Shown: positions 1 through 64,000 of the stretch, piece after piece | Numbering within the stretch: position 1 is the stretch's first letter | Layout: each line of letters opens with the position of its first letter | NCBI GenBank assembly: GCA_030248295.1 | Contig: JASANH010000776.1 | Location: 248,001 to 312,000, forward strand | Length of the DNA: 64,000 bases | Origin: Mesodorylaimus sp. YZB2_4 | Taxonomy: Eukaryota > Nematoda > Enoplea > Dorylaimida > Dorylaimidae | Direction of reading: 5' to 3' | Position numbers and translations under genes: made by a program | The notes under the pieces: model-generated | The model's input: the letters and a program-made list of their open reading frames with translations, nothing else | Told to the model about the DNA's origin: nothing | Databases searched by the model: none

Positions 1-123
1 GAGTTTTGTAAGAAATAGGGCTAAAAGATTTTCTATAGCATGCGGATTCGAAATTTGTTGCTGGTTATCGGAGGTAGATACTCATTCAGCTTAATTGGTG
101 TTTTGGTGTTTTAGATCCTTTAG

Positions 124-3100
124 TTTCAGCTTTTTGCTTTCGGGTATGTCTGTGCCAAGCACCGATATCCTCATCGCCGATGACACGGCCGGATGGCAGT
201 TTATGGACGTGTAGTAGCACAGTGTCGTGCCCGTATAACTCAACTTGTTCGAGTGGACATTGTTACTCTATATTGGGTAATTCAGGATTCGCTCAATTCT
301 GTTGTACTATTTTCATCCCTGAGAGGATATTCTGTCTCGTACTGAGTGTTCCAAACTTTACCGTTTGCTCTTTATGGGAGAAGCTATGTGAGTTGTTTTT
401 AGGAGTCGAAGCCACTTCAATTATCTTCAAAGTGTCATCAAGCGTATCTGACGCAGTTCGTGAAAGAAGCGGTTATGAATTGTCGAGCAACGGGTACTTG
501 ATCATAGTCAACGACCCGAGTCCGTGGGCAGTGTTTGACCTTTTGAGAGTTCGAAACGTAATGCTTGCTTGCTTGCTCCTTTCCGCAATATCATTCTGAG
601 TGCGACGCTCACTCTATTGTAGGTGGTCTCGATCAACCTGTATTCGGGCGGTAGTACCAACTCAATGGCCGAATGTAGTTTGCTTCCAGGTGCCATTGTA
701 CAGTACGACCCTACCACGACTTACACCATAAACCCGACCAAGGATGGTTGGACTAACACTGGTCTCGTAAGCTCATTTGCCTGATGATATGTCTAAATAA
801 TGTACTTCAGCTAACCGTAAGTCTTTTAGAGTGCTGAGTATGATTTTAACACTGCATCATACCGCATCACTTTCAAAAACCCTACGCCTACAAAGTTTAT
901 CAAAGTCAATCCAGCGCCATCTGCGTTTGGAAGACTAGCAACTTGCCTGAAAATGGTTGTTTATGAAACCAGGGGTAAGGTACAGGGCTAATGCCTTCTG
1001 TCAAGTTGAAGGCCTGAACCCTGTTTTCTTCATGCCATATTTCCGAGTTGTAAAAGGAAATCAGGTCATTTTAGGTGAGCCTATCGGCTTTGAACAGAGA
1101 CTGATTCCTGACGGCGCAATGCAAGCCCCCGACTGGTACAGTAACTATCCTCCGAGTTCAGCCCGTTTGTACAGTGCACAACCGTGGAAGCCAATCCAAG
1201 CGCCTAACGCACAGCTTACAATATCATTATCCGCGTCGTACGAAGTAAGAGGCTCTTGCTAGCAGCGAGGTAATCCATCAATGAATCACCATCTTTCAGG
1301 TTACTGAACTTTTGATTCAAGCGGGTTCGCACATACCTGAATCGGACATGGGTGGTAGTCCCCAGATGTGCTATCCTCCTAATGGCACAGTGATCACTTT
1401 GAGCGCACAAAATTCGATCGTCAGCAAACTATCGCCGACATTCAACTTCTACACGGGCAACGATTTTGTGCAAACACTTCCTATTCCTGTGACTAGCGAG
1501 GGCACGTACATCGACACAATCAGGTTTGCATTCCCGAACAGTGCAGTGAGTGGATGCCTCCGAGCTGAGGCTTTGAATAGAGCTGGTAATAATATGCTCG
1601 CTACCAAATGTTCTGATGAGCCAAATGAGATGCGCTTTCAGTTGGTGCGATCAGCGAGTACTTTATGGATACCCCGTGTGGCGGCGCATCAGCTTGGTAT
1701 ACTCCCTTGGACCCAAGTCTGTCAGCAATCAGCATGACCTGCCCAGTTGGCACGATTCCAATGTTAACCTACTTCGGGGCAATTAGAATGACAGCTGAAA
1801 GGTGCAAATCAAATCGCTTGTTCCTGAATGGATTAAGAGATTACAGTCCTGTAAGCAATCTCAATATTGAAGGAGACGTTGAGGTAAAGAGGAAAAGCTT
1901 TCCAGGACTATTGCCCTGACTACAGTTTACCCACGACACCGAATTGGTGGTGCCCGGTTGGGGGTCCAGAGCCAAACATCTGTAAATTTCAACCACCTCG
2001 CGATCGCTGGAACCAGGGTAACGCGTGCCCCGAGCTAGCCGCATCTTTACCAGAAGTGAAAGTTGTTGTTGGCTATCGCTGTGATCCAGGTACTGTATGT
2101 TCGGATGAGGACGCTTAGAATTAAAACTATAACTTCTGTACACTTTTTCTTATAGATCCTTCGTTTTCAAATACATACGTCGGCAGCTACGGAGCATGTC
2201 CAGCCCTAAATTGTGGATTTGGGTACAAAAGGCGGAACAGATATTTAATTACTGGGATGAGTACTTACCTGCCACCTAATCTGCAATGCAATTCAAGCAG
2301 CAGTTGCCAGCCTGGAGGTAAGCTAACCTCATCATTGATTACCAGCGACGACTCTTGTTCTGTTTTAGCCGTACAGCTAACCTGCCCTGGTCCTCTCGAT
2401 TCAGGCACAGGTTTATATTTTTGCAATAATCTAGTCGACTTCAGCAGCAGTCTGTGGGGCTTCAATACTGAGGCAGGTATGACAGCAAGATGACGTGAAA
2501 GGCTCATCATACGCGACACTACTGTACTAGCTTTTTAGGGGGATACTACTACGCAATAGGGGACGCTGATCAGAGCTACACAGTCTCCATACAAACCCCT
2601 ATGCTAGGAACGGCCACCGGCGACTGTCGCATGATGGATTTATCTTACTCTGTCACTGGTGGGGCCACAGTCACTGTCACGGATGACGCTGGTGCTGTGC
2701 TGTATCAGTCGACTGATCCTGGGACAGGGGACACTATTCTGGATAGAATATTTCTGCCAATCAAACCAATATTGCGCGTAAGTAGAGAATCCTTAAATGG
2801 AGATTAGCGCGTCAAGCATGCTCTGATTTTAGGCAAATATCACGGCATTTTTACCACAATCAATGACAGGGGCGTCGGCAACTGCAAAGGTCTATTATTT
2901 TAGTATTTTAGCTTGTTCGGGTAAAACATTTATGAAGTATAGTGCGGAGAAACAGTGCAAACAAGTCCCTGTTACAGTGACCACGACCACGACCACGACC
3001 ACGAGTACTACCAGCACGACAACGACACCCATCGCAACGGCAGCATCGCCATCGACAACATTTACGGCCACTACACCAGGTATAAACTATAAACTGTTTT

Positions 3101-4861
3101 CTTTGGGCATATACACGCCCGCCTCGTTGCCGCATAGTGCCGCGTGTACATTTCCAAAGAAAACAGATAGTACGTACATCTTTTGCACTTTGGGCCCCAT
3201 AAACATGACGTCTTCTCCTGTTTCCTTACCCACAACCGCATTGCACCTACAAATAGATCCTTTCTCCTCGTCCGCCTAAATGATCTCCACCACCTGATCA
3301 GCCAGTATTAGCTTCAGCGCTTACAGTTCTTTCACGTATCAGTAATCTTTTAACCATAAAGCGTAGAATTTACTGTACAGCTCACTTTTTTCCTGGAAAT
3401 GCTACCCTCAGTCCTTTCCTATTTGCTCAAGTTGGCCATCTCGTTCTTTGCGTCTCCCACATTCTCCTACCATACTCATAACCAAATTCTTCAAATACTC
3501 CTAGTCTAAAAATAAAAGCCATCGCGAGACCATTAAATTCCAAGCAAAGTGATCACTGGTCAAATACCGACTCCGTCAAAACAACCTCTTATTTCACTGA
3601 GATTACACTTCATGGAGCAGTCGCAATCATGACCTCAAGCAGCCTCTCAGACACTTCAAATACAAGACTTTCCCAATGGGGCTTTCTTCAATTGTTCTCT
3701 TCTCTGCAGACCTGCCAAGCAGTGCTATGCTCGTAAATTCAACATCGATGCAAAGTTTGAGCAGACCCACCTCTTTGACAACATCCTTTCGTACATCTCC
3801 GCCTATATGTTTGGATGCTTGGTGTCAGACCAACTCAAGTCACATGAGCACAATCAGGAGCTGGCAACAAATGGATCGGCTCAATCCAACACTACACCTA
3901 CTACAACTACCACGACTGAAGCAGCTAAAAAACCTAAACCTAGTGTAGCATCTGGTGCAAAGCAAGCGGTGACATCTGCTGATCTGTTGATGACATTGAG
4001 CAGCGTCTGGCCCACCTTTTGGACGGCTGAAACAGCGGGCACCAAGTTTAGGGAGGCATCATCGATTACTTACTGTTCTGTCAACCGCTTCTAATGATGG
4101 ATCAACTGCGACGAAATATCACCTCTCTGAAACATATCACCTCTCTGAAACCTATGGCATCTGCAACAAGCGATACCGCTAGTACGACTTTCACACGAGT
4201 AGTGTCGTCGATAGCAGGTGCAAGCTCAATGCCATGTTTGTTTTCAGAAACTTTCTTTTCCAATGCAACATTTCAGATCCAACACCTGGAATCATCAGCA
4301 AAACGCAGTCATCGAAAGCAGCTGACGCAATAGATATAACTGCTAGCGCAGAATCAGGCGAAAATCACAAAATGTACAGTACTTTACGTTGAGTATAACA
4401 GATGTCCAACTCATCGCATTGTACGAGACAGCTATGGTAATGAAGGGGAAGTTATGAGCATTACAAAAAATGATTTTCAATCAGACCCCACTAACCTATA
4501 CAAAATAGTGTACAAAAAAAGTATGATGTTTAAACTCAAAGTTCTCAAATACATTTCGAGTGCGCAACCCTGGAACTATCAGGTGCATTCATAGATTCTG
4601 TGTGCTACAATTTTTTAATGATTCTACAGTGCGATGTTTTAACAAATCTTAATGGCGGATGCGATTTTGCGATGACTTTATTAGTCTGTTTCTTACTGCT
4701 CGAAAGCACGAGGCCATTTCCCCTTAAACAAAATGTGAAGACGAGAATTCTTAAAAGTGACTTTTTTGTTTCAGGTGTTGCACTAAACACATCGACAAGG
4801 CCGACAAGTGAACCCAGCTCCACAAAAACGACGTCGCCGATTGGGACAAGTGTTAGATCAG
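124..4861 (+). CDS. Exons for globular ectodomain, probable 5' part of the giant adhesion GPCR gene
   Basis: Splice sites and phases chain without conflict through exons at about 124-276, 403-557, 623-766, 830-974, 1075-1244, 1300-1585, 1642-1850, 1906-2089, 2156-2317, 2369-2476, 2539-2777 and 2833-3079, and again at 4775-4861 (phase 1 at both ends). The first exon's left edge is uncertain and no start codon or signal peptide was found, so the gene probably begins before the window. The product is an extracellular-looking protein of beta-rich modules with scattered cysteines, for example TCSSTVSCPYNSTCSSGHC near its start. It runs into a Thr-rich stretch at 2980-3079. I do not recognise the module family. 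The 4775-4861 exon is Ser/Thr-rich and its exit phase fits the acceptor at 8228, which argues that this is the N-terminus of the mucin-like receptor downstream. A separate neighbouring gene remains possible. Confidence 0.6.
3714..4333 (+). other. Ser/Thr-rich coding-like stretch with broken frames
   Basis: A good acceptor (pyrimidine run ending CTGCAG at 3713) opens a Ser/Thr-rich frame in the phase expected after the exon ending at 3079. That frame stops near 3950, while a second frame carries a clear Thr run (about 3890-3920, TTPTTTTTTEAA). A third Ser/Thr-rich frame covers 4094-4333 and contains a perfect 18-bp in-frame tandem duplication (4116-4151, HITSLK repeated). I could not find a consistent splice pattern. 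It may hold real or alternative mucin exons, or decayed ones, or carry sequence errors. Confidence 0.35.
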
Positions 4862-7800
4862 GTATAGTCATTCTACCAGATTTATAAACTGGTAAATACC
4901 AGGTATACGTATGATTTTCACTATGGAAGAGAGTACTGTAGATATGACTTACAAAATTTGTAGATATGGATACAATTTTAATATCTATTTCTCAGAAAGA
5001 TATAGATAAAGATATCAATATCCTTATCTATATCTCGTTAAAGATATCAAATATTAACAAAAGATATTAATATTGGAAACCAAAAATCAAGAAATCTTTG
5101 AAAAAATCACCTGATTTTTTCTCTCTCATCATCATCATCATATTTTATTCTTGCGCAAACGCATATGCGCACTAAGAGCACAAGAAACATAAAGCACAAC
5201 ACACATGATACTAAAATGTGAAAGTACGAAAAAGAAAAACGACATCAAGTCTGCCAATCACCTCTCTGATGATTCAAAAATGTTACAACGAGACCTGACG
5301 ATCAATTTGCGCGGCCACTTGGTCAAATATTCTCGCACCAAACAGTATACAAGTGATTCCAGCTGCGTTTGTTACCTCCAGCCACTATGCAGGCTTAGCA
5401 CAAAATTACAACGTTTGCGATTGGCAATGCTGCGAAACTGCGGGAAATTTATGGTGAATGAAAAATGCGCTTAAGTGGAGGGATTGGGGAGTTGACATCT
5501 TGTGGACGTCTTTAGCTTTCAAGCTTCCCTGAATGACTGCGGGGGGATCAGGTTGCGCGTTGGCACCAGATTCGTGGTCTGGTGGGGTAGGCGTCTGCCT
5601 CTTACATACGCCATGTGCGCGAGGCGAATGATCGACTCGCGGTCATGAGTAAGCTTTTGTGTGCAATGTACCCCTTCACCCTCGAGTGCGCATAAGAGTT
5701 TGGTGATGTTGTAGATGAACATGAGCATGAACTAGACCAGGCATATCAATACGAACGACGGAAATGAGAGGCGAGGCATGCGCCAGAGCAACCTCCTGCA
5801 ATCTTGCATATGACTAACGCTTAGCGATTGTCACCCATCGGCCATAGGTCAGCTCTTACTCACATGCTGGAAATGCAGCAGAAAAAGGGATAAAATTTTC
5901 GATAAAATTTTTATGGACAGTTTCGCACTTTAGTTGCACGAACGCGTCACTCCCGCAACTGCGGGAGGAGTGGCCCCTGGAGCGGGTAAGAAGGATTGGC
6001 TACCTAAAAAGCGGAGAGGGTTGTAGTGAAACTCTCAGGCTTCATAAGTCAAGGAGACTAAGCATAAAATTTGACTCCACCCTCGAGAAGCAACGCCGAC
6101 TTGCATTTGTGCTGGTTGCTTTTTTTGTCATTTCCTAAGTGACAATATCGTATAGAATAGATATAGTAACTCACAATCAGACTGGAGTCAAGACACAGAA
6201 ACAGGATTGAAACTAATTGAGGTGGTCGGTAAGAGCCCGCATCTCTGAGGTTACTAGTCCAGTGCTCTTAGTCCTAAGCATTGAATATCGCTAAATGTTA
6301 TCTTACTGGCGATTTTGTGTTAGCAGAATTTTCAGTCAAGGAGAAAAGTGGTTTGAGAAGTTTTCTCAAGATGGGCGTGGGAGTAGAAATGCCATTGCGT
6401 CTAATAGGCGGGAATAGACCAAATAAATTGTCTGAAATTTAGCTCAAGTGAACGTGAATGCCTTACAGAGAAAGTCGCGGGCAAGAAGCGGGAATGATTA
6501 GGTATTATTTCCAAAAAAGTCTGTTATCACAGACTCAAAACTTTTAGACCAGCCAATGCACACAGTGGAACCAGGGCTTAGGAAATGATAATGGAAATGA
6601 TATAACCGTTTTTCGTTTTTGCTAGAAGCTAGTTTGGCTCAAAACACCTGTTCCTACAACTGACGATGAGAGAATTGAGTGACTACCATACACCTTCTTC
6701 CAAACCTCTTAAAAAGAGAAACATAGAACGGAACGTGAAGCCGCGCCCATGAAATTACTCGTAAAGACCGCCTACAGATCGACCATTTTATAGTCAGAAA
6801 CTCTTACCCTCTGCTAAATCTGCTCATTTCATGAGCAGATTTTTCGAATATGTTCTCAGATATACAGGCGGCAGGAAAAACAACAAAAGCTCATTCGTCA
6901 GGATCTGTAATTCGTAAGGAACTAGCTCGTGCTCGAGTGGTCTTAACTTCTTTATCCCCAGAGTATTCCATCAGAAGCTGAAACAGAACGCTCAGGATCC
7001 GCAAGTTTTGCTGCAAGTTGTACTGCTCAGCAGTATTACCTCCACATGTAATAGAACATGTCCTGACCATGGAAACTCTTTCCACATATTTATATTCGTT
7101 CACATATTCTCAATTTATTATCAGCAAATTTATTGGTGTATTTGGTGTATGTACATACACCAATCCCATCTTCGTGAGAGCGCGCTAAGTGAGCCTAGCC
7201 AATCAAAAGCGCTGCAACTCAACCCGTTCAGTTGATGTTTCTAAACTCCGCGCCGAAAATGAAAAAAAAGAAACACCAGCGCCAGCTACTTTCGACAGTC
7301 GATAACTCAAGAGTGACTGAACCAAAAATTGATTTTTCGCAGGCTTTGCAAGATAGGTCACATCCGCTGCCATGTCAATTTTTATCAAAATCTGTTGAGT
7401 ACTCGATGAGCGACGGGTTGAAAAAGCCAGAAAAGTGATTATTTTCTGGAATAACTTTTCAGAAACTAAAGCTTTCAAAAAACGAATGCCAAAAGGCAGA
7501 TTCTGAAGATACAAGCTTTCAGAAAAACTAACATTTACACCTGTACGACCTCTGGTTGTTGCGCTAGCCTGATGTTTATCCTCCTCGTCTTCTCCCCCTG
7601 AACAAGAAATCGCGTATTCTGGAACTCGACAACGGCCGGACGGATTCGGATAAAAATTGGCTTGATTCTAGATTCGGCCGATTCTGCTAAGTGTGCAAAA
7701 AATCAAAAATTTTCGTCGAACCGTTCTCGAGTTATTAGCCGGCAAAAATCGTTCTTTAGCATTAACCCTCTGGTTGGCTGGTCTAGTCGTAAGCAGGCAC

Positions 7801-8228
7801 GCTGATACTGTATCCAGCCGCAAGCGATAAAACACCCCATCATAATGGTGGCCAGCAGGAGAGGGAACGAAAACCATCCTCTGCTGTTTCCGCTGCATTT
7901 CCAGCATGTTTCTGCTGCATACACATTTTGATGCCAGTAAATTCAATATCTCGTCAGTGAGATGAAAATAGCCATAGCAATCGGAACCCAAGAGGTATTT
8001 TGAGTTCAACTTTTAGCTTAGGCTTTTAGCGTTGTAAGTTGAAAATATTGATATCTATTATTAATATCTTAGCCGCAAAAAAATGAAGATAAAGATAAAG
8101 ATATCAAAAAGATATAGATATGAATATGGTTATTAATATCTCAAAAGATATTAATATTAATTAGATAAAGATAGACATGGATACTGATATCAACAGTAGC
8201 GGAGAGACTGTTGTAGTATATTTTTTAG
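4862..8228 (+). other. Long intron of 3.4 kb
   Basis: The donor GTATAG after 4861 and the acceptor TTTTTTAG at 8221-8228 join two phase-1 boundaries in frame. No coding sequence is supportable inside. GATATC/TATAGATA-rich AT blocks lie near both ends (4975-5075 and 8040-8170) and share the 17-bp word CAAAAGATATTAATATT (5058-5074 and 8142-8158), which hints at an inserted element or simple-repeat expansion. A perfect 12-bp hairpin (6816-6842) and a 22-bp palindrome (7142-7163) also lie here. Confidence 0.55.
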
Positions 8229-10740
8229 GTATCACTACATCGGTACTGGCAGCAACACTTACAACAGCACCGTCTACAAAAAAGCAGCCCAGTTTTGCCA
8301 CTACAATGCAAACGGGAATGGCATCAACATCTGCCAAAAAAACCCCAACAGCAAGAATGACAATCTCAACTACCACCAACTCGACAACTAGACCTCATAC
8401 AGCTTCGGTTAGACCCGATGATACAACCACACCAAGAACAGTACTTACCACAAAATCTAGAGCTACATACACAGCAAAAGCTGCACCATTTCCAACAACT
8501 ACACCCACAAAGCAACAGGTTCCTACAACAACGTCTGAAACTGCAAAATTTGTGACTATTCCAAACAACGAATCGAGCACGATAACATTAATATCTGCAA
8601 TCACGCAAACGGCAGCCATGGCAAGAGAGTCCGCATCTATTGCGCTCACCACTAATACCAAACAAGTGGAACCTCAAACGACTACAACTACTACAACCAC
8701 TGAAGCATCTACAGCTACTGCTTCTACTACGGAATCCATATCTACACCAACCAACGAAGGGATATCTTCTATTCAAACTACAACGCAGCAAACTTCTACG
8801 CTTCCTATAACCTCAAGTAAAGTCACATCCGCACCTAAACCAACAACTATGTTCATCACAAAATCTACGGGTGAGGCAGCAACAACTCTGCCCACCACAT
8901 CTCCAACAACAGCTCAGGAAGAAACCACAGTAACAACAAAATCTCGAGCAGCTAGTGAGTCAGCAACTACAACATCTACAACAACCACTGGGCCAGCAAC
9001 AACTCTAACCACAACCATGCCAACCACAGCAACTAAGATGACCACAACACCTTCAACAGCTCGTGAGGAAGCAACCACTGCAACCACTGCGGCCAGAGAA
9101 TCTCAAACAGCAGTTCATGCAGCAGCCATTACTGCCACAGCATCACAAATAACAGCCGAGGCGCCAAAAACTTCAAGCATCACATTTCCAACAACCAGCG
9201 AGAAAGAAACCACATTGACCAACAAATCTCCAGCAGCCACTGAGCCAGCATTGTCCTTAATCACAACATCGACAACTGGAGAGGAAGCAACTATTTTAAC
9301 CAGCACATCTACAATCAGTAAACAAGAAAACATACCGACAACCACATCACCAACATCAGCTCAGACAACAACGATAGCTACAACAAGCAATGATGAAGCA
9401 ACCGCTTTGACAAGCACATCTACAAAACCAGCTGGCGAGGTGCCAGCAAGTGTGACATCGTCAACAACCACGAAGGAAGCGAGTACTTTGACCAGCGAAT
9501 TTCCAGGAAGCAGTGGGGCAATAGCAAGTGTGGCACTGATGGCAACAACTGAGGAAGCGAGCACTTTCACTACTAAATCTCCAGCAACAAGTGTGACATC
9601 AACAACAACAACCGTCGAAATGAGCACTTTGACTACTGCTTCTCAAACAGCCAGTGAAGCGGCAACAAGTGTGACATCAGAAATAGCCACTGAGGAATTT
9701 TCAACTTTGACCACCGCATATTCCACAAATGGCAGGCTGGCAACAAGTGTGGTACCAGCAATGATAACTAAGGAACTGAGCACTTTGACTAACATATCTC
9801 CAACAAGAATCGAGGTGGCAGAAAGTGTGACACCCACAGCAAGGACTGAGGAAGCGACAACCTTGACAACCGCATCTCAAATGGCTAGTGAGCCGGCAAC
9901 AATTTTGACCTCGATGACAACCATTATGGAAGCAAACACTTTGACCAATACATCTTCAACAGATATTGAGGTGGCAACGATTGGGGCATCAACGACAATC
10001 ACTGAGGAAGCAAGCAATTTAACCACTGCATCTTTAGCAACTATTGTGACATCAAAAACACCCACTGACAGAGCTTCAACTTTGACCACTGCATTTCCAA
10101 CAGATGGTGGAGTTAAAACAAGCTTGGCATCTGCTACAACAACTGAGGAAGCGAGCACTTTGACTTTTGCATCTCCCACAGCTATTGAGGCAGCAACAAG
10201 TGTGGCATCAGCAACAACAACTGAGAAAGCGGTAACTTTAACCACTGCATCTCCAGTAACCACTGAGTTCGTAGCAAGTGTTGCATCAAAAACAACAACT
10301 GAGAAAGCGAGTACTTTGGCCAACGAATCTAGAGGAAGCAGTGGGGCAGCAGCAAGTGTGATGCTGATAACAACAACAACTGAGGAAGCGAGCATGCTGA
10401 CAACTGAATCTCCAGCAACCAGTGTGACATCAGAAACAACTGTGAAGATGGGCACTTTGACTACTGCACTTCCCACAGCTAATGAGGTGGCAACAAGCGG
10501 GACATCAATGACAACCGCTGAGGAAGCCAGCAAGTTGACCACTACATCTTCAGCATCTTCAGCAGGGAGAGTAACATCAGAAACAACCACTGAGGAAGTG
10601 ATTACTCTAACTACTGCATCTCCAACATCCAGTGAGGCGGCAACAAGTGTGGCATCATCAACAACCACTAGGGAATCGAGTACATCGACCACCGCATATC
10701 CCACAGCTGTTGGGGCGGCCACAAGTGTGGCATCAGCAAC
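8229..10740 (+). repeat. Mucin-like Thr/Ser-rich region with degenerate repeats
   Basis: The product is dominated by Thr, Ser, Ala and Glu with no cysteine, as in heavily O-glycosylated mucin domains. From about 9,430 a loose unit of about 45-48 codons appears, with the core E-E-A-S-T-L-T-T-A-S followed by a T-S-V-A-S-like linker. Copies diverge from one another far more than in the array that follows, so this looks like the older part of the same expansion. It lies inside the 14.2-kb exon. Confidence 0.85.
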
Positions 10741-13700
10741 AACCGCTGAGGAAGCGAGCACTTTGACCACTGCATCTTCTGCAACAGAAGTGACTTCAGA
10801 AACAACCACTGAGGAAGCGATTACTCTAACTACTTCATCTCTAACAACCGGTGAGGTAGCAACAAGTTTGACATCAGCAACAACCGCTGAGGAAGCGAGC
10901 ACTTTGACCACTGCATCTTCCGCAACAGAAGTGACTTCAGAAACAACCACTGAGGAAGCGATTACTCTAACTACTTCATCTCCAACAACCGGTGAGGTAG
11001 CAACAAGTTTGACATCAGCAACAACCGCTGGGGAAGCGAGCACTTTGACCACTGCATCTTCTGCAACAAGAGTGACTGCAGAAACAACCACTGAGGAAGC
11101 GATTACTCTAACTACTTCATCTCTAACAACCGGTGAGGTAGCAACAAGTTTGACATCAGCAACAACCGCTGAGGAAGCGAGCACTTTGACCACTGCATCT
11201 TCTGCAACAGAAGTGACTTCAGAAACAACCACTGAGGAAGCGATTACTCTAACTACTTCATCTCTAACAACCGGTGAGGTAGCAACAAGTTTGACATCAG
11301 CAACAACCGCTGAGGAAGCGAGCACTTTGACCACTGCATCTTCTGCAACAAGAGTGACTACAGAAACAATCACTGAGGAAGCGAGCACTTTGACCACTGC
11401 ATCTTCTGCAACAGAAGTGACTTCAGAAACAACCACTGAGGAAGCGATTACTCTAACTACTTCATCTCTAACAACCGGTGAGGTAGCAACAAGTTTGACA
11501 TCAGCAACAACCGCTGAGGAAGCGAGCACTTTGACCACTGCATCTTCTGCAACAGAAGTGACTTCAGAAACAACCACTGAGGAAGCGATTACTCTAACTA
11601 CTTCATCTCTAACAACCGGTGAGGTAGCAACAAGTTTGACATTGACAACAACCGCTGAGAAAGCGAGCACTTTGACCACTGCATCTTCTGCAACAGAAGT
11701 GACTTCAGAAACAACCACTGAGGAAGCGATTACTCTAACTACTTCATCTCTAACAACCGGTGAGGTAGCAACAAGTTTGACATCAGCAACAACCGCTGAG
11801 GAAGCGAGCACTTTGACCACTGCATCTTCCGCAACAGAAGTGACTTCAGAAACAACCACTGAGGAAGCGATTACTCTAACTACTTCATCTCCAACAACTG
11901 GTGAGGTAGCAACAAGTTTGACATCAGCAACAACCGCTGAGGAAGCGAGCACTTTGACCACTGCATCTTCTGCAACAAGAGTGACTGCAGAAACAATCAC
12001 TGAGGAAGCGAGCACTTTGACCACTGCATCTTCCGCAAGAGAAGTGACTTCAGAAACGACCACTGAGGGAGCGATTACTCTTACTTTTGCATCTCCAACA
12101 ACAAGTGAGGTGGCAACAAGTAAAGCATCAACAACCACTGGGGATTCGAGTACATCGACCACTGCTTATCCCACAGCTATTGAGTTGGCCACAAGTGTGG
12201 CATCAGCAACAACCACTGAGGAAGCGAGCACTTTGACCACTGCATCTTCCGCAACAAGAGTGATTTTAGAAACAACCACTGAGGAAGCGATTACTCTAAC
12301 TACTTCATCTCCAACAACCAGTGAGGTAGCATCAAGTTTGACATCAGCAACAACCGCTGAGGAAGCGAGCACTTTGACCACTGCATCTTCTGCAACAGAA
12401 GTGACTTCAGAAACAACCACTGAGGAAGCGATTACTCTAACTACTTCATCTCTAACAACCGGTGAGGTAGCAACAAGTTTGACATCGGCAACAACCGCTG
12501 AGGAAGCGAGCACTTTGACCACTGCATCTTCTGCAACAGAAGTGACTTCAAACCCATAGAAACAACCACTGAGGAAGCGATTACTCTAACTACTTCATCT
12601 CTAACAACCGGTGAGGTAGCAACAAGTTTGACATCAGCAACAACCGCTGAGGAAGCGAGCACTTTGACCACTGCATCTTCTGCAACAGAAGTGACTTCAA
12701 AAACAACCACTGAGGAAGCGATTACTCTAACTACTTCATCTCTAACAACCGGTGAGGTAGCAACAAGTTTGACATCAGCAACAACCGCTGAGGAAGCGAG
12801 CACTTTGACCACTGCATCTTCTGCAACAGAAGTGACTTCAGAAACAACCACTGAGGAAGCGATTACTCTAACTACTTCATCTCTAACAACCGGTGAGGTA
12901 GCAACAAGTTTGACATCGGCAACAACCGCTGAGGAAGCGAGCACTTTGACCACTGCATCTTCTGCAACAGAAGTGACTTCAGAAACAACCACTGAGGAAG
13001 CGATTACTCTAACTACTTCATCTCCAACAACTAGTGAGGTAGCAACAAGTTTGACATCAGCAACAACCGCTGAGGAAGCGAGCACTTTGACCACTGCATC
13101 TTCTGCAACAAGAGTGACTGCAGAAACAATCACTGAGGAAGCGAGCACTTTGACCACTGCATCTTCCGCAAGAGAAGTGACTTCAGAAACGACCACTGAG
13201 GGAGCGATTACTCTTACTTTTGCATCTCCAACAACAAGTGAGGTGGCAACAAGTAAAGCATCAACAACCACTGGGGATTCGAGTACATCGACCACTGCTT
13301 ATCCCACAGCTATTGAGTTGGCCACAAGTGTGGCATCAGCAACAACCACTGAGGAAGCGAGCACTTTGACCACTGCATCTTCCGCAACAAGAGTGATTTT
13401 AGAAACAACCACTGAGGAAGCGATTACTCTAACTACTTCATCTCCAACAACCAGTGAGGTAGCATCAAGTTTGACATCAGCAACAACCGCTGAGGAAGCG
13501 AGCACTTTGACCACTGCATTTTCCGCAACAGAAGTGACTTCAGAAACAACCACTGAGGAAGTGATTACTCTAACTACTTCATCTCCAACAACCGGTGAGG
13601 TAGCAACAAGTTTGACATCAGCAACAACCGCTGAGGAAGCGAGCACTTTGACCACTGCATCTTCCGCAACAGAAGTGACTTCAGAAACAACCACCGAGGA

Positions 13701-16700
13701 AGCGATTACTCTAACTACTTCATCTCCAACAACCGGTGAGACAGTAGAAAGTGTGGCATCAGCATCAACAACATGGGAAGCGAGTACTTTGGTTAACGCA
13801 TCTCAAGGAAGCAGTGGGGCAGCAGCAAGTGTGACACTGATGACAGCAACTGAGGAAGCGGGCATTTTTACAACTGAATCTCAAGCAACCAGCGTGACAT
13901 CAAAAGCAACTGTGGAGATGGGCACTTTGACTACTGCACTTCCAACAGCTAGTGAGGTGGCAGCAAGTGGGACATCAGTGACAACTGCTGAAGAAGCGAG
14001 CACGTTGACAACTACATCTTCAGCAGGAAGAGTAATATCAAAAACAACCACTGAGGAAGCGATTACTCTTACTTTTGCATCTCCAACAACCAGTGAGGTG
14101 GCAACTAGTAAAGCATCAACAACCACTGGGTATTCGAGTACATCGACCACTGCTTATCCCACAGCTATTGAGTTAACCACAAGTGTGGCATCAGCAACAA
14201 CCACTGAGGAAGCGAGCACTTTGACCACTGCATCTTCCGCAACAAGAGTGATTTTAGAAACAACCACTGAGGAAGCGATTACTCTAACTACTTCATCTCC
14301 AACAACCGGTGAGGTAGCAACAAGTTTGACATCAGCAACAACCGCTGAGGAAGCGAGCACTTTGACCCCTGCATCTTCCGCAACAGAAGTGACTTCAAAA
14401 ACAACCACTGAGGAAGCGATTACTCTTACTTTCGCATCTCCAACAACCAGTGAGGTGGCAGCAAGTGTGGCATCATCAACAACCACTGGGGAATCGAGTA
14501 CATCGAACACTGCACCTACCTCAGCTAGTGACATGTCAACAAGTGGAACATCAATGACAACCACTGAGGAAGCAAGCACTTTGACCGCTGCATCTCCAGC
14601 AACAAGAGTGATTTCAGAAACAACCACCGATGAAGCGATTACTCTAACTACTGCATCTCCTGCAACCAGTGAGGCAGTAGCAAGTGTGGCATCAGCAACA
14701 TTGACTGAGGAAGTGAATTCTTTAATCACCGCATCTGCCACAGCTAGTGAGGCGTCAACAAGTGTGGCATCATCAACAACCAGCAAGGAAGCGAGCACTC
14801 TGACCATGGCATCTCAAACAGTCAATGAGGGTGCATCAATTGTGACATTGATGATAGCCACTGAGGAAGTGAGCTCTTTGTCTATCACATCTTCAGGAAC
14901 AAGTGTGACATCGGAAACAACCACTGAGGAAGCGAGAACTTCAGCTACTTCACCTCTAACTAGCAGTGCGTATCAGGGATCTGCTGAAGCTGCAAGCACT
15001 GTTAATACATCTTCTACCACTGGTGAGCTAACATCGAGTATGACCAGTACATCTTTTCCCACTATTGCCGCTTCATCTCAGGAAACTGATGAAGCAGTAA
15101 CTCTTTTTACCTCTGATGTAGCGACGACTATTGTGACGATCAGTAGAACTGCCAAGGCGGCAACTAAAGCAATTACCACTTCTACCAGTGATGAGGCGGC
15201 GGCCACTGTGATTAGTACAACAGAACTAGAGGATAATTTATCAACTCTAATCTCTGAAGATGGTATCATATCAACTGTAGAACCCTGCTGCAGCACCTCG
15301 AACTTCCCTGCAGCTGTTATTGACCCTTCAACATCATGCTCACCCACTTCTGAAACAGCTTACTCCAGTTCCAGCGCATCAAAGGCTACTTCCACAGTCG
15401 TATTCGAAAGCGATGCAACGATTATGAGTTCTACGACTGCGCCGCTACTCGCTTTATCGCCTTTTCTACCTACAAATATACTGGCAACCCCTTCAAGTGT
15501 GCCAGTAGGAATCTTAACCCCAGAAGTCAGTCTGAGTTCATCAGATTTCCCAATTTCTATATCTTCTACAGACAAACTTAATCAAATTACTACAAGTTTA
15601 TCATTGCTCGAATCTGCATCTGCTTTGGGTGGAATGACTCAGACTGATTCAACCGACTTACAACCAGTCACTGGTGGATTCAGCACGCTGCAAACGGGGG
15701 CAAGCTCGTCTGGGCAGCTTGAAAAGACCACGGAATCTTTGGCTCCAGATCACACTCTCAAAGAAGCTGGTAGCACAATTTTTACCCCCACAGGAAGAAG
15801 TGTGAGTGAGAGCTCCACAGCGTCACCCTCTGTGCCAGACACACCGCCAAATAAGGTAGAGCTATCGTTATCGATTGTCACCAGCACTATCAGCGATGTG
15901 TCGACATCAGCAGCTGGAACGAGCGTCAATCAAGAAACTACGGGTATATCCTCTGTGGCTAATTTCACTGCACCTGTTTCAGTCACCCAACCGCAACTTA
16001 CTTCATCGTCAGCAGGCATTACTGCTTCCCTGGTATCGACTCCAACGACAGCATTGCACATCACGACAGACGGACCAACTAGTGCCATAGAGCTATCTCC
16101 ATCAGGGATCACAAGAGTTAGTACTTCGACAGCGACAACTGAAAGGAGCGCTGGCCAAATAACTCTTCCCTACATGGCTCATTCCACTAACTCTATTCTG
16201 GAATCCACTTTCTTGCCAAGTGTATCTGAAAAAATGTCGCCCACCACGACAGAGCCTACTTCAGCCGCGGCACATGGTCAAGAAACCTTTGAAACAGCGG
16301 GTCCAATAGTCAGCCAGGAAACGTCGATGGAAGAGCAAGGGTCAACGACTGCGCAGCGAATACCAGGGTGGTCGCCAACTTTGCTCGAAACTGAGTCTCA
16401 AACTACAATCTCACAAGAGTCTAGTGACTTGCCACTAAGGTCGACCACTTTAGCTGATGTAATAAGTTCATCGATGAACAAAGAGTGGAGTTCCAGCGCC
16501 CGACCTACAATTACAACATCAACGCCTACATTAAAAGCTGCTTCTCCTACTTCTCTTCCAGCCACTACAATCCATTCCATCCAATCAGAGTCATCCACTT
16601 CATTCATCCCATCTGAATCTGATTCAACTGAAGCAGCCCCGAAATTGCTGACTGTTTCGAACATATTTCAATATACTCACACTAACACAACAGTTTCTGA

Positions 16701-19700
16701 TTCCTGGTCACCAACTGCAGCGATCGAATTCAGCAGCCAAGTTCCAGCCGAGCTGGCTCAACATTCGACCGGCATGGGTACAAGCACTACTTCTCAGTAT
16801 CCTACAGTTGGAAGTGATACAGAAATGGCCACTGCAGCAACCATAAAAGAAACACGTGGCACTGAATTAGCTTTAACTCAAATTGAACTCACCGCCACGG
16901 TTGATTTTACTGACTTTATTGAAGCCACAGCGACTAAGACATCGCCTGTCAGAATCCATCCAATAGAGGCCACCAGATCATCTACTTCTGAAGAGGACAG
17001 AGGTGAAGGGCAGCAGCGCCCATCGACTACAAGGCCAGGCTCCCCAGACAAGTCTGCTGTCGAATCTAGTATAACGCAAACTCACACGGCACCTAGCCAG
17101 CAAAGCATGACTTATAAAACTGAATTGGCTTCCAATGCACAGACTGCATCAGATTCTACCTTGAGGCCAGGCCCGTCATCGATCTCTACTGCGACATATG
17201 AGCCATTTGTCGAAAGCACTGTGGCCGCTTCATCTTTTCCTGAATCAAGCGAGATGCCCAAACACACTACACCTAGCATAGCTGATACTACTTACAACAG
17301 TGAGATCAGCAAAGCCACTGATCGTGAGACCGAAACAGGAGCGGGAAGTGTGGTACTAACGACAAATCTGGTCTCATCGAAGAAAGTACCCACTGAATAC
17401 CTCACAATAAACATGGACGATGGAGCGGGCGGCGAGGAAGGAAGATCAAGAATACCAAGCGCAACGACGCTTGGCTCATTTTTAACCGCGCAAACCAGTT
17501 TTCATGCCAGTGAACCGCCCGCTTCGGCAGAATTTGTTTCTACTGGATTGATGAATACAGAAGTCAACAGTCAAGGCGTTTCAGAAACAGACCGTAGAAT
17601 TGAAGATGGAGAACGGAGTTTAACTCGGAGTACCATTGCTGCAGAAGGTAAAACCACAGACAAAGGACTTGGTGCTAGTGAATCAGCTATACATACGATC
17701 ATAATTTCTGGAAAAGCTGAGACCATGACCGCAGAACTGACAACTGAAAGGGTCACTAACGATAGCGGAGGTGGCGTGGGTAAAAGAACTTCAACAGTGA
17801 CTTCCAATGCTGATTTACTGTCTTCAACTACAGAATCTGTGCTCGATTTAACTAAACTACCTGTCAGCAAAGAAGATACAGAAATGACATACACAGATGT
17901 GCAAATGATCGCGAGTACCATCGGCATCGAAGGTGGAGAAGGTGCTGGTGGATTGACACAGGGTTTTACTGCAGCTCCTCTGACAGCAGAGACCAATGTA
18001 CCTACTGCCGTCGTGTCATCTTCAGACAACATTATAACAACGGCAACTATGAGTGATTACACCATAATGACGGACAGTGGAAATGGCGAGGGAGGAAGAA
18101 CTCCATCGACCATTCACTCAACTACAGCACTATATGCAACCGTTGCACCTGATGTCAACCGTGCTGAGTCATCGATCAGTAAAGAACCCATTTCAAAAAT
18201 TGCAACAAAACAAGCTGTCAGTGGAAGCACCACGGCATTCGATACTGGTGAAATTGCAGGGGTGCAAAAAGCTAGCTCTTTCACGAACATGGAAACCAGT
18301 TTCACTGAATCGATTTCTGAATATCCTAGTGGATCTAGTGGAGACACAGAACCTGTTACTGATGGTGCTATACCCATTGATAGCGACAGTAATCAGGCTG
18401 GAAGGACTAGTTCCCCTAAAGAACCAGAAGTCGACTTGACTAAGTCATCAGTCAGGGTAGAAACAGTTTCAGCACAAGCAACCACTGGAAGCACCTTTGA
18501 ATTTGACTTCGGAGCAGGCGCATGGGCAAAAACACCTAGTTCTTCAGTTCAGCCTTTGAATGTGGATTCCGCAGAGCCGATTTTAGAATCAACATCCGCT
18601 GCCAAAATTACAGCAGAGAATAGAACTGAAGGTACTACTCTCATTGATAGCGGTGGTGATCAGGCTGGAAGAACGCCAACATCCACTTTCCCGCCGAGCA
18701 AAGTCGATTTTACAAAGCCATCCATCAGTGATGAGCCAGTTTCAGAAATTGCGATAGAACAAGCAATCAGCGGAAGCACTAATGAACTTGATAGTGGAGC
18801 AGGCGCAGGGGCACGAACACCCAGCTCTTCAGGTTCGCCTTTGAACGCGGAAGCAGATTCTTCTGAACTGATTTTAAAATCAACCTCTTTCATCGAAATT
18901 ACCAGAACTGATGGTAATACGTTCGTTGACAGTGGAGGAAATCAGCTTGAAAGAACGCCACCATACACTTTTCCGAGTGCACCGGAATTCGATCTTACAA
19001 AGTCATCCGTCAGTGAAGAGCCCGTTTCAGAGAGTGCAACAGTGCAACCCATAAATGGTAGCACGATTGGATTTGATAGTGGGGCAGGGGGAGGGGCACG
19101 AACGCCCAGCTCTTCAGCTTCGCCTTTGAATGGGGAAACCGATTCCGCTGAGCCGATTTTAGAATCAACATCCGCTTCCAAAATTACAGTGGAAACTAGA
19201 ACTGAAGGTACTACTCTTATTGATAGTGGTGGTAATCAGGCTGGAAGAACGCCAACATTCACGTCCCCGCCAAGTAAAGTCGATTTTACAAGGTCATCTG
19301 TCAGTGAAGAGCCCATTTCAGAAAGTGCAACAGCGCAACTCATAAATGGTACCACCATTGGATTTGATAGCGTAGCAGGGGGAGGGGCACGAACGCCCAG
19401 CTCTTCAGTGTCGCCTTTGAATGTGGAAATCGATTCCGCTGAGCCGATTTTAGAATCAACATCCGCTGCCAAAATTACAGCAGAAACTAGAACTGAAGGT
19501 ACTACTCTTATTGATAGTGGTGGTAATCAGGCTGGAAGAACGCCAACATTCACGTCCCCGCCAAGTAAAGTCGATTTTACAAGGTCATCCGTCAGTGAAG
19601 AGCCCATTTCAGAGAGTGCACCAGCACAGCCCATAAATGGTACCACCATTGGATTTGATAGCGGAGCAGGTGGAGGGGCACGAACGCTCACGTCCTCAGT

Positions 19701-22700
19701 TCCGCCTTTTTATTTGAAGACCAGTTTCACTGAATTTAATTTAGAGTCAACACCTGGTGTCGAAGTTACTTCAGGAACAAGTACTGATGATGCTACACTT
19801 ATTGATAGCGGTGGCAATCATGCTGGCAGAACGTCAGCGACAATTTCCGCAAAACGCTCATATACCACTGAATCAAAGTCCGACTTCACTGACACATCAA
19901 GCGCCATACCCTCGCTTTCTGAATGGACGACACTAACGATAAGACCTGTCGATACAACTACCACTATCTTCGACAGCGGAGCGGGCACAAAACAGCGAAC
20001 ACCTGGCTCTTCACCTGATAAACTTTCCACAATCGAAACTGGAACAGTGTTACCTGACTCAGAATTGACTTCCATTGAAAGCACGATGGTGAACGTTGTT
20101 AGCAAAGGCAGTACAGAGATAGACAGCGGAATGGGTGGTGGCGGACAAACAAGAATGCCGATTGTCACCCCTGCGCAAGAGGCTTCGACCACAAAGGCGG
20201 AGGCCGAGCCGACGGGAATCGAAGCGTCTACAGAAACAATGCCAGGAGCTCCCGGATGGATTACGTCTGATAGTGAAGGTAGTGCAGGAGCACGCAGCCT
20301 ATCCGCGGAAAGCAGTTTTGTTAGTGAGACAGTGCCCGCTGAGAGCGTAAGTGGACGCGCCACAGACGTTGCCAGCGGCGGTGGCCAAGCCACAAAGACA
20401 CCGGCATCCCCATACGCAAGCACACCATCATCAGACATGACGCCAAGGACAGTCACCGACGAGATTACGACTGGACTTAATAGTGGTGCTGGCGCTGGTG
20501 CATGGAAGCAAAGCTCCATCGCAAGCCCTCTATCGACCAAAGAAACAAATTTGGACACTAATTCAACTATTTTACCTGAACCACCAAGTTCGGTTTCTTC
20601 GTTCACACTGATGGCGTCAACCTTAAGTGGACACGCCGTCACTGCTATGGAAACAGAGCACTACACGCAATCCAGCGTGCCTCAGAAGAGCACTGGTTAC
20701 GAAAATATAACAGAAGTTGCTAATAAAACACGCCAACCGAGCGACACTGACCGAACAATGCAAATGGCTGCTGTGTCGGACACCAGCAGCCTCGCATCAA
20801 CCCAACGCCAAGTCGTCATCGCTGATCAGACAATTCAACAATATGAAACGAGCCACTTCCGAACGGGCGTTGCCTCATCTGGCCAAACAGACCAACATCA
20901 TACGGCTGGAAAAGTTACTGTAGTATCAGATCAACATTACTTGAGCAGTGACTCAGCTGAAGGCACTGAAGCTGGCATCACATCGCTGGAACTGCAATCT
21001 GTTAGTCATTCCTCAACTGGCCCCGGTCGCGAACAAACAGAAGCAAGCACTTTGGCAACGCCTTTCGACTCTCGCACGGATACGGCAGGACTAGAACCAC
21101 GTTCGACATTATCCCAAATGCCTGAAACCGCTTTGACAGAGCACATCTCAACCCCAGCAAGAGTACCGTCGACGACAGAAGCAGACATATTTGGTGGTGA
21201 AGGCATTGGAACTGACAAACCCAGAACGGCGACGACGACAGGATGGGACCTCGAAACATCTCAGACACAGAAGCTTCAGACTGATGCCACTGAAAGTGCT
21301 AATACATTTTCTGCGTCCACAAAGACGGAGACAGTCGTTTCGTCGCAAGCGCCGTTCACAAAAAGCGGAGAAACCATTGGCTGGGAGACAATTGCAGTAT
21401 CAAAAGACACAAGTGATTCGTCAACAGAAAGAGTGTCTGAAACGACGGGCATGCCTGAGACAAGCACAAAAGAATACACTAAACATCCAACCTCTTCCTC
21501 TATAATCGCCGATACTGTAAGTGAAATTGCGGCGCCGCTCCCAGAGACAACTTCAATGGCAACGGCAGATGGAAAAACAGAGCATATGGCTGCAGTATCA
21601 TTGACCCATTTGGTTAATACAGGATCTCTCGAGCCTGAGCGGTCAAGCAAACCAGGAACGGCATCCCTGTACTCTTCAGCGACTTCAGAAAGTGCAGCTG
21701 ACTTCGCCACTGCACGAGCCACAAGTGCTAAGCCAGAATCCAAACCTGCTACGCCGACAGAAAAAGACTCGGCGAGCACTGCAGAATTCAACAGTCAAGA
21801 AACAGTGTCTGTGGTAACCACTATAGAGGATATGGTGCATTCAACGGTTTTGACGATAATCACGGAACCTGAAACGAGCCCGATTGGAGGTACCTCTGAG
21901 TCAGGTATTTCTTCAGAATCAGCCAGTTCGATTCTTCAATCAAAATCAGCCTCCCAAAGCTCATCAGTTAGCGCTATCGAAGAACAGACAACACTTAATG
22001 CGACACCAGAGGCCAGCTGGACTGTGCCTATTGTGGAAACAGCGAAAACCTTATTTGCAGACTTCGACGCAGAGACAACAGCCGCTACAAAGCCAATTTT
22101 GGCTAGTCAGCTGTCAACAAGCCAAGAGTCAGAAACCTTACATAATCAAACAGCTGCGTCAGAGGACAATACCAGATCAGTTTCATTTGCACTAACAGAT
22201 TTTGTCACCAGAATCACGTCATCTCCATTGATCAAGTCTACTGCAACTGTAACGGCAGGATTGAAGGTGGGCACCACTATAATCCTGGGCGTAGCGACCA
22301 TCAACGAATCATGCAGTAATGGAGAATCTTGCAATGCTGGGTCTGTCTGCTACAACGAAACTAAGACATGTCGCTGCCCGTCATCAACTTATGAATACCG
22401 TCCTGAATCAGCCAGCGAAGAGCAGGCGATGTGCCGAGAATGTAAGTGTGCCATGATTCAGTTGTCTTACGTGCATGACCCTACTTGTTTTAGATTCCAA
22501 GCATAAACAAGAATGTTCGAACACTGTCCTGTGCGAACCTATGCTGCTATGCAACAACACGGATTTCACCTGCTACTGTCCGCCAATCACAGCTTACATA
22601 AGGGATGATGGCAAGTGCGACAATGCTACCTTGATATGGGTCAACGGGACGTGCAATAATCGATCGCATGTGTGTGACCCTGCCTCTCGATCTGTATGCA

Positions 22701-25700
22701 ATGGCGGCCTGTGCACATGCGTTCGTCCGTACGCCTATAATAAGGTCTACGATCAATGCATGCTAGTCGACTCACTGAAAGCACAAGAAGACCTGACGCA
22801 TGATCAACCCTGCTCGTCCGTCCTGGCATGTAATTCTAGCCTTGGCTTGGGATGTGTCAATGGATATTGCAAGTGTGTAAATAGTTCAAGGAAGTTCAGG
22901 TAAGAAACTAAGCCAGATATTGCCTTGAAAAACAGCGCTTGATCGCCCTTTTCAGGGACGGTTTTTGCCTGGGCGATGGCGAATGTGCATTTGCTGACCA
23001 AATCTACGAATTCACCATGCAAAGCTGTCGTTTTCCAACATACGGGGAGAAGTGTATTTCCAAATGTGCATCGCCCTATGCTTGCATCAAAGGAGTCTGT
23101 TCTATGCCGAGGCTGGGTGAGCCGTGCGATGGAGTGTGTACAACGGAAAACTCCATTTGTGTCTCTTTGAAATGTTCGTGTAAACAAGGATACGAAGCTT
23201 CTAATTCGGGCAGCGGCTCATTCTGTGTCAAATCACTACCACTGCCTGGCTGGTCATGCGCAAAAGGGAATCGCAGCTGCGGTTATGGATCGTTTTGTGA
23301 TACCGAGACTTACATTTGTAAATGTCCAAAGGGGCAAGAAGGATCGAGCGGACAGTGCAAGGCAATACAAAGGCAAGTGGGTGGATCGTGTGAAAATGGA
23401 GAAGAATGCGGTAACTTTTCAAAATGCGAAAGCAAGACCAAACTTTGTCGATGTCCACTTGGATCTTACCAGAGCACGGATGGAAAGACTTGTATACCAA
23501 GTAAACTCGGATGACCGTTTTTATCTCTACCTCGTTCAGATACCAGACGACGGCTTTTTCAGGATACTGTCCCGCGGACGGAAAATGGCCCGAAACCCAA
23601 GCAAATACCATATCATCATTCGATTGTCCCAAAGGAGCCAAGGGCTCGGTCATTCGCTTCTGTGAACCAGAAGCCGTTTGGAATGACCCCATCGACAGCT
23701 GTATATCATCATCGGCGCGTGATATTGGTTTCACTTCCGCAGCTTTAGATAGTATGGAGAAAAACCCTGAACTTTTCCTAAATCTTTTGAACATGGTGTT
23801 GAATCTGGCTATGCCTAACTCTGGAGATGGGATGTCATCAGGAAATGACTCGGATCCATTTTTGGAATCCAATTTGCGTTTGTTCTGTCAGCTCATGCAG
23901 CACAATCCGCTATTGCAACATCCAGATAAGGTGGCTTCAGATGAAATGAAGATAATGACAAATGTAAGCGAGGGTGCCACCATCCCAAGGTGAGCGTGAC
24001 GTCTGCTACTTTTTAGACAACCTACAACTTGGCAAATGAGTTGCTGCAGCGGCTACTGATAACCAGAAATTCGTCCATCAAGGTGGGTACTTGCACTGTA
24101 TATCTATTCCGGATCTTTCTATATCTCGGCGCCATAATACTGCAAACCATGGATTTCGCCTTACCTTTGTACTGTAGAATAAATGCCAGTGTCTGTAATA
24201 GTTCCACTGCGTGTAGGTGCAGGAAGCAGAATATATTGCAGGAAAATCCTGCTTCTACGAGATTCTATCCTGTGGTTTCGATTATAGAGCATCGTCGACT
24301 TCGTGTACTGCGGGGAGCAATTGGCCGACGCTCTGACAAAAATCGAGATGGCTTCAATCGATAATGATGACGTGACAAATAAACAGAAAAGAAGCGTCTA
24401 TTCAGAGACCAATTTGATAAGTAAGCTTTGTTTCTGTCACATAAGTCTATGGCTGATGCCAAGCTTGCTGCAGGCAGCCAAGGTCAGATTGTGGCTCCCG
24501 ATCAAAAAGCTACCCTCTCAATGTTAAATGACGATGGAAAAGCTGGATGCGGTTATACATCTGGGAATGACCCAGCTAAGCAAGGTACTTATCGTTAGCT
24601 CTGCAGTGTCTACATTGTGGTTTCACAGGCACCAGCACGCCATGCATTAACAAAGGTACAGTAGCACGTTTAGGTTCTCTCCCAGTGCATGATCGGTTCG
24701 GCATGTCTTGTTCAATCTTCTCCATAAACATGACCTATGTCTCGAACCACACGCCGCCTGCTGGATGCATGTACAAGTTGGCAGATAAGGTAATTTCTGT
24801 GACGACGACCACAGAGGACGTGTTCAAGGATCCCAATTTCATGGTCATGTTAAAATTCCCAATCCCAAAAGTAATTGCCGCTTGATATTGCATCAAAGTG
24901 CGCTGATCAGATTTGTTCTTTTTAGAGGCTTCCATTGAGCAAGTTGACATGCCTTTACCTTGTGAAAAATGCCAGCACTGATGCAGAGTATGCCCAGTTT
25001 TTTTCGTGGCGCTATTCTCTTTTGCCACTCTTGCATGACTTTTAGGAGCTTCAGTTCCGAAGGCTGTTCCATTCTCTCATCGACGAACAAACAAGCCGTT
25101 TGCGCATGTAGTCACACCACTAGTTACGTGCTGCTGATGGAACTGGAGGTATTTTGACTGATTGATTTTGGAGGAGACCAGAAACTTTGATATGATTGTG
25201 AAAAGCATTTTCAGATACCACGCTGGGATGAATACATTATCAGATGGCTACTGATTGTCATGCTATCACTCTCATTGGTTTGCTTACTTTTGACTGGACT
25301 TGCACTGCTATACGTCAGGTAAGGATTCAGCTGACGCAGCTGGCTCGCGCTTCTGACGGGTCTTTACACGCAGGCGATCCCACACTCAAAGAATATTCAT
25401 TATGGTGAACATTGTGGTTGCTCTGTTCTTTGCCAAGGTCATATTACTGAGCGTGGTCGTCGAGCAGTCATATCAAGGCGTAAGTACCTTGATCGGCACT
25501 CCTGTTTATGCAGCAGGCAGTGTGTCATGTTGTCTGATCTAGGTTTTCTGCCAAATCAGCGCCCTACTCATGCACTTCTTGTACTTGGCAGCACTGAGCT
25601 GGATGCTGTGCTATGCTGTGAATTTGTTACAAGTCTCCTTCACTCATCCCGATGCGGAAGTGAGTATGCATATACGTAGCTTCAATGGCTTATAACATCT

Positions 25701-26482
25701 GACATGAACTGATTCATAGGCCATCTTCCGTTCACCTATTCCAACAGTGATCTATATCGTTTTTGGATATGGATTACCTGGCGTAGTAGTTGTGGTATCA
25801 GCCGCTTGGAAGTGGCGCGACTATGGCGACTCGCAATAGTAAGTTTGGATATGTGTATGATTCGTGGATAAGACTCTAAAGTATTATTTCTTTCAGCTGT
25901 CTGTTGTCATCAATCGATGGGATCCTGTACGCATTCTTCGGGCCTGCCCTGTTCGTCGTGTTTTGCCACCTGATTATGATCCCAGTGACGTGGTCCAATT
26001 ATTATCGTAAACGGGAGGAATACTTAAACTATGTGCTTCACACAAAGGTTCTCAGGTAGGTCATCACCGCCTAATCCATATCTTACGCTGGTCGACTGGT
26101 CTGCTGTTTTAGAGGTGGTGTCAAGTTTTCCTCCATTTCAATAAGCGTAATGGCCCTAAAGTGGATCTTCGGCTATTTCGTGATGGCTGCTTTCCACGAA
26201 ACAATTTTGTGGTATATATTCGCTGTATTTAATGGAATCGAGGGGCCCGCTATCATGATCGCTGTCTTGATATTCAACGACGAAGTAAGTTAAGACCGCC
26301 TGGCGCTCTTGAACTTTTCCTCCATGCTGTCATTCAGGTCTTCGAAGCGGTTGACCATCGATTCCGTCAAATTAATGCAGTAGAAGTACGTACAGTATGC
26401 AACTCTGTCTTCACAGCTTTGCTGTATAACCCTAATAAATTTATTGCAGGACATAAGACCCAGACTCCAGTACTATTCATGA
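8229..26482 (+). CDS. Giant mucin/proteoglycan-like adhesion G protein-coupled receptor
   Basis: Exons: 8229-22441, 22494-22899, 22956-23500, 23563-23963, 24017-24082, 24288-24420, 24474-24584, (24629-24655 optional), 24686-24870, 24926-24996 or -25005, 25046-25148, 25215-25318, 25374-25479, 25543-25659, 25720-25838, 25897-26055, 26113-26284, 26338-26385 and 26450-26482, all phase-consistent. Domain order: Thr/Ser-rich mucin region, D-S-G-x-G repeat region, Cys-rich EB/EGF-like modules, HormR, GAIN with GPS (CACSHTTSYVLLM), seven helices, short tail. Class B2 hallmarks are visible: HFLYLAALSWML in TM3, GYGLPGVVVVVS in TM4, YCLLS in ECL2 and ALKWIFGYF in TM6. Family knowledge: such receptors self-cleave at the GPS and signal through a tethered agonist. 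One 8-nt insertion at about 12,551 breaks the frame of the big exon. An in-frame ATG at 8177 followed by a hydrophobic run could be an alternative start. Confidence 0.85.
10741..13745 (+). repeat. Near-identical 141-bp coding tandem array
   Basis: The unit is 141 bp (47 codons), running from AITLTTSS through TTGEVATSLTSATTAEEAS to ATEVTSETTTEE. I count about 17 copies here, most differing by only a few bases, with another at about 14,270. Variant units (RVTAETITEEAS, RVILETTTEE, GDSSTSTTAYPTAIE) recur in the same order at about 11,969-12,380 and 13,102-13,510, an offset of 1,133 bp, so several units were duplicated together. The frame break at 12,551-12,559 sits between the two blocks. Unit length is a multiple of three, as expected for a coding minisatellite. 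Confidence 0.9.
12551..12559 (+). other. 8-nt frame-breaking insertion in the repeat array
   Basis: All comparable units read ACTTCAGAAACAACC or ACTTCAAAAACAACC. Here the sequence is ACTTCA, then AACCCATA, then GAAACAACC. The insertion brings a TAG into the upstream frame and shifts the downstream frame by two, splitting the mucin frame in two. A 98-bp intron (12462-12559, donor GTGAGG, acceptor CCATAG) would restore the frame exactly, but it has no pyrimidine tract. An assembly scar inside a hard-to-assemble array is at least as likely. Confidence 0.75.
13746..17400 (+). repeat. Degenerate mucin repeats passing into non-repetitive Ser/Thr-rich linker
   Basis: Loose copies of the 141-bp unit continue to about 14,960. 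The sequence then becomes non-repetitive but stays rich in Ser, Thr, Pro and Ala. The only cysteines in the long Cys-free stretch are a small cluster at about 15,281-15,352 (EPCCS and, about 14 residues on, TSCSP), which might form an interchain or local disulfide. No other domain is recognisable. Confidence 0.75.
17400..20600 (+). repeat. D-S-G-x-G repeat domain, candidate glycosaminoglycan attachment region
   Basis: A motif D-S-G-x-G-x-G-x-R-T recurs about every 48-49 codons, alternating with IDSGGNQAGRTP. The clearest copies form 291-bp units (97 codons) at 18,634-19,700. Intact Ser-Gly-x-Gly occurs at 17764, 18076, 18793, 19078, 19660, 19975, 20125, 20374 and 20482; one copy at 19369 has lost it (S-V-A-G). 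Most have Asp immediately before the Ser. Established knowledge: acidic residues next to Ser-Gly-x-Gly form the usual xylosyltransferase site that starts chondroitin or heparan sulfate chains. The proteoglycan role is inferred from this pattern. Confidence 0.75.
20600..22290 (+). other. Non-repetitive Ser/Thr/Glu-rich stalk
   Basis: This stretch continues the long exon with Ser, Thr, Glu and Ala-rich sequence, no cysteines and no recognisable repeat unit. It joins the DSGxG domain to the Cys-rich modules that begin near 22,300. By composition it is another O-glycosylated, extended stalk. Confidence 0.7.
22300..23500 (+). other. Cys-rich EB/EGF-like modules of the receptor
   Basis: Across three exons the frame carries many cysteines in short loops, for example SCSNGESCNAGSVC, CRCPSSTYEY, SVCNGGLCTCV, CVNGYCKCV and CKCPKGQEG. 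Spacing resembles the EB modules of invertebrate extracellular proteins more than classical EGF, and about seven or eight modules fit. They place a folded, disulfide-rich spacer between the stalk and the HormR/GAIN unit. Confidence 0.8.
23563..25148 (+). other. HormR, GAIN and GPS region of the adhesion GPCR
   Basis: The exon at 23563 encodes a HormR domain: YCPADGKWPETQ, FDCPKGAKG, then FCEPEAVWNDPIDSC, with the expected Cys and Trp spacing. GAIN-like sequence follows over seven or eight small exons, ending in EGCSILSS and the GPS CACSHTTSYVLLM. In this family cleavage falls after the residue that follows His; here that gives HT/T, a permissive variant of the usual HL/T or HL/S. The donor near 25,000 is ambiguous (24996 or 25005). 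Confidence 0.8.
24629..24655 (+). other. Possible 27-bp optional microexon in GAIN
   Basis: TTTCACAG precedes and GTACAG follows a 27-nt stretch that is phase 1 at both ends. It would insert nine residues (GTSTPCINK) between the exons ending 24584 and starting 24686. The frame is kept whether it is included or skipped, so alternative splicing is possible. Sequence alone cannot decide. Confidence 0.35.
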
Positions 26483-26706
26483 ATGTGTGCCAGGCCTACC
26501 AGTGACACCGCTGATGTTACAGTATGTCAAGATAGCCTATTATGGCTGCTATACAAAGTTATACGAGTATGTCAGTTTTGTTCCTTGTTTTGAGACTCAC
26601 GTTCGATATTTATGGATGTGCCTATATGTTTTCGTCAGGGTGCCACTATGATTATCTTTTTTTTCATATAGCCTTAGCTTTGGCATTCCTATCCTTTTGC
26701 CTCGGC

Positions 26707-26712
26707 AATAAA
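26707..26712 (+). terminator. Poly(A) signal candidate of the adhesion GPCR gene
   Basis: AATAAA lies 225 bp after the stop codon at 26482, the first good match downstream on this strand. Confidence 0.5.
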
Positions 26713-26868
26713 GCCAATTTGCAATAATTTTGCCAATCTCTAACTTATAGAACGGCCTTGTATGGTGCACGGAATTCTTTTAGCCATCCTCCTGAAAAAT
26801 AGAGATAAACGAGCTGCCTCACTCCCACAGGAGACCCCAGGCTACCGTTCCACACCACTACACAGTGT

Positions 26869-27180
26869 TTTTCCACGTGTATCCATGAACACCTCCTGTA
26901 TTCCACGAGTAAGTAGAAATTCCGCGTGTGTTACCACAAGTATACGCGTTTAGCCCCTCTTTTCCACCAGTATCCACAAGATCCCTGTGTATTCCATGTG
27001 TAACTAGAATTCCTGGTGGGTTTCCAAGAGTACATATGCGCAGGGCCGGTTTTCCACGTGTATCCGCGGAATCCCTGCGTATTCCATGTGTAACTAGAAT
27101 TCCACGTGGGTTACCTTATATATACATGCACAGAGCCTGTTTTCCACGTTTTTGTTATTTCCACCAGTATTCCTCAAGTA
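26869..27180. repeat. 90-bp minisatellite, about 3.5 copies
   Basis: Units begin with TTTTCCAC at 26869, 26960, 27050 and 27140 (spacing 91, 90, 90). Each contains sub-motifs such as TTCCACGTGTAT and CCATGTGTAACTAGAATTCC; copies two and three are the most alike. Similar CGTGTATAC words recur at 27,810-27,880. It is AT/GC mixed and has no open frame. Confidence 0.75.
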
Positions 27181-28855
27181 ACAAAGTTGTGCTCCAGTAT
27201 CACAACTTGCTTTAAAAATGTGAATTCAGAAGTAGTGGTTCGAAATATACACGGTATTTGATCGATCGAAATCTAGGGGAGGTAAAAATCGGGATATCGA
27301 AAAATTTTAATATGCTGATCGCTACATCCGCCCTTTTCGAAAGTAGCCTTTGATATGCGCCTACGAAAAATTATTGAATATGTATAAAGTACACACAAGT
27401 ACCTATGGTCATAGTACAGCCATGATTTTACCAGCTTTTTTACCAGCTGCTTACCCGTAAACACGCCTGCCAGCAGGCGTAGGGTATACCAAAAATCTAC
27501 GCGACAAGAACTTACGAGCAAGGCAAGTCCTGTGGTTGAATCTGTCTTGGTGGTGTGGCGGGCAAAGGCGTCTTTCATTAACTGCTTGACAAATCTGGAA
27601 GCCAGTTAGCTTCGGGTTCAACTCTTAGCATGCGAAAACTTTACACAAATTTCTGTCTGACAAGAATAATTGATTAAATTTATTAGTATCGAAAATAAAT
27701 TGGTTCACATATGAGTCAGATTTCATGATATTTTTTTGGTCTTTTGAATTTCGAAACACATGTAATACACTTGTACGTATCTATTCCATTTAGATTACAC
27801 AATATTTACACGCGTGTATACACATGTTCGCGGGCACTTTGAGACATTTTTCTCATCTATTTCCGCGTGTATACAGAAGTGTATTTTTGTATCGACAGTC
27901 GGGTACCCTATTGTTCGCTGAGTTTCAACTGGCCGGTGGAGCTTTGTGTTTCCAGATAAAGAGCCTCGCGGAAACGCAACAGACGGTAAAGTAGATCAAA
28001 GGGCACCAAAGCCAGACATTCAACTAGATCGAGTGCTCAGCAGAAATGTGAAGCAACCTATGTTTTAATTGAACTCGCTTTTCTTTTCAAGTCTACGATT
28101 TTTTGCATCTGTTATGCTGGCACTTACGTCAAAGTCTGAAGGTCTGAAATTCGATCCTTTCCGTTCATTTATACATTTTCCTGTTGACAAATCGACTGTG
28201 ACAATAAAAATTGGCATCTGATTTATTGAGTTGGACAAAACCAGGAAATCGGTCAATGGATTAGAGATGTTTACTATGTCACGTACGTTCCGATGTGTAA
28301 ATGACAAGTTCATTTTCGAGATGTTAGTTTAGTGATCGATGTGTTCTAGCCTTGACGGTCTAAATGCATGGGCTAATATCTTTTGCTGATCTTACCGTCC
28401 GTCTTCGATTCAGTCACTCTATAAGCTTGGCCGATTTAGTTCAGTTGGAAGCCAATAAGCGGGTTCTCTTTTATCGTTTCATATCCTGCCACATTCGAAA
28501 TGGACACTATTCATGTTTTTACTAGACATCTAGCCGTTCACATCAAAAGAATGCGACCGTGGGGTGTTTGTAGGAACTAGCTAGACAGTACTAGCTGCTA
28601 AAATAAGCTGAATTTTTCATGCGAAGAGCTGAAGCCTGAAAATGCTCCGAAGTAGAATAATAGCACCAGATGGCAATTATGGATATCGATAAATGATTCA
28701 AGTGACCCTATGTATTTCTTTTATTTAGCCTCCTACGACTTCCTGAAAACGGTCAAGCATAACTGGCCAGACACACCGAGTCAGTCGGAGGATCTACAGC
28801 ATAGTAGTCTGACGAGCACTGGTCAGCAATGTTTTCAATGTGTCATCGTAATTCG

Positions 28856-29230
28856 ATGGTCAAGTTCGTCCTATTGTCCTGCATATTATTGCAATGGATC
28901 GCATTGGCCAACAGTTTCGTACCAGTTGTCAGGACGTCTGGCATACGTCCGAGTCCGAAAGCCATACAAGCACTCCCCGACTCATATGATCAGCTGCGTT
29001 TGTACCCGTATGCCGATGTTCCTGCTGGGTTTGGTGTCAAGGAAGCCAATCTGGATACGAGTGATGAGGAAGGCAATGATGAGCTTGATAAACCCGTGAA
29101 AAAGTTATCTCGAGAGCCGTTTCGACTGGGTAAGCGGAAAGGACGGGAGCCATTTCGGTTGGGAAAACGAATAGGTCGGGAACCGTTCCGGCTAGGCAAG
29201 AAGGCGCGTTGGCAACCCCGTCTGGGCTGA
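28856..29230 (+). CDS. Neuropeptide precursor, PFRL-amide / PRL-amide type
   Basis: A 124-residue prepropeptide read from ATG at 28856; upstream in-frame ATGs at 28829 and 28838 would put charged residues ahead of the signal. The N-terminus MVKFVLLSCILLQWIALANS is a typical signal peptide. An acidic spacer (NLDTSDEEGNDELD) comes before the peptides. Processing at KK/KR sites with Gly as amide donor predicts LSREPFRL-amide, KGREPFRL-amide, IGREPFRL-amide and a last peptide ARWQPRL-amide whose Gly is the final residue. The coding part is a single exon. PRL-amide ends occur in the pyrokinin/NMU group; the PFRL-amide core does not match a family I can name securely. Expected role: secreted peptide ligand for a GPCR. 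Confidence 0.85.
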   Translation: MVKFVLLSCILLQWIALANSFVPVVRTSGIRPSPKAIQALPDSYDQLRLYPYADVPAGFGVKEANLDTSDEEGNDELDKPVKKLSREPFRLGKRKGREPFRLGKRIGREPFRLGKKARWQPRLG

Positions 29231-29440
29231 AAGTCGAGGTCATAAGAGCATACAGTACGAAGTCTGGGATTTGTGGGAGCAAGGTAACGTCTTTAGCCGA
29301 AACCACAAAGGCTGACCGAGATCAGTGTGCTGTTTCTTCAGGTAAATGATTGACAGTGACAGAAGAGATTTCAGTGATAGCAAAATAGTTCGTTTTATTT
29401 TTGACTATCGGATCTCCCTATGCTTACTGTAATCGCCAGA

Positions 29441-29446
29441 AATAAA
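29441..29446 (+). terminator. Poly(A) signal candidate of the neuropeptide gene
   Basis: AATAAA lies 211 bp after the neuropeptide stop codon. Confidence 0.5.
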
Positions 29447-31389
29447 GGAGGCACTTTGTAGCCATGGATGTCAAAAGAGAGTGCTTTTAAGTGTTCAATG
29501 TGTCAGGTTCGACATGATGAGCCGAGAAGAGAATGTTTTTGCTAATAGATGCTCTGTGATAGGATGGTGAAAAGAAAACTAAGTCCGTATTCAAATGGGT
29601 AGTCACAATGCATAGGACGTATAAGCACACTTTCTTTGCGCTCTACATCCTTCCTGACATTCTACATAGAATATTCTAGAAAGAATATAGCCGGGGAGTG
29701 TTTTATCAAACACAAGATTCTAAGCAGTGTCATGCGTATGTGCTGTCTGCAGTCTAACATTCTATCTTTTCAGAATACTCCGAAAATGCTAAGGATAAAT
29801 GGCAAGTATTTTAGGAGATAAAAGTTTGAAAAACACTGCAACGCGCCGTGCGTAATGCTGCTACATTCGTCCATGTTATTCGTATTTTACGGGTATTTGG
29901 CATTTGGTACATAGGAAAGAGCTTTTTATGTTATTACGAGGGCTGTTTAGCTGTTGCATCATATTTTGCTAGCTATAGGCTTCTTTGCCCAACGCCGTGG
30001 TGTATATTTGGCGTCCTCCTGCTGCTAATTCATGTATCAGGGGCCCCGTTGCTATCAGGGGTACGTTCGAGAAGTCATAAATCGGACCCAGACGGTCGAC
30101 GTATTCGGAGGAGATCTGTGTATGAGATACTGTAGTGCCCTTTTTAATTCGGCTGCCTGCTAATGACTCTGTGTACGCCGAGACATTATTTCTCATAAAG
30201 AACCAACACCCTCCACCCCATGGATATGTGTGTTTCCCTGTGTGTGTTGCCTGCTGGTTAGAAACCACTAGGTTTTTTAATCGAGGCGTAGGGGCGCAGA
30301 ACTAATGAGTTTACCAGAGTGAGCGACTATGTAAAGGCGCTCAATGACGGAGAATAGGCACGAAATATCCCTTTGTTGTCCACATGCACCAAGCATCACG
30401 TCTTTCGCGTGGCTTACAGCAAGTACCGTAAAATAAAAGTTGCCCAAAAAGAATGTACATGGTGCGTCTCATTAACGCCCTTTTCCCAATTGTTACAATT
30501 TTTCCGCCTCTAGCAAAATCCATAGGTACTCTATTACTGTCCATCTGCTAATCACAAATCACGTGCTGATAGGCCTAGAATGACATTGGACGGCTACTAT
30601 TTGTAATTTAGCTGCCTTCACAAAGGAAGCAAGTTGAAATGGTTTTCAAATGAGGACAATGAGCTTGATTAGTGCGCACATTTTAGGACATCTGCCAAAA
30701 AATGGCATGCCGAATTTGTCAGGGCAGGTGCATTGTCCATGTACAGTATTTAGTGAGCATGAATTCAGCCTCTTAGGTAGCACAATCACCAGTTCGAAGG
30801 TTTTCTTGTGTCGTAAAACTTGATTGTATGTGAGATCTTCACTACATTTTGATTCCAGGTCACTTATGGCGGTCACAGAATTCTATGAGGCCTAGATATG
30901 AACGTACCATCACACATGATAACGGATATCGAATACATGCAGAATGGAAAACGAGTGTGCATACACAGTAAACCGCCCGTGATGCTCAATTAAAGCAGCG
31001 CAGACAAATTACGTATGAATAGAGCGCGGCACTTCGTGCCAATGCCGTTTCTGAACGTACTGGCCAGACTCATTCTGAAGAAGCTGAATTCAAAAGAGCT
31101 TTCGGTACTTGCTTCCATGTAATTTTGGCCATCTTATGGCCTTTAGAAGGCATTATGTCGCAGAATATGTCGCAGAACTCCTTTGATTATGATTTACTTG
31201 CTAGACTTCTCTCATCAATGTCACGAAGATACAAACCAAATTTTTGGAAAACACAGATTTATGACGCAGCAAGTGATACTGCATTGCGCATGATGAAAGG
31301 CAGACACAGAATAGTAGACACAGTGCAATATGACAGGCAGAAAAATTTATCATTAAATCCTCATCCCACTGGTTTGCCTCTCCTGATCT
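29447..31389. other. Intergenic stretch
   Basis: No supportable gene. It contains copies of a dispersed repeat at about 30,350-30,480 and 30,605-30,770. Confidence 0.6.
30605..30770. repeat. Dispersed repeat, copy 1
   Basis: Shared blocks GAAGCAAGTTGAA, GATTAGTGCG and TTTAGGACATCTG occur in the same order here and at 37,276-37,430. A weaker third match lies at 40,855-40,925. Just upstream, 30,380-30,420 (CACATGCACCA, CATCACGTC) matches 40,575-40,620, so a longer interspersed element is probably involved. No coding capacity seen. Confidence 0.6.
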
Positions 31390-32421
31390 CTAGTGCTCAA
31401 CACCCTGATCGACAGTCGTTTGAATGACCATATTGCTGGCTCTACCAAGGTTTTTGAAACCGGCTTGGCTTCTGCCGATCGTTGATACGCCTCGATCCAT
31501 TTGTGCCACTTGATTATTTCTGCCGCACTTGAACATTTCTTTCATCGCTTGTCGATACGGGCGAAGCAGGATCAATATCGCCAAGCATCTGACTGCAGCA
31601 GCTGTCGAATAAAACGCCGGCAAGAACAAGATCAGGGTGGAATTCTGACGATATGTGTAAGCCACCTTGGCCACGTGGTACATGGTGTGAAAAAATAACG
31701 GGATTACAGTATCAGCAATCATGAAATAAAAGAGCTCCCTATTCTGACTCATCACATTCTTGTTCAAAGATTTGTTCACTGCATGATCAAGCAACTTTCT
31801 GTAAATCTTATAGTTGCAATAGAACATGGCTCCGTTACATCCCACAACGGGTACCAGGACCATGAAGCTGTAATACACAGTCCAGCCTAAGCTATCCTTG
31901 ACAACGATACAACAGTGGGTGTTGTCAGCATCGAATCCCGTCTTCCCAGCAAGTTGGAATGGAAGGGGGATCAGAGCCGAGGCTATCCAACTCCCAATCA
32001 CCATCAACGAGATGTTCCTAGTCGTGTATATCTTATTGTACTGTTCATTATTGTGCAGTGAGATGTAACGATTCACAGCCAGAAATGGGGGAAATATAAT
32101 CATTTGCACAGCCAGTATGAAAAAGGTATAACCCAACCACCCGCACGCTCCCTCGGGCAAACGTTCCAAATACAGTAAAAAAAGATTTTGCGGCACTACA
32201 AACATAAAAGTGTGCAGTAAACTGGCGAGCACTAAGTTGGCCAACATCAAATTGACCTTATTCAACTTCAGTTTTGACGTGAATGTCAAAACTATAGTCA
32301 AGCAGCTTAGGACAAACCCAACAAAATTGATGCTCCCCACAATCGAGGTGCCGAAAACACGAGCTTGCCACTCGGCTTCGCTAGGCACATTGACGCCGAC
32401 GGTGGGAGTGACATTCGCCAT
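31390..32421 (-). CDS. Orphan rhodopsin-like GPCR, copy A (intronless)
   Basis: A 343-residue single-exon protein starting at ATG 32421-32419. Seven hydrophobic segments are visible at about residues 24-48, 57-80, 95-116, 137-158, 178-202, 231-256 and 262-287, with an N-glycosylation site at Asn3. Cys93 and Cys170/171 can form the usual TM3-ECL2 disulfide. The DRY box is NRY (117-119), TM4 has Trp145, and TM7 lacks NPxxY, reading VRCLAILILLRPYR into helix 8. The protein is secretory-pathway/plasma-membrane and would bind a ligand I cannot name; the low match to canonical motifs suggests a lineage-specific family. Copy B differs at only four residues. A TATA/Inr promoter lies upstream, and a neuropeptide gene is about 2 kb away. 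Confidence 0.9.
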   Translation of the reverse strand: MANVTPTVGVNVPSEAEWQARVFGTSIVGSINFVGFVLSCLTIVLTFTSKLKLNKVNLMLANLVLASLLHTFMFVVPQNLFLLYLERLPEGACGWLGYTFFILAVQMIIFPPFLAVNRYISLHNNEQYNKIYTTRNISLMVIGSWIASALIPLPFQLAGKTGFDADNTHCCIVVKDSLGWTVYYSFMVLVPVVGCNGAMFYCNYKIYRKLLDHAVNKSLNKNVMSQNRELFYFMIADTVIPLFFHTMYHVAKVAYTYRQNSTLILFLPAFYSTAAAVRCLAILILLRPYRQAMKEMFKCGRNNQVAQMDRGVSTIGRSQAGFKNLGRASNMVIQTTVDQGVEH

Positions 32422-32450
32422 ATTGCTGTTTCCTTCAGCAGCAGTGAAAA

Positions 32451-32486
32451 CACTGACCAGAGAGAGGCTGAAAGGCTGCTTTTATA
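32451..32486 (-). promoter_or_regulatory. TATA box and initiator of GPCR copy A
   Basis: On the minus strand TATAAAAG (32486-32479) is followed 32 bp later by TCAGTG (32456-32451), a good TATA-to-Inr spacing. The predicted start site is about 32 bp before the ATG. The same arrangement is kept in copy B. Confidence 0.7.
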
Positions 32487-32489
32487 CCC

Positions 32490-35400
32490 CTAGAGGGCGT
32501 CCATCATCATGCAACATGAGAAATTTCGAGTAAGAGGTGCTCCTGTTGACAAGGATTAAAGGGACTCCATTAGGAGGGCTTTATTTAGAAAATACAGATT
32601 GTGTAGATTGATGTGCGAATCTTGGCAACACTTTCCTGATTTTCAAAAGTAGAATACGTGTACAGTAGCTCTTCCCACTATCTTTGTTTGACCGCGATAG
32701 CACCTGATCTCCTTCTTCCGAAAGCAAGAGCTGACCTTTCTCTGTTGACGTCTTTGAAAAGTTGGTGTAAGTTTACAGTACATCGTTTACAAAAACAAAG
32801 TCATTCTCTTTCGAGCGTGTAGAGTGTGACAATACCATTATCCTTCTAAGTGCCATTATTCACACGGTGCTTGTATCTTTTCTTTAGTTAGGCACGACAC
32901 TGCACCCGTTAAGTCGGAAAAGCCTGAGTCACTGAGGCACTGACAGGCGCATTATTTGATCAGTACTCGATCACAATGATTCAATTATTAGATAGACTGC
33001 TTAGATAAAGATGGCTAATAGCGGGGCTCACACGGATAACACAATCTCAAGCAAAGGAGTCTCACATGGATAAAGCTCATTACGCATTGGATAAAGCACA
33101 TTACGCATACGCGTCACTGGCATCCAGAAAGGCCCATTCTAACCTGATTTATTTATTTTAGGTCCGATGCGACACATGCGGATCCAGCGTTTTCGCTGTT
33201 TTGGCAATATTTGTCGGTTGACAGATTTACCAAATCTATAGGTCCCGTGACGATTCCCCCCCCCCTTGCAGAAGAATACACGCTGCCAATACGAGTGTAT
33301 GTAAGACCAGACCAGTTTTTCCGCGCCAATGAAGGCATGTTTCCAATCAAAATGTAGAACTACCTCACCGTGAATCGGGGAAAAAACAGAAGACATAAAT
33401 TTAGGCAGTGGGGCTTGGGTGAATTCACCAGTATGACAGCTGCAGATTTTGGCAAAGTAGTTTTCTCATTTACGATATATTAGGCTCGTCTTCTTTGTCC
33501 TTGAACAAGGCTAGCGTGGTCCAAGGAGCAAACGTGAAGCAAGCATTTGAGGCCACTATCACAACATGGCTTTTGGAGCAAGGCAGTCGAACGATGATTG
33601 AACAAAATCGTGGAGTATTTGAGGCATATTTCATGTCGTCTAGGACAAGCTATGAAGATTTGTGGATGAGTACCTATTCCCATACGAAGGCTCAAAATTT
33701 GAATTGCCGCAGTTTCTCAAACCTGATGGTGGGGGAAACGACATGATGGGGGGAATGGTCCCAGTGGGGGAATCGACCAAGTGGGGGAAACGTCTCACAA
33801 TCGATCTATAACCGGTAGACTACTCGGCAGTATCACCAAATAATCTCGTCATTGCAAACCTGACAGCCGGCTGCAGCTTTGAGCACTCTTATCTTCAATT
33901 GTGCGGCTTGTGTGTGTGCTTATATGTGATATTTGTTGCTTGTATCTGGCATTGAACATATACTGTACAGTACCTAGATGGTTCGTGTCTCAAGGGAGGC
34001 GAACTTGTCATCGCGTTTGTAAGTGCTGTGCCTGCGCTTCCTTGCCTTCACCTTCGCCCCCCCCCATTTACATTTATTCATCCAATTTTCTCTTTATGAT
34101 TCACGTGATCAGGAATGCTGTAGCATCATGTATGGGTGTGTAGCTAATTATGGCTTCTTCGTAATACAAAGCCTAAATTTAGGCATGTATGATAAATGTA
34201 TACTTATATATATACCTTCCATCTTCCTTTCTGTGAGCCAAAGAGCGTTTTTCCTGTAATATTTATCAAGCTCGTTTTCTCGATTTAACTCATAAGTCTT
34301 CGCACCAGTTGCCCTTAATCGTCCCCCCCCCCCCGATCTTCACAATAAGAAGACATATATGCATGGTCGCTAAATCTTCCTTGCCAGCCTTTTGCGCCGG
34401 AAAATAAAGCTCACAGAGAACTCTGGAGTGCAATATCCCAGAGGAGACAAGTTTTAGTGCCATCAGGAAGTTTTAGGGGGGAAGGAAATTTGAGGGCGAC
34501 ATGAAAAAATTGATATTTGTGTAAAGAGTTCGCCTGAAACAAGGTACTACACAGAGCTTGCGTACACACTCGAGCAGTGTTTTATTTTGTGCAGCTCATG
34601 CTAATGCTTGTACTTTATAGCAAGAGCCAAGAGACCACTGCACATTGTAAAGCAGGGCCACGTTCTTAACCTTGTGAATTTTATGTCTGTCTCTCACACT
34701 GCACAAGTGTTCGACCTGCTGTTTAGGTCCTGATGCAACAGTTTGTGTATAGGCGCCTGTTCACCCTGAAAGAAGGATCATGACTAAACAACTGTGCAAT
34801 GGCAAATGTGTCCTTGGCCCCATTATTGGATGCCGAAATCCAAATGATGCCAGGAATACAGGTACATTCGAGTCGAGGAGTCAAAATCAGATAGTGCCTG
34901 GACAGTCAACTTGTGTTTTACTTTTGAGTGTTGTTGTGGTACCCGCGTATAGTACGTTTGTATATGTGTAGTATTTAGAATCTTTGTTTCAATTTACAGT
35001 GACTTTTAGACTTGTATATATTTTTTTGTGCTGCGGTCTAGTATGGACGGGTTGTCTTCGGCTGCAGAAATATACTTTACCTGCAGTATAGATGCAGATA
35101 CAGATATAGTATGTCACCAAATGCAAATATGGCTCCTTTATGGACAATGATGCAAACGCAAAACATCAGCTTCAGGTCAATCCAGTAACTGGTGCGAATC
35201 AAATGATGGGGCGGGGGAGCAAGACAAAGTTAGTACGTCAACCAACACAGATGTCAACGTACCTGTCCACTTTCTCCTGCACGGCTAATCAGAAGATCAC
35301 AGTGGTTTTTATTGGAGGGTAAGTTCAGTCAGGTAGTTTCTACTGAGTTTAAGTCAGGTAGAGCTTGTGGTATCTGGCTTTTGACTACATCTGATTGCGC

Positions 35401-36100
35401 AATAGTGACTTTTAGAACTGTCATTATGATGCTTTGCGTAGGCTGAACTGTTTACGGTTTATTTTCTTTCGTTTTATTATTACGTGCATGCTTACTCATA
35501 CAAGAGATTGGCTCCAGTGTTTGTACTCCGAGTCATTGGTCCCTTTTTGGTTAGGAAGACTTGCTTTTCAGTGCCAGCTTCGTTCTCGTTTTACTACTCA
35601 CTGCTGTATGGTCGTGCTTGTGCTCTGGAATAGAATAGACTAGTTTCTGGTCTTGGCTAAAAGTCGATCGAGAACAAGCACAGAGGTTGCATACGCTACA
35701 GTGCTCATCCGTGAACAGGCATTCACTGATGGAGAAAAAGTGTAACCCTCGTGCCTGGTAGGCCATGGCGAGTGGGAGAGTAATCGATACTCTCCCCTGG
35801 CTGTGAAACGTCAACCCCTCGGGTTAATGTTTCAGCCGTAGGTATAGTCGCAAGACTATCCTGCTCCAGTCGGAGTTTTTGACCCGCCGACTTCGGTCGG
35901 CCGCCTCCCTCCTACGGCTGCCAGGCTTGGTTACTAAAGGATGCAAAATAATCTTTGGTCTTTTACACAAGGAATTGTTGGAGAAAGAAAATGTTATTCG
36001 AATTTTTATTGCGAGAACCAGAGTTCGCTTAAGCAAAAGGGTCTCTATAAGTGTGCTCGGTTGGCCCAGTCGCCCACCTGTCTAATGTTTGTCCGGCAAT
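32490..36100. other. Intergenic stretch
   Basis: No gene I can support. C-homopolymer runs lie at about 33,258-33,266, 34,059-34,066 and 34,324-34,334. The segment 34,800-34,910 resembles 40,205-40,315 (TGT(G/A)TCCTTGGCC, GTCAAAA and flanking words), another dispersed-repeat trace. Confidence 0.5.
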
Positions 36101-36169
36101 ACCGGAAATCAATGAGGCTTACATTACTCTTCCCCAAAATCGAAACAATCATTTCCCGTTCTCTCAACT

Positions 36170-36800
36170 CATCGCCAGTCAGAATGCCAGTGAAGTCGAG
36201 TACTGAAACGGATTCGATTGCCTGTCCTTCCTGGCACAGTGGTGTGAGCCCAGTTGGTTGGCGATCATTTCGGGCATGTGCGTCTGCAGCACGGACTGTG
36301 CATCCTTTCTGGCCTGGCGCACAACCGAATGCAAAGTAAATCCACGCGGATTAGGTCTGAAACGAGTCGACTCTGGATCGGTGATCTTCCCGTCCTGATC
36401 GAGCTGCTGCTGGATCAAGCTGCCGGCTGTGCTTTCATTAAAGAAGTGAGCCAAAGGGATTCATTGAAAAACGATCATCATGACCAGCAAGCCGGACCTG
36501 AAGCACTTGGGTCTAATCTTTCAGATTATCTTGTCGCTGACATCGCCCTTGCCTTTGCAGGCTGGGACAGTGATACTGCCCTGCCAAATCTTTGGCATTT
36601 TATTTTCCTCCGTGATCTTGTTCGGCGACGCCTGGAACTCCTCGCCTTAAGGTCGTAATATCTTCCGTACATCCTCAGGGACATCATTCGGTCCAGTTGC
36701 TTTCTGATTCATCATCTTTCGAATTGCCTCAGTGACTTCTTTGACTGTGGTTGTTTGAACTGCGCCAGAGACCACATCATCTTCAGGAACTTTCTGACTA
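36170..36800 (-). mobile_element. Dead non-LTR retrotransposon (LINE) reverse-transcriptase fragment
   Basis: Read on the minus strand from about 36,790, the sequence gives VTEAIRKMMNQKATGPNDVP, then, after a stop and a gap, MPKIWQGSITVPACKGKGD. This is the N-terminal reverse-transcriptase signature of LINEs (K-A-x-G-P-D-x-x-P, then W and V-P-x-x-K-G-K-G-D). In-frame stops at about 36,656 and 36,522 show it is inactive. An open minus frame follows at 36,179-36,454 (AHFFNESTAGSLIQQQLDQD onwards) that I cannot assign; it may belong to the element or to something it landed in. RTE- or CR1-like is a guess. Confidence 0.6.
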
Positions 36801-37275
36801 AGCCACCATGCATAACTGACCTGTGTTGATCTTGTTCATACCGAACAGGCGCCCTCGGGTTCATATTTAGATCGCTAACTTGGCAAGCACCCATCATTTT
36901 TTCTTTTTCTGAGCAGCTTTTGAGAAAAAGATTCCCCCTTACCCGAGGCGCCCCTGCATATTGGGCCTCGGGTCCTTTGATGTAACATAACGAGTTCGAT
37001 CGTAGGTGGTGGGCGCGTGTTACACTGGTGCAGTAACGCTGGGCCCAACGGGTTGTCTAAGGATGCTGCCCAAGCCATACGATCACAGTCGCGCAGCAAC
37101 CAAAATAGCAGGTATCGTTCAGTCAGTTTACCTCTTTATCTCGCTCTGGCCGTGGCCAGGGAAGAAGACAAATTGTCCGTGCATCAGGTGCACGCTAGGT
37201 GTTCTATGATAACAGAGTACACTGAGGGATCTATTACACTACAATAGGCCTAAACTGACGTGGGAGGGTAATTTT

Positions 37276-37430
37276 TTAGACTTCAGCTGCTTGAATGGAG
37301 GAAGCAAGTTGAATGGGCTCTTAATAAGAACCCGATTAGTGCGTTCATTTAGGACATCTGGCAACAAATGGCGTGTCTAATTTATCAGTGCATAGTCTAT
37401 CTACTGTAGTTAGAGAGCACGACGTGCAGG
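37276..37430. repeat. Dispersed repeat, copy 2
   Basis: Matches 30,605-30,770 in order: GGAAGCAAGTTGAA, CGATTAGTGCG, TTTAGGACATCTGGCAA, then TCAGTGCAT. Diverged and non-coding. Confidence 0.55.
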
Positions 37431-39641
37431 GTGTATCCCGGTTGTGAGGGAAAAATTTCACTTTAGCATCTAGCAATTTTGTGCTAGCATACTGTCCGCG
37501 CAGTTGCTTCTAGGTATGAGACAAATACCAGACCAGCACAGCATAGAGCGGAAATTTCAAGCGGAAATGCATCGCTTGTTTTTACACTTGCAGCGCTCTT
37601 TTTTGTAAATCTTGATCATGTACTATGTGACAAGAATTACGTCTATCATCCTTTGTGTCGCTTACTGAAGCGATTTTCGAATTCCATCACATACTTTTTC
37701 TCTGGCAAACTAACCTTTCTCATTATTCTCTCTTTCTCTAACCAAAGCAATAGACCTTGCCCCTTTCTCTCCTCTGTGCCTCAAATGCTACTCTGCACGT
37801 GTTAGTGTTGATATCAAAGCACTCATAAAAGGGTGATTCTGGCTTCACTCTCGCATTACACAACACTTGATTCCACCAACCTACTGTACGTATTAGTATT
37901 TCTCTAGTTCGCATTGCAAGATGGGAGGCTCTTTGACGCCAAGGAGCTCAAAGCGTAGTGTACGGATCCATACTGCGATACCTATATGCCAAAGGCACCA
38001 AGTGTCAAAAATTCACTTTTGAGAAAACAACGTTCAAAGTTTTTGCTTCTGAGTGTGTGGACATGCAAAGCACTTGCTTGAACCGAAGTGCTGATTATGG
38101 TGGATGTAAGTCCGGCCATCTTTAATTTTTGTGTTCCGCTGATTTCATGCGGCACAATCGCCCTCTAGCTACATTTAGCAGACCTCGCAGATGGAGAAAT
38201 TTGTCAGATTTTCGTGACAAAAAGTGCCAGGTGCGGATTTTTCATGCTCCAATTCGTTGACACACATTAGGGCGTGAATAAACAAGACCACTAGCATAAC
38301 CAAAACTAAAATTTTCTCCCAAAGTTCACCTCCAGAATCAGTATCGACTGGTTCGATTCGGGTTTGGCGAGTGCATCCAATTGGCACTAACTGCATCATG
38401 TTTCCTTCCCTGCATTCGAGCATTTCTTTTTTGAATCAGCTAAAACGCACTAACTGCGAAAAAAATATGCAGTTGGTGCCTTTTGGCCTGCGATTTTCGG
38501 CAGATGGTGCGTTTTGGCAGATGAGAATCAGAAAAGTGGGTATTTTGGGGGCTCAGTAACTCATGTCATACGGTAGATACGGTTGCGTCGTTTTGGCAGA
38601 TGAAACTTCTGAGTGCTCAAAGTATGTCTAGGCACTTAATGCATTTTTTGACGGTTTGACAGTTGGTGCGTTTTGGCATATAAGTATGGTAAAATAAGTT
38701 TTATTCATGACTACTATTCCTGACATGCTCGATACGAGGAATGAATTCCCTTTTCCGTCAATATTTTATCTTTAAATTATGAAAAGACACACTTGCAGAA
38801 AAAAGATGAAAGATGAACTTGTTTGACCAGAAGATAAATCAGACTAGTCGAGCTCCCGCCAGTCGCAGAGTCTTCTGAAGCCAACACATACGTACTGTAT
38901 GTAACGATATGAGATATGATGCTACGAGTGCGATGCTGACCATCGAGCCATCGAACATCAAAAGAAAAAATGAGCACAGCAGCGCACCTAATAAAGCGGG
39001 TTTGCCGTTTGGTGCCGAGTTCCAAAAAGGAGCACTAACCAGGCTCATTCTGCTCATGATGTTAAAGCCATTTTGTCAACGAGCTTCCTCCATAAAGAGC
39101 TGAAATCGAATGAGTTACAGGGTTCTCATCTCGTTTTAGGAATCTTACAGAATGACCTTAGAAGGCGTCTTTCCAGGAGAACGTTTTCATTGGCTCAACA
39201 TTTCCCAACGCAAGTGTTCTCTTGCTTCATGTGACTGACAGTGGGGTCACCGCCATACACGAACTGACTGTCATTTCTGTTTGCTCACTTCTCTGCAAAC
39301 ATTTTCTGCGTACTGTAAATTTTAACACAAAGAAGAAAATTTCACAGAATTTTCTTGATTAAGATTCTATTATGGATTATGTTTGTCAAACTGCAAGTCT
39401 TGAATGTAAGGGAGGCTACTGGAAGCTTCAGAAAATCAGCCTCACTCTTATGATACAGCCAACTGATAGTCTGCGTGCAATCACTGATATACAGAGGTGC
39501 TCGCCATGATAAGTATAGGGCGCAAAGCGCAGAAAGTTAATAAAAAATTTAATGGATCGGGGGTTCACATGTAGTATGACACATGTAAATTTATCATCTC
39601 TTTGTTTCCCAGTCATCTGCCTGTCATGTCACTTGTCATTA
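37431..39641. other. Intergenic stretch
   Basis: No supportable gene. Between 38,470 and 38,680 the word TTGGTGCGTTTTGGCA recurs four times in degenerate form (about 38,473, 38,504, 38,585 and 38,660). Confidence 0.5.
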
Positions 39642-40088
39642 GTGCTCAACACCTTAATCGACAGTCGTATGAATAGCGATATTGCTGGCACCTCGGGGAG
39701 CATTGAAACTGGCTTTGATTCTGCCGATTGTTGAAGCGCCTCCACCTATTTGTGTCACTTGATCATTTCTGCCGCACTTAAACATTTCTTTCATCGCTTG
39801 TCGATACGGGCGAAGCAGGATCAATATCGCCAAGCATCTGACGGCAGCTGTCGAATAAAACGCCGGCAAGAACAAGTTCAAGGTGGAAATCTGACGTTAT
39901 GCGTGCCACCTTGGCCACGTGGCAGATGGTGTAAAAACATAACGGGATTACTGTATCAGCAATCATGAAATATAACAGCTGCCTAATCTGACTCATCACA
40001 TTCTTGTTCAAAGATTTGTTGTCTCTGAATGATCGTGCAACTTTCTGTAAATCTTACAGTTGCAATAGATCATGGCGCCATTACATCT
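39642..40088 (-). pseudogene. 5'-truncated GPCR pseudogene, paralogue of copies A and B
   Basis: Aligns to the C-terminal part of the intact GPCRs, from the AMFYCNYKIYRKL region to the end (about residues 196-343). Identity is clearly lower than between A and B. It carries small deletions (for example one Ala codon lost in the TM7 run), a frameshift around 39,890 and a damaged segment near 40,020. The first 190 or so codons, including TM1-TM4, are missing, and the sequence beyond 40,088 is unrelated. Confidence 0.85.
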
Positions 40089-41688
40089 ATTTATATGAAT
40101 TCGAGATAATGGCCTAGCGCATTTCGCTTTCGGGGAAAAGTTCGATCCGCTGCTGGCTTTATGCGCATCCTCCAAAAAAGCATAAACATAAAACTACCTG
40201 CCCTGCGTGCTAGTGAATGTATCCTTGGCCGCAATGTTGAATAACGTTACACAAATGGTGATGAGTGTAAATTCAAGGGGTCAAAAATATCTGTAGGGCC
40301 TGAACGGTGGACATACTGCATGAACGACGACCGAGCAGACATCTGAGGTCTCCAGTATGGCACCTTTCTATGCAGTTCAGCTTTTGTAAACTCCGACATC
40401 CTTTATTATGAAGAAGCAAGATCCTTCACCTCCCTTGCACTTGTGCGTTTCAAATGACTGTCTGATAAAAACCCCAGTTTATCGAGCTACATTAGGTCAG
40501 TTCTAATGTGCCACATGAAGAGGCCTTCATTGACGAAGACGAAGCAAAATATAACCACAATCCCATCGCGTTCACATGCACCATGCACTGAACATCACGT
40601 CATTCGTGCGGCTTAAAATAAGGCGAAGAGTAAAAAAGAGAAAAGTTTATATATACTGCAATTAAAGAAGTGGACTTGGTGCGTTTAGTCAAGAGCTAGT
40701 TTTCCCGACCAGTGCATTTTTGCTAATTATGGCGAAATCCAGACTCTTCTGACCATCCAGCTCCCTACAGCACCACCAAGCAGATTGCCATGGCATCGGA
40801 GGGTTAGGTCTCAGCTATACCTTGATAGAACAATTTGAAAATAATTTTGTATGAACAGAATGAGCTCGATTATGCGGTGCGGCTCGTGTTTAGGACAACC
40901 AGTGGCTAGCGCCGTGATTAGGACTCAACCCGGGAAAGACTTGACTATTCGACTGCCCTGACCAGACTAACTAACAAGGCACTATTCAGGTAAGGGGACA
41001 CCTGCACGAATGAACTGGGTCTGGCAAGCAAGGATCTATCAGGTATCGCCTTGCTCTCAGGATCTTCAGTTTTAAAAAAGAGGAGGCGCCGGACCCGATT
41101 AGGACATTGAGTTATCCCAGACAACAAGAGGTTGTACCATTAAATACCGCGCCTTTACTATCGCAAGAACGCTTAATTAGAAAGGTGCATTTTGTGTATA
41201 GCTAGAGAGGATGGATCCGGCTTAATAGAGGATTCTTTGTTAGGGCACGCTAATATACATGTGCGAATAAGGTGCTCAATATACTCACGCCATAGACTTC
41301 TCGGTTAGCGAGAGCTGAATCGAGAACCCCACGATGTGACGAGTATGCTGTATGCGCGAATAACAACTTTCTATGAGATAAATGCCGCAGCACAGTAAGA
41401 AATGAAAAGTTTGAAACAAAATTGAATCACAGATTTTACGGATTCTCTCTTTGTGAAAATTGGTCTCTTTCAAATATTCATCATTATCTTTTCCATGTCA
41501 CTGGTGTATAACGTGTGGAGTAAAATTATCCGGCACAGCAAATAATAGTATGAACGATGAGAGATACACAGGACAATAGAGGACGCAGAAAAAAAGTTAA
41601 GAGCAAGTTCATGGATTTATAACGAGTTATATAGCATAAAAATTTGAGTGTATCATCAGATCTCTTAGTAGCCTGCCTTTCCTGATCT
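40089..41688. other. Intergenic stretch with dispersed-repeat traces
   Basis: Segments at about 40,205-40,315, 40,575-40,740 and 40,855-40,925 resemble parts of 34,800-34,910, 30,380-30,500 and 30,640-30,700 respectively. No gene is supportable. Confidence 0.5.
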
Positions 41689-42720
41689 CTAGCGCTCAAC
41701 ACCCTGATCGACAGTCGTTTGAATGACCATATTGCTGGCTCTACCGAGGTTTTTGAAACCGGCTTGGCTTCTGCCGATCGTTGATACGCCTCCATCCATT
41801 TGTGACACTTGATTATTTCTGCCGCACTTGAACATTTCTTTCATCGCTTGTCGATACGGGCGAAGCAGGATCAATATCGCCAAGCATCTGACTGCAGCAG
41901 CTGTCGAATAAAACGCCGGCAAGAACAAGATCAGGGTGGAATTCTGACGATATGTGTAAGCCACCTTGGCCACGTGGTACATGGTGTGAAAACATAACGG
42001 GATTACTGTATCAGCAATCATGAAATAAAACAGCTCCCTATTCTGACTCATCACATTCTTGTTCAAAGATTTGTTCACTGCATGATCAAGCAACTTTCTG
42101 TAAATCTTATAGTTGCAATAGAACATGGCTCCGTTACATCCCACAACGGGTACCAGGACCATGAAGCTGTAATACACAGTCCAGCCTAAGCTATCCTTGA
42201 CAACGATACAACAGTGGGTGTTGTCAGCATCGAATCCCGTCTTCCCAGCAAGTTGGAATGGAAGGGGGATCAGAGCCGAGGCTATCCAACTCCCAATCAC
42301 CATCAACGAGATGTTCCTAGTCGTGTATATCTTATTGTACTGTTCATTATTGTGCAGTGAGATGTAACGATTCACAGCCAAAAATGGGGGAAATATAATC
42401 ATTTGCACAGCCAGTATGAAAAAGGTATAACCCAACCACCCGCACGCTCCCTCGGGCAAACGTTCCAAATACAGTAAAAAAAGATTTTGCGGCACTACAA
42501 ACATAAAAGTGTGCAATAAACTGGCGAGCACTAAGTTGGCCAACATCAAATTGACCTTATTCAACTTCAGTTTTGACGTGAATGTCAAAACTATAGTCAA
42601 GCAACTTAGGACAAACCCAACAAAATTGATGCTCCCCACAATCGAGGTGCCGAAAACACGAGCTTGCCACTCGGCTTCGCTAGGCACATTGACGCCGACA
42701 GTGGGAGTGACATTCGCCAT
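41689..42720 (-). CDS. Orphan rhodopsin-like GPCR, copy B (intronless)
   Basis: A 343-residue single-exon protein starting at ATG 42720-42718. It is 339/343 identical to copy A; differences are at 243 (Cys here, Phe in A), 306 (Ser/Ala), 310 (Gly/Arg) and 343 (Arg/His). Same seven helices, NRY in place of DRY, and no NPxxY. Nucleotide changes are also few and scattered, so the copies are very recent or kept alike by gene conversion. Similarity continues into the promoter but fades beyond it on both sides. Ligand unknown. An earlier in-frame TTG at 42741 is not needed as a start because the predicted initiator lies at about 42748. Confidence 0.9.
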   Translation of the reverse strand: MANVTPTVGVNVPSEAEWQARVFGTSIVGSINFVGFVLSCLTIVLTFTSKLKLNKVNLMLANLVLASLLHTFMFVVPQNLFLLYLERLPEGACGWLGYTFFILAVQMIIFPPFLAVNRYISLHNNEQYNKIYTTRNISLMVIGSWIASALIPLPFQLAGKTGFDADNTHCCIVVKDSLGWTVYYSFMVLVPVVGCNGAMFYCNYKIYRKLLDHAVNKSLNKNVMSQNRELFYFMIADTVIPLCFHTMYHVAKVAYTYRQNSTLILFLPAFYSTAAAVRCLAILILLRPYRQAMKEMFKCGRNNQVSQMDGGVSTIGRSQAGFKNLGRASNMVIQTTVDQGVER

Positions 42721-42744
42721 ATTGCTAGCAGCAGCGAGCAAGAA

Positions 42745-42780
42745 CTCTGACTAGGGAGAGCCTGACGGGCTGCTTTTATA
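42745..42780 (-). promoter_or_regulatory. TATA box and initiator of GPCR copy B
   Basis: TATAAAAG (42780-42773) is followed 32 bp later by TCAGAG (42750-42745) on the minus strand, matching copy A in sequence and spacing. Predicted 5' leader is about 28 bp. Confidence 0.7.
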
Positions 42781-45700
42781 TCCCTATGCTCGTCTTTGAT
42801 CACGCAGCTTTAGATATTGGGACACACGTGCTGCACGATGCTGCTGCGAACTGACGATAAGCCTATAAAGAACTCGCACTATAGGAACTTCAAAGAAAAA
42901 ATCTTCTGCTCAACAGAATGGCGTGAACATCTTGCTTATTCTGCCAACGCGTTCGTGCCTCAATTCGAAAAAATACTTGAACAATAGCACTCCCCACTCA
43001 CTTGTAGAACATGGCACCGACGTTACCCGACATCCATCCTTCCGGCAGCAAAACTGAACCTTTCTTTGCTGACGCCCCCGATAGGTTCGTGTCATTACAC
43101 TCACAAAGTCATTTGTTTTATGCGGAAGATGCTCGATTCTGCTTTCTGCAATCAGCAAGCCTATTGTACATTCGCGGAAGTGACAGCACGTTTATCAGCT
43201 TTTCGGAAGAAATTCGCCTGTTTGTTCTGATCACCGTACGTACCGTATCCCACACGTCTGCATTGCGCCAGTGCCATGGGTATGTAATCAGTGCGGGCGG
43301 CACGTCGTAACATACTTTAAATAAATTTAGGTTCTGCGTCAGCGAGCTATATTGGGCTAACCCTTCGATCAAAGTCTGAAGATGGCTTGTGATCATCTGT
43401 TGATTTGGTTTTTGGTTCACATGCCTCTTCATTATCGGCAAACAAAAGTATGGTCATTGAAGAGGCACTGTGTACACAAAATGGATACCCAGCCGAGAGT
43501 CGAACTCTCGACTGTAAATGCGCACCCAGCGCGAGAACCAGGGGCCGGTTTCACAATCAGCTAGGACACACCAAGTCTCATCCTACATCACTGCGATTTT
43601 TTTTTCCTAACTTTAGGACATGTCCTAGCTGATTGTGAAACCGGCCCAGGCTTTTTACAGATTCTGGCCCACGGGTTGAAAAACCCAGAGTACTTAATAA
43701 AAAAAACCGAGCCCTCAGGGTTACGCACATTAGGCAAGACGCTTTCCGTAAGCCCCCGCATCGACGCCGGACATTAGCCCTTCATGAATAATTCACTCAA
43801 CTAAATATCAGCAGCTACTGCGCACTAGCTTATAATCAGTTTTGCAGCTTGGGTATTATTATTTTTACCTAGTTCCAGATTCGCCCTAATTAAACTCTAA
43901 CTTGGCTCATTTGCGTACTTGTTATCATTTTCAGATTTATGACGCCAATAGCCTGAATGTCCTGAGAATGTCTGTAAAGAGAGATTCAAAATACAAGGGC
44001 TGATAATCAAATGGATTGTAGGATCGATAGGAGCACATGGGATCAAGTTATCCATGTGGCTCATCTTTATTTATTTGATTTTCTCTTAATGAGTGAAGCG
44101 TCCAAAATCTAGAATTCTTGATAGCTTGATGAGCCCCGCGCACAGCGTCTAATCAAGAAACAAAAATCGGATATATTTAAAGGTCACTTTTTCGAGGAAG
44201 AAGTCTGGTCTGCAAATTTATGACTTATGGCATGAAAACATTCTATCGACAGGAGGAGGTGCAGGTATATTTAGATGCTTGGAATTTTCCGTCGCAAAAA
44301 CAACAATACGCAGGTGACACGGCTAAGAAATCTGATCGTAAATAAATGCTCTGCTAATACAGTAAATATAGCTCTGTAACAATACGAGCTCCGTATGCCA
44401 TTTCCGACATTCAACATTTTAGCGTGATCATAAAAACTTTCTCAACCACGCATGTGCTACTGATAAGATGTTGCGCGTTGGCAACTCGCGATCTCCTTGC
44501 TTATACTGTAAAACTCAAAAAATGTCTTCCCCGTTTTAAATGGCGGAGATGGTTTTTGTTTTTGTGGCTATTATGCAACTAACCAAAGGACTCATAGAAA
44601 ATTCATCTGTCGACGATTTTCTTAGTCCTGCACGCGCTCTCCGCCCAAGTCAACAGCAGCGAAATGGACTGCCCACATAGAAAATATTTTCGACAAAGTC
44701 TGTCTGGAAAGGCAAAAGCTTATTTCGAATAACAGCGGCAGTCATAAGAAATCCTAATGGGCACAGTTGTCACCGCCGAGCAGATAAGATTTACGGGACA
44801 AGGCAAACATGTCGCCCAAATAAGGCAGGCGTGGTCAATGTCCACGTGTGCTCCGTTCCCATGTACCAACGGATGCAAAAGTAATTTGAGCTATGTTTCT
44901 GTCAACACGCCGCCATGGTCGGTAAATAATTTCCTTCCTTGGCCAGCAGAACACGCCGTTACGCAGATAACTAATGGCCCTGCTCCACTTTCTCTGTCTC
45001 AAGGTCTTGTATTTGGGAAAGCGACAGCAGGGCGACAATAGGCTTTTAGTCATGGCCGCGACATTTGGTTAGGTCATTCGTTTTTTCCTAAGCTACCACA
45101 GTGGAAGGAGCCAATTATGAATCGAGTACAAGAGGCCCAAAATGGACCCATAAGACTACTGTTCACGTCTGCTCGCTTCTAGAAAGGTGGGCGTGACCAA
45201 CATCTGCAAGGCGAGTCTCATTCATTGACTGACCCTTTCGACCATTGGTCTACAGGACGTCCAGAAGGTCCATGTAGGCCCTCTGGACAAATTGCATTTT
45301 CACTCTGTACGACTGAACGAACAAATTAGTGTTGACTCAGTGCTACGAGGTGGCCAGCGGTAGCCGACGGGCGATATTTTCGGTTCAGTGCTCAGTGACA
45401 AGAGTTGAATCTGTTAGATTTTCTCAGATCGTAATTTTAGAGGTCGTATCGATCGAAGTGGAATAAGTTTGATCATTAAGGTAAGTCACTATAAAGCTCT
45501 CTGGGTCTGAAAGGCTTACCAGCGAGTCCAGATAAGCAAGGTTGTGTATGTCTTTGCACTTTCCCATCGCTGTTGTTTTGGATCCTTGCTCTAACTGCTG
45601 AATATCTTCATCTCGATTGGATTCCAGTACTTTCTCAAATAACTACCAGCCACGAGTTTGCTTTCCTGTATGAGAAATTTGATGAACTCTTTGTTTGTGA

Positions 45701-48700
45701 TGCATGGTGCAGTGAGAAAGTGCATTTGCGGACTGGCCAGTCCAGAGCAATGTCTCTATGTGTAACCACACATCGATTCAGATTGACTGGGACAGTGTTT
45801 GGCTCGTCATGTTTCGTTGACATGACAGCTTGGTGGCAGGCGACGGTAACCGTTTCCGCCGCTCAATTCCTGGATCGGCTTACACGGCAGACAGTGGCTG
45901 GCAGGACCAGGCGGGGGATAGGGTAATTGCTGTTTCGAGAAAGACGAGCCTTCAACCTATCGCATGATTCAAAAATAGACCATTTCCAGTCAGCTGGCTG
46001 ACCGATTTCCTGTCTCCCTTTGTCATCGGTTATTCTATCAGGTAGTGCATAAATACAGTACACTCGTCCATCAGCAAATGCTAATCGATCATTCCATTTG
46101 CGTATTTTAGAATTGAAAGCATGCTGTATATAGTTCGCGTCCATTCTGGTATGGAGTGATAGGCATGATTCGGGTGGGGCAGACGCAGTTGTTGACACCG
46201 TACTTTGGGAAGGTGAGGATGGACATTGAAAATTGCGCAGTAGGAGCGAAGTAGACGTTATCGAACCAGCGACCCCCTAGACGTCCAACCAGGCGTAAAA
46301 AGAACGTAGACGGGAGGTCGGTCGAGCCTGCCTTTCTCTAAAACCCTTGGCATACCAATGTCGGAACGTTACGCGGCTGCTCTCGTCAACTCAGTTTTCG
46401 ATCTTCAAATGAGGAACGGGGCATTTGACAGACGGGCAACTGGCCCGCCGACTGTCACAAAAATTACACGCGAGCCATCATCCCGCTGCGCTGCCGCCGA
46501 GCGCCTCGGCACACTTACCGTTATAATCCCACACCCATCTCTCGCACCAACTAATACGCCGTCGTCGATGTCGTCGAAACGTCCTCGGCTTACTTTCTTT
46601 CGCCCACTGCACCACCCTATCCGCGTAAGTGGCACCTCGGCCTAATCTCTCATTGGCTACTACTGGCCCTCGTTTCCGACCCAGCCCTGCTTCTCCGTCT
46701 CCTAGCCAGTACCCAGGTGCGGCTGTCATCCGCTCGCTTTTTTAATTACCGGACGATCCGGTCGCGTGCACGGTTTTCCGAGGCCAACATTGACGTATCG
46801 TTCGTCGCCACCGTACGGCCTGCCGCTTCCGGGCCTCCAGCGTTCGCATTATTGAGATTGATACTCGTAGCCTGCCGAACGACATATTCTCATCGTCAAC
46901 GTTTTTGAAGGCAAGTTGTGCGACTGTGTGTTCGTTTAGTGGTCCTAGTTGCCTCTGACGATGAGATTAATCACCCCGGCCTCACAAACAATTCATAATC
47001 CACCCCATGGTTTATCTACGTTGCGCACTGAATGTTCAAATCCCAAACAGGCCACATGTTTCGTCGAGGAGGAAATATCATCAGCTCGGGTCTGAGGCTC
47101 GATACTGTTACTAAAGTATTATGTCCATTTTTGGACAAGATAATGCATACTGGTACTGTAGCTAGGATCGGTTCGGCTTTCATTAGAATACAGAGACTGC
47201 CGCTTTTTGCTAATCTCTCGGATGCTTATTTGCTTAGAACAGGTTCGATGAGAAGATCTTGAGAGACGATTCTTGTTGACACAGTTCGTGTGCCCAGTTG
47301 TATACACAACACTGCTCTGTATCACTCTTCAGGCAGCAAGGCGGTTCTTGTTTTAGAGTAGCCTTTTCTCTTCTCCATAAACGTTGCTACTGGTCTTTCT
47401 GTTCACGTCGCCATACTTCCTGTACTGTATTTACTGTCAGAAAGTTTCGCGTTGAAACCGTTTGCTCTTCTAGTCGTCGGGAATACAATGCACTCTATAA
47501 AATGGCCGGCATGTTACCTCTTGCATCGACATGCAGTCATGGCCCATGATCGACGGCAAAGCTGAGTGAAATGTTGAACTAAAAATTCAAATAATGCCAC
47601 TAGAGAGCATCGAAATTAGAGAGTCTGAGAGAGTAGTTTTGTTCTAGTCTTTCGCATATGGTGTCTTCTCTTGCCAGCGTAGATCTCGCTGGCTAGAATC
47701 GTTACGGCTTATTATGCAAACTGAAATTTACGAAAAGCCGGTTGTTCGAAAAGTGAAGTTCATCGTTAGCAGAAGCACCGAAAAGCGTAAAGTGGCCGAA
47801 ATGACGATTTCTAGACTATGACTGAAAACTTTTGCCTCAGGCTCTTGTCATAGGGCTGCGAAAAGAAAAAGGCAATTGGCACGTCGTTGTCGAAAGCTTC
47901 GAACTCTCTTTTAACATTTATCCCAGCGCATATACATACGCACTAAATTTTACAAAAATTTTTAAAATCTTACCCGAGGGAAGCCATTGAAAAATAACAC
48001 TTTACTCCATGATGCATACATCACCAGACTCGAAAGCTTTTTGTGGGAACAAAAACATTTCCTGGTGGTCTTCGGTTAGCACTAGTAGTCATCAGAGTAG
48101 GCTAACGATAAGAAGAAGCATCGTCAGACGGGTGATAAAGCATGTACTCGAGCTGCAAATTGTGACAGGGGCGCGAAGAAGGCGTTTCTCATTCGTGTAG
48201 GTCATTCATTTTCTGGACTGATCTTAATTATTATTCGTGGCTCCGAGTGCTCCACCTCGCACTTGTAATGGATACATGTATATTGCATTGAAAGGATTGG
48301 TCGACGGCTGGAGTCATTAGAGTTCATAAATCATTTTGCGAACGCTCGCTGGCGAGCTCCGAAGAAGAGGACGAACCGCGAAACGAGTTCACTTCCATTC
48401 TTCGTCTCGCCCACTTCGCTCTTCTTATTGCCTATAACTTATAACTATACGACGCCTCGGTCGACACTAAGATATACTGCCTCGCTCGGGTATATTATTT
48501 ACTACAACGGGCAGTTGCGAAAACGGTGTACATTATAAATCGTTGTCGTTAGTGGTAAAAATCGTCAGAACTCACTCGAAGACATCGACCACATTAATAT
48601 TGTTGACCATCATTTTGAAAAGGTTTTTATTAAAAACTTGAGGCGTTGGATAAGTACAAAGCTTTTAGCACCTTGAATGGTGTGATAGGGAAGAGACACA

Positions 48701-50708
48701 AGACTCGGCTCGACTTGTCATGTTTGCTTGCTTTTCGCCATCACGCCGCTGATAATGGACTCCAACCATTCGTCCTGCCTTCACTGAAGATTATTCGCAC
48801 TGCCTCGTGTCTAAAAGAGGTATCTTGATAAATTTGGTGTCTGCCATAAAGTTGATCTTTTCCAAAGACATCGTATGCATTTGATATTATATTGGAGGTC
48901 TTCAATTAGCTTGAATTTTATGCAAATAGCGTTTGGATTGGCAAAGTGGCCTGAGTAAATACAAATCGGTGCACTTTTGGTGGCCGCCCTTGAAACGCCG
49001 CGACATTGGGACAGGGATTTCTTGGCTCGCCCCTCGGACTCGTATGTACTTTATGGTGGCCTGTTTGCACCCCTGGCCAGCCACAATTCGATCCGATTTC
49101 GCCGACCGTCCCTCAAGACCGAGCAGGAGGAGGGATTAGTTTTCATTCAGGCCATCCCTACGTCGACCCTCGCCCGTTGTCCGTTGCATATTTTGGAGGA
49201 AGACGAGACGACATTCGCCCGTCAGCTGCCGTTTAGAAGCTTATTTTTCGCATAAGCCACACAATTTCGTGCCATATTTCCTGTTTTCACCCCTAAAATC
49301 TATAGTTTCGCTTGGAAAAATGGATTTTTTCACGCTTTGTAATGAGACAGGTAATTCAAATTGACAGTAGCGAATATGGGTTGTGGGTGAGTCGAGGTCG
49401 GTACTGCACTCTACTCGCTCACGTCAAACATAGGCTGTTTTCGCTGGGACTGCAGTCAGCCAGGATGCACGCGATTTGACACGCCCGAATATAGCCTCGG
49501 GCCATATTCTGTCCAACCAACTATTCTACTGTATGTTCACGAAACGGGCATGCCCACATTTCACGATTTCTCTTTACCATTTCTGTCCTAGTCTTCTTTC
49601 TCGCAATCGCCGATTTCTACATTTTTTCCGCGAATTCCATTGGGTGGCTAGTCGTTTTGACACAAACTAGTTTCGCCTCATTTTTCATTACCTTTCGTCG
49701 AATGAGTGGTCAGGGGGCAAAAAGCAATTAATTACTGGAGAAAAATTAGATTTTCTTATAGCATAGACGGATTATTGGAGGGCCCGGAAACACGTTCTAT
49801 CGTTCTTGTATCGCCAGCCAAAAGGATCGGCTTGTTGAAGTAAATAAATTTTTAATTAACGCCTTGCTCAGTCGAGGTCTGGAATAGAGGCGGTCGCTGA
49901 GAGCGGCTCCATCTTGCCAATCGTTACTCTCTGCTCGGAGTCGATTTATGGTCGCTGGCATCAGAGCATGCAAGGAAAGGCCGAGTGAGGCAGTTGGTTG
50001 AGCATAGCTTTTCCTTTTTCGTTCTTGGTCTCTCTCCATTTCCTCTTCAGCTTCCGTTTCCAGTTTCGATACCAGAGTGCACGTCGGCCCTCGAAGCCAT
50101 CTACTCGTCGTCTTATTTGTCCTAGCACTAATCTCGTCGCGAAAGAGCTATTCGCTGGCCTCGTTTCTCATCGGCGAGGCCCTCCTGCGCTAGCTGCTTG
50201 TTGGAGGAGAAAAGGGTTCTCTTGTGAAACATCTTCTCGCTTACAGCTAGCTGACCGAGTAATGAAGAAAAACGTCTATCCGCTCAGGCGACTGATTTTG
50301 GTCCCGTTAGAGCATTTTTTGTTTCTTGCTCCTTTTATGCTATCCGTTCGAATTTCTGCTCTCGCTGTTGCGCCTCGAGACTTTATCATTACCATGTTGG
50401 ATGCCGCATCAGCATATAAGGCGCGTTAGTGGGTAGCTAAGCGGAAGGCGATAAGGAGACGTGCGAAGTCGAGGTGGAGTCGTTCTACTCACTAACAATT
50501 GACAAAAAGGGAGACCTGCACTTGGTCGTGTTTGCATTGGCGTCAGTTATCGCCTGTATCCGTACTTGTTTGCAGATTGAGCTCTTGTAAGTTAAGGCGA
50601 CCCAATTTAGGTCTTTTTAAAGGACCACAAAAAGCAAAGTGTTGTGTTGTGTTTTTTGAGCAGTCTATCACTAGTGCTACAAAATGCTTTTTTGTTATAG
50701 CTGGCCGC
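42781..50708. other. Long intergenic stretch
   Basis: Nearly 8 kb without a gene I can support. A palindromic element sits at 43,542-43,647. The block 46,350-46,900 is CpG-rich and open in several frames but shows no domain. Open stretches at 43,011-43,310 (plus), 45,573-45,926 (plus) and 45,863-46,198 (minus) have protein-like composition but no recognisable motif. Upstream control elements of the FGFRL1-like gene may lie at the right end. Confidence 0.5.
43542..43647. mobile_element. Short palindromic MITE
   Basis: Two perfect 26-bp terminal inverted repeats (43542-43567 and 43622-43647; GGGCCGGTTTCACAATCAGC onwards) enclose about 54 bp. CAGG flanks both sides (43539-43542 and 43647-43650, overlapping the outermost bases), a possible 4-bp target duplication. 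There is no coding capacity. It fits a non-autonomous DNA transposon, superfamily unknown. Confidence 0.75.
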
Positions 50709-53700
50709 ATGATCCGACTGTGCTCATTGCTTTACGTGTTCTCCATCTTGGCCTCCTGCGCCGTGGTGACAGAAACAAGCAAAGGAAGTAAGTGGGTTTC
50801 GAATGCTCAAAATGCTAGCAGACGAAAAAGGACACCTATATGCACGTGCGTATAGCCAGTAAGGATAAGGCAGAAACACCTGGCTGTGGCGGGCCAAGGA
50901 GGGGAGGCGCCTTCCCGCATGGCCTTTGCCATTGTCCCAAAGACCTCGGGATACCATCATAATGAGAGGCGTCGACGGATCACCGACCAAGCGTGAATGA
51001 TCTTTTTGTATATGGGCGCCCAGCAATGCCTTGGATTTGGTATTAGTCTGCTGGAAAAGAATTCTGGCAATCTCAATTTTCGGCTATTTATGGGGTCGAC
51101 CGACAGGCGTGTCCCCGCTGAAGCCCAGTTTGCACCATAGGAGGTCTTGTACTGTATTACAATAAGCCCTACACGCCCTCTATCCAAGCCAAGGTCCAGT
51201 AGCTTCCTCCTTTCCTGGTTTGCTCCACTGAATGGGAGAGGACTGTTGGTCGTCCTTGACACGACCCTAGTCTGGCCTCTATTTACGGCCGGACTTGTCT
51301 TATGTTTGCTCACTAACTATCGGGCGTCCGCTCGGCTTTTTGAGCAGCAGTGGGAACAAATGCAGCTGCTTTTCCGCCATGTACATATTTGATTTGCAGA
51401 AACAACAAAAAAAAGGGTCTTTCTTCGAATAGCACCAAAATAAGAGGGACCAGATAAGAACTAAAAAACATGCCTTCATGCAACTTATAGAAGGCAGAAT
51501 ACGAAATGAGCAGACAATTAGTTTTCCCTATCCTGCCCAAGTAATGACGGATTACAAATGTGCGTGTTGTTTTTTAGCTCCTCCAGTCGTACCTGACCAT
51601 GTCAAGACCAAATACGTGGTTCAAGAAGGTACGAAAAACTGGAAATTAACATGTGCGGCGGAAGGCGAGCGTCCTCTTTTGATCACGTGGACCAAAGACG
51701 GCGAATCCATCACGTCTGCTTGGCCTCGATTCAAACAAACAAATGATGCAAAAGATTTGAAAATAAAAAACGTAGCCATAGAAGATGCTGGAGCTTATCG
51801 ATGCAGGGCGGTCAACGGATTTGGTTCAGTGGACGTGGAGTATACTGTTGTCGTTGTGGGTAAGTACTGTATGTATCTTTAAGAGTGGGATGCCAGGACT
51901 GTGCTCACCTAGGAGCACCCAAGCTCAGATTGCAAGCTTGCTTGTGTAAGATTCTTCTATTCTTTGGCAAGCGCTTATGGAAATGCCATCTCATAAATTG
52001 CGCTTCTTTGACAGTCTTCGATACTGATGGAGCGATAGGGCGCGGAGGGTGGGTGTTGGGTATTTTGCAGGAGGCTCCAAGCTCTTTGGACGTAATCGAA
52101 TGAGGACGGGCGAGAAATGGGCGTAACAAGGGGAGAATGGGAGGGTGGGGCGAATGATGGAAGAGGAGTCTAGGCAGGAGGCGAGTGGCACTGGACGAAG
52201 ATGTATTTGGTGGTCGGGCGAGCTGGCGTTTTGATTTCGATTTACGCTTCTTCTTACTCGCGGGATTTCCCTTAGTCAAATTGCATCTATCGTACTGGCC
52301 TTATCCATTTACCGCTGTTCAGTCGAGTCTCTCCGAGGAGCCCGGGCAAACCTCGTTTACCCGTTCATCTTTGCCTCGGATTAATCGTGAGAGAAAAAAA
52401 TGAAAATCCTGCAAGCGCGATTACGAACGGCAAACGAGCGACATTTAACGGCTGCCCGTTCTGTAACGAGTATAGGCTCGTTCTCCGTCCGTAAGTGATC
52501 GCTCATGCTATTTGCCTGCTATCGGCCTATTATAAGAAAGGAAATCGATACACTTGCCCCTTTTTTCTCCTTCTTCTAAGACGACTTTAGTGGAAGAAAG
52601 CTACTCGGGGATCTGTTGTTGCCAAAAATAGGAAGGCAGAAAATGGAACTTTGAAGTTAGGGAGCAGTCTGGTCTGGGTCTACAACATTCCAAGGCGCCA
52701 TACAGACGAGCAATTATGGCAAGAATGCAGAGCTTGGCTGCTTTTCTCACGCAGGCGATGCATGCCTAGTTGTTTACCGTTTAGTGGCATGGCGCCTCTC
52801 CTGGTCATCAGTCGAAGATATAAATGGGACGCTGTCGTTCAGGCGACAGACGATCGAACGAGGATGGACATGGAAATGAGAGGCTGGTGTCGTGAATCGA
52901 CAAATGGGTGGGCTAGTCGTTTGTCATACTACCATCTTCTTCCTTGTCATTCGATCAGGCGATGTTGGCCAGGCGAAAAGATAAATAGCAACAACACGAT
53001 TGAGAAAGAGAAAAATATATACTCCGACAGGCGGCCTATCGGCTGCTGTGGCTGGCTGGGACGTACGAATTTGAAAAATTGTTCTCCAATGACAAACGAT
53101 CAACGCCCCATTCAACGAATGCCCCGCGCAAACGGGTCTATCTATTTATCATAGCCATCCAACAGGCGCACTCACTCGCAAAAGGGAAACGGCCAAATAA
53201 ATAGCTGTCACAGTCTCATATATCTTATATTTTGGTTTTACGAAACCTAAAATGACGGTTACAGTAATCCTCAAAGGTTAGACATTTTGTCCTTGTGATC
53301 TTACAAGTGTTGTCAACACAGCACTCGAATTTTCCAATTTGCAGCGGTTCGGCGCTTTTGAAGTTGGGAACTAATTAAAATTTCAAGAGCTGGCAGAAGT
53401 GCGCTGAAAGGAGGCCAAAAAGTGTGCTGAAAGAAGAAGTTTATAGAACAAGTGTAACTTGGTGTAGGCAGACAGTAAGCATCGTCAGTCTCACTGTTTT
53501 GACGAAGGCACTCAGGATTGAAAGAATGAAAGGTTTTTGTGGGGGAGGTCTCAAGAGGGTGAGCCAACCGACTCCTGCACTAATAGTCAGAGGGGGAAAG
53601 GGGATAGCTAATACACTAGGCCTTATTTTAAGCGTTGAACACCATTGCTTTGTTTCAGGCAAAAACGAACCATTTTCGTCAGTCTCGAACGATTACGCAG

Positions 53701-55213
53701 AAGATGATTTTGTGCCACCAGATTTACTCGACCCGTCGTCATTATCGGAGGGTGGTGGTCAGAATCGCGCACCATTCTGGGTTGATGGTGATCCATCGAC
53801 CGCCAATTCGCAATCAGCTCTCGTTCGACCAGTTGGAGGGAATGTGAAATTGCGATGCCACGCTGCTGGTTTACCAAAGCCAGACATCATTTGGATGAAG
53901 GATGGCAAAGAACTGGACGATGTTGTGTTCAGTTGGTCACGGGGAAAATGGGCGCTGCATTTGAAAGATTTGCGTGAATCAGACTCGGGCACGTACGCTT
54001 GTCGTGTCTTCAATATTTGGGGTAGTCTCAATGCAACTTTTATTGTTAAGGTTACAAGTAAGTTCAACCCCGCCCGTATAATTTCTAATGATAACATAGC
54101 CTTGTTTGCTAGATGGTGACCCGTCATTACCAGAATTCGAAAAGTCGCATCCACTCAATACCACAGTCAATGAGGGCCAATCTGCCACTTTCCACTGTCG
54201 GGTTCGAAGTACCGAGAAGCCGATTATTCAGTGGATCAAAGTCATCGAAGACCCGTCGCATCTGGAATTCAATCAATCTGTGGAAGTGCATGGCTTGCAC
54301 ATCACTGTCTTGGATAGGAAGTACCCGTCTGAAGTGGAAGACTTCCGAAATGCCACCTGGCTTAAAAGGCTAAACATCCCTTTGGTCGCGGCTCAAGACG
54401 CTGGTTGGTACGTTTGCGTCGTGACGAGCCAGAAGGGACATCTATCACATCGATTCGCTTATTTGCAAGTCGTGCCAGGTATGGGAATGATCGTCTCATC
54501 GTCAGTTACTAGGAAACTAAAAGTTTTGTGTTTTAGTTTACCATCAAGTGCCCATCAGCGACCAAATGCCGTTGCATATCGTCATCGGTATACCAGTGGC
54601 CTTCATTCTACTTCTATTGGTCGGCTACGCCATCTACTTCTTGCAAAAGCATCAGCAAAAACCGACAGCCAATGGAGCTTTGAATACATCGACCGGACAG
54701 CGACCACCTCCTCCCCCTTCTTATCCTCCACCTTCATTGCCCAACTCATCAACCCTCAAGGCTTCTCCTTTTCGACCACCCGCTGTTCCTGGTTCGGCCA
54801 CGGCCAATGGTCACCATCACTACGGCGCCGGCTCGCCGAGCGATCAGTCGTCGCAGCAGCTTCATCAACAGTTGATGCCACATCAGCATCAACCTCTACT
54901 GTACGCCAAAGAAAATGCATACCTTGCTGGCCCGCCACCACCGCCAGCACCGCCCGGTTCAGTGTACAAGGCTGACTTCAAGAAACCTTATCACCATCAT
55001 CATTTCCATCAGAACTGCCACGATTTAGATCCGCAGGCGGCTACACCACTGAATGGGACTATGAGCGAATGCGACGGGGTCTATGAGACAACCAATACTC
55101 CTCAGCCGTATGAGTTACGATACGACGACGAAAGCGATTTTTCGGACAGTTACGACGAACACGGGGGTGCCGGAAGGATACAGCATTATCCATCCTTATA
55201 CAGTTGTAGATAA
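50709..55213 (+). CDS. FGFRL1: FGFRL1-like receptor (FGF receptor without kinase)
   Basis: Five exons, phase 1 throughout: 50709-50787, 51578-51859, 53659-54057, 54113-54478, 54537-55213, giving 600 residues. A signal peptide (MIRLCSLLYVFSILASCAVV) is followed by Ig1 (about 30-118), an acidic linker (AEDDFVPPDLLD), Ig2 (starting RAPFW, as in FGFRs), Ig3 (NTTVNEGQSATFHC) and one TM (about 388-411). The cytoplasmic tail of about 190 residues is rich in Pro and His (KKPYHHHHFHQNCHD) with no tyrosine kinase. Three Ig domains, FGFR-type Ig2/Ig3 and a kinase-less tail with a His-rich patch define FGFRL1 (planarian nou-darake). Family members bind FGF and heparan sulfate and modulate FGF signalling or cell adhesion. 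The tail is longer than the roughly 105 residues in human FGFRL1. Confidence 0.9.
50788..51577 (+). other. Intron 1 of the FGFRL1-like gene
   Basis: A 790-bp intron (GTAAGT to TTTTTTAG) after the signal-peptide exon, longer than most introns here. Nothing else recognised in it. Confidence 0.75.
51860..53658 (+). other. Intron 2 of the FGFRL1-like gene
   Basis: A 1.8-kb intron (GTAAGT to TTTCAG) between Ig1 and the acidic linker. Short open frames inside lack Ig or other features. Its size leaves room for control elements, none of which I can name. Confidence 0.75.
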
Positions 55214-56436
55214 CATTCTTGGACTTGTATTCGTGATTGGATGGAGCTTTGGGCACTCGACATTGCGACAAGCATATGCCAGCCGATCATTTGAGACATC
55301 GGCCCCTCATTTGGTATGTGTTTGCATAATATTGGTGTGGTTCCTATTTGTACTATTCTGCAAAACAGAGTTTTGGGTGGGCGATTTTTTGTTGCTTCTA
55401 AGAGATTCGAGCTTACCGTATGCGTTGACAATTTTTTAGAGTACCCTATACCACTATGATTTCTTGCATTTTTTGTGATGGCGCCTGCCTGCAGACGCTG
55501 GGTGTTACAGGGTCTTATTAGCTTATATATGCCCATCGTGTACGACTGAACACCTCGGTTCCCGTGCTCGAGCTAAAATGTAGCACCAGTGCTTATCATA
55601 TTCTAGGCTTATTTGGTATGATCGAGCTGCAGGGTGGTGTTTCGTGTTTTGCATACTCGCTGCTAAGTCAGTGTCACAATGTGATACGATTCGTGTTGCA
55701 CGAAAGAGCTGACCTGTGCTTATGTTGGTTTTATTGTACACAGTGTCTTGCACAGATCAAGACCGAATCGGCAGCTACAATATGTATATGTAGGGGTGCA
55801 TTGCTATCGTTGAAATATTCTTTTGTTTACTTTTTCGTAGAGTACATGATCTGTGGGCCTTATCCAAGAACGAAACATATCATTCTTTGTACAGGCGGGC
55901 AGTGCACCAACCATTTTAATCTATGACCTTCCACATTTCCCTGACTCTTTCGTTCACAATCTCTCCTCCCCACCCCACCCTTTCCTTCCCCGTTTTAGAT
56001 TTTTGGTTATTGGATTGCAATAAGTGACTGCCCCTCGCAGTTCCGTAAAAGAGCACGGAAATCTCGAAGGATGTTTTCATGGATAAAGTGTACTTTGTAA
56101 ATGGAGCTGTGCAATATGGTCTTTCGTGCAGTGAATGCGTCTGGTGTATTGGCACTGACCTGACGTATTAAATAAAATGAAATGGAAACTGATAGCTGGA
56201 GTAGCAGACTGCAACACCACTCAAACGCAGGAAACTATGCACCTATTACGTACCGTAGGTGCTTCTGAAGTTGCTGCATTCTTTGTATCAGTCACTTCTT
56301 TTGAAGCCAATCCATGCGCGAATCATATACGAGCAAAAACTAGCACGATAAGCTTACACTGATAAGCACGCTTTTGGGACAAGGGACCTGGATTATTTAC
56401 TATTCAAAGCTAACAAGGGCAAGCATGATCGCGTGC
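55214..56436. other. 3' region between tail-to-tail genes
   Basis: Between the FGFRL1-like stop and the stop of the minus-strand gene. AATAAA at 56171-56176 (plus) could end the FGFRL1-like transcript with a 3' UTR of about 950 bp. No coding sequence supported. Confidence 0.5.
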
Positions 56437-59400
56437 TCACTGTTTGCGCTTCTTTGGCGATTGACGTTTCGCGGGAGAACGGCTCTTGCTAGGCGATTGG
56501 CTACGTGGCTTGGCGGAGCTGCCGTTCTTAGACTTTGTCGACTGATCTTTGGAGGCCATGGGAAGAGTTGCAGAATCGCCAGGTTTAAGTCTCTGATGAT
56601 GTCCACTTGCAGACGTCGACGCCTGGTCTTGCGTAAAAGTTGATGGTTTCATTGTGGCAGCCTTGCTGGTAGGGACTAAATCATCTCGGCTTCTACTCTT
56701 GGCTCCAACCGCCTCCCTCGTGTGTGCTTTAGTCTGGCGTCCATTGGAAGCGGTCGCTGCCGCGGGGAGTGTTGTTGCTGCGGGAGGTGGACTTTGAGCT
56801 TTACGACCATTTGCGCTTGTTGATGTTTGCCTGCTTTTCTCTTCTGTTCCATTCTCAGGCCGTCTTGAGCGGCTGACGGGTGGGATCTTACTTGGCTTCT
56901 GATTTCCATCGCCGTTTGCTTGCTCGTGTTTTTGAGGTTGAAGTTGCGATTGCGATTGCGATTGCTGATGTTGCTTATCAGGCTGTTCTTTCTTCGACTT
57001 ATCCGTGCTTTGTCGATAGCGGGTCTGCTCGACTTCCAAGTTGTCTGCTCTGGCTGATGGTTGAGGGGGAGACGGTTTGTGTTTTTCGGGCCGATCTCGC
57101 TTTTCGCGATGCCTTTTTCGATCAACTTCGACTTCCTCATCACTGGCCACATTCTCCACTTGTGGAATCTTGGGTAGCATTCTACGCTTAGGGCTGCATG
57201 GTGGGGTTGGGTTCTGAGATGGCGGTATATCTTCCAGTTTTGGCGCAGACTTTTGTCGGCGAGGAGCCTTCTCCTTATTTTCTCCATTTGTCTTTTTCGG
57301 TTTGAGTCGTTCAGTGTCGGCTGACAGTTGTTGTTGCTGGATTCTTTCCGCTATGGCAAGCTTGTGTTGGATTCTCTCAGCCTCAGCGATCTTCTGCTGG
57401 AGACGTTCAGCTTCCGCAATTTTTTGTTGTAAGCTTTCTGCCTCTGCGATCTTTTTCTGGAGTTTTTCGGCCTCCATGAATTTGCCAGCTTCTACAATTT
57501 TCTTTTGCAATCTTTCCGCTTCTTGCATCTTTTGTTGCAAAATGTCATTTTGTGCCATTTTCTGATCATGGCCTCCTTCTATATCTATTGCTGATGGTAA
57601 AGCATGATTGCGAAAGTAAACACGGCGAGGATCTTCGACAAAAGCCGCGCTGTGGCTTCTTTCTCTTCTTCCCGAACTACCAAAATATGGTTCAGTATCT
57701 TCATCCAAAACATAGCCTTGACTGTGACTGTGATAAGGCCCGAACGAGCCATCCTCGGCACCACTGGTCGACGAGGGCAAGTACGGGTCGCTGCCGATGA
57801 TTGGCGTCTCTCGGAGTGTTCGAAATTGCTCAGCCAAATTGCGCATAGACTCCTCGCCTTGACCACCGTATGCTGCTGAAGCCTTCTTCCATTCATGGCG
57901 CGAATAGACGGGTGAGTTGTAGCTGTACGCATCTGGAGGTGTGTGAGGACCAGCTGGACGGACAAAACCGAATGAGGAGCTCTGTATTGGTTTACCCGTG
58001 TAAGTATAGACGGGGTGGTAATCGCTGGTGATCATGTCCTGCATTGGCTGCCTGCTTTGCAACATGGAGTCGATCGGCTGACTCAGAATCTGACCATAAT
58101 ACGGGCTCGACTGGACGGGCCAGGTTTCAGTTTGGTGATAATGGGCGTAGTAGGGATGGGCTTGGGGAACAGGAGTGGAAATTGCGGTGGAAATTTCGAC
58201 GGGGTATAATTGAGCGGTAGAATGATAGACTGGTCGTTGCTGGGGTTGCAACATTTGCTGCGACTGTTGCTGTTGTTGATGCATTTGATGTTGGGTCGAA
58301 ATTTCGGGTTGGGTTGATTGATGTTGGAAAACACGCTTTTCAGGCGCGTGTAGTTTTGGAGCTTTATGCGACACGGCTTCGACAGAAGTACTGCTATTGG
58401 CTACGTCTGAATCTTCTGACTCGGGTTGAGCAGTGGGCGCCTTTTTCGAAGTTTCCGATTTCTGCTCTTTATGTTCGGGTTTGGGGGCTACAGCGGATGT
58501 CGTTGTGGTCGTTTCAGGCGCAGAGGGAGCTGGATAATCGGGCGGGGCTAGGGAATGTCGTTTTTTGGCTTTAATGGGCGCTTCCATGGCTGCTTTTCTT
58601 CTAGCGGCTGCTTCTTGTTGTTGTTTCAACAATTGCATCAGCGTATCGACGTTTGTGCTGCCATTAGTGGCATTGGTGCCGTTCGTCAATTGCGCTTGAC
58701 TATTCTTCCTGGACGGTTGACCCGAACCAGTGCTATCGACGGAATCGAGACGACCAAGCTGTGTACCTAAACCGGCCACTACCGGCTTGTCAGGAGGGCG
58801 ATAGTTGGTGGTTATGTGATGAATGTTTGCCGTTACTGGATCGACCTTCGAGGAAAAACTCACTTTTAGTCACGCCTTCTGACCACAGTCTTTTTGGAGT
58901 CACCAACTTACTTGGAAATCAGTTTCCCGAAATACGCCTGCGCATCCGCACAGCCTAAGTTTTATGCGATCCATCAGATTCAGCGTTTGAGCTGCATATA
59001 ATAAAAGATTCGTGACTTCGATCACGAGCACGTAGGTGAAATCCGACGTGCAACTAAGCTGGCGATAGAAAGCGATTCGACGTAGCCCTAGTTGTCTGGG
59101 CATTTGCATACAAATGTATCGAACACCCGTCCAAGTCTTCCAACTGCTCAAGAAATCTCTGCTGTACATGAATTCCAAAGTCTTGTAGGCGATCACGATG
59201 TAACCTCTGGTCTTCTTGTGATCATCGGTCCCCGATTGGATACCAGGCGGATGTACAATCTTTGGTTTGACGTTCCTATTGACCTCGGCTGACCCGACCG
59301 ATCCGCTACCCAGGTCATCATCGTCGTCGTCGATCGGGGTCTGGATCATGTCCCGTTTGGGATCGACCAGTTGCACTTCTTCGTAGCACCCTAAGGAGGA

Positions 59401-60147
59401 GACAAGATCGTCTGAGAGGTCATAGGAATTTATGTCTGAACTCTAAACCTCTTGGGAAGCAAGAATCCCAGCACTTCAGCCCGGCAAGATGCCCAGATAA
59501 AATGCCCCCATAGAACAAACCATCTGTGCTGTAGCAGAAGACTGGACGCGCCACGTTCTTGCTTTGTGTGAGTAAAATACAGTTTCTGATAGGAATTCCC
59601 TACATTTCACCTTCCTTACCTTTTTGTAACTGGATGGCTGGATCATGGAAGTTCACGCAGTCAGTTGGCTCGAGTACTCTTTTCATTTCTTCAATATGTT
59701 GATAGGAGGAGAAGAATGTGACATCGACGAATGGGAAAATGACTAAAGAAATAAAGAATCAAATTCGGGAGTCATTGCTAACATAATGGCTTACACCCTT
59801 TTTCTAAGGACTTCATTCGTTTCATAAAAAATGATTCTCGATGACGCAGCCGAGTGCTCACTTCCAAACTGCTAGTGTGAGGGCTCTGAGGAAATCTTAT
59901 AGCAGACGACCCCACTTTGCAGCCTTTATCATCAGTGACAAAGGTGAATACGGCATAGCGACGGACTCCGCTTTGATGTTCATCGGCGATCGGCATGTCG
60001 GATACTGTACATAGGAAGAGAAGCCAAGCCCCTGAAAATAAACTATCACTCACTCTCCTTGACTCGACTGTCAGTTCGGCGTCCGAACAATTGGACACTG
60101 GCGGAAATGCAATTGGCGTCGATTTCGGGCAAGGCAGATTGGCTCAT
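56437..60147 (-). CDS. Unrecognised 1,104-residue protein with globular N-half and coiled-coil, low-complexity C-half
   Basis: Five exons read leftward: 60147-60054, 60004-59795, 59742-59620, 59390-58912 and 58845-56437, phases 1, 1, 1, 0. I do not recognise the family. Residues 1 to about 300 look globular and conserved-like (RRYAVFTFVTDDKGC, FPFVDVTFFSSYQHIEEMKR, GYIVIAYKTLEFMYSRDF), with an acidic run PIDDDDDDLGS and one fairly hydrophobic helix (TYVLVIEVTNLLLYAAQTL) that may or may not span a membrane. From about 303 it is Gln/Ser/Pro/Lys-rich and probably disordered. Residues of about 730-815 repeat AERLQKKIAEAE-type heptads, predicting a coiled coil. The C-terminus is basic (SPSKSRSPAKRQSPKKRKQ), nuclear-signal-like. 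Start chosen at the first ATG giving a phase-consistent chain. A scaffold or cytoskeletal adaptor role would be a guess. Confidence 0.75.
57310..57565 (-). repeat. Coiled-coil coding repeat (AERLQKKIAEAE units)
   Basis: Within the unrecognised gene, roughly 13-codon units such as AERLQKKI, AEKLQKKI, AESLQQKI, AERLQQKI and AERIQHKL follow one another six to seven times. The regular E/A/L/I spacing predicts a long amphipathic helix or coiled coil. Confidence 0.8.
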
Positions 60148-60683
60148 TAGACACTAGCAGAGCAGGAGTGAGCCAGGGAGCAGGCCAAATTGGCAGCCAA
60201 GGCAATAGGATTTGAGCCAACACACAAAATCCAGCCTTTCTCTAAAACCAGAAGTTTTTAGCTTTGACGATCCAATAAAGGACAAGGCCAGCCAATAAGA
60301 TGTTAGGTTTCATACGCTATTGATTTCTTACGTATTGTCCCAGGTGCTGTGGACAATACATGGCTTACTGAGGTCGTCATAGTTGCAGGAAACTGTATCG
60401 CTATTCTGATCTATGAAGTCAGGAGAAAGGCCTTATTATCAGCATCTTGCTGTACGTCTGCTACGGCTTCATCTGACTGTGAGTTTTAAGTCTTTATCTG
60501 CCGACGAGCCCTTCCCGATGTCCTTGCAATACTTTCTAACGGAGACTGATCTTGTTTACCGTAACAAGCCAAGAGATAAGAGCCCAGATGTACCTCGTCC
60601 CGACAAAAATCGACTTTAGTCACGCATACTTTTGCAGGCTGATGAGCGACGAGCGAGTAAGCCAGTGCTGACCTTTTGCAACA
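60148..60683. promoter_or_regulatory. Shared upstream region between two divergent genes
   Basis: 536 bp separate the start codons of the unrecognised minus-strand gene and the plus-strand GMC oxidoreductase. Both promoters and 5' UTRs must lie here unless there are distant non-coding first exons. I see no convincing TATA box. Confidence 0.5.
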
Positions 60684-62864
<2,181 letters not shown>

Positions 62865-64000
62865 TCATGTAGACCGTGTGCAATGAGATGATTAGAAAGG
62901 CGTGTGACTGTGTGTCATCTAAGAAAATATCTTTTTATTTCTAGCGGGCACTCAACTTTAGTGTGTCTGCACAGAACAGTATGCATATCTCACTTATCTT
63001 CGAGGGAGAAGGTTTTTCTCACGAAATAGCCTTAGCTATACCTATTCAAATAATGTTACTGCTCTTATGGGACCAATGCCGCCGTGAGACATTTGTATTT
63101 TAAATTTCCGCTAAATTTGATCTTCAGGCTATTGCTTACAACCTGGTTTGTCATAGTCCGTGGGACCATTCCCTCACCACGTGCTGCAAGCGTCGCGTGC
63201 GCCTAGCGCCCTTTGGCCACTTCTCGACCTTCAACTCTTGCATGCTTTCTTTTTTGGGATTCGAGCGAAATTGACGAGCGCGTTTAGCAGGGATTTCAGT
63301 GAAAGTTGAAGCTTCGCCTTTCAAGTCCGTTTTTTTCAAGACTTATATTCAAAAAGTGATGTCGGGACCTCCTTTACTTCGTTGGTCAGAATAATTTTTT
63401 CCGTGGTTTATTTCCGAGCAACATCTACCTTAGTTCAACAAATCGACATTATCGGTTTTATTGCGGCGTCTTGTACGCATGAGTTTAGCGTGAATTTCCT
63501 ACTTGTATACAGTACTCGTTTTGGGTTCAATTTCGCATTTACGAGTTACTTTTTCTCCTGGCGCTGTTCTCGTCTGTGTGGTTTGCACTTGTTCGATTAA
63601 TACAGAAAGGTGAGCAAAAGCAGGAGTTTTTCAGCGGCAAAGTGGCTAGGTAGTTGTATGTGGCCTTACCTGCGTGTTCAGTGGTCAGTTTACCAAGATA
63701 ATCACGCGATGGCTCTGCAAAATTTATCACTGATCTCCTTAAGGCCATGCCGTTATACAGTAGATATAGGATCCTTTCTATCCTTTCAAGAGCATCAAAC
63801 TTCGGCCCATTTTTTTAGTATTTCCCTGGTCCCTTGTCAAATATATTAAAAGGATTCATTTTACGATTGAACGGCGAAGTTTTATCACAGAGAAGCCAGT
63901 GTCTTCGTTCTTTTTTAGTTGCGCAATTTCTCAAAAATTTGACAGCTATGTTCGGCGGGCGGGACACCCGAATAACAACGGTCACGGCATCCCCTGGATA
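62865..64000. other. Right-end stretch without a supportable gene
   Basis: Contains the 3' end of the GMC transcript; I see no AATAAA on the plus strand close by. A short basic open frame on the minus strand (63,151-63,339) has no ATG-based start or recognisable domain. Confidence 0.5.

Follow-up and report, generated by a model that had tools for sequence, protein, structure and literature searches.

The window analysed here, a 64,000-nucleotide stretch of contig JASANH010000776.1 of the nematode Mesodorylaimus sp. YZB2_4 (positions 248,001–312,000), carries on its forward (+) strand, as do all the features described below, a chain of 18 exons from 12502 to 26482 that forms one open frame across GT-AG introns, with a stop codon ending at 26482. 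The 17 introns (44–205 nt each) lie between 22442 and 26449, and the frame opens in a giant exon rich in Ser/Thr, after which come EB modules, a HormR-like domain, a GPS and a class B2 seven-transmembrane (7TM) domain. The EB-like Cys modules (22311–23500, Pfam) begin at the 3′ end of the giant exon, which runs to 22441, and continue in exons 22494–22899 and 22956–23500. The HormR-like domain, the GAIN region and the GPS (CACSHTTSYVLLM) are placed at 23563–25148 by the exon chain, Pfam and a PDB sequence match, and the 7TM domain (7tm_2), with a short tail, occupies 25215–26482 according to Pfam and PDB sequence matches. The sequence itself thus shows the exon chain that begins at 12502 and, in the predicted protein, EB modules, a GPS and a 7TM domain.

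The original prediction of a class B2 receptor with EB-like modules held in a Pfam scan of the last 1029 residues, in which 7tm_2 (E 9.9e-26; 90.9 bits against a cut-off of 20.6) and EB (E 6.3e-8, four stretches) both scored above their cut-offs. Its expectation that profile searches would recover HormR, GAIN, GPS and 7tm_2 was borne out in part: GPS (PF01825), adjoining the first transmembrane segment, was above cut-off both in this query (E 1.7e-5) and in a fragment of 380 aa scanned alone (E 2.2e-6); HRM (E 1.1e-4, 23.0 bits) was seen only with that fragment and stayed below its cut-off of 26.2; and GAIN was matched by Pfam in neither query. A sequence search of the PDB returned 22 matches, ADGRE5, ADGRL3 and ADGRD1 among them, with the top match overall to ADGRE5 (8ikj, E 1.1e-29), and the HormR/GAIN part aligned to CELSR1 (8vy2) with an E of 1e-8 for the whole sequence and 0.0014 for the best single stretch. 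The motif SHTTSYVLLM at the GPS agrees, as a sequence match, with what we take to be the consensus for autoproteolysis and a tethered agonist. Together, the adhesion GPCR matches support the predicted identity of the receptor. When the genome was searched with the C-terminal part of the protein, three of the 17 matches fell outside the locus (best E 2.7e-11, 27–39% identity), while all 11 matches to the N-terminal part were to the locus itself, and no close second copy of the gene was found in this genome with these queries. An exon-by-exon 7tm_2 search of the genome gave 47 matches that did not include the locus itself, and the window gave no matches when scanned for tRNA genes and against Rfam.

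Most of the predicted ectodomain is a Ser/Thr-rich stalk, which in the present assembly comes to about 4,700 residues. The first part of the mucin-like exon (8229–12550), containing 141-nt tandem repeat units, has 47.8% Ser+Thr over 1440 residues and no Cys, and the second part (12559–17500) has 42.9% over 1647 residues and three Cys; the rest of the stalk (20500–22310) is also S/T-rich. Ser/Thr-rich tandem repeats poor in Cys agree with the mucin reading of the original prediction, but a Pro-rich PTS composition does not accompany them (Pro 3.3% and 4.3% in the two mucin parts, 3–6% along the stalk). The stalk would be O-glycosylated and extended. When the giant exon was examined in 32 blocks of 300 nt, 24 of them contained a frame-neutral GT-AG pair scoring 6.3 or more, with scores reaching 16.8; this exon may therefore hold introns, and splice scores by themselves prove little at this locus because well-scoring pairs are so common there.

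Between the second mucin-like part and the rest of the stalk lies the DSG part (17500–20500), with 12 DSG sites, of which seven are exact DSGxG and the other five, lacking the second Gly, read DSGG[D/N]; there is also one NSGAG. In 500 shuffles of this 1000-residue part, the seven observed [DE]SGxG sites compared with a mean of 0.17 and a maximum of 3, an excess partly inflated by a 291-nt tandem repeat (18565–19833) that covers some of the region, and the nine SGxG sites with a mean of 1.40 and a maximum of 6; plain SG (22 sites) was within the shuffled range for the DSG part (mean 15.2, maximum 26). Like the C. elegans chondroitin proteoglycans (CPGs), this predicted nematode protein places an acidic residue next to Ser-Gly. 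By contrast, the attachment motif published for C. elegans, E/D-G/A-S-G (PMC8418075), has 0 occurrences across all four segments of the stalk, an absence that is not unusual given shuffled means of just 0.06–0.42. The proteoglycan reading of the original prediction thus keeps a DSGxG excess over chance without the C. elegans motif, and as a motif argument it weakly suggests a predicted proteoglycan.

The probable start of the gene is close to position 40 rather than at 8229, where the original prediction had placed its 5′ limit. Upstream of the mucin-like exon, 14 exons could be picked by hand from a very permissive automatic chain (run over 20 kb of upstream DNA plus the start of the window), with splice models for the join trained on the 17 downstream introns alone; they are open and join the mucin-like exon at 8229 in phase. 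The candidate first exon (40–73), with an ATG and a possible signal peptide start, is tentative: it was chosen as the nearest of 30 ATG/donor pairs, and ranks tenth by hydrophobicity among the best 12 of the 30, most pairs tying because the hydrophobic stretch sits in the next exon. It is followed by 12 open, GT-AG-bounded exons between 115 and 3079 (115–276, 403–557, 623–766, 830–974, 1075–1244, 1300–1585, 1642–1850, 1906–2089, 2156–2317, 2369–2476, 2539–2777 and 2833–3079), some of whose ends are ambiguous, with a better-scoring phase-1 donor at 3170 (top 1.9%) and 2921–2977 alternatively an intron. They would encode a Cys-containing region of about 750 residues, probably folded, with weak similarity to F5/8 type C and with its last 40 or so residues T-rich; it had no match in the PDB at E values up to 10, and its weak Pfam matches (BiPBP_C 0.077, Laminin_N 0.098, DUF7107 0.46) were below cut-off. 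An S/T-rich linker exon (4775–4861, phase 1 to phase 1), placed by splice scoring and frame, has the highest Ser+Thr fraction (0.48) among eight linker models, although the shorter 4775–4807 has a splice sum of 17.7 against 16.0; a proposed 3.4-kb intron (4862–8228) containing a multi-copy repeat (about 6590–7800) then leads to the mucin-like exon.

A minor possibility is a receptor whose start lies at or close to 8177, with exons 115–3079 belonging to a separate upstream gene. In the open reading frame that opens at 8165, the Met at 8177 precedes a hydrophobic run (TVVVYFLGITTSVLAA) that leads into the mucin-like exon, an upstream frame (2833–3276) could stop on its own, and a long gap with the multi-copy repeat separates the two sets of exons. 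Moreover, the two introns needed for the join span 1695 and 3367 nt, which is long, and their donors are mediocre (top 12.4% and 11.4%); the upstream join is further weakened by the control in the giant exon, where splice scores proved unspecific, and by the better donor at 3170. However, Met 8177 sits in AT-rich, repeat-like sequence, and the presumed signal peptide opens with acidic residues; among 2173 background AGs, the acceptor at 4774 is at the very top (0.0%) and the right-phase acceptor at 8228 is in the top 0.3%, which, with the S/T-rich linker exon, favours splicing from upstream.

The single phase-consistent chain of the original prediction is open from 12502 to 26482, but from 8229 it is interrupted by 8 extra bases at 12551–12558, so that the open reading frames 8165–12559 and 12502–22506 are in different frames. 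The extra bases sit exactly (one base being ambiguous) where the two copies of a 1126-bp tandem duplication meet; these copies (11425–12550 and 12558–13683) are 98.8% identical, with 14 differences. An intron bridging the break was sought among donors at 12300–12559 and intron sizes of 38–250 nt, and was rejected, its best splice sum being 2.5 against 6.3–19.3 for the 17 real introns. Most likely, the break reflects either a mistake in the assembly or an allele that arose recently within a repetitive array. It is rather improbable that it is real and fixed, as in a dying or null allele in which translation no longer joins the mucin to the receptor: the assembly does carry the break, the 14 differences between the copies permit some age, and the lack of further stops (P of no stop 0.073) is but a weak sign that the break is young; on the other side, the two frames are open without any other stop, and neither the splice sites nor the domains downstream show damage.

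That the mucin-like ectodomain and the 7TM domain are encoded by the same gene, as originally predicted, is well supported by the predicted exon structure, because the Cys module that closes the mucin-like exon continues over a strong, in-phase intron of 52 nt (22442–22493; donor AAT|GTAAGT) with EB modules on both sides, and because inspection by eye saw no signal-peptide start downstream. Two separate genes, on different transcripts or in a nematode operon, are highly improbable in the face of this junction, even though read-through of the same intron meets a stop at 22504. On balance, we favour a single nematode adhesion GPCR gene at about 40–26482, in which the break at 12551–12558 is not the normal state and the stalk would sense force, a reading that we consider somewhat better than even. 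Its order from the tip inwards is probably the Cys-containing region, the mucin-like stalk, the EB modules, HormR, GAIN/GPS and 7TM.

In such a receptor, at the mucin pitch of 2.5 Å per residue used in PMC10687090, a stalk of about 4,700 residues would span approximately 1.2 µm. The tip would hold on to apical matrix, to a cuticle precursor or to a second cell. A stalk that is pulled or sheared would then load the GAIN domain, so that the putative tethered agonist (TSYVLLM) would become exposed and reach the 7TM domain. A more specific version, an independently evolved, ADGRG4-like, far-reaching apical-matrix force sensor with a stalk of more than 1 µm and glycosaminoglycan on the Ser-Gly part, we regard as unlikely.

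In the PDB search, the HormR/GAIN part has its top sequence match in the CELSR/FMI-1 group, but Pfam gave nothing above cut-off here for cadherin, laminin G or EGF domains. As in the ADGRE family (EGF-module, mucin-like, 7TM), small Cys modules precede the 7TM domain; these are EB in place of EGF modules, and the stalk is far longer. LAT-1 and LAT-2 are likewise adhesion GPCRs with GPS and 7TM, and LAT-1 carries HormR and GAIN, whereas no RBL lectin domain was found by Pfam in the receptor described here; the same genome encodes another receptor (L001), with the GPS CNHLTTFAVLMD, which we take to be latrophilin-like. The co-occurrence of an adhesion GPCR and an EB module was not found in the open-licence literature, among the matches listed. 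The original prediction knew of no adhesion GPCR with a tandem-repeat mucin array followed by a serial Ser-Gly-x-Gly domain; this combination was indeed not found in the open-licence literature searched, but the claim fails in part, as mucin-stalked adhesion GPCRs as such are already known: human ADGRG4 (GPR112) has a mucin-like Ser/Thr stalk of about 2,000 residues (279–2244), a folded tip, predicted HRM, GAIN and 7TM, and a proposed role as a shear sensor (PMC10687090). This precedent makes the force mechanism more plausible. The tip of ADGRG4 is pentraxin-like, and a SEA domain is predicted in it as well; Pfam matched neither domain in the nematode receptor, which differs further in having EB modules, DSG repeats and over twice the stalk length. 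If real, the receptor would add a further type to nematode adhesion GPCRs, beyond the three of C. elegans (LAT-1, LAT-2 and FMI-1; PMC13197933), and would offer a simple animal group for asking whether a long glycosylated stalk passes force to GAIN. The surprise is tempered since lineage-specific adhesion GPCRs are common, as in Ciona, where 24 of 30 are termed unclassified (PMC2396169). With its probably folded N-terminal region, long Ser/Thr mucin-like stalk and predicted HRM/GAIN/7TM, this nematode gene seems to share the layout of ADGRG4, which, if real, would suggest more than one origin for the force-sensing mucin stalk that has been proposed for that receptor.

The locus is a genuine and unusual receptor gene with one unexplained frame break, and it is probably larger than the interval 8229–26482, across which the original prediction had drawn a single phase-consistent exon chain. 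That chain holds from 12502, where 18 exons and 17 GT-AG introns of 44–205 nt form a single open frame to 26482; however, the two giant open frames, 8165–12559 and 12502–22506 (stop to stop), which carry a Ser/Thr-rich tandem repeat with a main unit of 141 nt, are not in the same frame. The last 1029 residues of the chain matched 7tm_2 (E 9.9e-26), EB in four stretches (E 6.3e-8) and GPS (E 1.7e-5), all over the Pfam cut-offs, and in the PDB they matched the solved ADGRE5, ADGRL3 and ADGRD1 by sequence. Of the other receptor modules predicted, HormR fell below the HRM cut-off (23.0 bits versus 26.2), appearing only when a 380-aa HormR–GAIN fragment was scanned alone, and this fragment aligned to the HormR/GAIN part of CELSR1 (whole-sequence E 1e-8, best stretch 0.0014). 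Judging from sequence, a whole GAIN domain is likely present.

The proposal that mucin stalk and 7TM belong to one gene is well supported at their junction: the Cys modules begin within the giant exon, the first of them 5′ of a strong donor (AAT|GTAAGT) at 22442, and continue in phase after the 52-nt intron downstream. Inspection by eye of the stalk-to-7TM interval revealed no other start site followed by a signal peptide. Stalk and receptor are very probably joined in one gene.

The two giant frames are parted by 8 extra bases (12551–12558), which sit exactly between two copies of a 1126-bp segment, 11425–12550 and 12558–13683 (junction ambiguous by one base), with 14 differences between them; the next best spacing gave 91% identity (ungapped 1-kb blocks, 9400–15000). 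A bridging intron was rejected, as the best splice score among introns of 38–250 nt was 2.5 versus 6.3–19.3 in real introns. Free drift on both sides after the duplication would have left an expected ~2.6 stops over the 14.2 kb. None was observed, but since the probability of finding none is 0.073, the result is no more than a hint. Our favoured explanation of the break is an assembly error or a recent allele.

The gene probably starts upstream of 8229. On the forward strand, exons chosen by hand out of a permissive automatic chain comprise a tentative first exon (40–73), exons at 115–276, 403–557, 623–766, 830–974, 1075–1244, 1300–1585, 1642–1850, 1906–2089, 2156–2317, 2369–2476, 2539–2777 and 2833–3079, and a linker exon at 4775–4861. 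This chain of 14 exons is open, and its phase at 8229 is the one that the mucin exon needs. Relative to background sites, splice models trained solely on the 17 downstream introns placed the donors of the 14 upstream introns in the top 0.2–12.4% and their acceptors in the top 0.0–11.1%; 4774 headed the acceptor ranking, and 8228 fell in the top 0.3%. Counting against the join, donors 3080 and 4862 are unremarkable (top 12.4% and 11.4%), and an alternative phase-1 donor at 3170 is better than 3080 (top 1.9%). Among eight candidate linker models, S+T content was highest in 4775–4861 (0.48; 0.36 in 4775–4807 and at most 0.26 in the others), and the splice sum of the shorter 4775–4807 exceeded that of 4775–4861 (17.7 versus 16.0). 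As a control, GT-AG pairs scoring like real introns occurred in 24 of 32 blocks within the giant exon. These points leave the exact exon ends loose, and we consider it reasonably probable that the upstream exons are joined to the mucin exon, with precise ends that may shift. The N-terminal region (~750 residues) gave a weak F5/8 type C match, below cut-off both overall (E 0.0018) and in a fragment (0.0011), and no match in the PDB.

Inside the proposed long intron before 8229 lies a multi-copy repeat part (~6590–7800), flanked by AT-rich repeats (~4978–5074 and 8044–8191); the query 4950–8240 returned at least 126 genome matches among the best 40 of 2302 candidates scored. The proposed 1.7-kb intron contains a T-rich open stretch at 3885–3960, TTPTTTTTTEAAKK, a candidate additional or decayed exon.

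The proteoglycan character originally proposed is a weak case, argued from motifs. Twelve DSG sites occur at ~17.5–20.5 kb, seven of them DSGxG (shuffled mean for [DE]SGxG, 0.17), some DSG sites being copies in a 291-nt tandem repeat; the plain SG count (22) is within the shuffled range. However, the C. elegans chondroitin motif E/D-G/A-S-G, as described in PMC8418075, was absent from the four stalk segments (<1 expected by chance). The DSGxG sites are putative glycosaminoglycan sites. Since stalk Pro content is 3–6%, the stalk is mucin-like and not a classical PTS mucin.

The window holds a second near-identical duplication, a pair of intronless rhodopsin-family (7tm_1) GPCR genes on the reverse strand, 31393–32481 and 41692–42750 (DNA 97.2% identical over 1119 bp; proteins 98.8% over 345 residues), with a partial third copy at 39640–40087 (DNA identity 87–88%). 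A Pfam scan covering 10 of 182 ORFs of ≥70 aa outside the locus was also made. I-set immunoglobulin domains occur in two ORFs (53379–54972), and a GMC oxidoreductase exon at 61074–61685 (PF00732, E 6.2e-28). An 810-aa reverse-strand open frame (56440–58869), which contains KIAEAE-type repeats and a high proportion of Ser, Gln, Pro and Ala, gave no Pfam hit within E 0.01. Elsewhere in the genome, a long contig contains what we take to be a mitochondrial cox1 copy (L038, G000:C73:251816–256168), directly followed by presumed nad4 and adjoined by an inverted cox1 piece.

The 145-Mb genome (1067 contigs) gave 133 matches to Col_cuticle_N, a nematode cuticle collagen family, and EB modules are common (at least 148 matches among the best 150 of 317 candidates scored). 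No close second copy of the N- or C-terminal end was found in the genome among the best candidates scored. Another receptor, L001, which we presume to be latrophilin-like, carries the GPS CNHLTTFAVLMD. Pfam detected no lectin, cadherin, pentraxin or SEA domain in the receptor, which by domain content places it outside LAT-1, LAT-2 and FMI-1, the three C. elegans adhesion GPCRs according to PMC13197933. Lineage-specific adhesion GPCRs are described as common elsewhere, e.g. in Ciona (PMC2396169).

The original prediction knew of no adhesion GPCR with a tandem-repeat mucin array followed by a serial Ser-Gly-x-Gly domain, a claim of novelty that is reduced in part by ADGRG4, for which PMC10687090 describes a pentraxin-like folded tip, a mucin-like stalk (residues 279–2244), predicted HRM, GAIN and 7TM, and proposes shear sensing. 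At the 2.5 Å per residue used there, the nematode stalk (~4,700 residues as assembled) has a predicted reach of ~1.2 µm. The sequence establishes the exon chain from 12502 together with its domains; we infer that the stalk is glycosylated, extended and anchored, and that the receptor signals: its tip would anchor, the stalk would carry pull inward, and the GAIN domain would free a tethered agonist. A nematode apical matrix, described as holding mucins and chondroitin proteoglycans (PMC7712855), is a plausible partner. Although on the features tested the receptor here is not in the ADGRG4 subfamily, both would work in the same proposed way, with force transmitted via a long mucin-like stalk.
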